A stretch of DNA of 64,000 bases, taken from NCBI RefSeq assembly GCF_031844685.1, contig NZ_CP134605.1:2934001-2998000 (forward strand), written 5' to 3'. The notes beneath the pieces were generated by a model. The model did not search any database. It was not told where the DNA came from and was given only the letters and a program-made list of their open reading frames with translations. A program made the position numbers and the translations under genes. The stretch is from Streptomyces sp. ITFR-21 (GTDB lineage Bacteria > Actinomycetota > Actinomycetes > Streptomycetales > Streptomycetaceae). Below are positions 1 through 64,000 of the stretch, piece after piece (positions within the stretch are counted from its first letter, which is position 1; each line of letters starts with the position of its first letter).

Positions 1-124
1 GCCTTGTGAACGGAATCCGGCGCCGCCGGGCCTGCTCTTTGACCCACCACTCCGAGCAGCCGAGGACATCGGCGATCTGGGCGGGCCGGTAGAGCACGGG
101 CAGCGGGGAAGCGGGAGGGGACAT
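1..124 (-). CDS. Excisionase-like helix-turn-helix protein (N-terminal part, runs off the left edge)
   Basis: Reading the minus strand from an ATG at 122-124 gives MSPPASPLPVLYRPAQIADV and then LGCSEWWVKEQARRRRIPF. This is the shape of a small MerR/excisionase winged-helix domain (HTH_17 type): a tandem helix-turn-helix followed by a basic wing. The gene is cut by the window edge after about 41 codons. In actinomycete integrative elements such as pSAM2 and SLP1, a gene of this kind sits next to the integrase and biases recombination towards excision. An integrase would therefore be expected just left of the window (inference). It is divergent from the replication/mobilization genes to the right. 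A general DNA-binding protein of the same fold cannot be excluded. Confidence 0.7.
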   Translation of the reverse strand, partial: MSPPASPLPVLYRPAQIADVLGCSEWWVKEQARRRRIPFTR

Positions 125-758
125 GGCGGAACCTCGGGACGAGGGAAGGGCAGTAACAGAGCGCGCGATGGCTGCGGTTGCGCAGCGGGGACATTGCTCA
201 GACACTTGGCGCGGACGGGCGCAAGGTCAGCAGGCGGTTCTCCAGTGCCGGTTGAGGTCCCGACACGGCACGACTGGCAAACGCATGGCCCCTCCTTCGT
301 CGGCGTTGCGGGGGCGGTCGGTCAGCTGGCCGAGGTGCTGTTGTACCTCGCCGTCGCCGCCGTGGGGAAGCATGTTCGGCGACGAACTTCCCTGGTCGGC
401 AGGTCGTCGCGGGACGTTAGCACGGAATCCCGGACAGCGACTTCGGTCCGTACGACCGCGCAGCCGCCGAGCGAGCGGGCACGAGCGCCGCGAGGCCGAA
501 CCGGAAAAAGGGTGTACCGTCCGCTCCCACTGCCGGGTCGAACCGGCCCGCCGACAGAGGGAGGACACCATGCACACGCTTCACGCTCGCGCCGGCCTCC
601 TCGCTCTCAGGAGGAACGTTCCGCCAGACCGGAAGGCGCCCAAGAGCAGTCGATCTTGGGCGAATCGCGTGGTACGTTCTGTCACCGACGAACTTAATAG
701 GGTGACCCCGGCAGCGCGCCAACGCTCCGGGGTCCGGCACAAGGAGTCCAAGCTCCCC
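125..758. other. Non-coding stretch between the divergent excisionase and replication-type genes
   Basis: About 630 bases with no convincing gene. The reading frame of the downstream gene stays open through it, and an ATG at 570 has a very good ribosome-binding site (GGGAGGACACC). The 63 codons it would add have mixed third positions and look non-coding. If 570 is the true start, the downstream protein gains an unrelated basic N-terminus. The region probably holds the divergent promoters of the element; a TTAATA at 695-700 could be a -10 box, but I see no clear -35 partner. Confidence 0.4.
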
Positions 759-1676
759 ATGCAGATTCATCGTAGCCGCCATGCGCGCGGCTTCACGGTC
801 CTGCCCAACGCGTTGTTGCAGGACCGGCGGCTGTCCTACACCGCCCGCGGCCTGCTGGCTGACCTCCTCTCCCGGCCCGACGGCTGGCGCGAGGACGGCC
901 GCCACATGGCCGACACCAGCCCGCAGGGCCGCCTCACCGTGGCGAAGGCCCTGCGCGAACTGACCGCCGCCGGTTACTACCGCGTCGAGCGGGTGCGCCG
1001 CCCGGACGGCACTTTCGTCAGCGAAAGTCATGTGTACGACACCCCGCACACCGCGTACGCGACCGCCCAGATGGTGCCGAGTGCCGTACTCCCGGGCTCC
1101 GGTCGATTGGCCGCCGATGACCGTGGCGCCCACCCCGTAAAGGACCGTGGGAAAGAACCCACCCTCCCCGCCCGGCGGGTGGCCTTGGGCGGGCGGCGGG
1201 AGACCCCGCCCGCACCCCCGAGCCCGGCACTCGCCGAGGCGGCAGCGGTGCTCCACACGGTGATCTCAGCGGAGCCCCGCCTACGCCTCGGCGCGGCAGA
1301 GGCGATGACGCTCGCACCGCTGGTGGGGCTCTGGCTGGAGCGTGGCCTGGGTCCGCGTGATCTCGGCTTCGCACTGCTGGGCGGCCTGCCCGAACGCGTC
1401 CACAGCGCGTCTGCGCTCCTGCGCGACCGTCTGACCCGCAAGCTGCCCCCGGCCGTCGAACCGGCCGCCGTATCGTCGCGGCCCCGCCGGTACGAGTGCT
1501 CGGCATGTGCGCGCCCGACGCAGCACGAGGGCACCTGCCGCACCTGCGCAGGCGCGGACGCCGTGCCGCCCGACGCCGTCGATGAGCGTGCTCGTACCGC
1601 TACCCGGGGCCGCGCCCTGGTCCGCGCCGCCCTCAGCGACCGCCACCCGGGCCCGCTGGCCGGCGCGAGAGCCTGA
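759..1676 (+). CDS. Winged-helix replication/regulatory-type protein of an integrative element
   Basis: A 305-residue protein beginning MQIHRSRHARGFTVLPNALL. Residues 1-100 look like the winged-helix domain found at the N-terminus of many plasmid and integrative-element proteins of Streptomyces (LSYTARGLLADLLSRPDGW, then a TVAKALRELTAAGYYRVERV recognition helix and wing). A low-complexity middle follows. A C-terminal zinc-ribbon-like motif, CSACARPTQHEGTCRTC, lies at about residues 247-263. In related elements such a gene precedes the DUF2637 gene, as here. A role in replication initiation or in control of transfer genes is inference from that context. The start at 759 has AAGGAG 12 bases upstream, a long spacing; an in-frame ATG at 570 with an excellent SD is the alternative. 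Confidence 0.6.
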   Translation: MQIHRSRHARGFTVLPNALLQDRRLSYTARGLLADLLSRPDGWREDGRHMADTSPQGRLTVAKALRELTAAGYYRVERVRRPDGTFVSESHVYDTPHTAYATAQMVPSAVLPGSGRLAADDRGAHPVKDRGKEPTLPARRVALGGRRETPPAPPSPALAEAAAVLHTVISAEPRLRLGAAEAMTLAPLVGLWLERGLGPRDLGFALLGGLPERVHSASALLRDRLTRKLPPAVEPAAVSSRPRRYECSACARPTQHEGTCRTCAGADAVPPDAVDERARTATRGRALVRAALSDRHPGPLAGARA

Positions 1677-1813
1677 CCTCGTCTCTCGCGGCTGCCGCCG
1701 CTCCGCGCCCGTCCCTGCTCTGACGCGCGCCCCTCCCCCGACCCACCGGGTGATGCCGCCCGCCCGCGCTGACGCGCGCGCCGCGCCGCCCACCGCCACG
1801 CCTGGAGCTCCGC

Positions 1814-2680
1814 ATGCCCACGTCCACCCCGTCCCAGCCCGAGCGCCCCGCTCCGATACCGGACCGGACCCACCCCCGGTCGCTCCCCTTCGACCGCCTC
1901 GTGATCCTGCTGCTCGGCGCCTGCGGATGCATCCTCTCCTTCGACTCGCTGCGCCAGGTCGCCCTGGCCACCCACGTCCGCCCCGACCTGAGCTACCTCT
2001 TCCCCATCGTGATCGACGGCTTCATCGCGTACGGCGTCCGCGCGATCCTGCTGCTCCGCGACGCTCCCCGCAGCGCCCGCCTCTACGCCTGGACCCTCTT
2101 CGGCGCCGCCACCGCCGCCAGCCTGTGGGCCAACTCCCTGCACTCAGTACGCCTCAACTCCCCCGGCACCCACGTCCTCGTCCTCGGCAACCACACCGTC
2201 GCCGTCCTCTCGACGATCGCCCCGATGGCCCTCGGCGGCGCGACCCACCTCCACATCCTGGTCACCCGCCACGGCCGCACGCAGCAGCCGGAATCGGCAA
2301 CGGCCGGAACGCCGAGCGTGGCACCGCCCGTTCCGGACGGCATTCCGGCCGCCGAACGGACAACTTCTCGCCCGGCCGTACCTCCGGCGGCCCCGGTCGC
2401 CGAAACCTTCGGCCGGAAAGCGCCCACAAGCCGTACCGGGCCAAGCCGTTCAGGCGCGCGGACCAGCACCGGCCGCCCCGGCCGCCGAGCCGACGCCTCC
2501 ATCGACGAGCTGGCCGCCGTCATCGCCCACGCCCACCCGGATTCCGGCCAGGTGAGCCGCGCCGCCGCCCGCGAGGCGATCCAGGCAGCCGGACTGTCCG
2601 CCGGCAACGACCGCATCGCCCAAGCCCTCGCCCAGCTCGCGCAGGACCAACCCGCATCGCCGCAGCTCCCCACGGGCTGA
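1814..2680 (+). CDS. DUF2637 four-helix membrane protein (Spd-like)
   Basis: A 288-residue protein with four hydrophobic helices in the first 150 residues: LVILLLGACGCILSF at about 32-46, YLFPIVIDGFIAYGV at about 62-76, YAWTLFGAATAASLW at about 95-110 and AVLSTIAPMALGGAT at about 135-150. This is the DUF2637 layout found in actinomycete plasmids and integrative elements, where members are linked to plasmid spreading between hyphae. The C-terminal half is a Pro/Ala-rich linker followed by a short helical cytoplasmic domain (about residues 215-285) that could bind DNA or a partner. GGAG sits 6 bases before the ATG. It lies between the replication-type gene and the mobilization genes, in line with a transfer role. 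Confidence 0.75.
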   Translation: MPTSTPSQPERPAPIPDRTHPRSLPFDRLVILLLGACGCILSFDSLRQVALATHVRPDLSYLFPIVIDGFIAYGVRAILLLRDAPRSARLYAWTLFGAATAASLWANSLHSVRLNSPGTHVLVLGNHTVAVLSTIAPMALGGATHLHILVTRHGRTQQPESATAGTPSVAPPVPDGIPAAERTTSRPAVPPAAPVAETFGRKAPTSRTGPSRSGARTSTGRPGRRADASIDELAAVIAHAHPDSGQVSRAAAREAIQAAGLSAGNDRIAQALAQLAQDQPASPQLPTG

Positions 2681-2790
2681 GCCGACGAAGGGGACGGGAG
2701 CGCTCGTAGAGCCAGTGCGACCGGCCCTCCGAACGCCCCCGTCGCCGCACCTATCAACTTCCGGAGCCGCCCACAGCCACGGAGTCCGCC

Positions 2791-3900
2791 ATGTCGAACC
2801 CCACCAGCAGCCATAGTCCAGCCGCCTCCTCACACCTCGGCCCCGACAGTGCACCCACGTCCCCTGACAGCCGCAACAGCCCGCCGTGCGGCGGAGCAAG
2901 TTGTCCCGGGATGAGTCATCCCGGGGTTCAGCCCGCCCCAGGGGTGGCGGACAGCTCCGACGCCGTCCCCAGGGGGCGGTCAGCGTCGGCGGCTCTCGGC
3001 CCGGGGGTGCCGAACGGGACGTACGACGACGCTGCCCGCACAGAATCCGACCTGCCCGACGCCCCGACCAGCACCGTCGCCCACGCAGTAGCACAGCACC
3101 ACCGACGACGTCTCGCCGTACCGCGCCGCAACCGCGTCAACCCATGCTTCAGCGACGCCGAATGGAGCGAGATCACCGAGGCCGCCAGGCAGTGCAGCCT
3201 CACTCCCGGCGGCTTCACGGCGGCCGCAACAGTCGCGTACTCCCGGACCGAGCGACGTACCAGCATCGACGAGGAACGCCGACGCCTCGAAAACCTGATC
3301 AACGCCAACAACGCCCTCGCCGCCATCGGCGGCCGACTCAACGGCTTCGCCCACCACCTCAATTCCGGCGGCACGCCGAACGCCGAACCGGCTGGCCTCC
3401 TCCTGGCACACGTCTCCTACGCCGTACAGCGCGCCGATACGGCCGTGCTGACCGTTCCCCACGCCGAATCCGCACCGCCGAACCGCTCCCGCGCAGCAAA
3501 TCCACCCCCGGCCGCCGAAATCACCCGCCACCACCGCCTACGGATGACCGCTCCCCGCCGTAACCGCACGCACCCCTGCTTCAGCGACAGCGAATGGGCC
3601 GACCTCATCGCCGCAGCGCGCGTCTGCCACCTGAAGCCAGGCGGATACGCCGCCGTCCCCGCGCTCCTCGCCGCGCGGACCGCCGATCCCAGGGCGGCCA
3701 TCGCCGACACCCGCCGCCAGCTCGAAGAACTCATGGAGTCCAATCGCCAGTTCGCCGCCGTCGGCAACAACCTCAACCAGGTCCTGGCCCACCTCCGCCC
3801 GAGCGACGCTCTCCACGCCTTGGCCCAACGCACCCTGCGGCTCATCCACATGGCCTTGGACGACGTGGATACGGCCGCCCTCCAGATCGCCTGGCGGTAG
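2791..3900 (+). CDS. MobC-like mobilization accessory protein with a duplicated domain
   Basis: A 369-residue protein. After an N-terminal low-complexity stretch of about 105 residues come two copies of one domain. The first (about 106-215) opens with PRRNRVNPCFSDAEWSEITEAA and the second (about 247-369) with PRRNRTHPCFSDSEWADLIAAA. Both continue with a CxLxPGGF/Y turn, an Arg-rich helix and a long helix (LENLINANNALAAIGGRLN and LEELMESNRQFAAVGNNLN). This is the ribbon-helix-helix plus helical tail of bacterial MobC/relaxosome accessory proteins, which bind oriT and help the relaxase load. The stop at 3898-3900 is five bases before the relaxase GTG, so the two are coupled. Usual family members have one domain and about 110-150 residues, so the duplication is unusual. 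Confidence 0.75.
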   Translation: MSNPTSSHSPAASSHLGPDSAPTSPDSRNSPPCGGASCPGMSHPGVQPAPGVADSSDAVPRGRSASAALGPGVPNGTYDDAARTESDLPDAPTSTVAHAVAQHHRRRLAVPRRNRVNPCFSDAEWSEITEAARQCSLTPGGFTAAATVAYSRTERRTSIDEERRRLENLINANNALAAIGGRLNGFAHHLNSGGTPNAEPAGLLLAHVSYAVQRADTAVLTVPHAESAPPNRSRAANPPPAAEITRHHRLRMTAPRRNRTHPCFSDSEWADLIAAARVCHLKPGGYAAVPALLAARTADPRAAIADTRRQLEELMESNRQFAAVGNNLNQVLAHLRPSDALHALAQRTLRLIHMALDDVDTAALQIAWR

Positions 3901-3905
3901 CCGCC

Positions 3906-5600
3906 GTGATACCCAAGATCACCGAAGGCGCCGGCGGCACGTACGGCCTGATCACGTACCTCTACGGACCCGGCAAGGCCAACGAACACACCGACCAGCA
4001 CATGGTCGCCTCCTGGAACGACTTCGCCCCCGACCCCGGCCCCACGGCCAGCCGCGAGGCGATCACGAAACTCGCCCGCCAACTCGACCTCCCGGTCAAG
4101 TCCCTCCCCCGCGAGCAGCGCCCGAAGACGACGATCTGGCACTGCTCCGTCCGCACCGCCGCCGATGACCGTCCCCTGACCGACGACGAATGGGCCGCCG
4201 TCGCCCGCCGCGTCGTGCACGCCGCCGGCATCGCTCCCGAAGGCGATCCGAAGGCCTGCCGGTGGGTCGCCGTACGCCATGCGCCCGACCACATCCACAT
4301 CGCCGCCACCCTTGTCCGCGAGGACGGCCGCACCGCGCGCCGCAACTTCGACAAGCGAGCCGTCCAGGCCGAAGCCCGAGCCATCGAGTACGACTACGGC
4401 CTGCGCGAACTCCACCCGGGCGACGGCACAGCAGCGAAGCGCGCCACCAGTGCAGAATGCCGCAAGACCGACCGCCGCGGCCTGGACCGCCCGGCCCGAG
4501 ACCAACTCCGCGACGCCGTCCGCCGCGCCCTGGCAGGCGCGGCGACCGAGGAGGAGTTCTTCCACCGCCTCACCGCACAGGGCGTCCGGATCACCAAGCG
4601 TGCGGCCCCCTCCGGCGACGTCACCGGCTTCACCGTCGCACTGCCCGGCGACCGCAACCGCGACCAGCAACCCATCTGGTTTTCCGGCTCAAAGCTCGCC
4701 CCCGACCTCTCCCTCCCCCGCATCCGGCAGCGCCTGGCCGCCGACGCCGTGCCGCCCTCCGAAGGAACCACCGAACCAGCCCGAGCCCGTCGCGCCGCAA
4801 CCACAGCCGCAGCGGACGCCCTCCGGTCACTGGACCAGGACGACAGCGGAGAAGCCGCCGACCAGCTCGTCGGCGTGGGCGAAGTCCTCGACGCCCTCGC
4901 GCAGACAAGCCCTGCCAACACCCGCGCCGAACTCCAAGCGGCGGCGCGCAGCTTCGAACGAGCTACCCGCTCCCACATCCAGGCCGGCAACTCCCACAAC
5001 CAAGCTCTCCGCAGGGCCGCCCGAGATCTCGTCCAGTCCGGCCCAGCCCTCGGCAAGGGCGAAGACGGCGCGGCAACGGCCATGCTCCTCAGCATCCTGA
5101 TCACGGCCGCCGTGATGGCGGCCCACTGGCACGCCGCCCGCGGCCACGCCCAACAAGCAGCCGCCTCCCGCCAGACCGCCACCCACCTCCGCGCGGCCTA
5201 CCAGGCAGCAGCTACCGCACCCCTCACCACGATGCGCGCCACCGGCCAGTCCCTCCCCGCCCCGGCCCAGCACCACGCGGCGGAAGTGATCCGCGCTGTC
5301 CTCCCGACAGAGGCCGCCCGCATCCAAGCCGAACCCAACTGGCCCGCCCTGGCCGCCACCCTCACGGAAGCCCGCCGGACCGGCCACGACCCCGTCACCC
5401 TCCTCCACAGGGCTGTGGACAACCGCGAACTCACCACAGCCGACTCCCTGACCGACGTCCTCCTCTGGCGCCTCCGCCACGGGGCCGACCTCCCGGCAGC
5501 CCCAACCTACGCACCCCAGCAGCGTCGCCCCACGCCGACACCCCGCTCAGTACCGTCGACACCTCCGCCGCCTGCACAGGCTCCCAGCCGGAGGAGGTAA
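3906..5600 (+). CDS. Relaxase / mobilization nuclease (MobA/VirD2 type)
   Basis: A 564-residue protein starting at a GTG five bases after the MobC-like gene (VIPKITEGAGGTYGLITYLY). The relaxase signature HAPDHIHI places histidines at 125, 129 and 131, the metal-binding triad of VirD2/MobA-type relaxases. The N-terminal GLITYLYGPGKANEHTDQ is typical of actinomycete relaxases. The conserved Tyr in that stretch is a candidate nucleophile, but I cannot prove it. It would nick one strand at oriT and pilot it to the recipient. Residues about 160-250 form a basic linker and the C-terminal half is helical and Ala-rich, as in other actinomycete members. No VirD4- or FtsK-type coupling gene is in the window, so the element may be mobilizable rather than self-transmissible. 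Confidence 0.85.
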   Translation: MIPKITEGAGGTYGLITYLYGPGKANEHTDQHMVASWNDFAPDPGPTASREAITKLARQLDLPVKSLPREQRPKTTIWHCSVRTAADDRPLTDDEWAAVARRVVHAAGIAPEGDPKACRWVAVRHAPDHIHIAATLVREDGRTARRNFDKRAVQAEARAIEYDYGLRELHPGDGTAAKRATSAECRKTDRRGLDRPARDQLRDAVRRALAGAATEEEFFHRLTAQGVRITKRAAPSGDVTGFTVALPGDRNRDQQPIWFSGSKLAPDLSLPRIRQRLAADAVPPSEGTTEPARARRAATTAAADALRSLDQDDSGEAADQLVGVGEVLDALAQTSPANTRAELQAAARSFERATRSHIQAGNSHNQALRRAARDLVQSGPALGKGEDGAATAMLLSILITAAVMAAHWHAARGHAQQAAASRQTATHLRAAYQAAATAPLTTMRATGQSLPAPAQHHAAEVIRAVLPTEAARIQAEPNWPALAATLTEARRTGHDPVTLLHRAVDNRELTTADSLTDVLLWRLRHGADLPAAPTYAPQQRRPTPTPRSVPSTPPPPAQAPSRRR

Positions 5601-5787
5601 AACGTCCACCTCCAGCGCACTGGTGGGTACCTCGACCAGATGGCAGTGGATTGGCGGAGCTCCGGTACATGAGGCCGACCGAGCTGAATGCCCTCGTCGC
5701 GTCCTGCCCGGCGTCGATGGCCTGGGCCTCCCGCCTCCCGGAACAAACCACAGTGCGCTCAGCCCACAAGCCGCCGACAATCCCCTC

Positions 5788-6492
5788 ATGGACCCGATCG
5801 ACGCCGCGCACGCCGTTGTCGAAGAACACCACCCCGACGCACGAGCCGCCTTCCTCGGCGGCAGCGTCATCACGGACCGCCGCACAGCGACCTCCGACCT
5901 GGACATCGTGGTCCTGCTGCACGGCGCTCCGGCGCCCTACCGGCTGAGCCTCCACGAACACGACTGGCCGGTGGAACTGCTGGTGCACACCGAGGAGTCC
6001 TGGCACGCCTTCGTCGAGAGAGAGGTACGCAACCGTAGGTCCCCTCTCATGTGGATGTGCGCGAACGGCGTCCTGCTCGTCGACCGGGACGGAGTGGGCG
6101 CGCGCATCAGCGTCCAGGCGAAGTCGCTGGCCGCAGCCGGACCTGCCCCGGTGTCCGTCGAGGAGATCGACGACCGCCGTTACGCCCTCACCGATCTCCT
6201 CGACGATCTCGCAGGCTGTACTGACCAGGGCGAACGCCTCTATATCTGCATCGAACTCGCCCGCCGTACGGCCGAACTCTCCCTCGCTCTCAACTCCGCC
6301 TGGAACGGCGGCGGCAAGTGGCTGGCCCGCCGTCTCGACGCCGCAGCCCCCGGCATGAGCGCGCGTCTGCACAACGGCGTCCGGCAGGCCCTCGCAGGCC
6401 GAGCGTCGCCGCTGGTCGCTGTAGTAGACGAGGTGCTGGACCAAGCGGGAGGCCGATTGTGGGTCGGCTACCGACGCAGCGGCACCCCGTAA
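5788..6492 (+). CDS. MNT-type nucleotidyltransferase-domain protein
   Basis: A 234-residue protein starting MDPIDAAHAVVEEHHPDA. The polymerase-beta fold motif is clear: GGS at residues 24-26 followed by DLD at 37-39 (GGSVITDRRTATSDLDIV), the helix and two metal-binding aspartates of minimal nucleotidyltransferases. The rest (about 130-230) is helical and resembles the substrate-binding part of aminoglycoside nucleotidyltransferase-like proteins. Substrate unknown: such proteins range from antibiotic-modifying enzymes to AMPylating antitoxins. No HEPN partner is beside it. A partly deleted copy lies at 8203-8409. The chosen ATG has no strong SD; the frame is open upstream to 5623, but the motif spacing fits this start. 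Confidence 0.8.
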   Translation: MDPIDAAHAVVEEHHPDARAAFLGGSVITDRRTATSDLDIVVLLHGAPAPYRLSLHEHDWPVELLVHTEESWHAFVEREVRNRRSPLMWMCANGVLLVDRDGVGARISVQAKSLAAAGPAPVSVEEIDDRRYALTDLLDDLAGCTDQGERLYICIELARRTAELSLALNSAWNGGGKWLARRLDAAAPGMSARLHNGVRQALAGRASPLVAVVDEVLDQAGGRLWVGYRRSGTP

Positions 6493-6591
6493 ACGGCGAA
6501 GCGCCCGCTCACACCTGCGCTCCCAGGGCCACCTCCCCGATATACGTCGGCTCCCGACCGAGCCACTGCCAGCGTCTCTGCGAACCGATTT

Positions 6592-7515
6592 TCAGTACGG
6601 AGAGCCGCCGTGCTTCGCCGACTGCACGCCCCGCAGACCGTAGTAGGCCCGCAGCGCGGCCTCGCTGCCGGAGCCGGTCGCGGCCATGATGCGCTGGAAG
6701 CGGGCGGAGCGCAGATCTCCGGCGGTGATGATGCGCGGGTGCTGGCGATCGGGCGGGCAGTAGCCGGACGGGTCGGGCACGAGGTCGCCGGGCGGCGGCA
6801 CTGGGGCGCTCCCAAGGTTCACGTACACAGCATCGGCCGTCCCGGAACAGGGATGGCCATCCCGGTCGACCCACTCAGCTGTGAACCCGGAATCGCCGTC
6901 CGCACTCACCGACAGGTGGGCGACCGGCAGCAGCGTGACCCGGGCATCACCGCGCACTTCGTCGACCTTGTAGTCGTCCTCCGGCGGATAGGCAACCAGG
7001 ACCGTGGCGTCGAGTGCCGGGTGGGCGCGGAGGAACGTGCCGAGGGGGCGGTCTGCACCGACCACGAGCAGAAAACCGGCCCCCGCTTCGGGAACCTTGG
7101 CACCCCAAAGGGTCGGCGGGTCCGTGCCCGCTGCCACCGTGAGCCACGGGGCGGCCGAGACTGAAACCGGGCCCACCCCGGTCGCGACGACCGCGTAAGA
7201 GCCGCTTACGGTGCGGCCGGTGTCCGTCGTGACCGCCACGTGGTCGTCGTGGGCACGGACCTCGGTCGCCCGCGCGCCGAGGTCGACCTCGCACAGCCCG
7301 GCGCGAGCGACGTCCTCCGCAATGGCAGCAGTGAGTTCCGGCCCGCTGGCACGGCCGCCCACGACGTTGTTGATGGCGGCGATGTGCCGGAGCTTGGCGC
7401 AGAGGGCGTCCGGCTCGATCAGGACCGACCGCATGCCGACACTCGCGGCCATCACCGCCGCCGCGCAGCCGGCCGGGCCTCCCCCGACGATGACCAGGTC
7501 CGTGATCGCTGTCAT
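6592..7515 (-). CDS. NAD(P)/FAD-dependent oxidoreductase, thioredoxin-reductase-like without CxxC
   Basis: A 307-residue flavoprotein. The N-terminal dinucleotide-binding motif GGGPAG is at residues 11-16, after VIV, and the late FAD-binding block ITAGDLRSARFQRIMA is near residue 265, as in thioredoxin reductases. The CxxC redox pair of true thioredoxin reductases is missing, so the protein belongs with ferredoxin-NADP-reductase-like or stand-alone oxidoreductases of that fold. It converges on the nucleotidyltransferase gene. Its ATG lies four bases after the stop of the isochorismatase-like gene, so the two are probably one transcript. Substrate unknown. Confidence 0.8.
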   Translation of the reverse strand: MTAITDLVIVGGGPAGCAAAVMAASVGMRSVLIEPDALCAKLRHIAAINNVVGGRASGPELTAAIAEDVARAGLCEVDLGARATEVRAHDDHVAVTTDTGRTVSGSYAVVATGVGPVSVSAAPWLTVAAGTDPPTLWGAKVPEAGAGFLLVVGADRPLGTFLRAHPALDATVLVAYPPEDDYKVDEVRGDARVTLLPVAHLSVSADGDSGFTAEWVDRDGHPCSGTADAVYVNLGSAPVPPPGDLVPDPSGYCPPDRQHPRIITAGDLRSARFQRIMAATGSGSEAALRAYYGLRGVQSAKHGGSPY

Positions 7516-7519
7516 GGGG

Positions 7520-8110
7520 CTATTCCAGCACCGGGACTTCGAGCCTCGGGGCGAGTTGAGCCAACAGATCCTCGGTGGTGATCAGTTGGCGTGGTCCGAT
7601 GAGGCGGCGGGCGACGGTGAGGCCGGCATCGTGGACAGTGGGCCCCGCGTCACTGGCGGAGGCGTCGGTGAGGACCCAAGGCGCGTAGCCCCGCTCGAAG
7701 GCATCTACCGCGGACTTCAGAACGCAGCTCTCGGTCGCGATGCCGCAGAAGACGAGATCGGTCCAGCCCGCGTCGCCAAGTAGGGCGACCGCCTCGTCGG
7801 TGAACAGGGTGTAGCCGACCTTGTCGAGCACGGCACAAGCGGACGCAGCCTGCTCCGCCAACTCCGTAACGATGTCCGTCTCCGGTGGGCTCTGCAACCG
7901 GCTCCAGCCGAAGAACCGCTCGAAGGGGCTCTCGGGGTAATTGCGGTAGCGGGTGAAGACGACGGGACGGCCTGCGGCGGACCACCGTGAAACGAGGCTG
8001 GAGATCACAGGAACGACGTGTCGGCTGTTGTGGTTGGTGAAGCCGTTCTGCACGTCGACAACGATCAGGGCCGCGCCGTCGATGTCCACCCCGGCATCCG
8101 TAACCTCCAT
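7520..8110 (-). CDS. Isochorismatase-like cysteine hydrolase
   Basis: A 196-residue protein of the isochorismatase-like hydrolase fold. The catalytic triad can be read directly: Asp19 in ALIVVDVQNGF, Lys97 in VLDKVGYTLF and Cys129 in GIATESCVLKSAV. Family members hydrolyse isochorismate, nicotinamide, N-carbamoyl compounds or similar small amides; the substrate here cannot be told from sequence. It is translated just upstream of the flavoprotein, and both lie between the intact and the decayed copy of the nucleotidyltransferase gene. Length is normal for the family. Confidence 0.85.
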   Translation of the reverse strand: MEVTDAGVDIDGAALIVVDVQNGFTNHNSRHVVPVISSLVSRWSAAGRPVVFTRYRNYPESPFERFFGWSRLQSPPETDIVTELAEQAASACAVLDKVGYTLFTDEAVALLGDAGWTDLVFCGIATESCVLKSAVDAFERGYAPWVLTDASASDAGPTVHDAGLTVARRLIGPRQLITTEDLLAQLAPRLEVPVLE

Positions 8111-8202
8111 GGCGTTGTTCTCCCGTCGTCAGCCCACACTGTCCCGGAGAGCGTCCTGCGCGGCACGCAGTCGTTCCGCGAGTCCGCTCGTCTTCACATC
8201 CT

Positions 8203-8409
8203 GACGCAGGAGCCACCTTCCTCGACGGAAGCGTCATCACGGATCGCCATGCGGCAATCTCTGGCCTGGACGTCGTAGTCCCGCTGCACCGCACTCCGGC
8301 GACCTACTGGGCGAACGTCTACGAGCACGGCTGGCCAGTGAAGCTGCGGGTGCACACCATGAATCGGGCCGGAGGCCGGCTGCGGATCAGATACCGCCAC
8401 GTCGGCATC
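8203..8409 (+). pseudogene. Internally deleted copy of the nucleotidyltransferase gene
   Basis: Bases 8203-8360 match the gene at 5788-6492 from base 5836 on (for example GCGTCATCACGGA then TCGCC, and GGTGCACACC). They correspond to codons for ARAAFLGGSVITDRR and the DLD region, but the DLD block is altered and GGS has become GS. After GTGCACACC the sequence jumps straight to a match with the last 45 bases of the same gene (GGAGGCCG...ACCG). About 430 bases from the middle are missing. There is no start codon in register and no usable frame, so this is a relic. Confidence 0.75.
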
Positions 8410-8456
8410 CAAAGGTTGACCGAACGCCCTCCCACGCCTCGCCCTCAGCAGCCCGA

Positions 8457-8798
8457 TTAACTACCCCGAGTACGACGGTGTCTGGCACCGTGGCGCTTCG
8501 CCGGAGGGCTCGTGACCGGCGCTCGTCCATCCGGATCATCGGTGGCAAGAATCGCTTGCCATACCCGCTCCTGCAGTTCCCGGATGCAAGGTCCGCACGC
8601 GTACATCGGAGCCTGCGCTCCTGCCACCATGGCAGGGCCTATCCACAGCACTCGGGTCCGCTGCTGGCCGCAGAACAGCCAGCAACAACCGTCGGTCCAC
8701 TGGGTGCCGTCGTCGGTGGTCGCCGGTTCTGGTGGCCCGCCTCGCGCGAACGCCGCTATCCCGGGTATCACGACATGAGGCAGCGGGACGTCCGTCAC
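8457..8798 (-). CDS. Small cysteine-containing hypothetical protein
   Basis: A 113-residue protein beginning VTDVPLPHVVIPGIAAF at a GTG preceded by GGAGG at good spacing. It has five cysteines, among them WTDGCCWLFCGQQRT (about residues 37-50) and YACGPCIREL (about 68-77). The last is a CxxC that could bind zinc with the first group. The C-terminal 25 residues are basic and disordered. No family recognised. It lies 19 bases downstream of the CYTH gene on the same strand and may be the last gene of that transcript. The SD and clean frame support it as real. Confidence 0.55.
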   Translation of the reverse strand: MTDVPLPHVVIPGIAAFARGGPPEPATTDDGTQWTDGCCWLFCGQQRTRVLWIGPAMVAGAQAPMYACGPCIRELQERVWQAILATDDPDGRAPVTSPPAKRHGARHRRTRGS

Positions 8799-8817
8799 CA
8801 ATTCCTCACCTCCACCT

Positions 8818-9414
8818 TCACCGCCCTGACGTATCCGCAGCGAGCACCGCTCCATCGCTGCCGTCGGCGAAGAGAAAGAAGAGAAAGGTGGGCTCGGCGA
8901 GGATGTCCCGTCCTGCCTCGCTCTTGTAGATCCCGTCGACGCTGCCGAACCGGGCTTCGCTGTAGTCGAGGCCCAGAAGGTTGGCGGCCTCCCGGACGGA
9001 CTGCTCGTCGGGGCCCTCGATCTCCAGGAAGGTGGGCAGGCCGGGCCAGGTGTCGAAGTCGAAGGCGACGTGGCCGAGTTGCCATTCCTCGCGGAAGTTC
9101 TCCTGGTAGCGGACCTCGCGCAGGCCGAGGCTGCTAAGGATCTCGGCCATCGCCTGGAGGTCGCCGACCTCGGTCTCGATCTCGGTCGTCCCATGGATGG
9201 ACGTGGCATCGCTGACCTGCTTGAGGGTGAGCGTGGTGCGCGTTCCTTCATCGCGCAGCCGCACCCACTGCGTGTCGTCGAGATCGTCGCTCTCGAAGAT
9301 CTTCCGTGTGAGCAACGTCCGTGGGAGGGCCTGGATGGCGCCCAGGTCCGCAAGCTTGGTCTGGAGTCCGATCACGTCGACGGACAGGAACTTCGCCTCG
9401 TACTCGTGCTTCAT
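8818..9414 (-). CDS. CYTH-domain protein (class IV adenylate cyclase / triphosphatase fold)
   Basis: A 198-residue protein beginning MKHEYEAKFLSVD. The ExExK signature of the CYTH superfamily is at residues 4-8 (EYEAK), and further family elements follow: a basic/acidic pair in WVRLRDEGTRTTLTLKQ and an acidic strand FLEIEGPDEQSVREAA. CYTH proteins form a triphosphate tunnel and act as thiamine triphosphatases, inorganic triphosphatases or CyaB-type cyclases. Which one applies here is unknown. It follows the TsaC-like gene by 61 bases on the same strand and may handle a nucleotide or triphosphate in the neighbouring pathway (inference). Confidence 0.85.
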   Translation of the reverse strand: MKHEYEAKFLSVDVIGLQTKLADLGAIQALPRTLLTRKIFESDDLDDTQWVRLRDEGTRTTLTLKQVSDATSIHGTTEIETEVGDLQAMAEILSSLGLREVRYQENFREEWQLGHVAFDFDTWPGLPTFLEIEGPDEQSVREAANLLGLDYSEARFGSVDGIYKSEAGRDILAEPTFLFFLFADGSDGAVLAADTSGR

Positions 9415-9475
9415 TACCGCCTTCTTGCCGGGTGGAAGAAAAGAGGGCGCCGACAGTTTGGACGTTGCCATTGAC

Positions 9476-10123
9476 TCAACCGACGAGTTCCCGGCCCAAG
9501 GCAGCCGAGAGAGCGCGTTGGTGGACCAGGCCGGCGCGCACCAGGCGGGCCTCCGGCGTCGAACAGTCGACGATGGCGAGGTGGTCGCCAGCCGGGCAGA
9601 CGCCGCCGTCCAGTACGACGGACACCGGGACGTCGGTGAGCTTGAGGAAAGCCTGGACCTCGTCGACGGTGATCGACGGTCCCGGTGCGTCCGCGTGCGC
9701 GTCTCCGGAGACATTGACAGTGGTCGCGGCGACGGGGACGGCGGCTGCTTCCGCGAGCCTCCCAAGAGCGTCGGAGGAGCGGGTGACCAGGGCCGGGGCG
9801 CCGACCGCCGTGTACTGGGCGCTGGTCTGCTCGTCACGCCACGGCAGGAGGAGGGCGAGGTCACCGGGCCAGAATGCCTCCATGAGCTTGCGGGCTTCGT
9901 GGTGGACGACGAAGTGCCGCTCGCAGTGATCTGCGGAGGGGGACACGAGGACCAGGGACTTCGTGAGGGGACGTTGTTTTGCGTGGAAGATACTGCGGCA
10001 GGCCGCCTCGTTGGTGGCGTCTGCGCAGATCATGTACCAGCGCCGGGTGGGCACGATGACCAGCCCACCGGTCTCGATGGCGCGGGCGGCTTCGTGAATC
10101 TGGTCTAAGGGGATCGATCGCAC
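9476..10123 (-). CDS. Sua5/YciO/YrdC (TsaC-like) family protein
   Basis: A 215-residue protein starting at a GTG (VRSIPLDQIHEAARAIETGG) with GGAAG five bases upstream. The YrdC-fold signature is present: VIVPTRRWYMICADATN near residues 22-38 and KQRPLTKSLVLVS near 50-62, matching the K-x-R...K-S/P block that binds ATP and bicarbonate in TsaC. TsaC makes threonylcarbamoyl-AMP for tRNA t6A. A second copy inside an enzyme cluster is more likely a specialised carbamoylation-type enzyme, as the YrdC domain serves in some natural-product carbamoyltransferases, but that is inference. No C-terminal SUA5 domain is present. Confidence 0.8.
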   Translation of the reverse strand: MRSIPLDQIHEAARAIETGGLVIVPTRRWYMICADATNEAACRSIFHAKQRPLTKSLVLVSPSADHCERHFVVHHEARKLMEAFWPGDLALLLPWRDEQTSAQYTAVGAPALVTRSSDALGRLAEAAAVPVAATTVNVSGDAHADAPGPSITVDEVQAFLKLTDVPVSVVLDGGVCPAGDHLAIVDCSTPEARLVRAGLVHQRALSAALGRELVG

Positions 10124-10245
10124 GGGACTTCCGTTTCTGACGTCGGAGTGTGAGGTCGGCCGTGACCTGTCCGGCCATTCCAGGGCGAATGACTCCCGTG
10201 CCGAAACAGGAGACATCGCGCGCGACCGTGGGCGAGATGATGCGG

Positions 10246-11007
10246 TTACGCCGTCCGTTCCGACAGCAGTGCCGACAGGGGCGGGTAATCGAGCCACGGG
10301 TTCTGCAGAGCTTGGATTTTGCGCTCGGCGTGGTGGATGTGCGAGATGCGGAAGTAGGCCATGACGCGTGGCTCGGTTCCGGTGTTGCTGCCCACCGCGT
10401 GCGGCACGAGGTGGTGCATCAGCAGCAGGTCGCCGGGGTTTCCCAGCAACGGGGTTCCGTCCTGGGCGTCGATTGCCGGTGGTACCTGGTCCGTGATGCC
10501 GGAGGTCCATTGGTCGCGGAACCATCGCGACATCTCCAGGTGAGCGCCGGGCTGGACCCGCAGCGCACCCGCCTTGGGGTCCGTGACGTCGGACAGCACC
10601 ACACCCACGAGCAGGGAAAACGTCCGGAGTTCCTCCGGGTCCAGGTGGGGGCAGGCGACGCCGTCGACGTGCATCGGTTTGACCGGCTGGGCAGTCCGGA
10701 GGAGGTGTTCCGGAAGGCGGATCTGGACCTGAACCGTGGTGACCCGCTGGATGTCTCCACAGAGTTCGACGGCGAGCTGGGCAGCTCCCGAGCGGGTGAA
10801 GAGGGCGAGCAGATCGGGATGGCTGCCCAGCTCGGGAGCGAAGGTGCGCTGGGTGTACTGATCGATGAGGGCCTCGTCCATCGCCTCCCGACACCATTCG
10901 TCGGTGAGCGCTCGGGCGCGGGTGACGAGTGCCGGGTCGACGGCGTCGCGCTTGATGATCAGGCCGTCGCGCAGGAAGTCGTGTTTGTCGTCGACGGTGA
11001 GGGCCAC
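10246..11007 (-). CDS. Phytanoyl-CoA dioxygenase (PhyH) family Fe(II)/2-oxoglutarate oxygenase
   Basis: A 253-residue protein. The iron-binding facial triad is visible: His113 and Asp115 in MHVDGVACPH and His203 in HHLVPHAVGSN; Arg214, 11 residues on (EPRVMAYFRIS), would hold 2-oxoglutarate. These enzymes hydroxylate, halogenate or desaturate small molecules and are common in tailoring steps of natural products. I chose the GTG at 11005-11007 because AGGAG lies seven bases upstream; a TTG two codons earlier is possible. It lies between the creatininase-like gene (27-base gap) and the TsaC-like gene, all on one strand. Confidence 0.88.
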   Translation of the reverse strand: MALTVDDKHDFLRDGLIIKRDAVDPALVTRARALTDEWCREAMDEALIDQYTQRTFAPELGSHPDLLALFTRSGAAQLAVELCGDIQRVTTVQVQIRLPEHLLRTAQPVKPMHVDGVACPHLDPEELRTFSLLVGVVLSDVTDPKAGALRVQPGAHLEMSRWFRDQWTSGITDQVPPAIDAQDGTPLLGNPGDLLLMHHLVPHAVGSNTGTEPRVMAYFRISHIHHAERKIQALQNPWLDYPPLSALLSERTA

Positions 11008-11034
11008 GGGCAAACTCCTGAAAGGCTCGGCCCT

Positions 11035-11832
11035 CTACGGGCGGTGGGTGGTGAGCTGTTCGAGCACGTCAGCGGCGGCGTCGAGAGCTCCGGCCAGAAC
11101 GGACCGGCCGTGGTGGGCGGAGGCAGAACGGGGATCGCCACCGACCACGCCGTGGGTCGCGATAGTGGCGTCGCCCGAGGACCACGGCCAGGTCACCCCA
11201 CGATCGAACACGATCCGCCGGGTTGTTTCCGGGCCTTGGGAGCCGAGGGAACCGTCGGCCGGTAGGCGGTCAAGGTGGACGTCCTCCGGCGCAAGGGCCA
11301 GCATCAGCGAGGTCTCGCGCACACCCGCGTGAACTTCCGGGACCTGCCCTTCTGTCCGGACAGGCGATAGCGCGCTCGGGTGGATCACGCACACCGCCAC
11401 CCCGTACGCGAGGCGCAGCTCGTGCACTGCGGCCTCCAGAACTCCGCGGTTGCCACCGTGGCCGTTGACGATCACGAGATGCCCCGCGGCGGTGGCTCGC
11501 GTGTACCCGCGGACCACCTCGTCCAGCAGGGACAGGAACGTCGCCGCTCGGAGCGTCACCGTGCCGGGCGCCCAGAGGTGCTCCGGTGAGAGTCCGTACG
11601 GCATGGCGGGCAGCGCCCACAGGTCATGGCGTTCGCCGTAGCGCTCGACGAGGAGTTCGGTGAACGCCTCGGCTATGACCGTGTCCGTGTTGAGCGGCAG
11701 GTGCGGTCCGTGCTGTTCGCACGAGCCGATCGGCAGGCACAGCACCGATGTCTTCGTGAGCGCGCCGGTGGTGTCCGGTGCCGCCAGCCGACCGTAGCGC
11801 CGGCAGGCGACAGCCATGGCGGTCCCGGTCAT
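11035..11832 (-). CDS. Creatininase-family amidohydrolase
   Basis: A 265-residue protein with the metal-binding pattern of the family: PIGSCEQHGPHLPLNTDT gives Glu39, His41 and Asp50; VNGHGGNRG has His125; HAGVRETSLML has Glu173. Members include creatinine amidohydrolase, the FAPy deformylase-like ArfB and the mycofactocin maturase MftE, all opening amide bonds with two metals. No mycofactocin precursor or MftC is here. Its ATG overlaps the stop of the upstream methyltransferase gene by four bases (ATGA), so it belongs to the operon running down from 18.5 kb. Confidence 0.85.
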   Translation of the reverse strand: MTGTAMAVACRRYGRLAAPDTTGALTKTSVLCLPIGSCEQHGPHLPLNTDTVIAEAFTELLVERYGERHDLWALPAMPYGLSPEHLWAPGTVTLRAATFLSLLDEVVRGYTRATAAGHLVIVNGHGGNRGVLEAAVHELRLAYGVAVCVIHPSALSPVRTEGQVPEVHAGVRETSLMLALAPEDVHLDRLPADGSLGSQGPETTRRIVFDRGVTWPWSSGDATIATHGVVGGDPRSASAHHGRSVLAGALDAAADVLEQLTTHRP

Positions 11833-12620
11833 TCCTGGGGCCTGCGGCCGATGCGGATGAGGAACTCGTTGTCCTCGGGGAAGGTGTCGTCGTCGCTGTG
11901 CTCGGCGAGCACCGCCTTCACGGAGGTCTCGAACTCCCCGAGGCGGTCGCCGAAGAGGTGTGGTGCGGCGAACGTCGTGGAGTACAGGTAGCCGAGCACG
12001 CTTTCGGCGGTCCAGGTGCGGTGGACCGGTACCCGGATCTCCTCGACCTCGCAGAACGGCGACTCGGCCATGATCTCGCTGTAGGGCCGGTCGTGGTGCT
12101 TGAAGGTCCCGGAGCCCGCCCTGCGCTCCTCGCCCAGGAATTCCTGGACGACTGCACGTACGTCCCGCTTCCAGGCGCTGTCGGCTGCCCAGAAGCTGTT
12201 GTCTCCGAAGATCGCAACGGCTCCGTGCGGAGTGACCTGCTGGTCGAGGAGTCGGAGGACGGCGGCCTGGTCGAGCCAATGGAAGGCCCGGCAGATCGTG
12301 ACGAGGTCGGCCCGCCATCCGGCCGGGGGAACGAAGTCCTCGGCGGTCGTCTCGACCAGCACGAGCTCGCTTCCGGACGGCAGGTCCGGGCGGAGCGCGG
12401 ACTCCGCCGCGGCGAGCATCTCCGCGTCGTTGTCGATGGCGATGATGTCGTCGAACCGGCCGAGCAGGGACTCGGCAACAAGCCCCGTACCAGTGCCGAC
12501 GTCGAGCAGCCGGCGCGGACGGGCCTGCGGGGCAGCGTGGTCGAGGACGACTGCGACCTCCTCGGGGATACCCGGGCGATACTGGCGGTAGAAGCCGACG
12601 GTGCCGGTGAACAAGGTCAT
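11829..12620 (-). CDS. Class I SAM-dependent methyltransferase
   Basis: A 263-residue protein. Motif I LLDVGTGTGLVAESLL (about 39-54) is followed by the acidic end of strand two (IIAIDNDAEML) and the post-II strand DLVTICRAFHWLD (about 105-117). This resembles the UbiE/Methyltransf_11 type that acts on small molecules, with the aromatic FHWLD lid common in actinomycete tailoring methyltransferases. Substrate unknown. Overlaps both neighbours by four bases, so it is translated together with the HAD and creatininase-like proteins. Confidence 0.85.
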   Translation of the reverse strand: MTLFTGTVGFYRQYRPGIPEEVAVVLDHAAPQARPRRLLDVGTGTGLVAESLLGRFDDIIAIDNDAEMLAAAESALRPDLPSGSELVLVETTAEDFVPPAGWRADLVTICRAFHWLDQAAVLRLLDQQVTPHGAVAIFGDNSFWAADSAWKRDVRAVVQEFLGEERRAGSGTFKHHDRPYSEIMAESPFCEVEEIRVPVHRTWTAESVLGYLYSTTFAAPHLFGDRLGEFETSVKAVLAEHSDDDTFPEDNEFLIRIGRRPQE

Positions 12621-13282
12621 GAATCGCTCCGTGTGAGGTGGTGCCGGACGTGGGTGACGGCGTCAACGAGATCGTGGGCGACCCGTATGCGCTGTTCAAC
12701 GAGGAGGCGCGGGTCGGGAACGGTGCGGCCGTGGGAGATCCAGACCGCCCTCGCCCCTGCGGTTGTGGCTCCCTGGATGTCGCATTCCCAGTCGTCTCCG
12801 ACGTGGACGATGCGCGACAACTCCACCCCGCACTCCTCGGCGACCGTCTGGAACGCACGGTCGTCAGGCTTGGCGTAGCCGGTACGGCAGGAGGGGAAGT
12901 GCGCGCTCACCCACGGCGAGAGCAGATCGAGGAGACGCTCCGGATCGGCTTCGGTGCACGTCACGTTCGACAGTGTCACGACGGACGCCATGTCGCTCAG
13001 CGCCCGCAGGGCCTCGACCGTCCCGGGAAACAGCACCAGAGGGGCAACAGGCAGGTCGCGGGGGAAGTCGGACGGCTCGATGCGGAGCGCCAGGCAGACC
13101 CTGTCGACCACGGCCTCGGTGATCTCGGGCACGGTGTGGAGGACGTCGCGCATGACCCTGCGGGCCTCCTTGGGACCGAGGGGCGAGGCAGCCGCCAGCC
13201 GGGCCGCGAGACCGGGTCCTTGCGCGCTTCCGAGCGTGCCCCCGATGTCCAGGCTGATCAACGCTTGCGCCCTTGTCATCAC
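12617..13282 (-). CDS. HAD-like hydrolase with a DxGGT motif I
   Basis: A 221-residue protein of the haloacid dehalogenase fold. Motif I is LDIGGTLG with the nucleophile at Asp12; motif II is VVTLSNVT, motif III contains YAKPDDRAF and motif IV is HVGDDWECDIQGA. The second aspartate of the phosphatase DxDxT motif is replaced by glycine at position 14, which removes the usual general acid/base. A phosphatase role is therefore uncertain; dehalogenase-, phosphonatase- or mutase-like chemistry, or a modified phosphatase, are options. Start is GTG at 13280-13282 or the next ATG. Both overlap the stop of the gene upstream. Confidence 0.82.
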   Translation of the reverse strand: MMTRAQALISLDIGGTLGSAQGPGLAARLAAASPLGPKEARRVMRDVLHTVPEITEAVVDRVCLALRIEPSDFPRDLPVAPLVLFPGTVEALRALSDMASVVTLSNVTCTEADPERLLDLLSPWVSAHFPSCRTGYAKPDDRAFQTVAEECGVELSRIVHVGDDWECDIQGATTAGARAVWISHGRTVPDPRLLVEQRIRVAHDLVDAVTHVRHHLTRSDS

Positions 13283-13719
13283 GCCGCCTCGGGGTGGTAC
13301 GGCGCCAGAGCGGAGACGATGGCCTCGATGCGCGCTGCCCGGATGGCGTCGGTTGTGGCTTCACCGAGGAACGTCAGCGCGTAGCGCAGTTCGGCCGGGT
13401 CGAGCGCATCCACGTCGCGTGCGCGCTCCCGGGCCGCTTCCGTGAGGTCGGCGGGGATTCTGCGCGGGCGTGCGCCGTGCGGCAGGTGCAGGACGGCGGT
13501 CCAATGCGCGGCCAAGGCGGGGACCGCTTCCGTGGGGCGCAGGACGGTGACGTCATCGAAGCTGATGATCCGCACGGGGACAGACTTGGAGCCGAGGTCG
13601 AGTCGGCCGGTGAGAAAGGTGTCGTGTCCTTCGACGTGCTGTTCCAGGACGAGCAGCAGGCCGTGCTCGTCCCGGCGGGTTGTTCCGGTGACGGGGAGCG
13701 TTTCGTTGGTGGAAGTCAC
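13279..13719 (-). CDS. Hypothetical protein of the enzyme cluster
   Basis: A 146-residue protein beginning VTSTNETLPVTGTTRRDEHG. The first 70 residues look like a beta-rich domain (LLLVLEQHVEGHDTFLTGRL, PVRIISFDDVTVL) and the rest like helices (DLTEAARERARDVDALDPAE, RIEAIVSALAPY). I recognise no family, signal peptide or membrane segment. Its GTG overlaps the stop of the enolase-superfamily gene and its stop overlaps the HAD start, so its product is made in step with them. That argues for a dedicated role such as a binding subunit or carrier. It has only one long open frame with good G/C third positions. Confidence 0.65.
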   Translation of the reverse strand: MTSTNETLPVTGTTRRDEHGLLLVLEQHVEGHDTFLTGRLDLGSKSVPVRIISFDDVTVLRPTEAVPALAAHWTAVLHLPHGARPRRIPADLTEAARERARDVDALDPAELRYALTFLGEATTDAIRAARIEAIVSALAPYHPEAA

Positions 13720-14774
13720 TGCGGTCTCCGGGGCTCGGTGCCTAGGCCGGCGGATGCGGGTGAGGGGAAAGCGCCGTGTACGGGCGTCCAGGGCCCCTTG
13801 TAGAGCTGCTGGCGGCGTGGCTCCCACTGGCGCCGGTACTCGACCGCCGGGACGACGTCCGGGAACGCCGCCGCGAGGTGAATGCCGGGTACGAGGGAAC
13901 GGCCGTGTGGGTAGAGGGAAGTGCTTGCCTCCCGCGCCGCAGAAACGATTTCGACAGCACGGGTGAGCCCGCCGCAGCCCACGACGTCGATCGTGAGGGC
14001 GGCAGGCCGGATCTCGCCGAGGAGACGCGGCAGGTCCTCCTCGGGCATGAGCATCTCCCCGACCGCCAAGGGAAGGCCGGTGGCGGCGAGACGTCCGTAG
14101 ACCGGCAGATCGTGCTCAGGCAACGGGTCCTCTAGCCAGAGGAGCGCTGAGGCGTCCACCTGGGCAGCGAACGCGGTGCTCAGTTCGGGGTTCCATGTGC
14201 CGACCGCGTCGACGGCGAAGCCCGTGCCGAGATGCTGGGCGGCCCGCTGTACGGCGCCCACGAGGTCACGGGCTTCGGAGGCGATGGTCGGTCCCGGCCG
14301 CCGGCGCAGGCCCCACTTGGTGAACGCCCAGCCTTCCTCGGCCACTTGCACGAGCGCATCAGGCATTTCCGAGCTGGTGAGGTCCGCCCGGAGCCATGAA
14401 GCGTAGGCGGGGACCTGGGTGCGAGCGCGCGGCTGTGCCATCAGTTCGGCCACCGGTTTACCCAGCAGGCGTCCGTGCAGATCCCAAACCGCGCAGTCCA
14501 CGGCGCCTACGGCCCATTGTTCGAGCCACCCGCGTCGGTCACCGCCGGCCGCCCTGCACAGCCGCCGTACCAGGCCCCAGTGATCGGTGACGGGGGTACC
14601 GGCCGCGGCTGCGGCGATGGCCTCGACGGCGCGACCCACCTCCGTGCTGACAGGGCCGTACCAGCCGACGTCGCCGCCGCCCCGCGCTGCCACGAAGACG
14701 GTGTCGTCACCAGGGCAGCTGGCTTCTGCCGTCAGGACAACCTCGATCCTGACCAGGGCGGGCTCCATCATCAC
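13716..14774 (-). CDS. Enolase-superfamily enzyme (mandelate racemase / muconate lactonizing type)
   Basis: A 352-residue protein with the barrel motifs of the superfamily. FTKWGLRRRPG (about 150-160) stands where MR enzymes have the catalytic lysine after strand 2; the pattern is KWG rather than KxK. DAVGTWNPEL (about 193-202) gives the first metal ligand, LLWLEDPLPEHD the second and LAVGEMLMPEED the third. SLYPHGRSLVPG carries a histidine where MR-type enzymes have their second base. Such enzymes dehydrate or epimerise carboxylates by removing an alpha proton. The likely substrate is an acid sugar or similar. It sits between the phosphoketolase-like gene (4-base overlap) and the unknown protein (4-base overlap). 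Confidence 0.85.
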   Translation of the reverse strand: MMMEPALVRIEVVLTAEASCPGDDTVFVAARGGGDVGWYGPVSTEVGRAVEAIAAAAAGTPVTDHWGLVRRLCRAAGGDRRGWLEQWAVGAVDCAVWDLHGRLLGKPVAELMAQPRARTQVPAYASWLRADLTSSEMPDALVQVAEEGWAFTKWGLRRRPGPTIASEARDLVGAVQRAAQHLGTGFAVDAVGTWNPELSTAFAAQVDASALLWLEDPLPEHDLPVYGRLAATGLPLAVGEMLMPEEDLPRLLGEIRPAALTIDVVGCGGLTRAVEIVSAAREASTSLYPHGRSLVPGIHLAAAFPDVVPAVEYRRQWEPRRQQLYKGPWTPVHGAFPSPASAGLGTEPRRPQ

Positions 14775-16816
14775 GCCGCCTCTCGCTTCCGGTCCACCAA
14801 CCGGCGGGCCGCGCGCAACAGGCCGGCCGGGTCGAGACCGAGCTCGTGAGCCAGCACCACTTGCGGCGCGGGTTGGAGTGGCTCACGCCAGCCGACGACC
14901 TCGACGGGACGCCCGAGCCTTCCGCCCAGCAGCCCCCACACCGCGGCCGGGTGGCCGAGGGTGACCACGAGCACGGGTACGTGCCGGCCGAGGTAGCCGT
15001 CGAGTTCGGAGTCGGCCAGCCCACGCGGCCAGACGGCCGGATCACCGAGGACCGTCAGATCGAGGACGCTCACGACGCGGACCCGGCACCCGAGCTTCTC
15101 CCGGATGACGGGCACCGAAGCGGTGGCGACGTCGGCGGGGAGATCCCCGGCGACCACGACCGTCAGTCCAGGCTCTCCGTCGTCGCTGAGGTGCGGCCAA
15201 ACGGCCAGGCCGTGCCTCTGCTCCTCGCTGATCGTGGCGGTGGGATGGTTCACGGTGGCGTGCTTGCCGACGATCAGGACGTTGATGCGTCCGACGGAAC
15301 CGAGCGATTCATCCAAGGCGACAGCCGCCCTTCGCGGATCCGCAGGCGTCAGCACGCGCACCGCTGGGTCGCCAGTGGCGAGGAGCATACTGGCCAGGGA
15401 GGGATCGCCGTGGGTGTACACGTTGTGCCAGCCGTACGAGGTGAGCAGCAGATTGAGGCTGGGGGACGGCTTACCCACGGCGAGGCGCCGGTGCTTGCTA
15501 TGCCCGACGATGCCTGCGGCGAGGAGGGGCGAGAACGCCTCGTACGAGATCAGAACGCCTCGCCGGCCGCTGGCCGTCCATCCGGACAGCCAGCCCAGGA
15601 GAACTTCTTCGGCCAGCACTTCGGACACCCAGGGTTCGTCCTGCAGCTCCGCAAGGTGGTTCGAGGCGAGTTCGTCGGGGCTGAAGACCCGGAGGTCTCC
15701 GACGGCGGCGTGGCCACGCAGAACCTTGGCGATGGCGTGCCCGAACCGGTCGCCGCCGGGATTCCTTGTGTGGAACGGACTGGGCCAGGGCGTCTTTGCG
15801 TGACGAGCAGCCAAGTGCCATCTGGCCGCGCCCAGCGCATCGGCGAGGTCGCCTGCGGGTTGCCCGCTGCCGTCGAAGAGCTCGGCGGGCCGGTAGGAGG
15901 CCAGCCACTCCTCCAGCTGCTTCCGCTGGAATTCGTCGTATCGGGCGCCGCTCAACGGTGTCTTGTGGGCGTGCGCTGTGCCCAGCACACGTTGGCCCCC
16001 CACGGTCTCCGGACCGCTCCACCCCTTCACGCATCGGAGGAACACTGCTGCCCGGTCGCCGCCAGCGGACTCCTCTAGCGCCTCCGAAAGCGCCGTACGG
16101 AAGGCGCAGTGTTCGTCGTCCGAAGCTGCCCCGACATCGACCACGCGGCCACGCCAGCCCAGCCCAGCCGCGTACGCACGGAGCTGCGCGTCGTCCATAC
16201 CGCCGAGCAGCGATCGGTCACCCATCCTGAAGCCGTTGACGTGCACGATGGGCACCACCGCGCTGTTCTGCAGCACGCGGGCCGCGAGCCAGGAAGCAGC
16301 AGTCGTAGGGGTCTCGCATTCGCCGTCGCCAATGACGGGAACCACGACCCGGCCCGGAAAGTCGGCGGCCAAGCCGTGGCTGAACGCCAGTACACCGCCG
16401 AGACAACCGCCTGGAGCAGCGCCCGCCGCCAGGAGCGGGTGGACCTCGGAGCCGAGTCCATCGGTCTCGGGGAAGTCGCGGGCGAGCCGGGCAAGCCCCT
16501 GGGCATCGCGAGAGTACTGGGGGCGAAGCATCGCGAGCTCGCCGGTCAGCCACGCGAACGCCAACTGGACGACGCCCGCGTGGCCCGCGCCCAGTACCGG
16601 TACGACCTCGCGACCGGGCGGCGCTTCCCCTGCCGCAAGCACGATGTGCGCGAGGGCCAACGCGGTGCCGGGAACGGTGCCCCAATGACCCGACGGCCGC
16701 GGCTTGACGTGCCCAGCCTCAAGCGGCTCGGCCAGCAGGACGTTGTCGTTCAGGTGGAGAAGCACCACCGAGATGTAGGTGGCGGCCCGCCACAGCGCGT
16801 TCGCCTGACTCGTCAC
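14771..16816 (-). CDS. Phosphoketolase-family (XFP) thiamine-diphosphate enzyme, short form
   Basis: A 681-residue protein starting at a GTG (VTSQANALWRAATYISVVLL). It has the phosphoketolase marks: VKPRPSGHWGTVPG (38-51), GAGHAG (76-81), SEVHPLLAAGAAPG (123-136) and the ThDP/Mg motif VIGDGECETP (161-170), then IVHVNGFRM. Classical xylulose-5-P/fructose-6-P phosphoketolase is about 790-820 residues and splits sugar phosphates to acetyl phosphate plus an aldose phosphate. This protein is over 100 residues shorter, and several otherwise strict spots differ (GAGHAG for GPGHG, SEVHPLL for the usual PGSIHEGGELG). It may use another ketose in the pathway. Coupled by 4-base overlaps to the radical-SAM-like gene upstream and the enolase-superfamily gene downstream. 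Confidence 0.85.
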   Translation of the reverse strand: MTSQANALWRAATYISVVLLHLNDNVLLAEPLEAGHVKPRPSGHWGTVPGTALALAHIVLAAGEAPPGREVVPVLGAGHAGVVQLAFAWLTGELAMLRPQYSRDAQGLARLARDFPETDGLGSEVHPLLAAGAAPGGCLGGVLAFSHGLAADFPGRVVVPVIGDGECETPTTAASWLAARVLQNSAVVPIVHVNGFRMGDRSLLGGMDDAQLRAYAAGLGWRGRVVDVGAASDDEHCAFRTALSEALEESAGGDRAAVFLRCVKGWSGPETVGGQRVLGTAHAHKTPLSGARYDEFQRKQLEEWLASYRPAELFDGSGQPAGDLADALGAARWHLAARHAKTPWPSPFHTRNPGGDRFGHAIAKVLRGHAAVGDLRVFSPDELASNHLAELQDEPWVSEVLAEEVLLGWLSGWTASGRRGVLISYEAFSPLLAAGIVGHSKHRRLAVGKPSPSLNLLLTSYGWHNVYTHGDPSLASMLLATGDPAVRVLTPADPRRAAVALDESLGSVGRINVLIVGKHATVNHPTATISEEQRHGLAVWPHLSDDGEPGLTVVVAGDLPADVATASVPVIREKLGCRVRVVSVLDLTVLGDPAVWPRGLADSELDGYLGRHVPVLVVTLGHPAAVWGLLGGRLGRPVEVVGWREPLQPAPQVVLAHELGLDPAGLLRAARRLVDRKREAA

Positions 16817-17904
16817 GGGGCCACCAAGCTCTCGTCGCCGAAGGTGAAGTACCAGAGAGGCCGGTAGCACTCCCATGCCTTCGGACGCAGGCCGGTGGGG
16901 CCGGCGATCTGCTCGATCTCCTGCCTGGCTCGCAGGTAGAAGTCCAGGGTGTCCGAACCGTCCGCCCGGAGCCCGGCCATGATCGCGTTGTGGGCCTGGT
17001 ACACCTGGAAGTTCGGGAACTCCGTGGTGAAGGGCATCAGTTCGCTGACGCCCCTGCGCAGCTCGTCCAGAGTGTCGAGACCGACGACGTAGGTGAACGA
17101 GGTCCCGTGGCCCGCCTGCATGGCCCGCCGGAGAACGTGTGGCATTTCGTCGGCGGTCAGGATCGCTTTGCTGGCCTTCAGCAGCAGGTCCCGGCGGCTG
17201 AAGCACTCCGCTGTGAGCCGCAGCACGAACGGCGCCACGTGCTCGGCCAACTCCTCGAACGCCTGCCTGCTGCTGATCACCGAGGTGAGGAAGCCGATCC
17301 GGGCACCGACTCCGTGCACGTTGAGCACCTCCCGGAGGCCGAGCAGGTGGTCGACGGCTGCACGCTCGCGCTCGAAGCACCCCGTCGAAACGGTGACCTC
17401 GGCGAGTTCGCGCAGGTTGCGGCGAGGGTGCTGTTCGGTCATCGCGGCCAGCAACTCGCTGAGCTGGCGCTCCTCCGCCAGCCGGGGATCAGCTGCGGCC
17501 TCCAGCGTGTTGGGGCAGAACGCGCAACCGACACAGCGGCTGCGGGCGTTGGGATTGAGGGTCGCCGCACGCCCGTCGTCGCGGAAGTACCCGCCGACCG
17601 CCTCGTCGGCGGCCACCCGCTCGACGGTGCCGATCGGGATGCCGGCCAGAGACAGCTCGTCGCCCCGTAATGAGAAGGGGGAAGCCTGCGCGTTCAGCGG
17701 AACGATCACCATCCACGGAACGTGCGGACGGGAGGTGAGGCGTATGGACATGCGTGCCCTGTGCCTGCCGTGAGCGGAAGCGATCCCGAACAGGTTGATC
17801 GCGATGAGCAGCGCGTCCTCCACGGGGACATGGTGCTCGTCCGCCATTCGTCGGATCGCGGAAAGTGTGAGCGGCGCCGATGTCTTGCTCAGGGATGTGG
17901 TCAT
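16813..17904 (-). CDS. Radical-SAM-like protein with a CxxCxxC cluster motif
   Basis: A 363-residue protein; the ATG at 17902-17904 has GGAGG at good spacing. A cysteine cluster RCVGCAFCPN puts Cys at 124, 127 and 130. What follows reads like a partial TIM barrel: LAEVTVSTGCFERER, ARIGFLTSVIS, VAPFVLRLTAECFSRRD, TSFTYVVGLDTLDEL. These strands, and the aromatic residue before the last cysteine, fit a radical SAM enzyme. The spacing is two residues in both gaps, not the usual three then two. The N-terminal 110 residues form an extra beta-rich domain. If it is a radical SAM enzyme it would be the most unusual catalyst of the operon. The alternative is another [4Fe-4S] protein. Confidence 0.65.
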   Translation of the reverse strand: MTTSLSKTSAPLTLSAIRRMADEHHVPVEDALLIAINLFGIASAHGRHRARMSIRLTSRPHVPWMVIVPLNAQASPFSLRGDELSLAGIPIGTVERVAADEAVGGYFRDDGRAATLNPNARSRCVGCAFCPNTLEAAADPRLAEERQLSELLAAMTEQHPRRNLRELAEVTVSTGCFERERAAVDHLLGLREVLNVHGVGARIGFLTSVISSRQAFEELAEHVAPFVLRLTAECFSRRDLLLKASKAILTADEMPHVLRRAMQAGHGTSFTYVVGLDTLDELRRGVSELMPFTTEFPNFQVYQAHNAIMAGLRADGSDTLDFYLRARQEIEQIAGPTGLRPKAWECYRPLWYFTFGDESLVAP

Positions 17905-18527
17905 GGACCCTCCGAGGGGGCTTGAATCGGGGTCTGCCAAGTCCGACGGTGTGCCCGTCCCGCAACTGGCTGTTGGGACTGCCCGTCTCGCGACGTACTG
18001 GTCACAAGCTCGGCCCAGACGGTCTTGCCTCCTGGCGTCTCTCGCTCGACGCCCCACCGCCCGCAGAGCGCCTCGACCAGGAGCAGCCCGCGGCCCGTCT
18101 CCGTCGAGGAACCCGGCGCCTTCTGGCGGGGGAGGGAGGAGCCGGGGTCCGCGACTTCGATCCTGAGCCGCTGGTATCCCGGCTTGAGGCGCACGTCGAA
18201 GCAGTCGCAGTCGTCTGCCTGAGAGTGCAGCACGGCGTTGACAGTGAGCTCGGACGCAACAAGCTCGGCGTCATCGATGAACTGCGTCGCGTATCCCCAT
18301 ACGTCGGTGACCCTCCGCACCAGGGCGCGGATGGCGGGCACGGAGCTGGGCGAGTTCAGGAACGTCATCTGCAGGGCCACGCAGCCGCCGTCAGCGTCGA
18401 GCAACCCGTTCTCGGGAACGTCCCGGTCCCCTGCCAGGCTGTCCCGCTCCGCCCCGTAGAGAGGCACGCACGGACCGTCCGCGGCAGCGGGAGGAACGCG
18501 CCTCATCTGCTGTCTCGACCGGTCCAT
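17901..18527 (-). CDS. ATP-binding protein of the anti-sigma/HATPase (RsbW-like) type
   Basis: A 208-residue protein. The GHKL ATPase fold is seen from about residue 55: ASELTVNAVLHSQ (N box with Asn), RIEVADPGSSLP (D-x-G) and a late TGRGLLLVEALCGRWGVE (G-x-G-L). This is the HATPase_c_2 type common next to XRE regulators in Streptomyces, where they act as ATP-dependent anti-sigma-type kinases or partner proteins. It is the first gene of the minus-strand operon, its stop overlaps the radical-SAM-like ATG by four bases, and it is divergent from an XRE/TPR regulator. It probably takes part in control of the cluster (inference). GAGGAAGG lies eight bases before the ATG. Confidence 0.85.
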   Translation of the reverse strand: MDRSRQQMRRVPPAAADGPCVPLYGAERDSLAGDRDVPENGLLDADGGCVALQMTFLNSPSSVPAIRALVRRVTDVWGYATQFIDDAELVASELTVNAVLHSQADDCDCFDVRLKPGYQRLRIEVADPGSSLPRQKAPGSSTETGRGLLLVEALCGRWGVERETPGGKTVWAELVTSTSRDGQSQQPVAGRAHRRTWQTPIQAPSEGP

Positions 18528-18665
18528 CGACTACGCCTTCCTCATCTAAAACAGCCTGTGCTGACAACTGCTTGATGCCACGTCAGAACGCTAGGAGGAT
18601 GAACCGCGAGGAACCCGGAAAATTCTTCCGGGGTCCATGAACCGGACGACGCCAGGCTGGAAAGC
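18528..18665. promoter_or_regulatory. Divergent promoter region with a CCCGGAA-N5-TTCCGGG operator candidate
   Basis: The 138 bases between the HATPase gene (left, minus strand) and the XRE regulator (right, plus strand). A perfect inverted repeat with 7-base arms, CCCGGAA at 18614-18620 and TTCCGGG at 18626-18632, separated by AATTC, lies 34 bases before the regulator ATG. Its place suggests that the XRE protein binds here to control itself and the cluster. I see no confident -35/-10 pair. Confidence 0.5.
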
Positions 18666-19892
18666 ATGCAGGGGATGACCGACAGTTTGAGCATCGGCGA
18701 ACGTGTCGCCTGGTACCGGCGGCGGCGAGGCATGCCGCAGGAGGTGCTCGCTGGATTGGTCGGCCGGACTGCCGACTGGCTGAGCAAGGTGGAAAACAAC
18801 CGCATCGATCTCGACCGGCTGTCGGTGATCAAGGTTCTGGCGGACGCTCTCGACGTCCAACTCGGCGATCTCCTCGCCGAGCCGTCGCTGTTGGACTGGG
18901 CCAGCGCCAGTCAGGCCAGCACGGTACCTCGCTTACGCGAAGCACTCATGGACTACAGGCGTATGTCGCCGCTGCTTGCGGTCGACAAGCCGAACGACCT
19001 CCCTGACCTGGAGATCCTGCGCGCCGAGGTCGGGTCGTCATGGTCGGCCTACCAGGACGCCAAGTACACCCGGGCTACCCGGCTGATCCCCGACATCCTG
19101 GCTGACGCGCAACGCGCAGTACGTGGATATGAGGGAGACGCCCAGCTCCAAGCGAAAGCGCTACTGGCGATGGCGTATCAGGGTGCGGCGATGGTGCTGA
19201 CGAAGATCGGCGAGGCGGATCTGGCCTGGATGGCAGCCGATCGAGGCTTGGGGGCGGCGCAGGAGTCAGGGAACCACGTTGTCACCGGCTCGCTCTTCCG
19301 GTCCGTCGCCCACTGCCTCCTCTCCAACGGTCGGCTCACTGCGGCCCGCGACCTCGTTGCCGACTCCGCCGGCTACCTGGAGCGGGGACTCTCCGACGCC
19401 TCACCGACCTACGTGTCGGTCTACGGCACCCTCTTCCTCGTCGGGGCCGTGGCCGCGGCCCGCCTTGACGACCGGGCCACCGTCCGCGCGTTTCTTGCCG
19501 AGGCCGACGGCGCGGCGCAGCGCCTCGGCCAGGATGCCAACCACATGTGGACGGCCTTCGGCCCCACAAACGTGGCCATCCACCGAATCTCCACTGCGAT
19601 GGAACTCGGCGACGTCCAGGTCGCTGCCGACCAAGGGCCCCGGGTGGACTCCTCCACCCTCCCTCTGGAACGCCGCGTCCGCCACACCCTCGAAGTCGCC
19701 CGCGCCTACAGCGCCCAGAACCGCACCGACGAGGCCTTGGCACTCGTCCTGGACGCGGAGGAACTCGCCCCCGAGCAGGTCCGCTACCACTTCATCTCCC
19801 GCCACCTGGTGACTGCCTGGGTCCGGCAGCAGAAGGGCAAGCCGAGCCACCAACTGGCGGGCGTTGCCCACCGGCTCCGCATCGTCGGGTGA
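18666..19892 (+). CDS. XRE-family transcriptional regulator with TPR-like C-terminal domain
   Basis: A 408-residue protein. The N-terminal helix-turn-helix (about 8-70) reads IGERVAWYRRRRGMPQEVLA, GLVGRTADWLSKVENNRIDL, a classic XRE domain. The rest is a long array of helical pairs (LAMAYQGAAMVLTKIGEADL, GSLFRSVAHCLLSNGRLTAA and others) like the TPR sensor half of BldD-adjacent, SARP-linked or peptide-sensing regulators. These bind a signal and change DNA binding or partner contacts. It is divergent from the enzyme operon and probably its local regulator. The start chosen has GGAAAG upstream; a second ATG three codons later is possible. The NUDIX gene follows 26 bases after the stop. Confidence 0.88.
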   Translation: MQGMTDSLSIGERVAWYRRRRGMPQEVLAGLVGRTADWLSKVENNRIDLDRLSVIKVLADALDVQLGDLLAEPSLLDWASASQASTVPRLREALMDYRRMSPLLAVDKPNDLPDLEILRAEVGSSWSAYQDAKYTRATRLIPDILADAQRAVRGYEGDAQLQAKALLAMAYQGAAMVLTKIGEADLAWMAADRGLGAAQESGNHVVTGSLFRSVAHCLLSNGRLTAARDLVADSAGYLERGLSDASPTYVSVYGTLFLVGAVAAARLDDRATVRAFLAEADGAAQRLGQDANHMWTAFGPTNVAIHRISTAMELGDVQVAADQGPRVDSSTLPLERRVRHTLEVARAYSAQNRTDEALALVLDAEELAPEQVRYHFISRHLVTAWVRQQKGKPSHQLAGVAHRLRIVG

Positions 19893-19918
19893 CGTGCCCA
19901 GCCGCTACAGTCATCGAC

Positions 19919-20389
19919 ATGAGCGAGCCCCAAGACCAAGAGGCAGTAGCCCAGCCCCGCACCGCGGCCGGCGTGCTCATCTTCGACGAGGCTGGCCGTG
20001 TCCTCCTGGTCAACCCGACCTACAAGCCCGGCTGGGAGATCCCCGGCGGCTACCTCCACCCCGGAGAGACCCCAAGCGAAGGCGCCGCCCGCGAGCTGAA
20101 GGAGGAGCTGGGCCTCACCACCCCCATCGGCCGCCTCCTCGTCGCCGACTGGGCCCCCCACCCGAGCGAGGGCGACAAATTCCTCTTCGTCTTCGACGGC
20201 GGCCTCATCACCGACGCGGACCGTGCCCAGATCACCCCGGACGGCGAGGAGATCGGCGAGTATGCCTTCCACGACGAGGACCAGATCGACACCATCCTGA
20301 TCCCCCGCCTCGCCCGTCGTATCCACGCAGCCTTCATGGCGAGAGCGACCAGGCGAACCGTCTACTTGGAGAACGGGGAGCCTGCATAA
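19919..20389 (+). CDS. NUDIX hydrolase
   Basis: A 156-residue protein with a textbook Nudix box: GGYLHPGETPSEGAARELKE followed by ELGL (about 43-66), carrying the metal-binding REXXEE. NUDIX proteins cleave nucleoside-diphosphate-linked compounds; this subtype is near the MutT/ADP-ribose pyrophosphatase-like proteins of Streptomyces. Substrate unknown. It is probably co-transcribed with the XRE regulator and converges on drmC with only 15 bases between the stops. Confidence 0.9.
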   Translation: MSEPQDQEAVAQPRTAAGVLIFDEAGRVLLVNPTYKPGWEIPGGYLHPGETPSEGAARELKEELGLTTPIGRLLVADWAPHPSEGDKFLFVFDGGLITDADRAQITPDGEEIGEYAFHDEDQIDTILIPRLARRIHAAFMARATRRTVYLENGEPA

Positions 20390-20404
20390 CCGGCCGCCCT
20401 GCCG

Positions 20405-21151
20405 TCAAGAGACGCGCTCGTACAGCGTTCCCTCCACCTCGTGCAGTTCTCGCTCGACGGCTTCGGTGAGGCTCGGGTTATCGATGAGGACGCCGAACTC
20501 GACGTTGGTGTTCTCGGCGCTCCAGGAGAAGTTCGCGCTGGTGACCAGCAGGAGATGGTGATCAACGGCGAGGAACTTGGCGTGATTGCGGACGTAGCCG
20601 CCGTCGAACTCCTTCGTCCGCCACACCTCGGCAGGAGCGAGGTGCGCGGCCACCTCGGAGGTGGACGGGGACCAGTGATGGCCATTGTTGTCGGCGGCGC
20701 GGGCGTCGAGGTAGACGCGGACGGCAACGGAATCGCGCTGTGCCGCCGATCGCAGGGAGGTCCAGAGGGCTGAGCTGCGCTGGAAGTTGTAGGTGGAGCA
20801 GGTGATCGCGTGGCGGGCGCTGTCCACTATGCGGGGTACGGACGTGGTGAGCGGGCCGCTCTGGGCGAGGTGGCCCGGCATCGTCCATAGGGGGGACAGC
20901 GTGCTGGGGAGTGCCCGTGCGCCCTCGATAGCACGCAGGACGAGCACGTACTGGTCTCTCGCCGCGAGGCCGTGCCCCATGGCCTCCAGGAGTTGCCGAG
21001 TCTCTGCCCTGCGGCCGGGGGCGACGACCTTCAGGGCCGTGGTCAAGGTGTCGCCGTCGGCCAGGCGGTCGGCGACATCCTTGGCCTCGGTGCCGGTGAG
21101 GAGCCGGCCGAGCAGCCGCGGTGCGTTCGCGACGGTCGGGCGTCCGCTCAT
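20405..21151 (-). CDS. drmC: DrmC, phospholipase-D-fold protein of DISARM
   Basis: A 248-residue protein with one HKD motif: His190, Lys192 and Asp197 in RNHAKFLAVDHHLLLVTSAN, followed by the SANFSWSAENTNVEFGVL block of the PLD superfamily. DISARM DrmC proteins have this single PLD domain and this size. Its role is not settled; in the first characterised DISARM system it was dispensable for protection against some phages. Last gene of the operon; its ATG overlaps the drmB stop by four bases (ATGA at 21148-21151). Confidence 0.93.
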   Translation of the reverse strand: MSGRPTVANAPRLLGRLLTGTEAKDVADRLADGDTLTTALKVVAPGRRAETRQLLEAMGHGLAARDQYVLVLRAIEGARALPSTLSPLWTMPGHLAQSGPLTTSVPRIVDSARHAITCSTYNFQRSSALWTSLRSAAQRDSVAVRVYLDARAADNNGHHWSPSTSEVAAHLAPAEVWRTKEFDGGYVRNHAKFLAVDHHLLLVTSANFSWSAENTNVEFGVLIDNPSLTEAVERELHEVEGTLYERVS

Positions 21152-23181
21152 TCAGCGGCCTGGAAGAAGCCGAGGGTGCTGCCGGGCAGGTCCAGGAGGA
21201 ATCGGCGGTCGAGGAAGCGGTTGGCGCGTTCGCACGAGGTCTCGGAGGCCATGACGCAGCAGTGGCAGGCGGCGCCGTGCAGGAAGTCCTCGGGATCCTG
21301 CGGGGTGCGCTTGGCGCAGATCGGATCGGAGGAGCAACGCGCGGCCTTGCGGAGCGCATTGGCGACGACGCCTTCCAGGCGCTGCGGTTCGCTGAGCTGG
21401 ACGAGGCCGCCGAGGGTGCCATCGCTGTCGGAGGCCGTGGTGCAGATAAGCAGGCCGGCGGCAGGGGGGCGGTCGCCGTCGGCGGGCCAGGCGTAGAGGC
21501 GTTCGCTGAGGCTTGCGGCCGAGTAGCCGCAGGTAAGGGCGAGTTCGCGGATGAGGACGTGGGCAAGAGTGTGCACGAGCCAGTAGCGCGGTGGCTTGAG
21601 GCGGCTGCTGGGCTTGATCGTGGCCGCGGTCTCGGAGAAGCGGCGCTCGAAGTTTCTGTCGTGCGCCGCTTCATGCAGTTTCCACAGGGCGCTGTTTCCG
21701 ACGCGCTTCTCCCAGGCTGCGACCGTGCCCTCGTCGAGCTGGAGGAAGATCCCCTCGCCCCGGTCCTCGGTGGCCACGGTCCAGGCCGGCCTGGGCGTAC
21801 GGGTCAGCGGCACCAGGCGGCGCGGCAGGTCACCGGCGCGCTCCATGTCGTCGATACGTGTGAAGCCGACCAGAGCGTTGACCTTGCGCAGGCGCTCGAC
21901 CGCGAGGACTCGGGTGATCTTTGCCGGCAGTGACTCACCCCGAGCCCTGGTGGCGAGGGCGAGTCCGCTCGTGGGATCCTCCACTCCCGGACCGATGATG
22001 TCGCGCAGAAGGTAGTTCCACTCGGGGACGAGCAGGTCCACCGGATCCCAGTCTCGAAGCTTCTGCTCCTGCTCCTCCGGGGTGTCGGTGGGCGCTGAGG
22101 CCGCCTGGAGGACCTGCTCGAGGTCGTGGTCGGTCAAATTGGTGACGTCGACGCCGCCGGGCATCCCGAGCAGGTCCCTGACCATGTCCAGGCTGTTCCG
22201 GTACTTCGCGAGCTTGTCGCCGAGGGACGTACGGACTCGGTCGGCCAGGTCGCTCTCCTTCTCCTCCTTCGACTCCGGCATCACGATGATCGAGTGCGTG
22301 GCCGGGAACCACAGGTTGGAGGCGCCGACGAGCATCAGCCTGGTTTCGTTCCCGCAGCCCTTGGGCTCGAAGGCGTCCAGGTGCGGGTGGCGACCGCGGC
22401 AGCGCGGGAGCTTCGCCCTTCCGGCCTCGCCCTGGGCCTCGTTCATCGGCCGCCGCATGTCGCACGAGGCGCAGCGGATCAGGGCCGAGGCGCCCTTGCC
22501 CGCAGTCCGGTCGACCATCTTCAGCGCGGGCAGTTCCGCCTGCGCGCAGGGCTGCCCGTGGTGCACCCACAGGTCGTAGGGGAACTCGTCCAGGTGCCCG
22601 TCGACGCAGGCCAGCAGATACCGCGCCGGGATGGCGGTACGCCGCGTGGGTTTGCGCACGCCGGCGCCGGCGCGGCCCGTGCACTTGGCGTGCTCGAAGA
22701 CGGCAAGGTCAGTCCGGAACGGGTGTGTATTGCGGTAGTCGAACTGCGTGACAAGACCGAGCATGTCGCAACCTGTGCACCGCAGCCACTGCGGGAAGAC
22801 CCGGGCGGGGACTCCCAGGTCGTTGCCTTCGGTGGAGCGGCTGTGCTTCTTCGGCTGCCAGGGGTACGGCCGCAGCTGCACGTCCGGCGCCCGCAGCATG
22901 AGCCGTACCACGTCACGCAGGCGCGGAGCGTGGATCTGCGGCGGGGCGGACTCGCGGCGGCTCCAGATGCGGTCCCATTCGTCGAGGCCTGTGGGCATGA
23001 TCGTGAACTGCGGGAGGTCCATGATCGCGCCGGGGCCGTAGGTGTAGAGCAGGGACGAGGGGCGGGCCGACCCGACCTTGGCACGGTTGTGCTTGGTCGC
23101 CTTCTCGGCTTCCTCCTCCAGATCGCCCAGCGGATCGACGGCGTGGGCGACGTCGTGGACGTAACGCGTCTCGTCGCTCAC
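21148..23181 (-). CDS. drmB: DrmB, DUF1998 protein of DISARM
   Basis: A 677-residue protein starting at a GTG that overlaps the drmA stop (GTGA at 23178-23181), with GGAGG upstream. The N-terminal LLYTYGPGAIMDLPQFTIMP is a conserved opening of DrmB. Zinc-type cysteine pairs follow (RCTGCDMLG near residue 130, RCASCDMRR near 245). The C-terminal DUF1998 domain has HTLAHVLIRELALTCGYS and a cysteine cluster CHCCVMASETSCERAN. DrmA and DrmB form the core DISARM complex that binds DNA ends or 5' overhangs and is held in an autoinhibited state until phage DNA is met. Length agrees with the family. Confidence 0.95.
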   Translation of the reverse strand: MSDETRYVHDVAHAVDPLGDLEEEAEKATKHNRAKVGSARPSSLLYTYGPGAIMDLPQFTIMPTGLDEWDRIWSRRESAPPQIHAPRLRDVVRLMLRAPDVQLRPYPWQPKKHSRSTEGNDLGVPARVFPQWLRCTGCDMLGLVTQFDYRNTHPFRTDLAVFEHAKCTGRAGAGVRKPTRRTAIPARYLLACVDGHLDEFPYDLWVHHGQPCAQAELPALKMVDRTAGKGASALIRCASCDMRRPMNEAQGEAGRAKLPRCRGRHPHLDAFEPKGCGNETRLMLVGASNLWFPATHSIIVMPESKEEKESDLADRVRTSLGDKLAKYRNSLDMVRDLLGMPGGVDVTNLTDHDLEQVLQAASAPTDTPEEQEQKLRDWDPVDLLVPEWNYLLRDIIGPGVEDPTSGLALATRARGESLPAKITRVLAVERLRKVNALVGFTRIDDMERAGDLPRRLVPLTRTPRPAWTVATEDRGEGIFLQLDEGTVAAWEKRVGNSALWKLHEAAHDRNFERRFSETAATIKPSSRLKPPRYWLVHTLAHVLIRELALTCGYSAASLSERLYAWPADGDRPPAAGLLICTTASDSDGTLGGLVQLSEPQRLEGVVANALRKAARCSSDPICAKRTPQDPEDFLHGAACHCCVMASETSCERANRFLDRRFLLDLPGSTLGFFQAAE

Positions 23182-26100
23182 TGGTCGTCCTCCTGCAGCG
23201 TCCACTGGGGTGCGTCATCGGGTGCTCGGTACACCAGCCGTTCCTTGATCGGGCTGACGAGGAGGTTGATCTCCGGTTGCACCTCGCGCATCGAGTTCGC
23301 GACGACGAAGGGCGGGGCGTCGCGGGTGTCGATACCCGCTTTAGCGTTCTCCGCACTCATCATCAGGGCGTCGTGCCGGCCGTCGTCGAGCACCCTCTCG
23401 TAGACCAGTGACTTGCGGTCCTCCATCAGGTGCTTGCGCCGCTTGATCCACTGGTCGAGCCGGTTCTCCAGTCGCAGGCGGGCCCGGTTCGCCGCGTCTT
23501 CTCCGCCTGCCGAGTGCGTCCGCCTTACGAGGGCCTCGACGAGCTCGCCGGCGAATTGCTGCTCGGCCTCGATCCACCCCGCCCCGTCCTCCGGGGACAG
23601 CCCCGGGCCGGCCTTCGCCGCCTGGAGGACCCGGGCGGCGCTGACCAGCACACCGTCCAGGCCACGCTCCAGGGAGGTCACCGAGAAGGGCGTCACCGAC
23701 AGTGCTTCGACCTGGGCGTAGAAGGTCTCGTGGTAGTGGCGGAACTGCTCGAAGTGCGCGAGGTCCCGGGGCCGCGCCCAGTTCCCGAGTGCGAGAACCA
23801 GCCCCGGCTTGTCCGCGAGGCGGCCGACGCGGGAGGACGCCTGGATGTACTCCGCGGTGTTCTTCGGCTGCCCCACGACAAGCATCAGGCCGAGCCGTGT
23901 CACGTCCACGCCTACCTGGAGCATGGAGGTGGCGAGGACTACGTCGTACGGATTGGTCTCCCGCGTCGGCTCCGGCTTCTTCGCCTCCCGCAGGGCTCGC
24001 CGGTTCCGCCTGCCCGCTGTGGAGTCGAAGCCCGGGTCGAACGGCAGCGCCATCTGGTCCAGGGTCGCGGTGATGTCCGCGCTGGCCACACGCGAGGTCA
24101 GTTCGGCGACGTTCAGCGACCCGTAGTCGGTGCCCGTGCGGCGCGGGAGCTTCGACCATGGGCGGCCCTTGGTCAACGCGGTCTGGATGTCGTCGCTCAT
24201 GTACCGGGCCATGCCGGCGAGTTCACGTGTTGCGGAGAAGTACCCGACCAGGGTCATGTACGGATCGGCGGCGCTTCCGCAGCGGTCGATGAGCAGCTGC
24301 CCCCCGGCCATGAGTACTTCGGCCACCCGGATCTCCGCCGTGGTCAGGCGTACCCCGGTTGTGCTGACGCCGACGTAGCGACGGCCCGGATGCTCCTCGG
24401 AGACTGGGATCTCTTTGGAGAAGAAGGTACTGCCCGCGTCCAGAACCTGCGGCGGGAAGATCATGACGCTGCGGCCGTAGAGTGCCTTCACCTGGTCCGA
24501 CGCGTTGCGGGCGGTAGCTGTGGAAGCAACCAGCAGCGGGCGCACCGGCCGCCCGTCCTTCGTCTTCCAGTCGGACATCACGTCGATGGCCACCTCGAAC
24601 AGGCCAACGGTCGTGCCGAGCGCTCCGGTGATCAGGTGCAGCTCGTCCTGGATGACTAGGTCCGGGGGCCGCAGCCGCATGGCCGGGTGGACGGGGGCCG
24701 CCGGCCAGCCGTCCTTCTTCGGGTGCTTGTTGCCGTCCTTGATGTCGCAGTGCTGGTAGTCGGGGTGGACGAACCCGTGCCGGTCGCAGCGCCGCGAGAC
24801 ATGCCCGAGAAGCGAGGCTGCCTCACCCTCGCGCGCGAGGCGGGCGAATTTGTCCACGGTGGCGATGACGAACGCTGGCGCGAGCCGGTAAATCTCCTCG
24901 TCCACAGTCAGTACGGGCAGCCCGTCCGTTACCTCGCCACCATCGGCGAACGGGCAGTCGGCGAGCTCGTCCCCGCAGTACACGTAGATCCTGCGCAAGG
25001 TTGGCTCGGTACGCACATCCCGCGCCTCGACCCGGGTGCCGCACCACGGGCAGCGCTGGATCTGGAGCACGGTGAGCCGATAACCGCTGCCGCCGTGGGC
25101 TCGCTGCAGCTGCTTGGCAGCTTCGTCGTAACGCTTCGGACTCACATCCGTCCCGACCCACAGCCCGATCCTGAAGGGCTCCTCCCCCCACGTGTCCTCA
25201 TCTTCACGTCGCACCAGCTCCGCCGCGCACACGAGGGTGGTGGCGCGCTGGAACTGCTGGGCAGTGAGGAGCCGGAGGGTGTACCGCATGAGGACGGCGA
25301 CGCCAGAACGCCCGTCCAGCGGCCCGGCGAAAGCGTCCACGACGCCCTGGCGGCGGCGGATCGCGAAAGTGTACGCGGCAAGGCCCAGGTACGCCTCCGT
25401 CTTGCCGCCGCCGGTCGGGAAGAACAGCAGTTGCGCCGTGGCGAGGTCCGCGGAACGCCGCCCGGAGGCCGGGTCGGACAGCAGCGGCAACTGCATGAGC
25501 ACGAAGGCGAGCTGGAAGGTACGCCACGAATGCGCCAGAGCGCCTTTCTCGACGAGGATGGCGTCGCGGGCTTCGGCGATGCTGTCCTCCGGCCGGCCCG
25601 CCCGCCGCTCCGCGACCTGCGACTGCACGCGTTGGTCGGCCATCACCCGGTTCATGAACCGGAAGCAGCGCAAGGCCTCCTCGTCGGCGAGGAGATGGGC
25701 CAGGCCGGTTTCGAGCTGCTGCTGCACGCGGCGCGCGTCGCCCACCGCCTCCATGGCCTCGGACCGCAGATGCTCCGGAAGGGCACCGGCCCGCTGCTCC
25801 TCGCCGTCGAGCCAGGCCGCGTAGCCGGCGACGATCGGCTCAAGGCCGCTGCGCAGGTCCTCGACCGAGGCAGTCTGCAGCGCACGCATGTCCAGCAGGG
25901 CAGCGCCGATCTCCTCGGCTGCCGTCTGCGGCGTCTCGCTGACCGGCAGCCATGTCGTCCATACCTCGCTGGCTCGGCGTGCGCCGTCAGCTACCGCCCA
26001 GTCGACCGAGCACGTACGCCCGTGCGCGAACTCCAGGCGGTCGCGGTACTGGAGCCGCAGCCGGCGCAATTCGTCGTCCGGCTCCCAGCGGGTGTCCAGC

Positions 26101-26918
26101 AGCGCGTCGTTGACTGGCAGGAACACCTCCGCACCGGCGGCCGACACCGAGAGCTTGGTCTGGTAGAGCCACGCCTCCACCGGGATCTTGCGCGGAGTCT
26201 CCCGGTCGTTGCAGAGCGCCACCTCAATGAGGCGGCAGCCGCGCTCGGGGTCGTCGTACCGATCCACCCGCAGCAGGACCTTGTCGTGGAGCACGATCTC
26301 GGTCGTGGAGGACGTGGCCAGGTCGGCGGGCTTAATGGTCGTGGAGACGGTGTGCGGAACGCGCTGGTAACGGCGCTGGGCAGGGGGCGCCGCGCTCTCG
26401 TCCGCTGCGTGGCCTTCGCCGCGCTTCTCCCTGAGGGGCTCATACGTGCCCCACGTGGCGGTCACAGTGAACTCGTCGAGGTCGTCAGGGATCTGGCAGC
26501 GGAGCCCCATCGACGCCGGGATCATCAGCCCGCGCTTCTGCGGCTGGTCCTCGACCTCGTCCTCATCCGAGCTGGCGCTGCTGTCGTCAACGGCGGTAAG
26601 CGGCACGCCCCGGCTCTCGGCAGCGTCCACGGCGTCGCCCACGTCGGTGGCCGCGTCGTCCGAACCGGCTTCGCCGGGATCGTCGTGCCCGGCGGTCAGC
26701 CGTACGGGCGCGATCCGGCCGACGAGGTAGGCCGCATCGGGGACACCTTCGAGGATCTCCTCCGGCCCGTTGGCCGGCCCAAGAAGCTCGCGCTCCAGGA
26801 TGTCGGCGAGGTTCTCACGGGCAACCCAGGACCGCTCGTCCGGCTCGACGGCAAGCCGGTACGCCGACGCCTCCGGCGCACCGCCGATCTGGGCGCCATC
26901 GCGCCGGGGGGTGGTCAC
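23178..26918 (-). CDS. drmA: DrmA, helicase-domain protein of DISARM
   Basis: A 1246-residue SF2-type helicase. Walker A is FPTGGGKTEAYLG with Lys506; motif II is QDELHLITG with DELH at 758-761. Motif VI-like QASSRVGR and a helicase-C half follow (MLQVGVDVTRLGLMLVVGQP, ASSRVGRLADKPGL). The N-terminal 450 residues hold the family-specific domains. A CxxC pair (CPWCGTR, about residue 625) may bind zinc. DrmA loads with DrmB on DNA and is required for all DISARM activity. The GTG start lies three bases after the drmMI stop, so coupling holds across the operon. Confidence 0.95.
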   Translation of the reverse strand: MTTPRRDGAQIGGAPEASAYRLAVEPDERSWVARENLADILERELLGPANGPEEILEGVPDAAYLVGRIAPVRLTAGHDDPGEAGSDDAATDVGDAVDAAESRGVPLTAVDDSSASSDEDEVEDQPQKRGLMIPASMGLRCQIPDDLDEFTVTATWGTYEPLREKRGEGHAADESAAPPAQRRYQRVPHTVSTTIKPADLATSSTTEIVLHDKVLLRVDRYDDPERGCRLIEVALCNDRETPRKIPVEAWLYQTKLSVSAAGAEVFLPVNDALLDTRWEPDDELRRLRLQYRDRLEFAHGRTCSVDWAVADGARRASEVWTTWLPVSETPQTAAEEIGAALLDMRALQTASVEDLRSGLEPIVAGYAAWLDGEEQRAGALPEHLRSEAMEAVGDARRVQQQLETGLAHLLADEEALRCFRFMNRVMADQRVQSQVAERRAGRPEDSIAEARDAILVEKGALAHSWRTFQLAFVLMQLPLLSDPASGRRSADLATAQLLFFPTGGGKTEAYLGLAAYTFAIRRRQGVVDAFAGPLDGRSGVAVLMRYTLRLLTAQQFQRATTLVCAAELVRREDEDTWGEEPFRIGLWVGTDVSPKRYDEAAKQLQRAHGGSGYRLTVLQIQRCPWCGTRVEARDVRTEPTLRRIYVYCGDELADCPFADGGEVTDGLPVLTVDEEIYRLAPAFVIATVDKFARLAREGEAASLLGHVSRRCDRHGFVHPDYQHCDIKDGNKHPKKDGWPAAPVHPAMRLRPPDLVIQDELHLITGALGTTVGLFEVAIDVMSDWKTKDGRPVRPLLVASTATARNASDQVKALYGRSVMIFPPQVLDAGSTFFSKEIPVSEEHPGRRYVGVSTTGVRLTTAEIRVAEVLMAGGQLLIDRCGSAADPYMTLVGYFSATRELAGMARYMSDDIQTALTKGRPWSKLPRRTGTDYGSLNVAELTSRVASADITATLDQMALPFDPGFDSTAGRRNRRALREAKKPEPTRETNPYDVVLATSMLQVGVDVTRLGLMLVVGQPKNTAEYIQASSRVGRLADKPGLVLALGNWARPRDLAHFEQFRHYHETFYAQVEALSVTPFSVTSLERGLDGVLVSAARVLQAAKAGPGLSPEDGAGWIEAEQQFAGELVEALVRRTHSAGGEDAANRARLRLENRLDQWIKRRKHLMEDRKSLVYERVLDDGRHDALMMSAENAKAGIDTRDAPPFVVANSMREVQPEINLLVSPIKERLVYRAPDDAPQWTLQEDDQ

Positions 26919-26921
26919 GTT

Positions 26922-29900
26922 TTAGCCCTCCTCGTCCTCGCTGCCGTCATTGTCGTCCAGGGCACTGACATCGCCCTGCGCGGCAGCCCGCCGGTGGTTC
27001 TCTTCGAGGAGCCGGTCCAGGATTTCAACGCGTGCCGCGGGGCTCACTGTCCAGCGCTGCATCTGGCGGTAGGTGTGGAATCCGTGGTCCAGCGGAACGT
27101 CGTCCCAGCCGTAGGCCGCCATGACGGCATGGTCGAGCTCGACGTGGATCTGGCGGAGCCGGGCAACATCGGGATCGGCGGAGTCTGCGATGTCGGGGTC
27201 GTTGACGAGGTTGTAGAGCTTTGTGAGGCTCAACTCCCGACGAAGCATTACTTCGCGACGCTCACAATCGAGCGTCCGCCCAATTTCATCAAGCATTTTA
27301 TTCGCGGGAGGTCGCGGAAACGGCTCAAACACATCCGAATGCGTGTACCGTGGGTCACTTCGCAATCCCGATCCGTACTTGATGGCCCAAACCTGGTGTG
27401 GACTCGACGATAGGATCGCCTCGAGTGCATACGAGTCGGTGGCGAATACTCCGAGACCATGACTGAAGATCTGCCCGGTCCTAACCCGTACGGGCATAAC
27501 AGTCCTACTGTGGATGGTGAGCACCAGAACTTCTGGCAACTCTACGATAGCCTTTCGCAGGGCAGGACGCTTCTCGCCGTATTGCCACCACCGATCACGC
27601 AGCACTTTGCGATTTACTTGCTGTCGAGACGGCTTCACATCGCGGAACACGCGTCCATAGGGCAGAGTGTACCGCCTCGCCGCCTCCTCCGAACGGTCGT
27701 AGAAGTCAATGATCCAACGTGACGGGGAAGCATCGTACCGGGAATTGAGATCTTCCCCCGTCAAGTAGGGGAATACTACGTCTTCATTTGCCTCATCACG
27801 CTCAATCCATTCCGCTGCCTCTTCAGCCGTAAGTAGGAACCCGGAACCGTATGGCTTGCACCCTTCGAAAGCAAGTTTCGAGTTCTCCAGGAGCCGAATC
27901 GGATCCTCATCGGTTCTCCCCGCAGGCTCAAGCAGCGTAGAGATCCGCTTCACGGGAGTACCGTCTGAAGTTCTAATCGACTCCTCGGCCACTTCACCCC
28001 TGGTGCCCCAAACAGCCGCATATTCAAGGTTGGCGCTTGCAGCCGGCCACGAGTTACTCTGAATCGCGCGAGTGATAGTAAAACCACTCCTCACCATTTG
28101 ATCAAGTCCAACCTTGCGACTGAAACCCTGGGCGACAGAATTTGTTGCAATAAGTCCCAGGTCGCCGCACGCGGTCAGAATTTCATGCGCCCGCAGAAAG
28201 AAGTACGCCACAAGATCAGCACTTCCCTTCTTCCCGCCCGCAAGCACGCTGACGAACCAATCGCGTACGTTCGTCCCCATCGATCCAGTGAGTTTCGGAC
28301 CGCCCAGGAACGGCGGATTCCCGACCACCGCGTCGAACCCGCCACGTTCCATCACGTCCGGCACCGCCAGAATCCAGTGCAACGGCTTCCACCGCTCGTA
28401 ATCCGTCGTCATCGTCGGTGTGAGACCGGCCTCCAGGATCCCGTCGAGCATCCGCCGGTCCGGCTCTCCGCCCCCGACGGGATACGCCGCCTCCACCGCG
28501 ATGCGAAGGTCCTCGTACGCCGCCTTCAGCTGCCTCCCCGGCTTACCGCCCCACCGCAGGCCAGCCGCGATCACCCCGTCCGCGATGTCCGCCGCTTTCT
28601 CCGTCAGCTCCTGGTACCGGCGCCACAGCCGGCGCTTCGACGCGGCCGAGCGCTGGGGGTCGCTGTCATCTACCTCTGTCGCAAGCTGGCGGCGTAGGCG
28701 ACTGGCGCGGTCGAGGACGTCGTCGATGTCAACGGAGAAGAGACTGAGCCGGTCGTCGGCCGCGCCAGGGTCGATGTGCAGGCGGCGGAGCTGCTCCGCG
28801 TCCGTCAGGCCGAGCAGCGCGTTGCCGTGCAGCACCTTGTCGTCCACGAAGGAGAACGGGAGCTTCGGGTCCAGGGAGACCAGCCACAACGACAGCTTGC
28901 ACATCTCCACGGCCATGCCGTTGATGTCCGCGCCGTACAAGCAGCTCGCGACCACCATCCTTATGGCGTGGACGTGCAGGTCATGAGGGGTCCGCCCGTG
29001 CGCGACGCCCTCCCTCTGCCACGCCTCGACGAGCCGATCCGCCAAGTACCGGGCCGCAGCGACGAGGAAGGCGCCCGAGCCGCAGGCGATGTCGGCGATG
29101 CGGAGATCGAGGATCTGGTCGGAGTCGATCGGCCGCCAGGCGTCCTGGTCCGCGGTCTGGTGCGGGCCGGGCGAGTAGACGAGGGGCATCAGCGCGTACC
29201 GCACGACCTCCTCGGCCAGCGAGCGCGGCGTGTAGTGCGCGCCCGCGGAGGCGCGGGACGAGGTTTCCACCAGCAGGACGCCGCCGGGTTCGACCACGAG
29301 GGGGCGGTTGCGCAGGTCACGGCGGATGACGCCGATGAACGGGCGCAGCCGGTGGCGGAGTTCGGGTTCGTCGGTGACGTCGCGGAGTGCGTTCTCGGTG
29401 TCGTCGAGGGTGTCGCCGGCCTTCAGGGCCTTGGTGAGGGCGGGTTTACTCGGCGGCTTCGCCGCTGGCTGGTCCTGCTTGACCCAGGCGAGGATCGCGT
29501 CGGCCAGCGCGGATTCCGTGCGCTTGGCGGCGGCGAGTTCTTCGAGAGCGGCGAGGGGGATCTCGGGCTCCGAGCCGGCGCTTCCGATGAGGCCGACGAT
29601 GACCTCTTCGACGGGTTCGCAGGAGTAGCCGAGCAGGCCCTCGTAGATGTAGCCGATCTGCTCGACGTCGATGTCGCGGAAGGAGATCCGCCGCGCGCCG
29701 CCGGGCAGGTGGGCGATCTGGACGGCACGCAGGACTTCGAGCATGACCCGGTCGCTCACCGTGATGGCGAGAGTGTCCTGGGAGTTGCAGGTGGTGAGGA
29801 ACGGGTAGCGGGCCGGGTCGAAGAGGGAGCCGCCGTATTCGGGCAGCCGCAGGTCTTCGAAGGTCGCGCCCCGGTACAGGGCTTGGGAGGTGGCGAGGAG

Positions 29901-30944
29901 GCGGTGCCAGGTCAGGAAGGTGGCATCGAGGGACTGCTCGCCTTCCTCCTTCTCGCGGGCGTCGAGCAGGTCGAGTTCGTCGCTGATGCCGTAGCCCATG
30001 GCGAAGAGCCGGCCCTGCGGCAGGAGCCCGCGCTCCTCGGCGAAGAGCAGGAAGACGACGCGCATCATGACCGTGACGGCGGCTTCGTAGACGTCCCCGC
30101 GCTTGTCTGGCAACGGGTCGGGCTCACCGCGGCGGCGGGCTTCCAAGGCGCCTTCGGACAAGGCCTGGACAATGAGTTCGACGGCGCGGCGGACCTGGGT
30201 GCCGAGGGCTTCGGTGATCTTCTCGGCGGCGGTGACGGACTCGCCGAAGAGCTCGGTCAGCCGGTCCTCGGGCTTGCCGCCGACCAGTCGGCGACGTTGG
30301 AGGAGCTCGATGAAGGCATTGCGGGTGGCCGGCTCCTCGATCCAGGTCTGTGCGTCGACGATGCCGGAGGCGACCATGGTCTTCGGACGGGCGCTGACCA
30401 TCGCCCACCAGCGGCCGTCGGTGACGACGCCGATCGGGACGTCCGAGGCGCGGAGCAGCTCCTCCATGCGGTCGATGTGGCTGGCCGACCAGCCGTCGGT
30501 GAGGGGGTCGCGCAGGGAGTCCGTCGGGTCCGCGACGAGGACGAGGGCTACCGCGGCGTCCGCGTGGATGAGGGCCCCGTCGGCGCGGACGGTGACGGTG
30601 TAGTCGGGTGAGCGGACCTCGGCGGCGGCCGGGGCGTGAGCGGTGTATTCGGCGCCCCAGCACAGGCCTTGGTGCAGGACGAGGTCCACCCAGGTGTCGC
30701 GGGCTTCCCGGTAGAGGTCGAGGGCGGCCGGGTCGTCACGGTTCTCGTCCCAGTTCTCCCACGCCTTCTCGAAGGCGGGTTTGGCATCCTTGATGGCGTC
30801 GAGGGCGCGGGCATCGGGCTGCGGGATGCCCTGCCGGTAGACACGTTCCAGTGCGGGGACCGCGAGGAACGGGCCGTCGGCATTTACGAGTTCGAGCCAG
30901 GCACGGTGCAGGTCGGCGGCGCTCGGGGGGTGCTTGCGGCTCAT
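26922..30944 (-). CDS. drmMI: DrmMI, N6-adenine DNA methyltransferase of class 1 DISARM
   Basis: A 1340-residue protein of the Eco57I/PglX-like type. Motif I is ADIACGSGAFLVAAARYL (about 614-631) and the catalytic motif IV is NPPF at 876-879 in VVGNPPFLGG, both of the N6-adenine (gamma) class. Family accessory segments flank it. It marks host DNA so DISARM spares it. The C-terminal third (about residues 890-1250) carries the target-recognition part and is encoded by DNA near 50% G+C, against about 70% around it, which suggests exchange of the specificity domain. The ATG overlaps the drmD stop by four bases (30941-30944). Confidence 0.94.
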   Translation of the reverse strand: MSRKHPPSAADLHRAWLELVNADGPFLAVPALERVYRQGIPQPDARALDAIKDAKPAFEKAWENWDENRDDPAALDLYREARDTWVDLVLHQGLCWGAEYTAHAPAAAEVRSPDYTVTVRADGALIHADAAVALVLVADPTDSLRDPLTDGWSASHIDRMEELLRASDVPIGVVTDGRWWAMVSARPKTMVASGIVDAQTWIEEPATRNAFIELLQRRRLVGGKPEDRLTELFGESVTAAEKITEALGTQVRRAVELIVQALSEGALEARRRGEPDPLPDKRGDVYEAAVTVMMRVVFLLFAEERGLLPQGRLFAMGYGISDELDLLDAREKEEGEQSLDATFLTWHRLLATSQALYRGATFEDLRLPEYGGSLFDPARYPFLTTCNSQDTLAITVSDRVMLEVLRAVQIAHLPGGARRISFRDIDVEQIGYIYEGLLGYSCEPVEEVIVGLIGSAGSEPEIPLAALEELAAAKRTESALADAILAWVKQDQPAAKPPSKPALTKALKAGDTLDDTENALRDVTDEPELRHRLRPFIGVIRRDLRNRPLVVEPGGVLLVETSSRASAGAHYTPRSLAEEVVRYALMPLVYSPGPHQTADQDAWRPIDSDQILDLRIADIACGSGAFLVAAARYLADRLVEAWQREGVAHGRTPHDLHVHAIRMVVASCLYGADINGMAVEMCKLSLWLVSLDPKLPFSFVDDKVLHGNALLGLTDAEQLRRLHIDPGAADDRLSLFSVDIDDVLDRASRLRRQLATEVDDSDPQRSAASKRRLWRRYQELTEKAADIADGVIAAGLRWGGKPGRQLKAAYEDLRIAVEAAYPVGGGEPDRRMLDGILEAGLTPTMTTDYERWKPLHWILAVPDVMERGGFDAVVGNPPFLGGPKLTGSMGTNVRDWFVSVLAGGKKGSADLVAYFFLRAHEILTACGDLGLIATNSVAQGFSRKVGLDQMVRSGFTITRAIQSNSWPAASANLEYAAVWGTRGEVAEESIRTSDGTPVKRISTLLEPAGRTDEDPIRLLENSKLAFEGCKPYGSGFLLTAEEAAEWIERDEANEDVVFPYLTGEDLNSRYDASPSRWIIDFYDRSEEAARRYTLPYGRVFRDVKPSRQQVNRKVLRDRWWQYGEKRPALRKAIVELPEVLVLTIHSRTVMPVRVRTGQIFSHGLGVFATDSYALEAILSSSPHQVWAIKYGSGLRSDPRYTHSDVFEPFPRPPANKMLDEIGRTLDCERREVMLRRELSLTKLYNLVNDPDIADSADPDVARLRQIHVELDHAVMAAYGWDDVPLDHGFHTYRQMQRWTVSPAARVEILDRLLEENHRRAAAQGDVSALDDNDGSEDEEG

Positions 30945-33900
30945 GCGTTGACCGCTCCGTTCTCCGCGTCTTCGGGGGTCAGCGCGAACACGACCGCGGC
31001 GGCGGACACGTACGGCTTGATGTCGCTGTAGCGCTCCTGGATCGCGGCGACTTCGCGCTGCTCCTCGTCGTCCAGGCTGTCGAGGCGTTCGTACATGCGT
31101 TGCAGATCGCGTCGGCGCTGCTTCTGCTGGTCGTCGGTGAACAGCAGCTCGTCCTCCGCCTGGATGGCCCGCTCCAGGCGGTCGCGGGACTCGCGCAGGT
31201 TGATCCGGAAGGCGTCGAAGATCTCCCGGGCGCCCTGGATATCGGCGTCCCGACGGTGGGCGAGGGCTTCGGTGACCTTCTCCTGCCTGCTGGCGCTCTT
31301 GCGTTCCATCGCCGCCAGCAGGCGGGTGCGCAACCGGCCACCGTCGTCGTTCCACTGGGCGGCGAGCCTGACCCGTACTACCTCATCGGTCAGCAGCAGG
31401 TCCTCGGAGTCGAGCGTCTCGTCGAGGACCTGCTCGACCTTCGACTCCGCGAGTGCCTGGCCGCGCAGGCGCACACCGGTGAGGAAGACCTCCTCGTGGA
31501 GGCGCAGGCCACCGCGGCCCACCAGTACCAGTCGCGAGACAGCGGCGACGCAGGACTCGGACAGACCAGGAGTGACGACGGCGGTGACCCGGTGCACCGG
31601 CGAGTCAGCGCTGAACAGCGCGGAGCGCAGGTAGCGAGTGGCACGCTGCATGAGTGCGTGCCCAAGGTGGATGTGGACGAGGTCGGTGCGGTGTTGGGCG
31701 GCCTGGTTGTCGAAGGTGATGGGCCGCGGAACCCCCGGCTCCAGCCGGGTGTCGAGGCCGCGCAGGGACGGTTGCCAGGAACGCCCGAGGTTGGGGATCT
31801 CGAAGACCTGCGCATCAGTGAGGTCGTCGCCGATCTCGACAAGGGGCGGTTGGGCGGTCAGGGTGAGCGCGGTGTCCACCACCCGCCGGGCGTTGGCCGG
31901 GGTGAGGTGCATGGCCGCTTTGCTCTCCTGATACGTCTCGGAGAGACGGGTGAGCTTGCGGTTGAGTTCCATGCCGCCGGCCAGCACACGGGTGATCACT
32001 TCGTTGCCGTCGTCCGGTGCGGTCAGCCTGGCCTTCCGTGTCTTGCGGAGAGGGGCGAAGTGCTCCTGCACCTCGGCGTCGATGACCTGGTTGACCCTGC
32101 CGAGGTCCACGGTGGCAGTACCAACCTTGGTAGCGATGATGCCCATGAACCTCATGTCTGCCTCGTATGTCGTGGAGGACGAGACGGGCACGAAGTGGAA
32201 GATCTCCGGGTTCTCCGGCTGGCCGTAGCGGTCGATACGGCCGATGCGCTGCTCCAGGCGAGACGGATTGAAGGGAATGTCGAAGTTGACCAGCCGGTGG
32301 CAGTGGGTCTGGAGGTCGATGCCTTCGCCGGCAGAGTCGGTGGCGAGCAGCACCCGCACCGGGTGCTTGTCGGGGCTCTCGGTGAACCGGGCGCGGATAC
32401 GCTCCCGTTCGTCCGTCGGGGTGGAGCCCTGGATGACCTCCAGCACGTCGTCGTAGCCCCGCTGGCGGAGGATGCGCTCTATCCATTCGAGGGTGGCCGC
32501 GTATTCGGTGAAGACGACGACGCGTTCGTGGTTCCACGTGCCGTCGGGCCGGCAGACGGCGTTGAGGTAGGTCAGGAGTTCCGTCAGCCGGGAGTCGGGC
32601 TTGTGCTCGTAGCTGCTCCCCCACGCGATGAGTTCGGCGATCTCGTTCGTGGTGGCCGCCGTCAGCGGGTCAGAGCCCTTGGAGTGCCGCAGTGCGGTGA
32701 ACTCGGGGTGCTCTGCCGCGCCTTCCTCCTCATCAGACTGGCCGCTGCCCAGGACCTCCGTGTAGTAGTCGTCTTCGTCGTCCATCCGGAGTTGGCGGTT
32801 GCCGCCCGCCGCTTCCCCGTACAGTGCGAGTGTGCGGGCGAATGACCACGGGCTGGACAGGAAACGCTTCTTCAGCAGCATCGCGACGATGTCGCCGCCT
32901 GCTCCCTCGCCGTTGGCGCGGGCGCTGTCGCCCAGCAGCCGCTCCAGCCGCGCGAACTGCTCCTGCTCCTTCTCGGACGGGGTGAAGGGGAGGGTCCCGA
33001 GCTTTCTGGGCTTGAACCCCTTGTCCGGCAGGTCGGTCTTCAGCCAGCGCACCATCACGTCCCGCAGCGCCTGCTCGTCGATGCTCGCACCTCGGGTGAA
33101 GCGGCGGCCGTCGATCATTTCCAGGAGGGCGGTGAACGACTCCGAGTAGCCGTTGTGCGGGGTGGCGCTCAGGAACAGCCGGTGCTCGCAGGCCTCCGCG
33201 AGCTTCATCGTGGCGGTGGTCCGCTTGCTGTCCACCGCGTAGCCGCGCTGGCCGGGCGCGGTCGTCGGGCTGGCCGGCGCCACGTGGTGGGCCTCGTCGA
33301 CCACGAGCACGTCGAACGCGTACCGCCTGGCGGTCGTCGAGCTGCGGACGTCGGCGAGTACGTCGCGGAGCAGGCGCTGGGCACGTAGCGACGGCAGCCA
33401 CGCCATGCTCACGATCACCCGCGGGAAGAGGCGGAAGGGGTTGGCGTTCAGCCCGTGGCTGCGCCGGACCTTCGCCATCAGCTCGCTGTTGACGATGACG
33501 AAGTCGAGGCCGAACTTCTCCCGCATCTCGTCCTGCCACTTCAGGGACAGGCTCGGCGGGCAGACGATCACCACGGACCTCGCCCGGTGCCGCAGCAGGA
33601 GCTCCTGTACGACGAGGCCGGCCTCGATGGTCTTGCCGAGGCCGACATCGTCTGCGAGCAGCAGGTTCGTACGCGAGGACTCCAGGGCACGGCTGAGGGG
33701 CACCAGCTGGTACGACTCGACGTTGGCGCCGCTGCGGAAGGGGGCCTGGTACGAGTCCGCATCTGCCGAGGTCACCGCGCCCCAACGGACGGCGTCTACG
33801 AAGGCGGCGAGGGTGTTGGGGTCGTCGAACGCCTCCACGCGCACGGTCTCCGGCAGGCCCTGATTGGGCGCGACGGTGTGCCCGACCTCCAGCTCCCAGA

Positions 33901-34177
33901 CGACCGTGAGCTCCTGCCCGAGCCGGTCCTCGTCGAGCGACTGCAGGCTGACTGCGTGCGTCAGCCCCGGAGACCCCTCGTCGGCGGGGCTTCGCGGCAG
34001 CCCCTGGCGCTGAACGTCGGACACGGCCCAGGTGGAGCCCCGCACCTTAACGACCTGCCCCGGCTCCGGCAGGGGCGGGCGGGCCCTCGGTGCGCCCTCG
34101 GGGGTGCCGGTCGCCGTTCCCTGCGCATCATCCGTCGCGGTCGTCACCTGGGCAAACTCCTTCACCAGGGCAGTCAT
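30941..34177 (-). CDS. drmD: DrmD, SNF2-family helicase of class 1 DISARM
   Basis: A 1078-residue SNF2/Swi2-type helicase. Walker A LLADDVGLGKTIEAG has Lys182; motif II VVDEAHHVAP has DEAH at 294-297. The C-terminal lobe has VVVFTEYAATLEWIERIL, STPTDERERIRARF, DSAGEGIDLQTHCHRLVN and the arginine-finger motif RLEQRIGRIDRYGQ. DrmD marks class 1 DISARM. It is a helicase/translocase thought to act with the DrmAB complex. It opens the operon; the gene upstream ends 91 bases away with a hairpin between, so a promoter may lie in that gap or transcription may come from the GNAT-PIN gene. Confidence 0.94.
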   Translation of the reverse strand: MTALVKEFAQVTTATDDAQGTATGTPEGAPRARPPLPEPGQVVKVRGSTWAVSDVQRQGLPRSPADEGSPGLTHAVSLQSLDEDRLGQELTVVWELEVGHTVAPNQGLPETVRVEAFDDPNTLAAFVDAVRWGAVTSADADSYQAPFRSGANVESYQLVPLSRALESSRTNLLLADDVGLGKTIEAGLVVQELLLRHRARSVVIVCPPSLSLKWQDEMREKFGLDFVIVNSELMAKVRRSHGLNANPFRLFPRVIVSMAWLPSLRAQRLLRDVLADVRSSTTARRYAFDVLVVDEAHHVAPASPTTAPGQRGYAVDSKRTTATMKLAEACEHRLFLSATPHNGYSESFTALLEMIDGRRFTRGASIDEQALRDVMVRWLKTDLPDKGFKPRKLGTLPFTPSEKEQEQFARLERLLGDSARANGEGAGGDIVAMLLKKRFLSSPWSFARTLALYGEAAGGNRQLRMDDEDDYYTEVLGSGQSDEEEGAAEHPEFTALRHSKGSDPLTAATTNEIAELIAWGSSYEHKPDSRLTELLTYLNAVCRPDGTWNHERVVVFTEYAATLEWIERILRQRGYDDVLEVIQGSTPTDERERIRARFTESPDKHPVRVLLATDSAGEGIDLQTHCHRLVNFDIPFNPSRLEQRIGRIDRYGQPENPEIFHFVPVSSSTTYEADMRFMGIIATKVGTATVDLGRVNQVIDAEVQEHFAPLRKTRKARLTAPDDGNEVITRVLAGGMELNRKLTRLSETYQESKAAMHLTPANARRVVDTALTLTAQPPLVEIGDDLTDAQVFEIPNLGRSWQPSLRGLDTRLEPGVPRPITFDNQAAQHRTDLVHIHLGHALMQRATRYLRSALFSADSPVHRVTAVVTPGLSESCVAAVSRLVLVGRGGLRLHEEVFLTGVRLRGQALAESKVEQVLDETLDSEDLLLTDEVVRVRLAAQWNDDGGRLRTRLLAAMERKSASRQEKVTEALAHRRDADIQGAREIFDAFRINLRESRDRLERAIQAEDELLFTDDQQKQRRRDLQRMYERLDSLDDEEQREVAAIQERYSDIKPYVSAAAVVFALTPEDAENGAVNA

Positions 34178-34200
34178 TGCCAGAGCGTGGTCTCCTCGAC

Positions 34201-34220
34201 GCGCCGGCTTCCACCGGCGC
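34201..34220 (-). terminator. Short hairpin between the ASCH gene and drmD
   Basis: GCGCCGG at 34201-34207 and CCGGCGC at 34214-34220 form a perfect 7-base stem with a 6-base loop, 49 bases after the ASCH stop (minus strand) and 24 bases before the drmD start. It may end the GNAT-PIN/ASCH transcript, or only attenuate it, since no run of T follows. Confidence 0.4.
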
Positions 34221-34268
34221 CGCGGACCACCGAGCCCTCAGTATCTCCGACCCGGCCGCGCCGAGGAG

Positions 34269-34748
34269 TCATTCGGCACTGGCCGCCAAAACTGCGCCTG
34301 TCAGCGCGGCCTCAATACCGGGTGCGGCCGCCGCAACCCTCCGGAGATCCTCACCGCTCAGGTAGCGGTAGCTCTGCGGGGGGTGGAACGCGCCGGCGGT
34401 GCGGAGCGCGGCCAACGGCACTGGTGCGTCGAAGGCGATCGGCTCTTCGAGGCTCAGGCCGCTGGCGCTGGTCGCCCCGGTCATGTACTCGTCGTACTCG
34501 CGGCGGCTGATCCCCGCGCTCGTACGGCTGGCCGACCACACCTCGCCCGGAGAAGCCACCTGCACGGAAGCGATCCGCGCCATGCCAACGATGGCCATCG
34601 TGGGCGCTGTCGCGTAGAGGAGCACCGGCGTTCCCGGCGGAGCTGCGACGCGCTGCCGGCGCACCTCGACCGTCTTGGTCCCGGCCAGGATCGCCGTGGC
34701 GAACCGGGGGTGGACGGACAGCAGCATCGCGCGCTCCGGATCACTCAC
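34269..34748 (-). CDS. ASCH (PUA-like) domain protein
   Basis: A 159-residue protein starting MSDPERAMLLSVHPRFATAI and continuing LAGTKTVEVRRQ. This opening (S-x-H/R-P-x-F-A-x-x-I-L-x-G-x-K-x-x-E-x-R) is the hallmark of ASCH domains. It goes on with VLLYATAPTMAIVGMARI, the conserved second strand pair. ASCH domains bind RNA or modified nucleosides; E. coli YqfB of this fold hydrolyses N4-acetylcytidine. The C-terminal 60 residues are helical. Its ATG overlaps the stop of the GNAT-PIN gene (34745-34748), so both are made together. No signal or membrane segment. Confidence 0.8.
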   Translation of the reverse strand: MSDPERAMLLSVHPRFATAILAGTKTVEVRRQRVAAPPGTPVLLYATAPTMAIVGMARIASVQVASPGEVWSASRTSAGISRREYDEYMTGATSASGLSLEEPIAFDAPVPLAALRTAGAFHPPQSYRYLSGEDLRRVAAAAPGIEAALTGAVLAASAE

Positions 34749-36802
34749 GTCTTTCGGTGCCCCTCTTCGTACACAGCCTGGAACAGCGCGCTGCTGATCT
34801 TCGACAGCGTGATCAGCGACAACGGTAGCCCCAGCCCCTGGGCGAGCGCGGCCAAACGCGAATGCGCCACCGGTGCCGGAAAGATCTCCGTGTCCGAGAA
34901 CCTCAGCGCCATGACACTGCCGGTCGGTTCAGCCTGCTTACGCACTTCCGAAAGACCGTATACGCCCAAGTGTTCGAACCGCGAGAAGAGGGTGTCCGGA
35001 TCGCCGACAATCACGTCGTCCAGCCGTGAGCAGCCGATCACCATCCTGCCCTGCTGCCCGGGGCTCCCCTCGCTGACGTACCAGAGGATCCGAGCGGGAA
35101 CCGACTCACCGCGGTGGCCTGCGGACCGGTAGTAGACGTGCTCACGGCTGATTCCAAGCACGTCATCCCGCGGCAGGAGCATGGCGGGCACGTCGAAGAG
35201 CTCCGCGGAATAGCGGGGCTTCACCGGCGCGACGAAGGACGGTAGGGCCGTGTCGATGAGCTTTGCGGGCCACCAGGCTCGCTCCGCCACACTCACAATC
35301 TCGGGAGATGCCTGGGCGTCCAGACGAGGCGCCGCACGCCCCGCTCGTGCCGCGATCCTTTCCGCTGCTGCGGAAACCGTTTCGGCCGGTCCGCACAGGT
35401 CGACAACGAGCGCCGTTAGGCCCTTCTCGTCCTCAACGAAACCGTCGGCGCCCGCAGCTGCCCTTGCAGCTGGCGAGAGGTACGGATCGGCGATGCGAAC
35501 AGTTTGGGCACCCCGCTCCCGGCCCAACCGCTTGAGCATGAAGAGCAGCTGCCGAGCGAGCGTCTCCTCCAGTCGGTGTGCCGCCGTCCGCAGGAGGTCG
35601 ACGTTCAGCGTGGGCCCGTCCATGGCCCAGGCGTAAAGCGCCACCGGGTGGCCACTCTCGTCCCGCAGCAACTCCCTGTGCCACAAAACCCCGTCGGAAC
35701 CGAGGGCCGCCAGTCGCGCGGCGAAGGCGGTACCGCTGTCGCCGTCGGCCTGGTCGAAGAAGGCGACCAGTTCCCCTTCGTTTCCGAAGGCAACCTCCTC
35801 AGCCGAGAACGCGGTACCCAGGAGGTCCGCCGGGCGGTAGACCTGGGCCTGGCGGAGTTCATCGACATGCTGTGTCACCAAAGCCGGTGAGACCACTCGG
35901 ACACGCGCGACGTCCCAGACGAGGTCGGTCAGCCGATTCAGCTCGGGATCACGCGTGGCCAGAACTTGCAGACCGGCGCCCGCTGCCTCGGCCACGTACT
36001 GCAGCCGGCGGCCCAGGTCGTCGTCGATCGGCACGTCCGCCAGGCGCTCGCTCACCGCGGCGATCAGCTCCTCCTGGCGGGCGGAGACCGAAGCCTTCTC
36101 CGGGGAGGCCGAACGAAGCCGGGACAGGGCAGCTCGCTGGTGGGTCCGCTCCGCCCGGTCGTCGATCTCCCGTACATCGAGTAGTAGCTGCGGCGTGTAA
36201 GCAAGTTCGATCAGGTCCGCAAGCCAGCCGGCCTCCAGGGCCCGCGATTCCTCGACGTCCTGCTCGTCACCCGACCCCTGAAGCCCGAAGAAGACGCTGT
36301 GGTCGACCGCCACGACCAGCAAGGCATCGCTCTGCACCTCGGTGAACAGGTCGTCGTGGCCGAGATCGAGCCACCACGTATCGAGGGTCTCCTTGTCGCC
36401 GCCGCGCCCCAGCCCCTCCCCCTTTGGGACGAAGCCGAGGCTGCTCCACATAGGGCCCAAGTCGTAGTTCCGTCGGCATCTCGCCCGGATACCCAAACGG
36501 CGTGATTGTCGGCGCCGCAGCTCTGCGATCAGAAGTGCCGCGATCCCGTTGCCCCGACGTTCCTCCGCCACGCAGAGGTGGGCGAGACGCACGTGCTGGT
36601 TGCGCTTGGGCAAGCCAAAAAGTGTGTACCCGACGACCTCGGACCCCTCCAGCGCCACCAGCAACCCACCGTCGTCGGCGTACTTGCGGTAGGCGGGCGG
36701 CGTGAGCAGGCCCAGCTGTTTCTTGTAGCGGTTGCCAAGCGCAATGGCTGCAGCGAGTAGTTCCGGCTGCTCCCCTGTCACTGGCAGTACTTCGATCGCC
36801 AT
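34745..36802 (-). CDS. GNAT acetyltransferase / PIN-like domain fusion
   Basis: A 685-residue protein, start ATG at 36800-36802 with GGAGGGG just upstream. Residues about 1-140 are a GNAT domain (VRLAHLCVAEERRGNGIAAL, with the acetyl-CoA motif RRGNGIA, and a LGFVPKG end). Residues about 150-330 look PIN-like: DALLVVAVDHSVFFGLQG with an early Asp, then RALEAGWLADLIELAYTPQL and GLQVLATRDPELNRLTDL with a later Asp. The C-terminal half (about 340-685) is an unassigned domain (LWHRELLRDESGHPVALYAW; VDLLRTAAHRLEETLARQLL). The order suggests a protein that modifies and cuts RNA, or a regulated effector. It is the first gene of a pair with the ASCH gene, upstream of DISARM and on the same strand. Confidence 0.7.
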   Translation of the reverse strand: MAIEVLPVTGEQPELLAAAIALGNRYKKQLGLLTPPAYRKYADDGGLLVALEGSEVVGYTLFGLPKRNQHVRLAHLCVAEERRGNGIAALLIAELRRRQSRRLGIRARCRRNYDLGPMWSSLGFVPKGEGLGRGGDKETLDTWWLDLGHDDLFTEVQSDALLVVAVDHSVFFGLQGSGDEQDVEESRALEAGWLADLIELAYTPQLLLDVREIDDRAERTHQRAALSRLRSASPEKASVSARQEELIAAVSERLADVPIDDDLGRRLQYVAEAAGAGLQVLATRDPELNRLTDLVWDVARVRVVSPALVTQHVDELRQAQVYRPADLLGTAFSAEEVAFGNEGELVAFFDQADGDSGTAFAARLAALGSDGVLWHRELLRDESGHPVALYAWAMDGPTLNVDLLRTAAHRLEETLARQLLFMLKRLGRERGAQTVRIADPYLSPAARAAAGADGFVEDEKGLTALVVDLCGPAETVSAAAERIAARAGRAAPRLDAQASPEIVSVAERAWWPAKLIDTALPSFVAPVKPRYSAELFDVPAMLLPRDDVLGISREHVYYRSAGHRGESVPARILWYVSEGSPGQQGRMVIGCSRLDDVIVGDPDTLFSRFEHLGVYGLSEVRKQAEPTGSVMALRFSDTEIFPAPVAHSRLAALAQGLGLPLSLITLSKISSALFQAVYEEGHRKT

Positions 36803-37103
36803 GCACCCCTCCGAATTCGGCATAGTCCGACAGATCCCACCCTGGGCGCATACTGCCGAACCCGAGCGACACCCGGCCACCACTTGGTCACATCTGACCT
36901 ATTTAGATCGGATGACGGCCAGGTCGCGAAAGTGCAGTAGCTCCACGTGATCACTACTCCCGGCCCCACAGATGGGAGCTCGTTGGCCGCTACGCGCCGC
37001 CAACGGCCAGGCGCGTGATCGAGCAGGTCAGGACCCATGGCTCTGGGAGAAAATTGGGAGACGATCATGGAAAAACCACCTCCCGAGACCAACCCCCACC
37101 CAC

Positions 37104-37142
37104 CCCCTGACCTGCAGTTTCCCAAACGCCGCAGGTCAGGGG
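37104..37142. repeat. 12-base inverted repeat beside the left tRNA-Pro fragment
   Basis: CCCCTGACCTGC at 37104-37115 and GCAGGTCAGGGG at 37131-37142 form a perfect stem with a 15-base loop. A related CCTGACCTG...CAGGTCAGG pair is at 51181-51225 beside the right fragment. In tRNA-integrating actinomycete elements a hairpin of this kind lies between the integrase stop and the attachment core. It may also terminate jetD mRNA. Confidence 0.6.
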
Positions 37143-37155
37143 AGGATCAGGGCCT

Positions 37156-37180
37156 CATTCGGGACGAAGAGGCCGTGGGT
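37156..37180 (+). other. Attachment-site core: tRNA-Pro 3' fragment (left copy)
   Basis: These 25 bases (CATTCGGGACGAAG then AGGCCGTGGGT) are identical to 51126-51150. They read as the anticodon loop with CGG, the 3' anticodon strand CGAAG, the variable loop and the first strand of the T arm of a tRNA-Pro. The 5' half of the tRNA is absent, so this is not a functional gene but an integration scar. Upstream, CAGGTCAGGaCCcatggCTCTGGGAG at 37025 on resembles 50985 on, so the match covers about 150 bases of a former integrase tail. Confidence 0.75.
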
Positions 37181-37289
37181 TCGTTGCTGTCGGGGCCTGG
37201 CGTCCCGCGCTGGCAGGGTCGTCGACCCTGACCACGCCGCCCGCATTCAAACCGATCTCATCAGCTCGCCCCGCCGTGCGCCCGAGGCG

Positions 37290-38543
37290 TCAGAGGCGTA
37301 TTCCTCGCGTCTCGTCGCTCGGGGCGCCGGCCGATGCCAGGTCGTCGAGGAGGGGGCCAGCGACCGTCTCCTCGAGCACCGCCGTGCCGTGCTCCGCCAT
37401 CGCCTCGGTGAGGGCCAGGTCCCAGGGGGCGGTGGTCAGGCGTCCGACTGCGGGGCCGTGGGCGGTTCGGGTTAGAGCGTCACGGTAGTCGGCAGCCGTC
37501 ATGCGCCAGGGGGCCGCAGGAGTCTTGTCCAAAACGTAGGCCGCGATACGTATGCCTTCTCCGTCGAAGTCGCCGTGGTACCGCAGCACGGCCCCATGGT
37601 CGGCGAGCAGACGCAGGAGGTGGACGGCCGCGCTGTTGGGCCAGCCCGACGTGCAGACGAGGGGTGGGCAGGCGGTACCGAAGCGGCGCAGGGCCAGGGC
37701 CATCACGCTGGGGTTCTCCGTGATGTGCACCGGCCCCTCGCAGGGTCGGAGGTCACCCGGGTCCCGGAGTTGGGCGAGGGTGAGCGATGCCGCGTGCCCG
37801 GCCTGCGTGCAGGCGCCGGTGATCCGGCTGAGCAGTCCGTCGCCGACGAGACGGAGGCCGGCGGCGAGAACGGTGCCGGACAGCTCGTCGTCGGCGACAC
37901 CGGCTCGGGCCCACATCCCGCGCCGCTGCTGCGCGTTGCCCGGCATCTCGACGGCGTGCATGGCGGACAGCGCCCGCAGGACGAGCGAGGACAGGCGGGT
38001 CCCGTCGTCCAGGGCGTGCGAGTCCCCGCTCACCATTCGGGCGGCGAACACGGGGAGGGGCTCCGCCTCGGCCGGGAGGGCCGCCAGCACGGCCAGCGCG
38101 GCGGACAGGAGATCCCGGGTCCGCGGCACCGAGCCGTCGATGAGGCCACCGCTGCGGCACTGGGCGACCCAGTCACCGAGGGCGGGTTGCGACCGTACCG
38201 TCTCGTGTCCCTCCAGCCAGGCCCACAGTTCGTCCCGCTCGTCCTTACGGAGCTGTCGCACGGCGGCGCGGTCGTCGAGGGGGCCCACGAGGCCGGCAAC
38301 AACGTCTCGAAGCGTACGGCCGCCGGCGTCGGCAACCGCCTCCTCCAGCCGTGCGAGCGCGACAGAAGGCCTCACGTCCGGCAGGCGGTCCAGCCCGAGC
38401 AGATCGGCCAGGGCGCTGCGCTGCTCGTCGTCCAGCGGGCCGATACGCACACGGCTGACAGGACGACCGGAGGACAGACGCTCGTGCACGGCCTGCCACA
38501 GCGGCCGGAGGGCGCGGCCGTCCAAGCCCGCAAAGTCGCTCAT
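37290..38543 (-). CDS. jetD: JetD, Toprim-domain nuclease subunit of type II Wadjet
   Basis: A 417-residue protein starting at an ATG that overlaps the jetC stop (ATGA at 38540-38543). The C-terminal Toprim domain shows Glu in VHITENPSVMALAL and the DxD pair Asp325/Asp327 in YHGDFDGEGIRIA, like topoisomerase VI-A and the JetD/MksG nucleases. The N-terminal half (DUF2399/TIGR02679-type region) has the conserved opening GLDGRALRPLWQAVHERLSS and the RIGPLDDEQRSALADLLGL arm. In Wadjet, JetD cuts circular plasmid DNA after loop extrusion by JetABC. Normal length, full set of residues. Confidence 0.93.
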   Translation of the reverse strand: MSDFAGLDGRALRPLWQAVHERLSSGRPVSRVRIGPLDDEQRSALADLLGLDRLPDVRPSVALARLEEAVADAGGRTLRDVVAGLVGPLDDRAAVRQLRKDERDELWAWLEGHETVRSQPALGDWVAQCRSGGLIDGSVPRTRDLLSAALAVLAALPAEAEPLPVFAARMVSGDSHALDDGTRLSSLVLRALSAMHAVEMPGNAQQRRGMWARAGVADDELSGTVLAAGLRLVGDGLLSRITGACTQAGHAASLTLAQLRDPGDLRPCEGPVHITENPSVMALALRRFGTACPPLVCTSGWPNSAAVHLLRLLADHGAVLRYHGDFDGEGIRIAAYVLDKTPAAPWRMTAADYRDALTRTAHGPAVGRLTTAPWDLALTEAMAEHGTAVLEETVAGPLLDDLASAGAPSDETRGIRL

Positions 38544-41500
38544 ACCGGGAGATCCTCCGCGTCCTCCAGCGCGCCCAACTCGTCCGCAGCCTCCTCCGCC
38601 TCCACCTCGATGCCGTTCCATACGAAGCGCACGCTGGTGACCGCGTCGTCACCGTCGTCGGCTCCGGTGATCAGCTGGTGGACTGCGATACCGGACAGCT
38701 CCCGGTACGTGCACCACTCGTGGTCCGAGGTGAGGATCAGGTCGAGGTCGAGCGCGCTGAGCAGGGCGAACACTTGACCGCGGTTGGTGGTGTCGACGCC
38801 GACGAAGACCTCGTCCAGCAGGATGGGGCGGGGTGCGTCCGGTACGGCCTCGTAGTGGGACGCCACCGCGGCGAAGAGCGGAAGGTGCAGGGCGATCGCC
38901 TTCTCACCGCCCGAGAGCGCTCCGTGCAGCTTCTTGGTAAGGAGCTGCCAACCTGAACCGTTCGCGCGGTCGAGCTTGACCACGAACTGGTGCCAGGCGG
39001 TGTAGTCAAGGACTTCGGCGAGCTGCTCCTCCCAACTGGCTGCTGTGTCCTTGGCCTTGGCCTCTTCGATGCGGGCACGGAAGAAGGCATGCAGCGCCTC
39101 CCGGTCGGCGTCCGTGATCCTTGCGGGGTCCTTGAGGAGGAGTTCGCGGGCGGTCCGGGTGCCTGGCGGGAGGTCGGGGTGGACCTGCCACACCAGTTGC
39201 ACCGCGACGTTGGAGGCGGTGCGCACGTGCTCGAGATGACCGTTCATGCGGTCGACGAGGTCGTTTGCCCCGCGGATGCGGTCGGCCAGGTGGCGTCGGG
39301 TGTCTCCGGTGAGGGTCTGGTCGAAGAGGCGCCGTTCAGCGACCGTGATGTCGTCCCGGCTGCTGTCGCGTTCCTGCATGAGGGTCTTGAGCAGCCCCGC
39401 CGCACCGATGCGGACACCGTCCATGGACGCGGTGAAGAGTTGCACGTCCTCGTCGGACTCCAGGTCGAGGTCGGCGCGGCGTCCGACGGACTCGCGGGCT
39501 TTGTGGATCGCTTCGGAGAGCCGGTTCAAGGCGTCGCCGAGATTGCGTGGCCCGTGCGGGAGGTCCGGCCACTTCGCCGCCACTGACCGTGCCGCCTCCA
39601 GGGTGGCGCGAGTGCCGTCCTGGGCTGCCAGGTTGACGGCCAGCCCCGCGTCCTCCGCAAGGCCGAGGGCAGTCAGGTACCGGAATCGCCGCGCTGCCTC
39701 GTCCCTGGTACCCACGGCCTTGTCGCGCTCGCCGGCGTCCTGCGCCGTCTTCTCCTTCAGTCCCCCGATGAGCTGTGCCAGGCGCAGGAGTTCGGTGTCC
39801 TTGGCCTTGATCTCCTCGCGGGTGCGGTTGAGCTCTTGGCGATGTTCGCCGATATGGGCGGCGATGGCACGGAAATCCTGCCCGACGGTGCTCTCCGCTG
39901 CCTCCAAGGTCGCGGCGAACTCCTGCGCCTCCGTCTCGGCGGCCTCGGCGTCGGCTGCGTGCTCCCGGGCGGTGTCGAGCGAACGGGCTGCCTGGCCGCT
40001 TTCCGAGGCTGCCCGCTCCGCGGCCGTTGTCGCGTGCAGGTGAGCGTCCATCCAGGCGTCGGCCGTGTCCCGGAAGACGTCCACTGCGGAGGACAGCTTC
40101 CTCAGGTGATCCCGGCCGGTGGGCAGCAGGTGCTCGGCGGCCAGCCGGCTGAGGGTGCGCAGGGACTTCGCGACCTCCACCTCACGGTCGGCCAGCACGC
40201 CGACCGCACCCCGCACGGCGTCGTCCCGGACCCCGACGCCTTCTTCTGCCCGGTCCCAGGCTCGTCGCTTGGCATCCAGTTCGCTGTACCGGGGGCGGAC
40301 GGCGAGGTCAGCCTCCAACCGGGAGCGCCGATCACGCAGTTCACGCAGCTGCGCGTCGAGCGCAGCGATGGTGCCGTTCACCGCGGAGAGTCGCTCGGTG
40401 AGCTCGGCGACACGGCGGCGCCTGGCCCTTTCCCGGGCGACGGAGCCGATGTGGGCCGGCTCCGGTTTGCTCCATGTGCCGGTGACGGAGGCCAGTCGCC
40501 AGCTTCCGTCGGCTCCGACCGCCGCCATGTGATCGGTAGGAAGATGCATGCCGAAGGCGATGCCGGCCAGAAGCCGGTGCACGGTGTCGGCAGGTACCGC
40601 GGCATCGGATTCGGGACGCAGCACGTCCAGCAGCGACGCTCCTGCAGCCGGCACCGCCCAGGCGGCGTCGGCCTGGGTGTCGTGGCCGCGTAGCGCAACG
40701 TCCCCGTAGGGGCTCACCCAGGCGTCCAGCAGGCCGGATGCCTCCAAAGCCGCCTCCACACCCGATTGAACGCTGCCCGGAACGACATCGTGGAAAGCCA
40801 CGAGCCTCCACAACGGCGCTCCGATCATCGTGGAACGATCAGCGGTTCGGGTCGGCGGAGCTACGGGAGGCACATCGGTTTCCCGGTGCAGAAGGTCGAT
40901 GGCGGCCCCGAGCTCGGCACGCTCGGCCAGTGCGGTCCCGCGAGCCGTCTCAGCCCGTGTCCGGGCCTCGGTGATGTCCCGGTCCACGGTGCGGACGCAG
41001 GACTCCACGACCGCCATCACGTCGGCCTCCACCGCCGCACGGGAAGCCAGCTCCTCGACGTCATCGAAGCGCAGTTCCACGCATGCTGCGGCCCACTGCG
41101 CCAGCAGCTCCGCCTGCCGGACGAGACCTTCCTCGTAGGCGTTTGCTGCCTCGTCCCGTCGTGTCACCGCCTCCGCCAGTCCGGTCCGCGCCTGGTCCAG
41201 TGCCCCCTCGGCGGCGGCTCGCTCGCGCACGGTCCGCTCGTGCCGTTCGGAGGCGGCGACGACCTGCACGATCTGTCCCTGACGGGAGTTGACCGCACCC
41301 CGCAGCAGTTGGCGAGCCGACCGGATTCGCTTCTCGACCGCCACGCCCGTTTCACCCGCGACGCCTGAGGAGTCCGTGGCAGTGACCGAGGCGTCAAGCA
41401 TCGCCTCCGCCTCGCGGTGGACCGACTCCAGGCCGGCGTCGCGACCTGCTCTCCGAGCGTTTTGGGACGCGTCCTGAGCGTGGACGGTCGCCGATCGTGC

Positions 41501-42715
41501 GCTGCCGGCGGCACGGTCGGCGCGCTGCCGGTCCTCTGCCGCCAGCCGCCGTTTGTCGTCGGCCGTGGCGCGTTGCGCCCGTGCGTGGTCCGCCGCGCGT
41601 TTGGTGCGACGGTGGAGGGTGTCCAACTCCTTGCCCTGCCGGTATGCGTCGTGGTTCATCAGGCCCTCGATGGCCGCTTCCAACCTTCGGGTACGCCGCT
41701 CGCACTCATCCCGCTGATCGGCGCCGGCCCGCCGCGCCTGCACGGCCTGCTCGTGCTGCTCCTCGCTCTCCCGGGCGACACGGGTGAGGTTGTCCATGTC
41801 GGTGGTCGCGGAGATCAGCGTGGCGGCGTGCGCGCGCAACACGCGCTGTGCGTAGCCGCGTTGCTGGGTGGCGATGCTGCCGGCGGCGTCGACCTCGTTG
41901 TCCAGGTCCTTGAGATGGTCACGCTGGCGGTCCAGTCGTTCGAAACCCTCGGCGAGTTCGGAGATCTCTCCCTCGCCCAGCGGCGGCAGTGCCCGTGACA
42001 GAAGCGTGGACAGCAGGGACGGATCGAGCCGTTCAGAGAGTTTGGGCTGGCGCAGTTGAAGCAGGGCGGTGATCAGGGCTTCGTACCGCTGCTCGCTCAT
42101 ACCGGCAAAGAGCGTGCGGCGGACCGCCGTCCGATAGGAGTCGGCCGAGGGATGGAACTCGCCGTTGCCGTCCAGCGCGGACGCGAGTGCCGCCTTGGTC
42201 AGGGGCTGGCCTGCTTCGTTGAGCAGGAGAACGCCGTCGGGGCGGCCGATCCTCCGGTCGGTGGTGAAGTAGTCGGCGTGCGTGCCCGTGGTGTGAGTGC
42301 TCGCCTGCAGACGCGCCCCGCAGGTGAACCATCGGGTGTCGCCGCCGTCACCGCCGCCGTCAGAGGGGTAGCCGAACTCCATCCACACGTAGCCGACACG
42401 TGTCTTGCCGGTCGCCCCCTCTCCCATGAGGTTCCAGTGCATGGTCCGCTCCGACCCGCCGAAGGTGGAGAGGCGGTTGGGCCGCAGGTTGGCATCGAAG
42501 AGAAAGGGCAGCAGCAGCTCCAGGGCCTTCGACTTGCCGGTGCCGTTCTGGCCGCGCAGCAGGAGGCGCCCCTGGTGGAAGACGAAGGTCTCGTCGTAGT
42601 AGCGCCAGACGTTGAGGATGCCGGCGCGGTACGGCTGCCAGCGACGTCGGGGTGAGGGGGCCTCCTGCTCAGGCAGGGTTGCGGCACTCCTCGCGGGCAG
42701 GTCCGTGACGCTCAC
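38540..42715 (-). CDS. jetC: JetC, SMC-like ATPase of type II Wadjet
   Basis: A 1391-residue SMC-type ATPase (TIGR02680 kind). Walker A GQNGTGKS is at 55-62; the ABC signature LSGGE is at 1267-1271 (KLHGALSGGEKAIALHLPLF) and Walker B with its glutamate follows in PILLDEVFVGVDTTNRGQ. Between lie long coiled coils, for example 280-500 and 830-1050, rich in Arg, Glu and Ala, around a hinge at about 620-760. This motor extrudes plasmid DNA loops. The GTG start overlaps the jetB stop (GTGA at 42712-42715). Length is in the family range. Confidence 0.95.
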   Translation of the reverse strand: MSVTDLPARSAATLPEQEAPSPRRRWQPYRAGILNVWRYYDETFVFHQGRLLLRGQNGTGKSKALELLLPFLFDANLRPNRLSTFGGSERTMHWNLMGEGATGKTRVGYVWMEFGYPSDGGGDGGDTRWFTCGARLQASTHTTGTHADYFTTDRRIGRPDGVLLLNEAGQPLTKAALASALDGNGEFHPSADSYRTAVRRTLFAGMSEQRYEALITALLQLRQPKLSERLDPSLLSTLLSRALPPLGEGEISELAEGFERLDRQRDHLKDLDNEVDAAGSIATQQRGYAQRVLRAHAATLISATTDMDNLTRVARESEEQHEQAVQARRAGADQRDECERRTRRLEAAIEGLMNHDAYRQGKELDTLHRRTKRAADHARAQRATADDKRRLAAEDRQRADRAAGSARSATVHAQDASQNARRAGRDAGLESVHREAEAMLDASVTATDSSGVAGETGVAVEKRIRSARQLLRGAVNSRQGQIVQVVAASERHERTVRERAAAEGALDQARTGLAEAVTRRDEAANAYEEGLVRQAELLAQWAAACVELRFDDVEELASRAAVEADVMAVVESCVRTVDRDITEARTRAETARGTALAERAELGAAIDLLHRETDVPPVAPPTRTADRSTMIGAPLWRLVAFHDVVPGSVQSGVEAALEASGLLDAWVSPYGDVALRGHDTQADAAWAVPAAGASLLDVLRPESDAAVPADTVHRLLAGIAFGMHLPTDHMAAVGADGSWRLASVTGTWSKPEPAHIGSVARERARRRRVAELTERLSAVNGTIAALDAQLRELRDRRSRLEADLAVRPRYSELDAKRRAWDRAEEGVGVRDDAVRGAVGVLADREVEVAKSLRTLSRLAAEHLLPTGRDHLRKLSSAVDVFRDTADAWMDAHLHATTAAERAASESGQAARSLDTAREHAADAEAAETEAQEFAATLEAAESTVGQDFRAIAAHIGEHRQELNRTREEIKAKDTELLRLAQLIGGLKEKTAQDAGERDKAVGTRDEAARRFRYLTALGLAEDAGLAVNLAAQDGTRATLEAARSVAAKWPDLPHGPRNLGDALNRLSEAIHKARESVGRRADLDLESDEDVQLFTASMDGVRIGAAGLLKTLMQERDSSRDDITVAERRLFDQTLTGDTRRHLADRIRGANDLVDRMNGHLEHVRTASNVAVQLVWQVHPDLPPGTRTARELLLKDPARITDADREALHAFFRARIEEAKAKDTAASWEEQLAEVLDYTAWHQFVVKLDRANGSGWQLLTKKLHGALSGGEKAIALHLPLFAAVASHYEAVPDAPRPILLDEVFVGVDTTNRGQVFALLSALDLDLILTSDHEWCTYRELSGIAVHQLITGADDGDDAVTSVRFVWNGIEVEAEEAADELGALEDAEDLPV

Positions 42716-44019
42716 GGGGCGACCTCCTCGGCCTTGCGGCGCACAGCTACAGGATCGGCGGAGTCACCAGCACCGTCCTCGGTTGTCGAAGTGGCGCCGG
42801 TGAGGCGGTAGCGGAAGGCGGCCGGTCGCAGCAGCGTGCGGTCGCCAACATGGTGGGCGAGGCCGAAATCGCGCAGGACCGACACCGCGTCGTCGGCAAG
42901 TCGCTCGGCCCCGTCCGCCGACTGGTACGCCTTGGCCCAGCGCGGGAACTTTCGCAGCAGCCGGGAACCGATCTCGACGAGTTGTTCCGGAGCCGCCCCG
43001 CCCGGCAGATCCTGGATCTGCTCCAGGAGGAGCAGCGCGGCGACCTTGGCGGTGGAGGAGTCGTCGGGGAACTTGGCGTCGGTCGCCAGGGAGTCCGGGT
43101 CGACGAGGAGGAGACCCTCCGTCCGCTCCTCCAGGACGAAGCCCGCCTGCTCGACGGATCTGCGCAGGATCTGGCGTCCGGTCGGGGAGGCGAGGTAGGC
43201 CCGTTCGTCGTCGGTGAGATCGTCGCGGTAGAGAACGGGGTCGTCGAAAAGGCGGCGCAGGACGGAGTGGCGCAGCCACAGGTTGCGCTGCGTCTCGGAG
43301 ACGGCCGCTGACTCGCCCGGATCGTCGGCGATCATTCCTCCCCCATAACGGCGCTCCCGGACCAGCCCCGCCAGCAACTCTTCGAAGCGCAGGGGAACTT
43401 CGGCAGACGGAACCGACAGCCGGGACGCCCCGATGGGTGCGGCCGCCAACCGCATGAGCAGCGTCGCGTCGACCCGGTAGAGCACTTTCGCGTCAGCCGA
43501 CTCCACGAAGGACTCGGTCGCGCCGTCCAGGGCGGTCAACACACCGTAGGACTCCAGCAGCTTGAGTACGTCCGCGAATGCCATCCGCTCCGCGCGGCCG
43601 GCCGTGTCGAGCGACGGCAGTGCCGGATCGGCGGCGGTGGCCTGGACGACGCGGTCGGCGAGCAGGCCGATAGTCGTCACCGGCACCGCCAGCAACTCGG
43701 CCGCCGTGACGCACAGGAGCACGTACCGCCTGCGGTCGAACGGGGCACGGCCGGAGCGCAGGCGCCGAGCGGGGCGGGAACCGTCAGCAGAGGGGCGGAC
43801 CTTGGCCAGCCGGGCGTACCCGCGCCGGGGTTCCACCACGAGGCTCCAGCCACAGGTGTAGTCGAACCACTTCGCCAGGGGCTCCTTGCGCCGCCGGACG
43901 ACGTCGAAGCCCGCAGGATCGGCACGTTCGGTGATCAGCGGCTGTGCCAGGAGCAGTCGGATCCCCAGGCTGACCTCCTCCCGCTCCGCGACCACGAGTT
44001 GGTTGGCGAGAGTGCTCAT
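42712..44019 (-). CDS. jetB: JetB, kleisin-partner subunit (DUF2398) of type II Wadjet
   Basis: A 435-residue protein (TIGR02678/DUF2398 type). Early family features are QLVVAEREEVSLGIRLLLAQ and PLITERADPAGFDVVRRRKE, and the winged-helix part carries WFDYTCGWSLVVEPRRGYAR. It works as the KITE-type/MukE-like partner in the JetABC complex. The ATG overlaps the jetA stop and its own stop overlaps jetC, as usual in Wadjet operons. Confidence 0.93.
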   Translation of the reverse strand: MSTLANQLVVAEREEVSLGIRLLLAQPLITERADPAGFDVVRRRKEPLAKWFDYTCGWSLVVEPRRGYARLAKVRPSADGSRPARRLRSGRAPFDRRRYVLLCVTAAELLAVPVTTIGLLADRVVQATAADPALPSLDTAGRAERMAFADVLKLLESYGVLTALDGATESFVESADAKVLYRVDATLLMRLAAAPIGASRLSVPSAEVPLRFEELLAGLVRERRYGGGMIADDPGESAAVSETQRNLWLRHSVLRRLFDDPVLYRDDLTDDERAYLASPTGRQILRRSVEQAGFVLEERTEGLLLVDPDSLATDAKFPDDSSTAKVAALLLLEQIQDLPGGAAPEQLVEIGSRLLRKFPRWAKAYQSADGAERLADDAVSVLRDFGLAHHVGDRTLLRPAAFRYRLTGATSTTEDGAGDSADPVAVRRKAEEVAP

Positions 44020-45566
44020 CCCGTAGCCTCCCGAAGTCCGCTCCGCCCGTACGGGGCCTCGGTAACACCGGCGGCGGTAATACTCACCACGTGGTCCGGT
44101 CCGGTCAGGACGCCTTTGGACGTTCTGAGCCGAGCGGTCCGGCCGTCGTCGACCTCGACCAGACTGATCTCCACCTGGCCGTCGGACGTGCCGGCCCGTC
44201 GGGTTCCTGAGGCGTCAGGGTGGGCAGACAGCGCCCTGCCGAGCAGGTCGAGCAGTCGGGCGAACGCAGCGTCGTCCAACTCACCGAAGTCGGAGAGCCG
44301 CACCGGACCGTCGGTCCTCAACGTGCCCCATGCCCGCTGGAGTTCGGCTCTCTCCTGTCGCGCCTTGTGTGCCCGCGCGGCCTTGACCGACGCGACGTCC
44401 CGCACCTTGCCCGTTCGGGTGAAGCGCTCCGTGCGCCCGCTCGTCCGCAGCAGCGCCGAGACCTCGACGGGAGGGGCCTCCGCCCACGTGCGGGAGGACG
44501 GGACCAACTCCGGGTCCGGGTGCGCCAGGTGCGCATGGCGTGCCGACCCCAACCCGAATGCCAGGGTCCACAGCCTGTGCAGATCCTCATCCCCCGGGGC
44601 GTCCGCGAACCAGCGTGCCAGCTCCCTGAAGTCCTGCGCGGCGCTGGAGGAGCGCCGGCGCGACTCGGTGATCCGGTCGAGGACCTGGAGCAGCGAGACG
44701 ATGGCGCGGCGGGCGACATCGTGAAGGCGGTCCACGCGTGGCCTCGCTCCGTCCTCAGGCAGGAACCAGGCCCGCAGACCTACCCAGCGCGCCCGGCGGC
44801 GCTCCAGCCACATCGGGCCGGCGTCATCACCAGCGACCGGCGGAAGCTCGGCCCCGCGCAGCGCTCGCTCATGCAGGACCGCGACTCCGCGCTCTTCCAC
44901 GCGAGCGATGGCCGAGGCGACGCCGTGGCTGCGCTGCTCCAGGTTGACCAGGAACTCCTGGAGGTACGCCACCGTGGCGGCCTTCACCTCGCGGAAAACG
45001 TTGAGATCCGCGCCCTCAACGCGCAGCAGGCGCTGCAACTCGCCGTTGAACGCCTTCGTGTTGTCCAGCAGGGCCTCCAGATGGCCCTCCAACTCCTGCA
45101 GGGTGCTGAAGATCCGGCGATCCGGCGACGTCGGCTCCTTGAGCAGGACGTACAGCTCGTCCAGCCGATCGGTGATCGCCTCCAGGACAGCTGTCTGCAA
45201 CGCCCCTGTCGCCGTGAGCACCTCCAACGCGTGCTGGACCCCGGCCAGGGCTGCCTCTCCGCGCCGGGTCAGCGAGTACTGCAGGTTCCGCCGTTCGTAC
45301 TCCTCCGCCGTCCGGTAGTTCTCCGCATGGTTCTGGACGACATCCAGCAGCCCCCACTCCCGGAGTGCCTTCAGCGCGCCGTGGAGATCATCGTCGGATA
45401 TCGCATCCAGCCAGCCCGCCGTGCGCAGCCGCCCCCGGACGTCGTCCAGCACAAGCGCCGTCTCCAAGCGTTCGTTGGCCGCGCCGAAGGCACCCAGGAT
45501 CGCGCCGTACAGATCAGCACGCTCTCCGGTGGCGAAGCGGAACATCTCCGGTGGAACCCTGCGCAC
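44016..45566 (-). CDS. jetA: JetA, kleisin-like subunit (DUF2397) of type II Wadjet
   Basis: A 516-residue protein (TIGR02677/DUF2397 type). It opens VRRVPPEMFRFATGERADLY and has the expected helical N-domain (YRTAEEYERRNLQYSLTRRG) and a middle coiled coil (LQELEGHLEALLDNTKAFNG). It closes the JetC ATPase heads like a kleisin. I chose the GTG at 45564-45566 because GGAGGGGGAAGG precedes it at good spacing; the ATG seven codons later has its SD too close. First gene of the operon; the SWIM gene ends 107 bases upstream, so a promoter probably lies in that gap. Confidence 0.92.
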   Translation of the reverse strand: MRRVPPEMFRFATGERADLYGAILGAFGAANERLETALVLDDVRGRLRTAGWLDAISDDDLHGALKALREWGLLDVVQNHAENYRTAEEYERRNLQYSLTRRGEAALAGVQHALEVLTATGALQTAVLEAITDRLDELYVLLKEPTSPDRRIFSTLQELEGHLEALLDNTKAFNGELQRLLRVEGADLNVFREVKAATVAYLQEFLVNLEQRSHGVASAIARVEERGVAVLHERALRGAELPPVAGDDAGPMWLERRRARWVGLRAWFLPEDGARPRVDRLHDVARRAIVSLLQVLDRITESRRRSSSAAQDFRELARWFADAPGDEDLHRLWTLAFGLGSARHAHLAHPDPELVPSSRTWAEAPPVEVSALLRTSGRTERFTRTGKVRDVASVKAARAHKARQERAELQRAWGTLRTDGPVRLSDFGELDDAAFARLLDLLGRALSAHPDASGTRRAGTSDGQVEISLVEVDDGRTARLRTSKGVLTGPDHVVSITAAGVTEAPYGRSGLREATG

Positions 45567-45639
45567 GTGTCCTTCCCCCTCCGAGCGGGATCGCGGCGAC
45601 CCCACGCCGCACACAACGGTAGGGGCATGCGCTGACAGC

Positions 45640-45661
45640 CGAGTCGGAAATGACGGACTCG
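45640..45661. terminator. Weak inverted repeat upstream of jetA
   Basis: CGAGTC at 45640-45645 and GACTCG at 45656-45661, loop of 10, directly after the SWIM-gene stop on the minus strand. It may mark the end of the helicase/SWIM transcript before the Wadjet operon. Short stem, so weak evidence. Confidence 0.3.
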
Positions 45662-45673
45662 ACGGCTCTGCCG

Positions 45674-47002
45674 TCACGCCTGGAGAAGGACTGCCAGGAC
45701 AACAGCGGGATCGCTGTCCGGGGGACCCGACGGCCACCACACCGCCCGCTCCTTGACATACGGGTACCACAATCCGTCCCGGCCCAGGCGGAGTTGGGCG
45801 GCGCGTCTTTCGACGGTCCAGCGGTTGCGCCAGGTACGCAGCCGGGGCGGGGCGCCGTCCGCCCAGTCCGCCCGCAGGGCCTCGCGGTCGCGCTCCAGCC
45901 GCCCGGCGGGCGGGTTCCACGGGTGCTCCAGCACGTCGAGGGACGCCGCGCCGCCGAAGCGCCAGGCGCGGGTGGCAGCGGCGAGTGCGGTGGGAGCGCG
46001 TCCGCAGTTCGCCGCGAGCCGGGCGAAGACCTCCATGCTGGGGTGCTCAGCGGCCAGGCGGACGGTGTCCTGCCACTCGGTGAGCGGGACGGGAGGCGCA
46101 CTGCCGGCGTGCCGCGAAGTGTCCAGGGCCGCGGCCAGGAGGTGGTGGGCGCGCAGGGCGGTGTCGGCGGCGAGCAGTTCGAGCGCGACCGGGTCCAATC
46201 CGGGCTCGGGAGCGGCCGATTCCGCCAGCGCGGGGCCGTGGCCGGCCTCCTCGGGCAGCAGCGGTAGGGCAGGCAGCGGGGGCCGTGCGGAGCCGGAGGA
46301 GAACGCCGGCCCGGCGGGGTCACCGGTACGAGGCCGCGGTAGGACCGTGCGCGAACCCGCCGCAGGGGAGGAGACGGCGGCCTCGGCAGCAGCGCGGACC
46401 CGGTTCCGGCAACCGAGTTCGTCGGTCAGCTCGTGCTCACCACGTCCCCGCAGGAGCAGCAGGACGAAGGGGTCCCGGTCCAGCAGCCGGGCGACCTGGT
46501 AGCAGAGGGCGGCGGCGTGCTTACAGGGCTCGCCCCAGTCGGGGCAGTTGCACGCCGGGTCGAGGTCCTGCGGACCGGGCAGCAGTGTCACGCCCGCGGC
46601 TTCGGCGTCGTCGGCGAGCCCGGGCGGCATCTCTCCGTCGAGGAGTGCGGCGATGTGGGCGGCCCGCTCGGCGATCATGTCGAGGAGGTGGTCCCACTGC
46701 TGATCGGTGAGCTGCCGTACCCGGACCCTGGAGCGGTAGGGGGCCGGGCGGCTGCCCTGCACGGTGGCGGTGACCGAACCGTGGTCGATGGTGACGTGAC
46801 CGACGGCGCCGCGTCTCGCGTAAGTGCGGCCCCGCTGGAGGCGGCCGGGGTCCAGCGAGGACTCCTCCAGCGCCGTCAGCCACGCCCGGCCCCACCAGGA
46901 CTCCGCGAACGGGGCACGACTGCCCCTGGCGGGAGGGAGGGCGTCGAAGGTGCGGACGGCCCTTCGCTGCGAAGGGGCGCGCTGCCCGGCCGGCTTCGTC
47001 AT
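45674..47002 (-). CDS. SWIM zinc-finger protein
   Basis: A 442-residue protein. The SWIM motif is CNCPDWGEPCKHAAALCYQV near residues 151-170 (CxCx6CxH), which binds one zinc and contacts nucleic acid or protein. The N-terminal ESWWGRAWLTALEESSLDPG and RGRTYARRGAVGHVTIDHGS are shared by the actinobacterial proteins of this type. The C-terminal half is a helical, Pro-rich region ending AVLLQA. It is made together with the SNF2 helicase (4-base overlap at 46999-47002). Pairing of SWIM with SNF2 is widespread in actinobacteria; its function is not established. Confidence 0.88.
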   Translation of the reverse strand: MTKPAGQRAPSQRRAVRTFDALPPARGSRAPFAESWWGRAWLTALEESSLDPGRLQRGRTYARRGAVGHVTIDHGSVTATVQGSRPAPYRSRVRVRQLTDQQWDHLLDMIAERAAHIAALLDGEMPPGLADDAEAAGVTLLPGPQDLDPACNCPDWGEPCKHAAALCYQVARLLDRDPFVLLLLRGRGEHELTDELGCRNRVRAAAEAAVSSPAAGSRTVLPRPRTGDPAGPAFSSGSARPPLPALPLLPEEAGHGPALAESAAPEPGLDPVALELLAADTALRAHHLLAAALDTSRHAGSAPPVPLTEWQDTVRLAAEHPSMEVFARLAANCGRAPTALAAATRAWRFGGAASLDVLEHPWNPPAGRLERDREALRADWADGAPPRLRTWRNRWTVERRAAQLRLGRDGLWYPYVKERAVWWPSGPPDSDPAVVLAVLLQA

Positions 47003-50000
47003 CGCCGCGAACCGCGCAGTGCGACCAGGTCGGCGAGTTCGGCGTCGCTCAGCTCGCTGAACGCCGCTTCGCCCGTACCGAGTACGGCGTCGGCAAGTTC
47101 CCGTTTCTGGCGGAGCATGTCGGCGACCTTCTCCTCAACCGTTCCCTCGGCGATCAGTTTGTGGACCTGTACGGGCTGGGTCTGCCCGATCCGGTAGGCG
47201 CGATCGGTGGCCTGGTCCTCCACGGCGGGGTTCCACCACCGGTCGTAGTGGACGACATGCCCGGCACGGGTGAGGTTCAGGCCGGTCCCAGCGGCCTTGA
47301 GGGACAGCAGGAAGACCCTCTTTTCACCGGTCTGGAAGGCGTCGACCATCTCCTCTCGGCGCGTGACCGTGGTCCCGCCGTGCAGGAACAAGGTCGTCAC
47401 GCCCCGGTCCGCCAGGTGGCGCTCCAGCAGCCGGCCCATGGCCACGTACTGGGTGAAGACCAGAACGGACCCGTCCTCGGCGAGGACGGTGTCCAGGAGT
47501 TCGTCGAGCAGTTCGAGCTTCCCCGAGCGGCCGGGCAGCTTCGTGCCGACCGGTTCCTTGAGGTATTGCGCAGGGTGGTTGCACACCTGCTTCAAGCCGG
47601 TGAGGAGCTTCATCACCAGCCCGCGCCGCGCCATGCCGTCCGATCCCTCGATCTCCGCCATGAGTTCGCGCACCAGTGCCTCGTACAGGGAGACCTGCTC
47701 CTTCGTCAGCGGCACCGGCTGATCGGTCTCGGTCTTGGGCGGCAGTTCGGGCGCGATACCGGGGTCGGACTTGCGCCTCCTGAGCAGGAACGGCCGGACC
47801 AGCGAAGCGAGTCGGCGGGCCGCCTGTTGGTCGCGATCGCCCTCGACTGCCTTCGCGTAGCGGTCCCGGAAGGCGGAGAGCGTGCCCAACAGCCCTGGGG
47901 TGGTCCAGTCGAGCAGGGCCCACAGCTCGGAGAGGTTGTTCTCCACCGGGGTGCCGGTCAGCGCGACGCGGCCCCGCGAGGGGATCGTGCGCAGCGCCTG
48001 CGCGGTGTGCGCGTGCGGATTCTTGACGTGCTGGGCCTCATCGGCGACCAGCAGTCCCCAGGCCTGCCCCGCCAGGCGCTCGGTGTCGCGGCGCATCGTC
48101 CCGTAGGTGGTCAGCACGAAGGCGTCGCCTTCGAGACCGGCCAGTTCGCGGCCGGGGCCGTGGAAGCGGCGTACGGAGGAGGCCGGCGCGAAGCGGCGGA
48201 TCTCGCGCTCCCAGTTGCCCAGCAAGGAGGCGGGACAGACCACCAGCGTCGGGCCGGCGGTGGCCTTCCGCTCCTGACGGCGCAGGTGGAGGGCGATCAG
48301 CGTCACGGTCTTGCCCAGGCCCATATCGTCCGCGAGGCAGCCGCCCAGACCGAGCGAGGTCATCTGGTGCAGCCAGTTAAGACCGCGCAGCTGGTAGTCG
48401 CGCAGGGTCGCCGTCAGGCCCTTCGGCGGCCCCTGTGGTTCACGTGCGGCGCAAACCTCCGGATCGGCGATCCTGGCCCGCAACTCCTCCAGCACACCAC
48501 CCGCGGTGACCGCGACCTGCTCTCCGTCCACCTCGACGCTGCTGGTCAGCGCGGCACCCAGCGCGTCGATCGCGGTCAGCGAGGGCGCCCCGGACCGGGC
48601 CGCCCGCCGCAGACGGCGCACCAACTCCGGGTCGACGACCACCCACTGATCACGCAGCCGCACGACCGGCCGATGGGCCTGGACAAGCCGCTCCAGTTCC
48701 TCCTCGGTGAGCTCCTGGTCCCCGAGCGCGACCCGCCAGCGGAAGTCCAGCAGAGCGCCGGAGGACAGGAAGGACCCGGCCGCGGATGTCGTTGTCTTGC
48801 GTGCCGGTTCCAGGACACCGGACGCGGTCAGCCCGCGCACCAGCTCCTTGGGCCAGTGCACGGCCACCCCGGCCCCGGCGAGGCTCTCGGCCGCCTCGCC
48901 CAGCAGCGCCAGGGCCTCTTCGTCGGACAGTTCCAGACCCACCGGAGCGGCCGCCTCCAGCAGTCGTGCGGCAGGTGGCCACACGCGTGCGGCCCGGCGC
49001 AGCGTCAGCATCGTGTCCACGCGGGCCCGCGGGCCGAACAGCTCGGGCGCGGCAGCCGATCCGGCCCACAGGTCCGCGGCGTCGGCGAGCACCGTCGGAT
49101 CGGCCAGGCTGAGCAGCTGGACGACGGCCCGGAGGGAACCCTGGCCTGCCTCTTCGGCATCCTCACCGGCCCGCAGCTCCCCGTCGTCCGACGCCTCTCC
49201 ACCCGGCTCCGCCGTACGCGACAGCTCCAGCCGCAGCGACACCTGAAGTCCCGCGTCACGGCCGGCGGCGACCTCGGCCGCCCAGGCCCGCTGCTCGGGC
49301 ACGGCCTGCGGCGCGCCGTCCGCGAAGGCCCTCCCGCCGGTCAAGTGGCGAGAGGCAGGGGTACGGGCGAGGGAGTCAGCAACCGCGTCCAGGAACGCTC
49401 GCACCAGCGGTTCGGCCGCCGGGAGCGTGAGAGGTGTCCGGCCGGGAACCGGAACAGCGCGGGCCTGCGGCGGCATGGCGGCCGCAAGCCCACGCAGCCG
49501 CTCCAGATCCCCGGCGTCGAACGGCCCCACCCGCCACGCGTCGAAGCCCTCCGGTGACACGCCAGGCAGTACCCGCCCCCGGGCCGCCAGGCTCAGACCC
49601 AGTACGGCCGCGGTGCCCCAGAACGCCGTGGTGGCCGACGCCCGCCCGCTGCCGTCCGCACCCAGAGCGCGGCAACGCGTCAGCAGTGGCAGCGCCTGCC
49701 CCACCGGCACCGCCGCGGCCGGCACTCGCGCCCTCCGCACGGACGGCCCGTACGGCCGGACCACCGTGAGCTCCTCGGGTCGCACCCCGAGGTCCGGGGG
49801 TTCGCCGCCGGGCGTCCAGAAGGCCATCCGCCCCAGCCGAGGCGGGTCCGCCGGAAGGAAAACCACCTCACCCGCGGCCAGCTCCGGCAGCGACGCGAGC
49901 AACCGGTCCGGGTCCAGGGCACCCGACCCGCGTGCGGGCAACCGGTCGGTCACGGCAAGGTCGGAGGAGCCGCCCTCTGCCGACGGATAAGCCTTCGCCA

Positions 50001-50010
50001 TCGCATCCAC
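46999..50010 (-). CDS. SNF2-family DEAD/DEAH-type helicase
   Basis: A 1003-residue SNF2 helicase. Walker A LADDMGLGKTVTLIALHL has Lys567; motif II is VADEAQHVKNPH with DEAQ at 657-660. The C-lobe has VLVFTQYVAMGRLLERHL, SLKAAGTGLNLTRAGHVVHY, WWNPAVEDQATDRAYRIGQ. The N-terminal 500 residues include the bacterial SNF2-associated domain. GTG at 50008-50010 has GGAAG nine bases upstream; an ATG three codons later is possible. Such proteins move along DNA and remodel protein-DNA complexes. It is divergent from the toxin-antitoxin pair. Confidence 0.92.
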   Translation of the reverse strand: MDAMAKAYPSAEGGSSDLAVTDRLPARGSGALDPDRLLASLPELAAGEVVFLPADPPRLGRMAFWTPGGEPPDLGVRPEELTVVRPYGPSVRRARVPAAAVPVGQALPLLTRCRALGADGSGRASATTAFWGTAAVLGLSLAARGRVLPGVSPEGFDAWRVGPFDAGDLERLRGLAAAMPPQARAVPVPGRTPLTLPAAEPLVRAFLDAVADSLARTPASRHLTGGRAFADGAPQAVPEQRAWAAEVAAGRDAGLQVSLRLELSRTAEPGGEASDDGELRAGEDAEEAGQGSLRAVVQLLSLADPTVLADAADLWAGSAAAPELFGPRARVDTMLTLRRAARVWPPAARLLEAAAPVGLELSDEEALALLGEAAESLAGAGVAVHWPKELVRGLTASGVLEPARKTTTSAAGSFLSSGALLDFRWRVALGDQELTEEELERLVQAHRPVVRLRDQWVVVDPELVRRLRRAARSGAPSLTAIDALGAALTSSVEVDGEQVAVTAGGVLEELRARIADPEVCAAREPQGPPKGLTATLRDYQLRGLNWLHQMTSLGLGGCLADDMGLGKTVTLIALHLRRQERKATAGPTLVVCPASLLGNWEREIRRFAPASSVRRFHGPGRELAGLEGDAFVLTTYGTMRRDTERLAGQAWGLLVADEAQHVKNPHAHTAQALRTIPSRGRVALTGTPVENNLSELWALLDWTTPGLLGTLSAFRDRYAKAVEGDRDQQAARRLASLVRPFLLRRRKSDPGIAPELPPKTETDQPVPLTKEQVSLYEALVRELMAEIEGSDGMARRGLVMKLLTGLKQVCNHPAQYLKEPVGTKLPGRSGKLELLDELLDTVLAEDGSVLVFTQYVAMGRLLERHLADRGVTTLFLHGGTTVTRREEMVDAFQTGEKRVFLLSLKAAGTGLNLTRAGHVVHYDRWWNPAVEDQATDRAYRIGQTQPVQVHKLIAEGTVEEKVADMLRQKRELADAVLGTGEAAFSELSDAELADLVALRGSRR

Positions 50011-50173
50011 GTCGTGGGACTTCCTTTCGGGCGGCCGGGACACCGTCCGTCCCTGACGCCTTCAGCAAGGCTAGCCACTCGCGGGGACACGATGTGCCCG
50101 GGACTGCTCCTGTGACACAGCTCAGGGACAGGCAGCCGGCCACGTCGGAGGCCGAAGCGGTCACCTGTTCCCC

Positions 50174-50205
50174 GACCTCGCTCGAAGGCGACCTCGCTCG
50201 AAGGC
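50174..50205. repeat. 16-base tandem direct repeat before the toxin-antitoxin genes
   Basis: GACCTCGCTCGAAGGC occurs twice back to back (50174-50189 and 50190-50205). It lies in the 257-base divergent gap between the SNF2 helicase and the antitoxin gene. It could be an operator for the antitoxin, or simply a slippage duplication. Confidence 0.7.
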
Positions 50206-50267
50206 CGGGGGGCGGGGGCGTGCGGGCAGATTGGCCGAGTAACCGCACGGGCGGTATGGTCAATGGT

Positions 50268-50546
50268 ATGGCAACCAAGAAGTACACCGTGACGCTGCCG
50301 GAGGAGCTGGCCGAGGAGATCCGCTCCGAGGTCGGCCCCGGCGGCTTCAGCCGTTATGTCACACAGGCTGTCGAGCGCCAGCGGGAGCGGGAGCGGTTGC
50401 ACGAAGCCGTGGACTGGTGGGAATCCGAGTACGGCGAGGCCACGGCCGAGGAATTGGCCGAGGCAGAGGCCGAGCGCAGAGAGATCGAGCGGGCGCACGC
50501 GGAGCGGGCGCGCAAGGTGGTCAATCCGCCCGGAGCTGCCGCGTGA
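50268..50546 (+). CDS. VapB-like antitoxin
   Basis: A 92-residue protein (MATKKYTVTLPEELAEEIRS). The first 45 residues form a ribbon-helix-helix (KYTVTLPEELAEEIRSEVGP, GGFSRYVTQAVERQ), and an acidic helical tail follows (LHEAVDWWESEYGEATAEEL) that would wrap the toxin. RHH antitoxins repress their own promoter. The start is uncertain: an in-frame ATG at 50256 is also possible and neither has a strong SD. Its stop overlaps the toxin GTG (GTGA at 50543-50546). Confidence 0.85.
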   Translation: MATKKYTVTLPEELAEEIRSEVGPGGFSRYVTQAVERQRERERLHEAVDWWESEYGEATAEELAEAEAERREIERAHAERARKVVNPPGAAA

Positions 50547-50941
50547 GCGACGGGCAGGTCTACCTGCTCGACAGCGAGGGCCTGTCCCAGTGGGTACGCG
50601 GCGACCGCCGCATGGGTGCCCGGATCAAGGACGCCGATCGCTCGGACATCCCCGTGGTCACGACCTCGATGACCCTCGTCGAGGCCTATCACGCCAAGCT
50701 ACACCGGCCGGCCTGGCGGTGGGCGCTGTCGCGCTTGCGCGTGGAACCGGTGACCGAGCAGATCGCCGATGCCGCCATCGACCTCCTTCAGGACGCCGGG
50801 CTGCACGGGCACGAATACGCGACCGACGCCGCACTGGCCGCCGTGGCCCTGCGGCAGCCCGGCCGGGTCACGATCTTCACGTCCGACGAGGACGACATGC
50901 GCAAGCTCTGCGGCGACCGCGTCGTGATGGTGAAGCTATGA
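50543..50941 (+). CDS. PIN-domain toxin (VapC-like ribonuclease)
   Basis: A 132-residue protein starting at a GTG inside the antitoxin stop (VSDGQVYLLDSEGLSQWVRG). PIN-fold acidic residues can be read: Asp10 in LLDSEGLS, Glu near 48 in TLVEAYHA, Asp near 94 in ATDAALAAVAL, and Asp in FTSDEDDMRKL near 112. VapC toxins cut tRNA or rRNA when the antitoxin is lost. Gene order antitoxin-toxin with a 4-base overlap is standard for VapBC. Confidence 0.88.
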   Translation: MSDGQVYLLDSEGLSQWVRGDRRMGARIKDADRSDIPVVTTSMTLVEAYHAKLHRPAWRWALSRLRVEPVTEQIADAAIDLLQDAGLHGHEYATDAALAAVALRQPGRVTIFTSDEDDMRKLCGDRVVMVKL

Positions 50942-51125
50942 CGCAGACGCCTCGGCCCCGCATCCGCGTCCAAGGTGATGAAACAGGTCAGGCCACTGAT
51001 CTCTGGGAGCCGTCTGGGAGCCGAACCGCTCCCCGGGTCCCCGCGGGACCGCCCCAGCCCCACTCAGCCCAACCCTCTGACCTGCGGCAACGCCGAACGC
51101 CCAGCCAGCGCCCACGGTTCGACGG

Positions 51126-51169
51126 CATTCGGGACGAAGAGGCCGTGGGTGCAAATCCCGCCACCCCGA
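51126..51169 (+). other. Attachment-site core: tRNA-Pro 3' fragment (right copy)
   Basis: The first 25 bases equal 37156-37180. The following bases complete the T loop and acceptor strand: GCAAATCCCGCCACCCCGA, ending at the discriminator base. Together they give about 44 bases of the 3' half of a tRNA-Pro(CGG); there is no 5' half upstream, so it is not a gene. One T-loop base differs from the usual GGTTCAAATC (GGTGCAAATC). Upstream, 50985-51060 resembles the integrase tail seen at 37025. Confidence 0.8.
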
Positions 51170-51180
51170 CGGCACAGCAG

Positions 51181-51225
51181 CAGGTCAGGGGCCTTCAGGA
51201 GACATCCTGTCGGGCCCCTGACCTG
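51181..51225. terminator. Strong 13-base hairpin
   Basis: CAGGTCAGGGGCC at 51181-51193 pairs perfectly with GGCCCCTGACCTG at 51213-51225, loop of 19 bases. It stands between the plus-strand toxin gene and the minus-strand ATPase relic, so it could end transcription from either side. Its arms share CAGGTCAGGGG with the inverted repeat at 37104-37142, which ties it to attachment-site DNA. Confidence 0.6.
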
Positions 51226-51340
51226 TGTGTAGGCGTCAGGTACAGCAACTACTGTGGCCCCGCTGACGTGGCCTACGTGTGGCTTTGTCGTCGGACCGTC
51301 GTTTCCCGGGCAGAGCGGCGGCTTGGTGTTGCGTTTCGGA

Positions 51341-52535
51341 TCAGCGGGGGCGCCAGGCCCTGAGCAGTTCTTCTGGACTGTAGGTTGCCCGCAGTCCGGA
51401 GCAGGTCGCGCCGCTTCGGGAGACCGCGACAAGCGGGATCGTTTCGTCGGTGAGGGCGGCCCGGTGCTTGTGCAGGGCCGCCAGGTCGTGGGCGTCGAAC
51501 GGGGCCGTCTCAAGCCACTTGACCGATCCCAGGAACAGCAACCGCCTCGCCACGGGCTGCCGGCCGGCACCCACCAGATCGGTCTCGACATCGTTGCTGC
51601 GTGTCCAGTAGCCGCCGACAGCGGGGGCGGCGGGCAGTTCGCCGTCCGGCAGGATCCGGGCAAGGGACTCCCGGACCAGGGGTTCGACAGCACGTCCCCG
51701 CCATCTGCTCCACTGTTCCCTGATGCGGGCCAAGGTGAGGTCTCCCCGCATGCGCACGATCTCTGCCATGTGCGGATCGAGGAACGCCAGCCAGAAGCGG
51801 AGATAGGGGTCCGCCACCCGGTGGCGGCGCTCTTTCGAAGGGTGTAGCGAGATCGGAAGTTCTGCCGCCACGACACGCTTGTCGATCAGCAGGTCAGATG
51901 CCCTGGCGAGCGTGCCGTGGGCGATGCCGCCGGCGGCCCGCGCGATGTTGGTGAAGGTCCGCTCGCCCGATCCGATCGCCCGTAGTACGTCCCTGCCCGT
52001 CGTCCGCGGAGGGAACCCGGCGGCGAGCGATCGCTCCGCCGAGACCAGGAGAGCGGAGATGGGGTTTTCCAGCGCCGCATCCAGGAAGTCCCACATGGAG
52101 GCCCCGGCCGGCCACTCCCGGCAGATGAGCGGCAGCCCGCCGGTGATGAGTGCGGCGTCGAAAGCAGCAGCCGGCCCCAAGTCGGGCATTTCGCTGATGT
52201 CTGCCGGAGTCAGCGGCCCCACGACCATCTCCCGCCCGCGCTGGTGGAACGGGCGGTCGTAGCTGTTGAGCGCTTCCATCATCGACAGATCCGAGCCGAC
52301 CAGCAGCAACAGGACGGGCTTGCGGCTGAGCAATCGGTCCCAGGCGCGTTGGAGCATCTTTTTCGAAGGCGTCGACGCGCTCCATGAGATACGGTACTTC
52401 ATCGATCACGACCACACTCGGGGTGTCATCGGGCAGGATCTCCGCCAAGAGCCGGAAGGCCGCGTTCCACTGGCTCGGCGCCTCCTCGGCGAAGAGAGAG
52501 CTCCCCGGCGGGGTGACCTGCTCAGATGACCTCAT
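51341..52535 (-). pseudogene. Archaeal-type ATPase with DUF234, truncated and frameshifted
   Basis: The C-terminal part (51341 to about 52360) is one frame and shows the sensor region LLLLVGSDLSMMEALNSYDR and the DUF234 domain (HRVADPYLRFWLAFLDPHMA, SRWRGRAVEPLVRESLARIL). The part before it (about 52360-52535) lies in another frame and has Walker B (TPSVVVIDEVPYLMERVDAF). The frame break falls at a run of five A on the coding strand (TTTTT at 52359-52363). No Walker A is found: the gene starts abruptly at the attachment-site debris at 52553. Two defects make it a relic, though the frameshift alone could be a sequencing error. Confidence 0.8.
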
Positions 52536-52552
52536 CGACCACCCTGCCGAGA

Positions 52553-52594
52553 TTTCCGGACGGAGAGGCCGTGGGTTCAGATTTCGCCATTTCG
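52553..52594 (+). other. Degenerate third tRNA-Pro 3' fragment
   Basis: TTTCCGGACGGAGAGGCCGT then GGGTTCAGATTTCGCC aligns over 40 bases with the fragment at 51126 (GGGACGAAGAGGCCGTGGGT...CAAATCCCGCC). It keeps AGAGGCCGTGGGTTCA intact and has changes elsewhere. It lies exactly where the ATPase relic loses its N-terminus, which fits an old integration end. The match is weaker than between the other two copies. Confidence 0.5.
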
Positions 52595-52654
52595 AAGGGT
52601 CGGCTGGTGGATCGGCCGGACCGAACCGACGGGCTTCGCGGTCGGCGGCCCGGC

Positions 52655-52675
52655 GGCCGGCGGCCGGCGGCCGGC
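52655..52675. repeat. 7-base tandem repeat, three copies
   Basis: GGCCGGC repeated three times in a gene-free GC-rich stretch between the ATPase relic and the lipoprotein gene (52595-52819). Nothing else is seen in that stretch. Confidence 0.6.
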
Positions 52676-52819
52676 GATGAGATGCCTGTGCGGCCCGGCG
52701 GCCCGCTCCGTCGCGCGCGCGTCGTTGCCGGTGGTCTGGCCGCCTCAGTCGTCGCAGGCCACCGGCGACGGGAAGGGCGCGGTGGAGGAACGGTCAGGGC
52801 CGAGCGGGGCCGAGGCGGG

Positions 52820-53491
52820 TCAGGGCGTGGTGACCGGGTCGACGTAGGTGCCCGGGTGGGTGGCGGCGTCTTGGCGGAGGATGCTGCTGCCGGGCCAGGT
52901 GAGGGTGGCGGAGGCGGTGTCGTCGGGCGCGGTGATGACGACGCTCGTCGCGTTGAACTCCTCGCCGGAGCCCGCCTGCCAGGGGAGGTAGGTGATGACG
53001 AAGCTCGCGGTGGCGCCGGAGGTGAGAGTGACGGTGGAGGGGGTCTTGGCGGTGCGGACGAGGGACCAGGTGTCCGCGGCCCTGAGGTCCACGCCCGGGA
53101 AGCCCTTGACGGTGCAGGTCGATCCGCCGCTGTTCGTCATCAGGACCTCGAGGTGCTGCTGGTCGTCGGAACTGCTGTAGGCGCCGTCGCCGTTGCCGAA
53201 GGAGAACGTCAGGTCGGCGGTACGGCAGCGGCCGACGGTGGCGGCGGGCTTGTCGGCGGAGGAGGACACCTCCGTGCCGGCGGGGTCGGGCTTCGCGCCG
53301 GCCGTCTTTGTCCCGGCCGGTCCACCCGTGGTGGGGGCGGCCCCGGGGGCGGACGTGTCAGTCGGCGCGGACGCCGACACCGAGGCCGACGTGTCCGCCG
53401 ACGTGGCCGCCCCCGAGTCGCAGGCGGAGAGCCCGAGAGCCGCGACTACGGCGGTGGCGGCGACGACGGCGGTGCGCAGGGCACGAGGCAC
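52820..53491 (-). CDS. DUF4232 lipoprotein
   Basis: A 223-residue protein with a lipoprotein signal (MPRALRTAVVAATAVVAALG then LSAC; Cys24 would be lipidated). A Ser/Thr/Pro/Ala-rich linker of about 60 residues leads to the DUF4232 domain: RCRTADLTFSFGNGDGAYSS, HLEVLMTNSGGSTCTVKGFP, GVDLRAADTWSLVR. The two cysteines (RC and TCTV) probably pair. The domain is common on Streptomyces surface proteins, function unknown. It faces away from the SMI1/KNR4 gene. Confidence 0.92.
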   Translation of the reverse strand: MPRALRTAVVAATAVVAALGLSACDSGAATSADTSASVSASAPTDTSAPGAAPTTGGPAGTKTAGAKPDPAGTEVSSSADKPAATVGRCRTADLTFSFGNGDGAYSSSDDQQHLEVLMTNSGGSTCTVKGFPGVDLRAADTWSLVRTAKTPSTVTLTSGATASFVITYLPWQAGSGEEFNATSVVITAPDDTASATLTWPGSSILRQDAATHPGTYVDPVTTP

Positions 53492-53742
53492 GGTTTCTCC
53501 CGGTGATCGGACACGGTGGCGAGGTGACGACCAGTATCAGCGCCGATGGGCAACAGCCCTGTCATCGGTTCTTCCTGACTGAACGACAGTCCTGGAGCCC
53601 GCTGCCAGCCACGGATCCGGGTCTCGCGGAACCATGTGCCGACCGTCGCCGGGCAGGCTGAACAGGCCCGTCCCGGGGCTGCGTTCGCTTCTGGTAGGAC
53701 AGACCTTCCGAGCCCGGCACCCCACCCCTTGAAGGCAGCGAC

Positions 53743-54297
53743 GTGACCGACCTTTCAGCGCTCTTCGCCCGCGTGCGCAGCCGGGCCGAGCGGCAGAACA
53801 CGGAGCTTCCGCCGTGCGCGGGCGAACAGGACGTCGCGCGGGCCGAGTCCGATCTCGGCTTCGCGCTGCCGCCGGTCCTGAGCGGGCTGTACCGCCGGGT
53901 CGCCAACGGGGGCTTCGGGCCCGAGTACCTGTTGTTTCCGCTGACGGGGCACGGGCGGACCGCGGTCGCGGAGTACGGTCCGCTCCGCACGGCCGCCTCC
54001 GCGTACTGGCCCCACGGTGTCCTGCCGATCCTGGACTGGGGCTGCGGCATGTACGCCGCCGTCGACTGCCTCCACCCCGACGGGCAGGTCCTGGTCTTCG
54101 AGCCGAACGCCGGCCCGGACGACTGGGCCGACGCCTGGTTCCAGGACTCGCCGTCCCTCGCGCAGTGGCTGCTCAACTGGCTGAACGGGACCGGCTGGTG
54201 GGAGGAGGACGGCACGGTGTCCGACGACGCGGCAGCACTCCAGCCGCAGCCCTGGCCCGACGCCGCCCGGCGCCTCGCCGGAGCCGGCCGGAGATGA
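53743..54297 (+). CDS. SMI1/KNR4 family protein
   Basis: A 184-residue protein starting at a GTG with GAAGG seven bases upstream. The SMI1/KNR4 fold shows in AESDLGFALPPVLSGLYRRV (about 31-50), ANGGFGPEYLLFPLTG (about 51-66), VLPILDWGCGMYAAVDCLHP (about 88-107) and the closing DSPSLAQWLLNWLNG. Proteins of this family in bacteria are often immunity proteins to polymorphic toxins, or unattached. No toxin gene is next to it, so an immunity role is only a possibility. Confidence 0.88.
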   Translation: MTDLSALFARVRSRAERQNTELPPCAGEQDVARAESDLGFALPPVLSGLYRRVANGGFGPEYLLFPLTGHGRTAVAEYGPLRTAASAYWPHGVLPILDWGCGMYAAVDCLHPDGQVLVFEPNAGPDDWADAWFQDSPSLAQWLLNWLNGTGWWEEDGTVSDDAAALQPQPWPDAARRLAGAGRR

Positions 54298-54453
54298 GGC
54301 CCGGAGCCCGGAGCCGGCCCGGCGAGGGCGAACCGCACCGGTGCCCCCGTACGGCCCGGCCGCGGCCGGCCGGCCGCCGCCAAGCGCACACGCCCCGCTC
54401 CCCCGCACGGCGCCCCCGCTCCCGAACGCCCCAATGCCTTAACGCGCAGGCTG

Positions 54454-54481
54454 TTTACACCCTGTCGATCCGCTGTTACCT
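54454..54481 (+). promoter_or_regulatory. Possible promoter of the LPMO gene
   Basis: TTTACA at 54454-54459 and TTACCT at 54476-54481, 16 bases apart, resemble -35 and -10 boxes of the vegetative sigma factor. They end nine bases before the CebR-type operator, so a bound repressor would cover the start of transcription. Confidence 0.4.
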
Positions 54482-54489
54482 TCCCCGCA

Positions 54490-54503
54490 TGGGAGCGCTC
54501 CCA
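54490..54503. promoter_or_regulatory. CebR operator
   Basis: TGGGAGCGCTCCCA is a perfect 14-base palindrome and the known consensus for the LacI-family repressor CebR, which releases DNA on cellobiose/cellotriose in Streptomyces. It sits 80 bases before the LPMO start. Induction by cellulose breakdown products follows from this. Confidence 0.9.
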
Positions 54504-54583
54504 TGCGCTCTCCCCCCACCCCCCCCGGTGCCGGCTGCGCGGTGGACCACGGCGTCGGGGACGTTGCCGGAAAGGTCACCACC

Positions 54584-55747
54584 TTGAAGAAAGACTTGAA
54601 CAGGACCAGCAGGAAACTCTCCTTATTCGGCGTCCTCGCCACGCTGATCGCGGCGCTCTGCGTCGTCTTCCTCGGGCAGGACGCCGCGCAGGCACACGGT
54701 GTCGCGATGATGCCCGGGTCGCGTACGTACCTGTGCTACGAGGACGCCCTGACGTCCACGGGCGCGCTCACCCCCACCAATCCGGCCTGCGCCGCGGCGG
54801 TGGCCCAGAGCGGAACGACGCCGCTGTACAACTGGTTCGCGGTGCTCGACTCCAACGCGGGCGGGCGGGGCCAGGGTTACGTGCCGGACGGGACGATCTG
54901 CAGCGCGGGCGACAAGTCGCCGTACGACTTCTCCGCGTACAACGCGGCCCGGAGCGACTGGCCGCGGACGCACCTGACGTCCGGTTCCACGATCCAGACG
55001 CAGTACAGCAACTGGGCCGCGCACCCTGGCACGTTCAAGGTGTACGTCACCAAGCAGGGCTGGGCGCCGACCACTCCGCTGGCCTGGGCCGACCTGGAGC
55101 AGATCGGGAGCATCACCAACCCGCCCTCGGTGGGTTCGCCGGGCACTGACGGCGGCCACTACTACTGGGACCTGACGCTGCCGGCCAACCGGTCGGGCGA
55201 CGCCCTGATCTTCATCCAGTGGGTCCGCTCGGACAGCAACGAGAACTTCTTCTCCTGCTCCGACATCGCCTTCGACGGCGGCAACGGCGAGGTCACCGGC
55301 ATCAACAACGGCGGCACGACGCAGCCCCCGACCTCGCAGCCGCCCACCACCGAGCCGCCCACCACCGAGCCGCCCACCACCGAGCCGCCCACCACCGAGC
55401 CGCCGACCTCCCCGCCGCCCACGACCATGCCTCCTGTCGACGGCGCCTGCATGGCGACGTACGCGGTGTCCAACGTCTGGAGCGGCGGCTTCCAGGCAGA
55501 GGTCACGGTCATGAACCACGGCACCTCGCCGTCGGGCCACTGGCAGGTGAACTGGACGCCCGGCAGCGGAACACAGATCACCACGCTGTGGAACGGCACC
55601 CTGTCCAGCAGCGGCGGCACGGTGAGCGTCGCCAACGCTGCCTACAACGGCACGATCGCCCCGGACGGTTCGACCACCTTCGGCTTCACGGCCAACTCGA
55701 CCGGCAACAACCTTCCCAACGGCTCGATCACGTGCACGTTCGCGTGA
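54584..55747 (+). CDS. AA10 lytic polysaccharide monooxygenase with CBM2
   Basis: A 387-residue secreted protein. After a signal peptide (about 1-37, core LFGVLATLIAALCVVFLG, cut DAAQA/HG) the mature chain starts with His, the first copper ligand of AA10 LPMOs, in HGVAMMPGSRTYLCYEDA. The second ligand is His110 of the mature chain in NWAAHPGTFKVYVTK. A linker of PPTTE repeats (about 55320-55430) joins a C-terminal CBM2 (CMATYAVSNVWSGGFQAEVT, HWQVNWTPGSGTQI, WNGTLSSSGGTVSV). This layout is that of cellulose-active, C1-oxidising enzymes. I take the TTG at 54584-54586 as start (GGAAAGG upstream); an ATG at 54503 overlaps the CebR operator and is unlikely. Confidence 0.93.
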   Translation: MKKDLNRTSRKLSLFGVLATLIAALCVVFLGQDAAQAHGVAMMPGSRTYLCYEDALTSTGALTPTNPACAAAVAQSGTTPLYNWFAVLDSNAGGRGQGYVPDGTICSAGDKSPYDFSAYNAARSDWPRTHLTSGSTIQTQYSNWAAHPGTFKVYVTKQGWAPTTPLAWADLEQIGSITNPPSVGSPGTDGGHYYWDLTLPANRSGDALIFIQWVRSDSNENFFSCSDIAFDGGNGEVTGINNGGTTQPPTSQPPTTEPPTTEPPTTEPPTTEPPTSPPPTTMPPVDGACMATYAVSNVWSGGFQAEVTVMNHGTSPSGHWQVNWTPGSGTQITTLWNGTLSSSGGTVSVANAAYNGTIAPDGSTTFGFTANSTGNNLPNGSITCTFA

Positions 55748-55748
55748 C

Positions 55749-55788
55749 GCTGACGCGCTGACGCGCTGACGCGCTGACGCGCTGACGC
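55749..55788. repeat. 8-base tandem repeat, five copies
   Basis: GCTGACGC repeated five times without error, starting one base after the LPMO stop TGA. Likely slippage. The unit contains TGA, so every copy in the gene frame would add a stop. Confidence 0.9.
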
Positions 55789-55828
55789 CATCGCCCGCGC
55801 CGTCGCCCGCTTGGCGCGGCGCGATGCC

Positions 55829-55860
55829 CGCCCCGTACGACCCTGCGGCCGTACGGGGCG
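55829..55860 (+). terminator. Hairpin terminator after the LPMO gene
   Basis: CGCCCCGTAC at 55829-55838 and GTACGGGGCG at 55851-55860 form a perfect 10-base stem with a 12-base loop, 82 bases after the LPMO stop. Stem-only terminators without a T run are common in Streptomyces. Confidence 0.6.
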
Positions 55861-55977
55861 GACGTGCGAGGCAGCCGTACGAGGCGGACGTACGCCGGGA
55901 GCCGCCCCCCTCCGCGCCCGGCGACGGCCGCCGCCACAAACCGGGCTGGGCCCGCGAAGCCAGGGCACGCTTGAGGC

Positions 55978-56195
55978 ATGGACGGCAGCGCGCGTGGCAC
56001 AGGAGGCGGCCCGGCGTTCGTGCTGGGCGGCGGGGGCGCCTGGGAGCGTACGAAGTCGGCATGCTCAAGGCGCTGTTCGCCGCGGGGGTCAAACCGAACC
56101 TGGTGCTGGGCACTTCCGTCGGAGCGGTCAACGGGGCCGCCGTGGCCGCCGATCCGTCGGAGAACTCGGTGCGCCGCCTGATCGACCTCCGAGGG
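55978..56195 (+). pseudogene. Patatin-like phospholipase, frameshifted and truncated
   Basis: The ATG at 55978 opens MDGSARGTGGGPAFVLGGGGA, then one base is missing near 56036-56043. In the shifted frame comes GAYEVGMLKALFAAGVKPNL and LGTSVGAVNGAAVAADPSEN. These are the patatin oxyanion motif (GGGGAxGAYEVG) and the nucleophile elbow GTSVG (GxSxG). The similarity stops at LIDLR near 56190; the catalytic Asp-Gly motif and about 200 residues are absent. This is a broken gene. Confidence 0.8.
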
Positions 56196-56231
56196 AACGC
56201 GGGAGACCGAGGGGCCGCCGTCCTCCCCGGC

Positions 56232-56360
56232 TCAGTCGGGGAAACGGCCGCAGAGCCGGTCGCCCGGGGCCGCCGGCAGCCGGCTCCAACGGGCCGCGAG
56301 CGCCCTGAAGTCCTCCTCGCGCAGATGGCCGTCGCCGTCCGCGTTGAACGCGGCGAACAT
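56232..56360 (-). pseudogene. EF-hand protein remnant
   Basis: Read from 56360 down, MFAAFNADGDGHLREEDFRA followed by LAARWSRLPAAPGDRLCGRF is one EF-hand calcium loop (N-A-D-G-D-G-H-L-R-E-E-D) with flanking helices, ending at a TGA at 56232. The open frame extends upstream through a Pro/Ser-rich stretch (SSTPSTPSALQERKLR) without a start codon, down to the stop of the next gene. It seems to be the last part of a calsymin/EF-hand gene that lost its front. It faces the patatin relic across about 35 bases, which looks like a deletion junction. Confidence 0.55.
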
Positions 56361-56555
56361 CCCCCTGAGCTTGCGCTCCTGAAGCGCGGAGGGCGTCGAC
56401 GGCGTCGAGGACGGCGGGATCCCGACCTGGTAGCGGCTGCCCGGTTGGCGGGTGCCGCCGCTCGCCGGCGGCGAACCCGTGGCGGGGGCGGGCGGGTACG
56501 GGTACGGGTGGGGAAGCGCCGCGCGGAGGAGGGCGGGGTGGGGCGGGGGGCGGGG

Positions 56556-57659
56556 TCACCAGGCGGGGTAGCGGGGGAGCCAGGTGGGGTCCCAGGCGGC
56601 GGTGTAGGCGGTGCCGCTGGGGGAGGTGGCGGCTTCGGTCAGGAGATCCCGCGCCAGGGTGTCCAGCACCCAGGCGAGTTCGTGGCGGCTCGACAGGTCG
56701 ACGGGGAGGGCCTCGACACCGTGTGCGGCGCCGAGGAGTGCTCCGGTCACGCAGGCGACGGAGTCGGGGTAGGGCGCGCTCGCCGCGAAACCGAGCGCGG
56801 CTCCGACGTCGGCGCGGGCGGGGAACGAGGCCGTCACGTAGAGGGCGCCGAGCAACGCCGCGGGAGCCGTGGCGTCCGGGGCGAGCCGGGCGAGCCGTCG
56901 TGCGTCGCCGGGCTGGTCGAGGGCCTGTTGGAGGGCCGCCAGGAGGCTGTCGTGGCTGTCGTGCCCTTCGTCGGCTAACTGGAGGCCGGCGGACGGGAGT
57001 CGGCCGAGGGCCGCCCGAATGGCCTGCGGCGCCGGTCTGTTGGGGACGGCGGGGTGGGTCAGGAGGTAGTGGACCAGGAAGGCCGCCCGGGTGGTCGCGG
57101 ACCGCGCGGCCGCGTCGCCGTGGGTGAGTGCGGCGATCTCCCCTGCCTGGGCGACCCCGTTCATGCCGGCGATCGCGACCGGCAGGGTGCGGGCCAGCGC
57201 GTGCCAGCCCCGGCTCGGGGTGGCCATCCGCTCGGGTCCTTCGCCGATCCGGGACAGCGCGGTGACCGTCGCCGGTGCGCTGCCGCGGCGTTCGGCCAGC
57301 GCGGGCACGTGTGCCAGCCAACCGTCCGGCCACGCCGTGCTGTTGCCGGAGGGGGCCCAGTGGCGCCGCATCTTCTCCGTCTCGATGCCCTGCACGGCCG
57401 CCCAGCGGCAGTAGGCGTGCAGGACGACCGACGGGGGATGGCAGATCCCCTTGTGGCTTGAGCGCACCATCGCGCGCAGGATGCCCTCGGCGGTGAAGCA
57501 GGCGAGCTGGGTACTCACGCCGGCCCGCAGCACCCCGCCGGCCGGCGGGGTGCCGTGGGCCGTCCCCAGCGTGTCCCCGAGTGCCAGCCCGAGCAGCATC
57601 CCGCGGGCCCGGGACTGCGCCGTCAGGAACGCCCTGTGCTGATCGCTGTCGTCGGCCAC
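56556..57659 (-). CDS. ADP-ribosylglycohydrolase family protein
   Basis: A 367-residue helical protein. It has the family opening ARGMLLGLALGDTLGTAHGT, the second-block STQLACFTAEGILRAMVRSS, and the late block PYPDSVACVTGALLGAAHGV. In active enzymes the middle block carries a metal-binding T/S-D-D-T and the last a D-x-D-S/T; here they read VSTQ and PYPDS, so part of the metal site is lost and activity on ADP-ribose is doubtful. Start taken at the GTG at 57657-57659 because codons upstream of it (CGA, CTA, GGA, TCA, CTT) look non-coding; an ATG at 57725 is possible. Confidence 0.8.
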   Translation of the reverse strand: MADDSDQHRAFLTAQSRARGMLLGLALGDTLGTAHGTPPAGGVLRAGVSTQLACFTAEGILRAMVRSSHKGICHPPSVVLHAYCRWAAVQGIETEKMRRHWAPSGNSTAWPDGWLAHVPALAERRGSAPATVTALSRIGEGPERMATPSRGWHALARTLPVAIAGMNGVAQAGEIAALTHGDAAARSATTRAAFLVHYLLTHPAVPNRPAPQAIRAALGRLPSAGLQLADEGHDSHDSLLAALQQALDQPGDARRLARLAPDATAPAALLGALYVTASFPARADVGAALGFAASAPYPDSVACVTGALLGAAHGVEALPVDLSSRHELAWVLDTLARDLLTEAATSPSGTAYTAAWDPTWLPRYPAW

Positions 57660-58297
57660 GACAATCCGCTTCCCCTCGATGTCGGAAAGTGAGCATCCGG
57701 ACGATAGTCGCTCCTGCTTGCTCATCCCAGCAGGCGTACACGCGTACGGGCTCCGGCAGTTGGTACGCGGAAGTCGTCGCCGCCACCCAGTACGTGCGCG
57801 GGGACGTCCGGCAGGCGCCGAGCCGGGGCGCCGCATCCTCGCGGCCCGGCCGCTCCGCCCGACTGCGCGCGGAATGCGGGCTTTTCGGCTACGCGGCGGG
57901 ACTGCGCGCTTCGTACGACACGTCGGCCGGTGCAGCGTGCGTACCTGCCGGGCCCACGCGCCGTACCGCCCGGGTGGCCGCGGCCGTAGCGGTCCCGGTC
58001 AGCCGGGTCGCCCCGGCTGCCCTCATCAACCGGCTGCCGCGCCCAACAGGAGCCGCGGCCCGCGGTCACCCGGCCGCACCGCCACCCGGGTCAGCGCACG
58101 CGGACGTACATACGGGGGCCCGCCGTGTTTACGTGGGGCGGGCCGGGGGTTCACCGGCCGGCTGACCGGGATGACCTCGAAGTCCGCCCGGGAGCCCGGG
58201 AGCGCGGTCCGGATGGGCGGGAAGGGAGCCCGGGAACGCCGGGGCGGTGCCCGGCATCCGGGGCCCGGAAGGGCGGTCCGGGGGCGGGGGTTCGGGC
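57660..58297. other. Gene-free stretch
   Basis: About 640 GC-rich bases between the ADP-ribosylglycohydrolase-like gene and the XRE regulator. I see no gene, hairpin or repeat I would defend. Confidence 0.5.
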
Positions 58298-59602
58298 TCA
58301 GGTGGTGGATAGGGCCTCGCCCAGCGTGGCGTGCGGAGTGCCCCCGAGGGCGTGGTGCAGTGCTACGGCGCGGGAGCGGACGAGGCCCTCGCGATAGGGC
58401 TGGGGCAGGCGCTGCCAGACGGCAACGGCCCGGTCGGCCGCGGCGGCCGAGTCGCCGTCGGCGTGCAGGCAGGCGGCGGCGTCCATCTCCAGAAGGGCGC
58501 GGGTTATGACGGAGGGGCCGACGGTGAGGGCGAAGGCCGCCGTCTGTTCGGCGTACGCCTCTTCGGTACGGCCCATCAGCGTGAACGCCCGCGAGAGGTG
58601 GACGTGGTGCTTCTGGAGCGGGTAGCCGAACCAGGTGTCGGCGGACTGGGTGCCGTCGAGGCGTTCGGCGATCCGGCGGGCGTCGGCGACCGCGGCCAGG
58701 GCTCCCCTGTCGTTGCCGACCGAGGCGAGGGCCCGCGCGGTGACCGCGGCGGCCAGTGCCGCGGCGGCGGACGGGGTCGGCCCGGCCACGGCGCGGGCCC
58801 GGACGGCGAGGGCGGCGGCGGCCATCGGGGCACCGTAGTTGAGCGGGACCATCGCGTGCCGGGCCAGCACCCAGGCGAGCATCCACCGGTCGCCGGACTC
58901 GCCGGCCGCCTGCTCGGCGGTGGCGAACCAGCCGTGGGACTCGCGCTGTTCGCTGCGGTCGTGCTGAATGATGGCCACCAGGCCGGTGATTCCGGCGGCG
59001 GTACGGGCGAGGTCGGCGCGCGCCGCCGCGGCGTGCGGTCGGCTGAGGACGTCCCGCAGCAGGTCGAGGTCGCCGCGCATCTGGGCCAGGACGAAGGTCG
59101 GCGGGCGACCGCGGTAACCGCCGCGGTGCCGCTCGAACGCGCCGTTCAGGTAGGCGAGATCGCCGGCGTCGGAGTCGGACAGGGCGGCGTCGATGCCCTT
59201 GCGCGACTCCGCGATGCCGGGCAGCACCACCACGCCGGTCGCCGCCGCTGCCGCCGCGCCCGTGGCCGCTACCGCCGCCGCGCCGAAGAACCGTCGTCGG
59301 TCCACCGCCGTGCCCTCCTCTCCCTGCCCGCCGGCCGCCTGGCGCTGCAGCCTGCGCCACCGCTTGCTCACCGCCACCGCCCGGACGATCTCGGCCACCG
59401 GCACGCCGTATCCCCGGGCCAGCAGCTCGTGCCGGGCGGGGATCGGCAAACGACGCTCGGTCTCCCAGCGTTTCAGGTTCTCCGGGTCGAACCAACGCCC
59501 GCCCTGGGCCTCTTCGAGGACCAGCGCCTGCTCCTCGCGGGTGCGTCCGGCCGATTCACGCATCGCCCGCAGCATGGCGCCAATTCCGTCCGGAGCCATC
59601 AT
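58298..59602 (-). CDS. XRE-type regulator with TPR-like C-terminus
   Basis: A 434-residue protein. The N-terminus (IGAMLRAMRESAGRTREEQA, then NLKRWETERRLPIPARHELL) is a helix-turn-helix of the XRE kind found in many Streptomyces regulators. Residues about 100-130 hold RRRFFGAAAVAATGAAAAAA, a Tat-like or membrane-type stretch. The remainder is a TPR-like helical array (SRAFTLMGRTEEAYAEQTAA, RALLEMDAAACLHADGDSAA). GGAGG lies before the ATG pair at 59602/59599. It is divergent from the HATPase gene. Confidence 0.85.
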   Translation of the reverse strand: MMAPDGIGAMLRAMRESAGRTREEQALVLEEAQGGRWFDPENLKRWETERRLPIPARHELLARGYGVPVAEIVRAVAVSKRWRRLQRQAAGGQGEEGTAVDRRRFFGAAAVAATGAAAAAATGVVVLPGIAESRKGIDAALSDSDAGDLAYLNGAFERHRGGYRGRPPTFVLAQMRGDLDLLRDVLSRPHAAAARADLARTAAGITGLVAIIQHDRSEQRESHGWFATAEQAAGESGDRWMLAWVLARHAMVPLNYGAPMAAAALAVRARAVAGPTPSAAAALAAAVTARALASVGNDRGALAAVADARRIAERLDGTQSADTWFGYPLQKHHVHLSRAFTLMGRTEEAYAEQTAAFALTVGPSVITRALLEMDAAACLHADGDSAAAADRAVAVWQRLPQPYREGLVRSRAVALHHALGGTPHATLGEALSTT

Positions 59603-59830
59603 GCCCGCCTCCCGTGTACCTCAACGTCACGCGAACGATCGATCCCGGCCCCCCGACGCGGCCCCCCGCGGGAAACGCACCCCTGCCCGGCACCGGCAAT
59701 CATGTGCGGCGGGCAGTTGACTGGAGGTCGGAACAGCGGATACGGCACACGATCGGGCGAATTCCGTCCCCCCGCGCATGCCGCGCCCGCTCCTCCATGG
59801 CGGCCTACACCGGTCAAAGGGGCCTTCGTC

Positions 59831-62737
59831 ATGCGCGCCTACAGCAGCAGGTTCTCCGTGGTCAGCGATCCCTCGTCGGTGCCGGCCGCCCGCCGGCGGG
59901 TCCGCGGCCTGGTGACCGGCTGGGGGCTGCGGCTGGACGAGGAGAGCCGCGTCGTACTGGCCACCGTCGTCTCGGAGTTGGTCACCAACGCCGTGGAGCA
60001 CAGCGGCGCCCGCGAGTTCACCGTCAAAGTGCGGGCCGAACCGGTAGCCCGCCGGATCGTCGTCGAGGTCCACGACGGCTGCGCGGCGCTGCCACGGCTG
60101 CTCGCCGCCGACGACGACGCTGAAGGCGGCCGGGGGATGTGGCTGGTCAGCCAACTGGCCGCCGCCTGCGGCGCCGAACCCGTCAGACGCGGCAAGCGGG
60201 TCTGGGCCGCCGTCGCCATCCCCGAACAGCCCTTCGCCCGGCGCCAGTTCCTTCGCCCTGGCCGGGCCGGCCGGGCGCTCGGCGGCCGGCCGGCCCGGCC
60301 CCGACGCCGGCCGATACCGGCCGCGGCCGGTAGGCGGCCCCCCGCGCCCAGGACGCCCAGGAAGCCAGCACCCGCGTACGCCCCCGCAGGCCCGCAGAGC
60401 CCGCAGGCCCGCAGAGCCCGTAGGCCCGCAGAGCCCGTAGGCCCGCCGCGGGCGGTGTCAGCTCACCAGGAACACCGGCCGGCGCCGCACGCTCCCGTCC
60501 GTGAACGTGTCCGCCTCCTCGTCCAGGCCCGCCGTGCGCAGGCTGGTGATCACGTCCGTGGAGTCGATCCGGCGCTTGCGGCCGACGTACCCCAGCAGCT
60601 GCCGGATGTCCTCGTGCCCGGCGCCCGCGTCCTTGAGCGCCTGGACGGCCGAGGGGACGCGGCGGTCCGGCAGGCAGTCGGGGCTCAGCAGCGCCCGCAT
60701 CTCGATCTCCAGCACGGCGGGCAGGTACGTGGCCCCGTGCACCTGCGGCAGCCGTACGAACTCCTCCCAGCCGAAGGAGGCGAGCACCGCGCTCTCCACG
60801 ACGCCGCGCAGCTCGCCGTACCGGTGGGCGGACAGCAGGCGGCCGACCAGGGCCATGATCTGCCGGGTGTCGCGGCGCTCCGCAAGGCCCGCGATCAGCT
60901 CGCGGACCGCCTTGCGCCACTCCTGCGCGGCGTCGGGCCGGCGTTGCAGGGCGAGGATCAGTTCGGCGATCTCGGCGCCGTCGGCCTTGCGCTCGCCGAG
61001 GACGGCGACGGCCTGCCGGAAGAGCTGTTTGGCCACGCCCGGGTACGCGGTGTCGGTGAACCGCCAGGCCAGCTCCTCCATCCGCGGTATCGGCCAGGTC
61101 TCCGCGACGGCGGCGCCGACCACCTTCTCGCCGTCGTCGATCCGGCTGCGGGCCCACAGGGTGAGTTCGTACGCCTGTTCCACCGTGCAGTTCTGCGCCA
61201 TGACCCGCAGGACGCGGTTGAGTTGGTCCGCGCCGGGCCGCCGGCTGCGGCGGAAGAGGTCCAGGCTCTCGCTGAAGGAGCCGGGCCGGACGTGCGCGAC
61301 GGCACTGTGCAGCACGGTCGCCGCCTCCTCCCGCAGGCCGCGGTCGTGCAGCAGGATGAAGAGGTGCAGGACGTTGTCGGCGCGGGTGTCGCCGACGATG
61401 TGCGCGACCGCGTCGGCCACCAGGCCGGGTTGGCCCAGCGTGCTCAGCCGGTGCACGAGGTCCGCGACCGCCTCGCCGTCGCCGCGCAGGGCGCGGGCGA
61501 GCAGCTCGTCGACCGCGTCCCGGTCCCCGTACCCGTCGAACAGGACGAGCGCCGAGGCCAGTTCGGGGACGGGCAGCCGGCTGACCAGCTCGATCAGGGA
61601 TCGCGCCGTCGCCGGGGCCGGGCGGCCCGAGTGCCGCAGTACCAACAGCATGTGGCAGACGTCGCGTACGGTACCGGCGGCCACGGCCGTGGTCAGCAGG
61701 AGATCCGCCACCGGGCTGCTCCCGGCCTCCAGGATCCGCAGCAGCTCGGCGAGGAACGCGGGCGGGCGGCGCCTGACCAGGGTGCGCAGGACGGCGCCGG
61801 CGGCAAGGGGGTCCGGATCCGCTGCGCGGGCGGGGCGCTCGGGGCCGGTGGCGGTGGCGGGGCGCTCAGGGCCGGAGCCGGGCGCACGGGCCGATCGCGG
61901 CTGCGGAGCCGGTCCCGCGCCCGGCCCCTGGGCCGGTTCCGCAACCGGTCCTGCGCCCGGCCCCTGGGCCGACTCGCCATGTCGCTCTGGTCCCGGGCCC
62001 GGCCGCGGGGCCGGCTCCCCGGCCGGCTCCTGGCTCAGCTCCCGTTCCAGCAACTCGGCCACGTCCCGCGCCGGCCGGTTGGCGGCGGCCGACTCCACCA
62101 GCACGACGGCGAGTTCGCCCGCACCCCGGTCGGTCAGCCGTGCCGCCAGGTCGAGTACGGCCGCCGGCGCCGCCGCCACGGCGACCCGTTCCATGATGCC
62201 GGCCGCCGCGATCCGGCCGCGCGGCGCGGCGGGCCCGGCGCGGTCCCGGCCGCTCACGGACCACAGCTGAGCGGCGACCTCGGCGAGCCGTTCGGTGGAG
62301 AGCGCGGCGAGCAACCGGTCGCGCGGCGAAGGCGGTACGGCGGCGGGCGGCTCGCCGGCAACCGGGCCGGGGGCGGCGAAAGCTGCCGACGTGCCGGTGT
62401 CCGGACCGGAGTAGAGGCCGGCGTCCGACCCGGCGGCCGGGCCCGCGGCGAGCCCCATGGTCAGGCCCGGGTCCGGCCCGGCGGTCGCCTCCGCCGCGAA
62501 CGCGGCGTTGAGGACCGCGTCCCGCCCGGCGGTCAGGCCCCCGTCCGGCCCGGCGGCCGGCACCGCCGCGAACCCGGGACCCGAGCCCGCGTCCAGTCCC
62601 GCCAGCAGCTCGACCAGCCGGCCCACCTCCCAGTCGCTCGCCGCCGCCTTCGTCGACAGAGCGCCGGCGAGCCGTCGGCACTCCGCGCAGTCCCTGCCGT
62701 ACAACGCCCGCACCGTCGCCGCGAAGCGCTCCGCTGA
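59831..62737 (+). CDS. HATPase (anti-sigma-type ATP-binding) protein with an unbounded 3' end
   Basis: The ATG at 59831 has AAGGGG eight bases upstream. The first 135 codons are a clear RsbW-like ATPase: SVVSDPSSVPAARRRVRGLV, VLATVVSELVTNAVEHSGAR (N box), IVVEVHDGCAALPRLL, DAEGGRGMWLVSQLAAACGA. After about 60240 the frame turns into low-complexity R/P/A sequence and has no stop before 62735. That would run 2.3 kb antisense to the caspase-like gene (60458-63949), which has much better coding character. The real protein probably ends before 60457, and a small frameshift, perhaps in the 17-base repeat at 60388, has removed the stop. The coordinate given is the first in-frame stop. Confidence 0.5.
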   Translation: MRAYSSRFSVVSDPSSVPAARRRVRGLVTGWGLRLDEESRVVLATVVSELVTNAVEHSGAREFTVKVRAEPVARRIVVEVHDGCAALPRLLAADDDAEGGRGMWLVSQLAAACGAEPVRRGKRVWAAVAIPEQPFARRQFLRPGRAGRALGGRPARPRRRPIPAAAGRRPPAPRTPRKPAPAYAPAGPQSPQARRARRPAEPVGPPRAVSAHQEHRPAPHAPVRERVRLLVQARRAQAGDHVRGVDPALAADVPQQLPDVLVPGARVLERLDGRGDAAVRQAVGAQQRPHLDLQHGGQVRGPVHLRQPYELLPAEGGEHRALHDAAQLAVPVGGQQAADQGHDLPGVAALRKARDQLADRLAPLLRGVGPALQGEDQFGDLGAVGLALAEDGDGLPEELFGHARVRGVGEPPGQLLHPRYRPGLRDGGADHLLAVVDPAAGPQGEFVRLFHRAVLRHDPQDAVELVRAGPPAAAEEVQALAEGAGPDVRDGTVQHGRRLLPQAAVVQQDEEVQDVVGAGVADDVRDRVGHQAGLAQRAQPVHEVRDRLAVAAQGAGEQLVDRVPVPVPVEQDERRGQFGDGQPADQLDQGSRRRRGRAARVPQYQQHVADVAYGTGGHGRGQQEIRHRAAPGLQDPQQLGEERGRAAPDQGAQDGAGGKGVRIRCAGGALGAGGGGGALRAGAGRTGRSRLRSRSRARPLGRFRNRSCARPLGRLAMSLWSRARPRGRLPGRLLAQLPFQQLGHVPRRPVGGGRLHQHDGEFARTPVGQPCRQVEYGRRRRRHGDPFHDAGRRDPAARRGGPGAVPAAHGPQLSGDLGEPFGGERGEQPVARRRRYGGGRLAGNRAGGGESCRRAGVRTGVEAGVRPGGRARGEPHGQARVRPGGRLRRERGVEDRVPPGGQAPVRPGGRHRREPGTRARVQSRQQLDQPAHLPVARRRLRRQSAGEPSALRAVPAVQRPHRRREALR
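60388..60447. repeat. 17-base tandem repeat, three and a half copies
   Basis: AGGCCCGCAGAGCCCG plus C or T is repeated at 60388-60404, 60405-60421 and 60422-60438, followed by AGGCCCGCC. Unit length 17 is not a multiple of three, so each gain or loss shifts the frame of the plus-strand HATPase reading. Confidence 0.8.
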
Positions 62738-63949
62738 GGCACCGGCGAGCGCGCCGAACAGCAGGTCGAGGCCCGGCGTCCCGTCCCCGCCGGCGGCGTC
62801 CGCTGCCACATCGCCCGCCACATCGCCCGCCACATCGCCCGCCACATCGCCCGCCGCGCCGCCCGCCGCGCCGCGCAGCACGTCGTCGTGCAGCAGGTGC
62901 GTCACCGTCCCGAACTCCGCCTCGTCCCGCAGCGCGACGACGCTGCCGACGGTGGCCGCCGCGAGTTCGGAACGGCCCAGCGCGGAGAAGGCCCGGACGA
63001 GAGCGGCGGCATCGGGGAGTTCGCGGCGCCCGACGAAGGCGTCGAGCCTGCCGCGGCTCTCGGCCGACTCCCCCTGCTCGGCGCCGAGATCGGCCACGTC
63101 CTTGGCGTACGCCGCGGGCTCGGCCGAGGTGTCCGGCGCCTGCGGGAGCTGGGCGGGCCCGAGGAACGGGAACGGCTGGTGAAGCCGGGCGGGCGGCGAC
63201 TGCCCGGCCCGCGGGTGCAGGTTGCGGAAGATCGGCCGGTTGCCGGCACTGTCGCTGCCGCGCATCCCCGGCTGCGGCATGTCGTAGCTCCGCAGCCGGG
63301 TTTCCAGCGCCCGGAACACGTCGTGGATCGTGAGCAGTCCGGGCGCTTCCTCGATGCCCCCGTTCAGCACCTCCAGCAGAGCGCCGGCGAAGGCGGTGTA
63401 GCCGGTGCCCCGCCACTTGGCGACGGCCTCCATCCGGTACTCCGTCGCCACCAGCGTGCACACACCGGGCAGGTCCTGCTGGATCGGGTCGGTGAGCCGG
63501 CCGAGATAGGAGTCGTCGGCGTAGCAGCAGTCGAGGAGCAGCAGTTTCAGCGGCGCTTCCGACCGTTGCAGGATCTCCTTGACCTGGCTGAACGGGAGAT
63601 GTGTGGCGAAGTGGTCGAAGTCCGCGTCGGACATGGCGAGTTTGAGCCCCGGGTCGCTGTAGAAGCGCTTGCCGTGGCAGCCGATGTAGATCAGCAGCAG
63701 ACCGACCTGCGCCTTGGCCGCCTGGACCAGAGCGTCCATCGCGGCCCGTCCCCCGACGTCGCCGCTCAGGACCACCCGCCGCGCGTCGGGCAGATCCCAC
63801 ACGCCGTTGTCGGCGAACCGGTCGGCCAGAGCGCGCGCGCTCTCGGCCACCGAAGGGCGGTCGCCGTACCTGGGATCCGGAAACCGGGACGCTCCGATGA
63901 ACAGCCCATAAGCCCTTGGCGTTCCGAGCGTGGCCTGCTCAGCTCTCAT
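60458..63949 (-). CDS. Large caspase-like (peptidase C14) protein with repeat-rich C-terminus
   Basis: A 1163-residue protein. The N-terminal 250 residues are a caspase-like domain: GLFIGASRFPDPRYGD, LLLIYIGCHGKRFY with the catalytic His92, and KLLLLDCCYADDSYLG with the catalytic Cys (142, second of the pair). The remaining 900 residues hold many helical repeat blocks (LAELLRILEAGSSPVADLLL, LFILLHDRGLREEAATVL, RQIMALVGRLLSAHRYGELR) that read like a pseudo-HEAT/TPR scaffold. Bacterial caspase-like proteins of this shape serve as regulated proteases, some in abortive defence. The exact partner is unknown. Start ATG 63947-63949; upstream lies the window edge. Confidence 0.85.
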   Translation of the reverse strand: MRAEQATLGTPRAYGLFIGASRFPDPRYGDRPSVAESARALADRFADNGVWDLPDARRVVLSGDVGGRAAMDALVQAAKAQVGLLLIYIGCHGKRFYSDPGLKLAMSDADFDHFATHLPFSQVKEILQRSEAPLKLLLLDCCYADDSYLGRLTDPIQQDLPGVCTLVATEYRMEAVAKWRGTGYTAFAGALLEVLNGGIEEAPGLLTIHDVFRALETRLRSYDMPQPGMRGSDSAGNRPIFRNLHPRAGQSPPARLHQPFPFLGPAQLPQAPDTSAEPAAYAKDVADLGAEQGESAESRGRLDAFVGRRELPDAAALVRAFSALGRSELAAATVGSVVALRDEAEFGTVTHLLHDDVLRGAAGGAAGDVAGDVAGDVAGDVAADAAGGDGTPGLDLLFGALAGASAERFAATVRALYGRDCAECRRLAGALSTKAAASDWEVGRLVELLAGLDAGSGPGFAAVPAAGPDGGLTAGRDAVLNAAFAAEATAGPDPGLTMGLAAGPAAGSDAGLYSGPDTGTSAAFAAPGPVAGEPPAAVPPSPRDRLLAALSTERLAEVAAQLWSVSGRDRAGPAAPRGRIAAAGIMERVAVAAAPAAVLDLAARLTDRGAGELAVVLVESAAANRPARDVAELLERELSQEPAGEPAPRPGPGPERHGESAQGPGAGPVAEPAQGPGAGPAPQPRSARAPGSGPERPATATGPERPARAADPDPLAAGAVLRTLVRRRPPAFLAELLRILEAGSSPVADLLLTTAVAAGTVRDVCHMLLVLRHSGRPAPATARSLIELVSRLPVPELASALVLFDGYGDRDAVDELLARALRGDGEAVADLVHRLSTLGQPGLVADAVAHIVGDTRADNVLHLFILLHDRGLREEAATVLHSAVAHVRPGSFSESLDLFRRSRRPGADQLNRVLRVMAQNCTVEQAYELTLWARSRIDDGEKVVGAAVAETWPIPRMEELAWRFTDTAYPGVAKQLFRQAVAVLGERKADGAEIAELILALQRRPDAAQEWRKAVRELIAGLAERRDTRQIMALVGRLLSAHRYGELRGVVESAVLASFGWEEFVRLPQVHGATYLPAVLEIEMRALLSPDCLPDRRVPSAVQALKDAGAGHEDIRQLLGYVGRKRRIDSTDVITSLRTAGLDEEADTFTDGSVRRRPVFLVS
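62806..62853. repeat. 12-base tandem repeat within the caspase-like gene
   Basis: CCACATCGCCCG occurs four times in a row and codes for a GDVA repeat in the linker region of the protein (AAGDVAGDVAGDVAGDVAAD). Length is a multiple of three, so the frame is kept. Confidence 0.85.
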
Positions 63950-64000
63950 CTGGGTCGATCAGGGGGGCCGGTGCGCCGGTCCCGCCGGTGATCGTGATCG

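Follow-up and report, generated by a model that had tools for sequence, protein, structure and literature searches.

Proteins of the radical SAM superfamily carry a cluster motif C-x3-C-x2-C, HAD phosphatases a motif D-x-D-x-[TV], and acid-sugar dehydratases of the MR subgroup a motif K-x-K. In phosphoketolases, His142 is described as helping to dehydrate the ThDP intermediate (PMC6435721), and roles in the ThDP/phosphate site are assigned to His64, Glu479, Tyr501 and Asn549 (PMC6435721, PMC10547157). Literature searches aimed at a cluster that would combine such enzymes, as the one presented here does, found no description of it.

The window, a stretch of 64,000 nucleotides from Streptomyces sp. 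ITFR-21, harbors an operon of eleven minus-strand genes (8818-18527) with a divergent XRE/TPR regulator gene at its head (18666-19892, plus strand; HTH_31, 1.4e-11). All eleven genes listed in an earlier note are present, and their family matches are as named there, except for the radical-SAM-like protein. From the head, they encode a HATPase_c_2 (RsbW/anti-sigma-like) regulatory protein (17901-18527, start possibly 18467; PF13581, 2.8e-13), the radical-SAM-like protein of 363 aa with an atypical C124-x2-C127-x2-C130 (16813-17904), a short divergent phosphoketolase-like ThDP enzyme of 681 aa (14771-16816; XFP_N 3.6e-63, XFP 1e-20, XFP_C 2.6e-10), an enolase-superfamily (MR/MLE) enzyme of 351-352 aa (13716-14774; MR_MLE_C, 1e-26), an OmdA-like accessory protein of 146 aa (13279-13719; weak OmdA match, E=0.3), its partner, a HAD-family protein of 220-221 aa with D-x-G (12617-13282; PF00702, 4e-11), a class I SAM methyltransferase of 263 aa (11829-12620; Methyltransf_11, 2.3e-10), a creatininase-family amidohydrolase (11035-11832; PF02633, 6.6e-55), a PhyH-type iron/2-oxoglutarate oxygenase (10246-11013; PF05721, 5.9e-11), a TsaC/Sua5/YrdC-like protein (9476-10216, start possibly 10123; PF01300, 6.8e-25) and a CYTH protein. 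Given GTG starts for the enolase-type, OmdA-like and HAD genes, four-base overlaps occur, as had been claimed, at most junctions (7/10); gaps are found at the creatininase/PhyH, PhyH/TsaC and TsaC/CYTH junctions. Neither a scaffold synthase nor a dedicated exporter nor a resistance gene was found within the window's operon. Class 1 DISARM genes adjoin it.

The earlier note suggested a neighborhood search, in which homologues scattered separately would have spoken against its pathway; the outcome was the opposite. The five core genes, encoding the radical-SAM-like protein, the short phosphoketolase, the enolase-type enzyme, the HAD protein and the methyltransferase, stand together in 25 of the 28 loci studied around radical-SAM-like homologues, the three exceptions being a contig end and two loci reduced to decayed remnants. 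The window's nine-gene order is kept in 11 of these 28 neighborhoods. These loci (one per record or genome) come from 33 marker loci, L047-L050 and the plasmid hit H8 being left out, as were second places in two plasmid records. No assembly-line gene was recognized in the window's copy, and the proposal of a conserved, dedicated gene cluster without a scaffold synthase is thus supported.

The carriers are Streptomyces relatives, Actinoplanes, Nocardia and one mycobacterial plasmid; plasmids from Nocardia, Mycobacterium and Streptomyces carry divergent versions. The distribution is patchy: the cassette was found in two of 35 congeneric genomes (its own included), 14 of 394 family genomes, 5 of 394 class genomes and 8 of 72,556 plasmid records, and in none of the viral contigs scanned. 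Reach beyond Actinomycetota was covered by a genome-contig scan with close-relative patterns, by the plasmid search and by the viral scan. At L031, the genes that flank the L022 cluster are present with a radical-SAM fragment alone next to them; hence, the cluster was apparently gained or lost as a unit. Furthermore, the short enzyme has a match at E<=1e-90 in 10 family genomes, nine of which also encode a radical-SAM homologue. The tenth match (G051) was discarded as a cluster phosphoketolase, being a canonical 800-aa enzyme with none of the other cluster genes in the stretch. Five family genomes with the marker (G094, G194, G225, G336 and G393) are absent from the phosphoketolase hits at this threshold: two have decayed loci; in two others the enzyme is shortened or more divergent; G393 has the phosphoketolase in its locus (L027) and may have been left out when genomes were drawn for that search.

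The phosphoketolase-like enzyme is short, as the earlier note stated: 681 aa against 784-798 aa in four of the six canonical enzymes compared, which come from the same genome and its relatives (the other two, of 693 and 1113 aa, seem to have wrong gene-finder starts). A separate canonical phosphoketolase is encoded elsewhere in the window's own genome. The XFP_N, XFP and XFP_C domains of the cluster enzyme all score above cut-off, whereas the NCBIfam phosphoketolase cut-offs are missed (best 383.6 bits against 777, the other five models likewise below). The ThDP/phosphate-site residues His64 and Glu479 are kept in 25/25 cluster enzymes, Tyr501 and Asn549 in 24/25. The His142 position is occupied by Glu in all 25 and by His in 6/6 canonical enzymes, although His is not universal in the family, 9cd3, a deposited chain, having Ser there. 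Gln321 is replaced by Lys in 24/25 and by Arg in one, and Gln546/Asp547 are absent from all 25.

In the enolase-type enzyme, K152, W153, D188, E214, E239, D262 and H289 are invariant in the 24 gene-called homologues, all of which have the three acidic metal ligands and the Asp/His pair of the MR subgroup. The HAD protein does contain the DxGGT noted earlier, and it departs from the phosphatase motif: the first Asp is kept and Gly stands at +2 in 24/24, so that the second catalytic Asp is missing (22 proteins by pattern, two from Nocardia by reading, an unrelated neighboring HAD of L016 being excluded). The 146-residue protein, previously called unknown, appears OmdA-like and is a partner of the HAD protein. 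The two are joined in one frame in L017, L018, L030 and L039, and the homologous domain of a sister cluster matches OmdA at E=3.3e-4 (21 bits, under the 25.6-bit cut-off). The AlphaFold model of the 146-residue protein (pLDDT 79.5) is a beta-barrel with three helices; a fold search with it returned mostly ATPase beta-barrels, with TM <=0.42 in the best 50 matches and none at E<=0.001.

The radical-SAM-like protein is the best marker gene of the cluster family. CxGCx[FW]CPN is present in the 27 gene-called family proteins (17 of them aligned); C-x2-C-x2-C is therefore invariant and replaces C-x3-C-x2-C, which is absent. The C-x2-C-x2-C motif also turns up in the literature. The window protein has no Pfam or NCBIfam match at E<=1, while its 42%-identical homologue in L024 matches Radical_SAM below threshold (E=4.5e-4, 20.9 bits against a 29.5-bit cut-off). 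With the window protein's low-confidence model (pLDDT 55.6), Foldseek gave nothing at E<=0.001; radical-SAM chains are among the weak hits, lipoyl synthase and viperin ranking third and fourth (E 0.014 and 0.023) behind two chains that are not radical SAM. When the radical-SAM alignment was searched against the sequences of solved structures, it drew beta-propeller and other matches, apparently by chance. The putative radical-SAM assignment of the window protein thus rests on weak hits.

A methyltransferase homologue occurs in all 25 core clusters. The creatininase and TsaC-like genes belong to the window's operon as claimed, but they are optional in the family (12/25 and 15/25 clusters). At least one H-x-D is found in each of 14 PhyH-family proteins; the Nocardia and Mycobacterium clusters yielded no PhyH homologue. 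GGDEF-like proteins, with Pfam scores just under cut-off, are encoded by 11 of the 25 clusters and by none of type 1. Since PhyH and GGDEF-like proteins are each missing from some lineages in this way, the pathway is not the same in every lineage, and the clusters need not share one product. An idea of a GTP-cyclohydrolase-III/deformylase-like route, which combined GGDEF and creatininase, was dropped because the two never co-occur in the 25 clusters. Other extra genes of sister clusters are of kinds known from biosynthesis or transport, which fits a biosynthetic cassette; they encode a luciferase-like oxidoreductase, a gluconolactonase, an ATP-grasp-like protein (sub-threshold), more radical SAM proteins, and ABC and MFS transporters. 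Around some of them lie DrmD and DrmMI genes (in L020, past the NUDIX gene by about 2 kb), type I-U CRISPR-Cas genes (at a distance of a few kb, in L042), pyrF and a nucleoside hydrolase gene (near Nocardia clusters), or an amino-acid permease and a formamidase-family gene (upstream in L017, from Paractinoplanes).

The cassette genes are under purifying selection, dN/dS of nine genes being 0.10-0.38 against L015 and 0.18-0.34 against L019. Purifying selection alone is no marker of membership, because the isochorismatase gene, which is not conserved, has a dN/dS of 0.24. Moreover, the distance matrices of five core proteins correlate at 0.84-0.97 in all ten pairs (23-25 loci), values that 0/999 permutations reach in a test that leaves relatedness in and that includes pairs of close, hence not independent, loci (L017/L018, L019/L020, L037/L042 and L038/L043). 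The OmdA rows were excluded, a GGDEF protein having been taken in place of OmdA for some clusters.

The inverted repeat noted at the head of the operon (18610-18636; GGAACCCGGAA-N5-TTCCGGGGTCC) has 11-nt arms that are 91% complementary, and its 25-base core is identical in the window, L015, L019 and L020. With two mismatches allowed, the core alone has two sites in the window, a number reached by 9 of 100 shuffles and therefore not rare; the weight of the palindrome comes from its conservation and from the longer pattern, which has a single site in its own genome at <=3 mismatches (reversed control, 0). An XRE/TPR homologue, 86-95% identical, occupies the same place in L015, L019 and L020, and there too it is followed by the NUDIX gene (19907-20389, plus strand, in the window; PF00293, 2.1e-20). 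The palindrome is likely an operator, through which the XRE/TPR protein would probably control the unit, perhaps modulated by the HATPase protein. The locus thus has the enzyme genes inherited together and, by prediction, the common regulator that characterize a biosynthetic gene cluster.

The gene set, its co-occurrence and order, purifying selection, parallel divergence and the operator-like palindrome are all apparent at the sequence level. We interpret the locus, with a probability of about 0.72, as a dedicated biosynthetic cassette that has been transferred horizontally and would make a small, polar specialised metabolite, probably derived from a carbohydrate. The enzymes are compatible with the route conceived in the earlier note, by which a sugar phosphate would become a small polar product. 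Textbook reactions are not simply assignable, because the phosphoketolase, HAD and radical-SAM-like proteins depart from canonical active sites. We infer that the radical-SAM-like, phosphoketolase-like and enolase-type enzymes, the HAD and OmdA-like pair and the methyltransferase would build one core intermediate, which PhyH, creatininase and TsaC would tailor. The most likely logic has four parts, the details of which are doubtful. The ThDP enzyme would cleave a keto-sugar or keto-acid and, since it keeps the enamine and phosphate machinery with Glu for His142, a different two-carbon/acyl product or a different acceptor would be expected. The enolase-type enzyme might take the alpha proton from a sugar-acid-like carboxylate, and the HAD/OmdA-like pair, which lacks the acid-base Asp usual in phosphatases, might handle a phosphorylated intermediate. 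Subsequently, the radical enzyme and the oxygenase could alter the carbon skeleton, methylation coming next, with carbamoyl or amide chemistry in the window's subtype.

An operon for catabolism or salvage of an unusual sugar acid, in which the enolase-type enzyme dehydrates the substrate and the phosphoketolase cleaves the resulting product to acetyl phosphate, is unlikely. The phosphoketolase, the enolase-type enzyme and the gluconolactonase of L030 do belong to carbohydrate-degrading families, and the permease and formamidase-family genes upstream in L017 would suit such a role; however, sugar kinase, aldolase, dehydrogenase and sugar uptake genes are all missing from the window's operon, radical SAM, methyltransferase and oxygenase enzymes are unusual for catabolism, the distribution is patchy and often plasmid-borne, and the catalytic residues of phosphoketolase and HAD are altered. 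Quite improbable is a nucleotide- or nucleic-acid-directed system of a defense island, making a modified nucleotide, a signaling molecule or a chemical anti-phage defense. The DISARM genes beside the window's operon, DrmD/DrmMI near L020, CRISPR-Cas near L042, the GGDEF-like proteins in 11/25 clusters, pyrF and nucleoside hydrolase near Nocardia clusters, and the nucleotide-related enzymes within the creatininase and YrdC families all point that way. Against this, the other annotated plasmid stretches have no recognized defense system by the cluster (elsewhere, few genes were scanned), GGDEF and creatininase never share a cluster among the 25, no DNA-modifying transferase was recognized in the operon, and the invariant core consists of sugar-type enzymes. 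Chance adjacency of independently useful genes is rejected as extremely improbable by a gene order conserved across genera, with parallel divergence and purifying selection. In its favor, some edge genes (CYTH, isochorismatase, FAD oxidoreductase) were found, of 17 loci, in none but the window and its sister.

These edge genes were removed from the biosynthetic cassette. CYTH, counted as an operon member in the earlier note, is confined to the window and its near-identical sister L015 (17 loci by tblastn, with gene labels agreeing elsewhere), and its dN/dS of 0.85 lies above the 0.10-0.38 of the nine core genes. The downstream isochorismatase and FAD oxidoreductase genes were rejected as members on the same distribution.

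The cassette defines a searchable cluster family, whose marker is a CxGC-x-[FW]-CPN protein encoded next to a short phosphoketolase with Glu142 and which occurs in natural-product producers and on plasmids from two opportunistic pathogens. Should the altered active sites carry out new chemistry, the phosphoketolase family would gain a reaction and the few non-canonical radical SAM motifs one more. Within the literature searched, the natural product class to which the cluster points has yet to be isolated. As a tentative and bolder proposal, it could be a new class of natural-product pathway in which a repurposed phosphoketolase with invariant Glu142 turns a keto-sugar into an unusual carbon skeleton, with a C-x2-C-x2-C radical enzyme and a HAD/OmdA-like pair other than an ordinary phosphatase, spread among Streptomycetaceae, Actinoplanes, Nocardia and a mycobacterial plasmid; its product would possibly be an antimetabolite or a chemical anti-phage defense in mobile defense islands.

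Among known systems, the mycofactocin cluster combines a radical SAM protein with the creatininase MftE; the window's operon likewise has a radical-SAM-like protein and, as creatininase, a relative of MftE, but no precursor peptide or glycosyltransferase was recognized in it. Membership was rejected, the creatininase scoring 136.3 bits against the 172-bit MftE cut-off and no NCBIfam radical SAM model, MftC included, being matched. The clusters of Nocardia farcinica pNF1 and of a Mycobacterium intracellulare plasmid have the same core plus the OmdA-like protein, the latter with its methyltransferase on the other strand; they carry a GGDEF-like protein, and creatininase, TsaC and PhyH homologues were not found in them. 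In the records seen, the genes of GGDEF-containing sister clusters are annotated singly, not as a cluster. Compared with L-talarate/galactarate and galactonate dehydratases (best PDB chain 3sqs), the enolase-type enzyme has the same metal ligands and Asp/His pair, but in place of K-x-K a lone Lys with Trp directly after it, and it falls below all listed NCBIfam equivalog cut-offs (best 66 against 500 bits). Finally, the cluster phosphoketolase is about 110 aa shorter than those of PDB 8io8 and 3ahc, with a shorter C-terminus, and differs from them by Glu for His142, Lys/Arg for Gln321 and the deletion of Gln546/Asp547, while it shares with them the three XFP domains, the ThDP motif and the positions His64, His97, His320, Glu479, Tyr501, Asn549 and His553.

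The minus-strand operon of the window is probably a specialised-metabolite cassette, a reading to which we give a probability of roughly 0.7. It comprises genes for a HATPase (17901-18527), a radical-SAM-like protein (RSAM, 16813-17904), a short phosphoketolase-like enzyme (PK, 14771-16816), an enolase-superfamily enzyme (ENO, 13716-14774), a 146-aa protein (13279-13719), a HAD protein (12617-13282), a methyltransferase (MT, 11829-12620), a creatininase-family amidohydrolase (CREAT, 11035-11832), a PhyH protein (10246-11013), a TsaC-like protein (9476-10216) and a CYTH protein (8818-9414); seven of its ten junctions are 4-base overlaps, provided that GTG starts are used. ORF analysis, a look at start codons and a gene finder based on codon usage yielded concordant gene models, some starts being uncertain. 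Pfam and NCBIfam agree with the protein families named in the earlier note, with two exceptions: RSAM matches neither library, and for the 146-aa protein the sole match is OmdA (E=0.3). The window lies at 2934001-2998000 of contig C1 in a genome of 7.36 Mb.

RSAM homologues, used as marker, are scarce. They were found in 2/35 genomes of the genus (ITFR-21 counted), 14/394 of the family, 5/394 of the class, 6/297 of another family (two being short pieces) and 1/35 of a third family, as well as at four loci from a genome-contig scan and in 8 of 72,556 plasmid records. Neighbourhoods were studied for 28 of the 33 loci with an RSAM homologue, some of them being close pairs and partly non-independent (L017/L018, L019/L020, L037/L042 and L038/L043). 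The earlier note had named scattered homologues as the outcome that would contradict a biosynthetic cluster; instead, RSAM, PK, ENO, HAD and MT co-occur in 25 of the 28 neighbourhoods. The exceptions are L023 (intact RSAM with remnants of ENO and PK), L045 (a contig end) and L031, where a 75-residue RSAM piece (9787-10011) adjoins flanking genes matching those of the L022 cluster, likely reflecting a loss event.

The order RSAM-PK-ENO-OmdA-HAD-MT-CREAT-PhyH-TsaC is found at 11 of the 28 loci (the window, L015-L021, L037, L042 and L044), in hosts including Streptomyces and Actinoplanes/Paractinoplanes. A transposase-type gene is inserted between RSAM and PK in L044, one additional gene precedes TsaC in L017 and L044, and the CREAT match is split in two pieces in L016 and L018, perhaps by frameshifts. 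CREAT is absent from L022 and L041, both of which have a rearranged gene order. Rearrangement is also seen in L046, which lies at a contig end; a search for the OmdA-like gene there found none. Eleven of the 25 core clusters are of a second type, marked by a GGDEF-like protein: L024-L030, L040, L038 and L043 from Nocardia, and L039 from Mycobacterium, in which MT is on the opposite strand. CREAT is present in 12 and TsaC in 15 of these 25 clusters.

Several data argue for a functional unit. dN/dS values (leaving out HATPase) are 0.10-0.38 across nine genes against L015 and 0.18-0.34 against L019; isochorismatase, outside these nine, has 0.24 against L015. CYTH, formerly counted as a cluster gene, loses this status: its dN/dS against L015 is 0.85 and, among 17 compared loci, CYTH, isochorismatase and an FAD oxidoreductase are found only in this near-identical sister. 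Pairwise distances of the five core proteins (23-25 loci) are correlated in ten of ten pairs (0.84-0.97, the observed values being reached in 0/999 permutations), genome relatedness contributing to these correlations. The near-absence of the cluster from the genus and its plasmid copies argue for joint transfer of the core genes. Furthermore, ITFR-21 encodes a second, canonical phosphoketolase in addition to the cluster PK, and eight relatives have a single match each, of canonical strength. In 388 genomes of the family, a PK search at E<=1e-90 matched ten, nine of which have an RSAM homologue; the hit in the tenth is a canonical enzyme of 800 aa. Five genomes with the marker lacked such a match: G225 and G336 have decayed loci, the PK of G094 and G194 is shortened or more divergent, and G393 may fall outside the 388-genome sample.

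The 25 cluster PKs were compared with six canonical enzymes (B. breve numbering). His64, His97, Gly155, His320, Ser440 and Glu479 are retained in all 25, and Tyr501, Asn549 and His553 in 24. The canonical enzymes have the standard residue at every compared position. By contrast, in all 25 cluster PKs Gln546 and Asp547 are missing and Glu stands in place of His142, a position that can be located by aligning with chain 3ahc; Gln321 is replaced by Lys (24) or Arg (1). According to PMC6435721, His97 is the proton donor in dehydration of the ThDP intermediate, His142 and Gly155 speed up this dehydration, and His64, Tyr501 and Asn549 make up the phosphate site; PMC10547157 gives the same pocket residues. 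Read against these roles, the pattern means that the machinery for enamine formation and phosphate binding is retained, with an altered dehydration step and sugar pocket. His142 is not universal, since chain 9cd3 has Ser at this place.

RSAM carries C-x2-C-x2-C followed by P-N in 27/27 proteins. It is likely a radical SAM enzyme, since a homologue scores 20.9 bits against Radical_SAM (cut-off 29.5), some homologues are so annotated in public records, and lipoyl synthase and viperin are among the weak structural matches of a poor model (pLDDT 55.6; none at E<=0.001). ARAGORN calls a 96-nt tRNA-Ser (GCT) antisense within this gene (16879-16974); it is probably false, since it is repeated in L015 but absent from L017, L019 and L020. 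In ENO, one Lys, three metal ligands and an Asp/His pair are invariant (24/24), the ligands and the pair resembling those of acid-sugar dehydratases. HAD retains the first Asp and has Gly at +2 (22/24 by pattern, two Nocardia proteins by reading), and so differs from the usual phosphatases with D-x-D. The 146-aa protein, previously described as unknown, is better seen as a partner of HAD: in an alignment of 16 it is homologous to domains whose OmdA match, in one sister cluster, is below threshold (E=3.3e-4), its predicted structure is a six-strand barrel with three helices, and both proteins are joined in one frame in four clusters.

Upstream, an XRE/TPR gene (18666-19892), followed by a NUDIX gene, is divergent from the operon. 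The inverted repeat noticed at the operon head is indeed present, as a palindrome (18610-18636) between the XRE and HATPase genes. At L015, L019 and L020, the remaining loci where this XRE protein has a close homologue, the 25-base core of the palindrome is conserved along with another block. A search of the genome for the 25-base pattern, allowing <=3 mismatches, gave this single site, and a reversed control gave no occurrence. Judged from sequence, the palindrome is a probable operator where binding would occur.

In the pathway that we propose, the altered PK would cleave a carbon-carbon bond of a keto-sugar, ENO would perform alpha-proton chemistry on a carboxylate, and radical and oxygenase tailoring would follow; a methylation would be added and, in window-like clusters, carbamoyl or amide steps by the TsaC-like protein and CREAT. 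The order of these steps is the one that we infer. Sister clusters have extra genes encoding a luciferase-like oxidoreductase, a gluconolactonase, a sub-threshold ATP-grasp-like protein, more radical SAM proteins, and ABC and MFS transporters. An APH-family gene (assigned by Pfam on the L037 copy) adjoins two plasmid clusters, convergent with the cluster end (L037 20207-21199, L042 20213-21199), and may confer self-resistance. These genes fit the biosynthesis of a polar compound. Counting against a metabolite cassette, the window operon contains no exporter or resistance gene, and the accessory set varies.

Directly beside the operon, after the NUDIX gene, 20405-34177 matches DISARM DrmC, DrmB, DrmA, DrmMI and DrmD. 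Class 1 DISARM consists of these five, and the set is apparently complete. DrmD and DrmMI genes (15027-19901) are also close to the L020 cluster, and type I-U CRISPR-Cas genes (196-5087) lie a few kb from that of L042, on a Streptomyces avidinii plasmid. Such defence genes would fit mobile accessory islands and may be functionally linked with the cluster. A relaxase-like gene, recognised by eye, lies left of the operon (3594-5600), with homologous pieces near L020 and L031. A pyrF copy, which could be a target copy, and a GntR gene (L038 9868-11448, and likewise in L043) adjoin the Nocardia plasmid clusters, a nucleoside hydrolase gene being farther off. No description of the cluster was found in the literature searched, which took in few subscription journals; the window cluster is placed, as an apparently undescribed variant, within a known kind, that of gene clusters without assembly-line genes.
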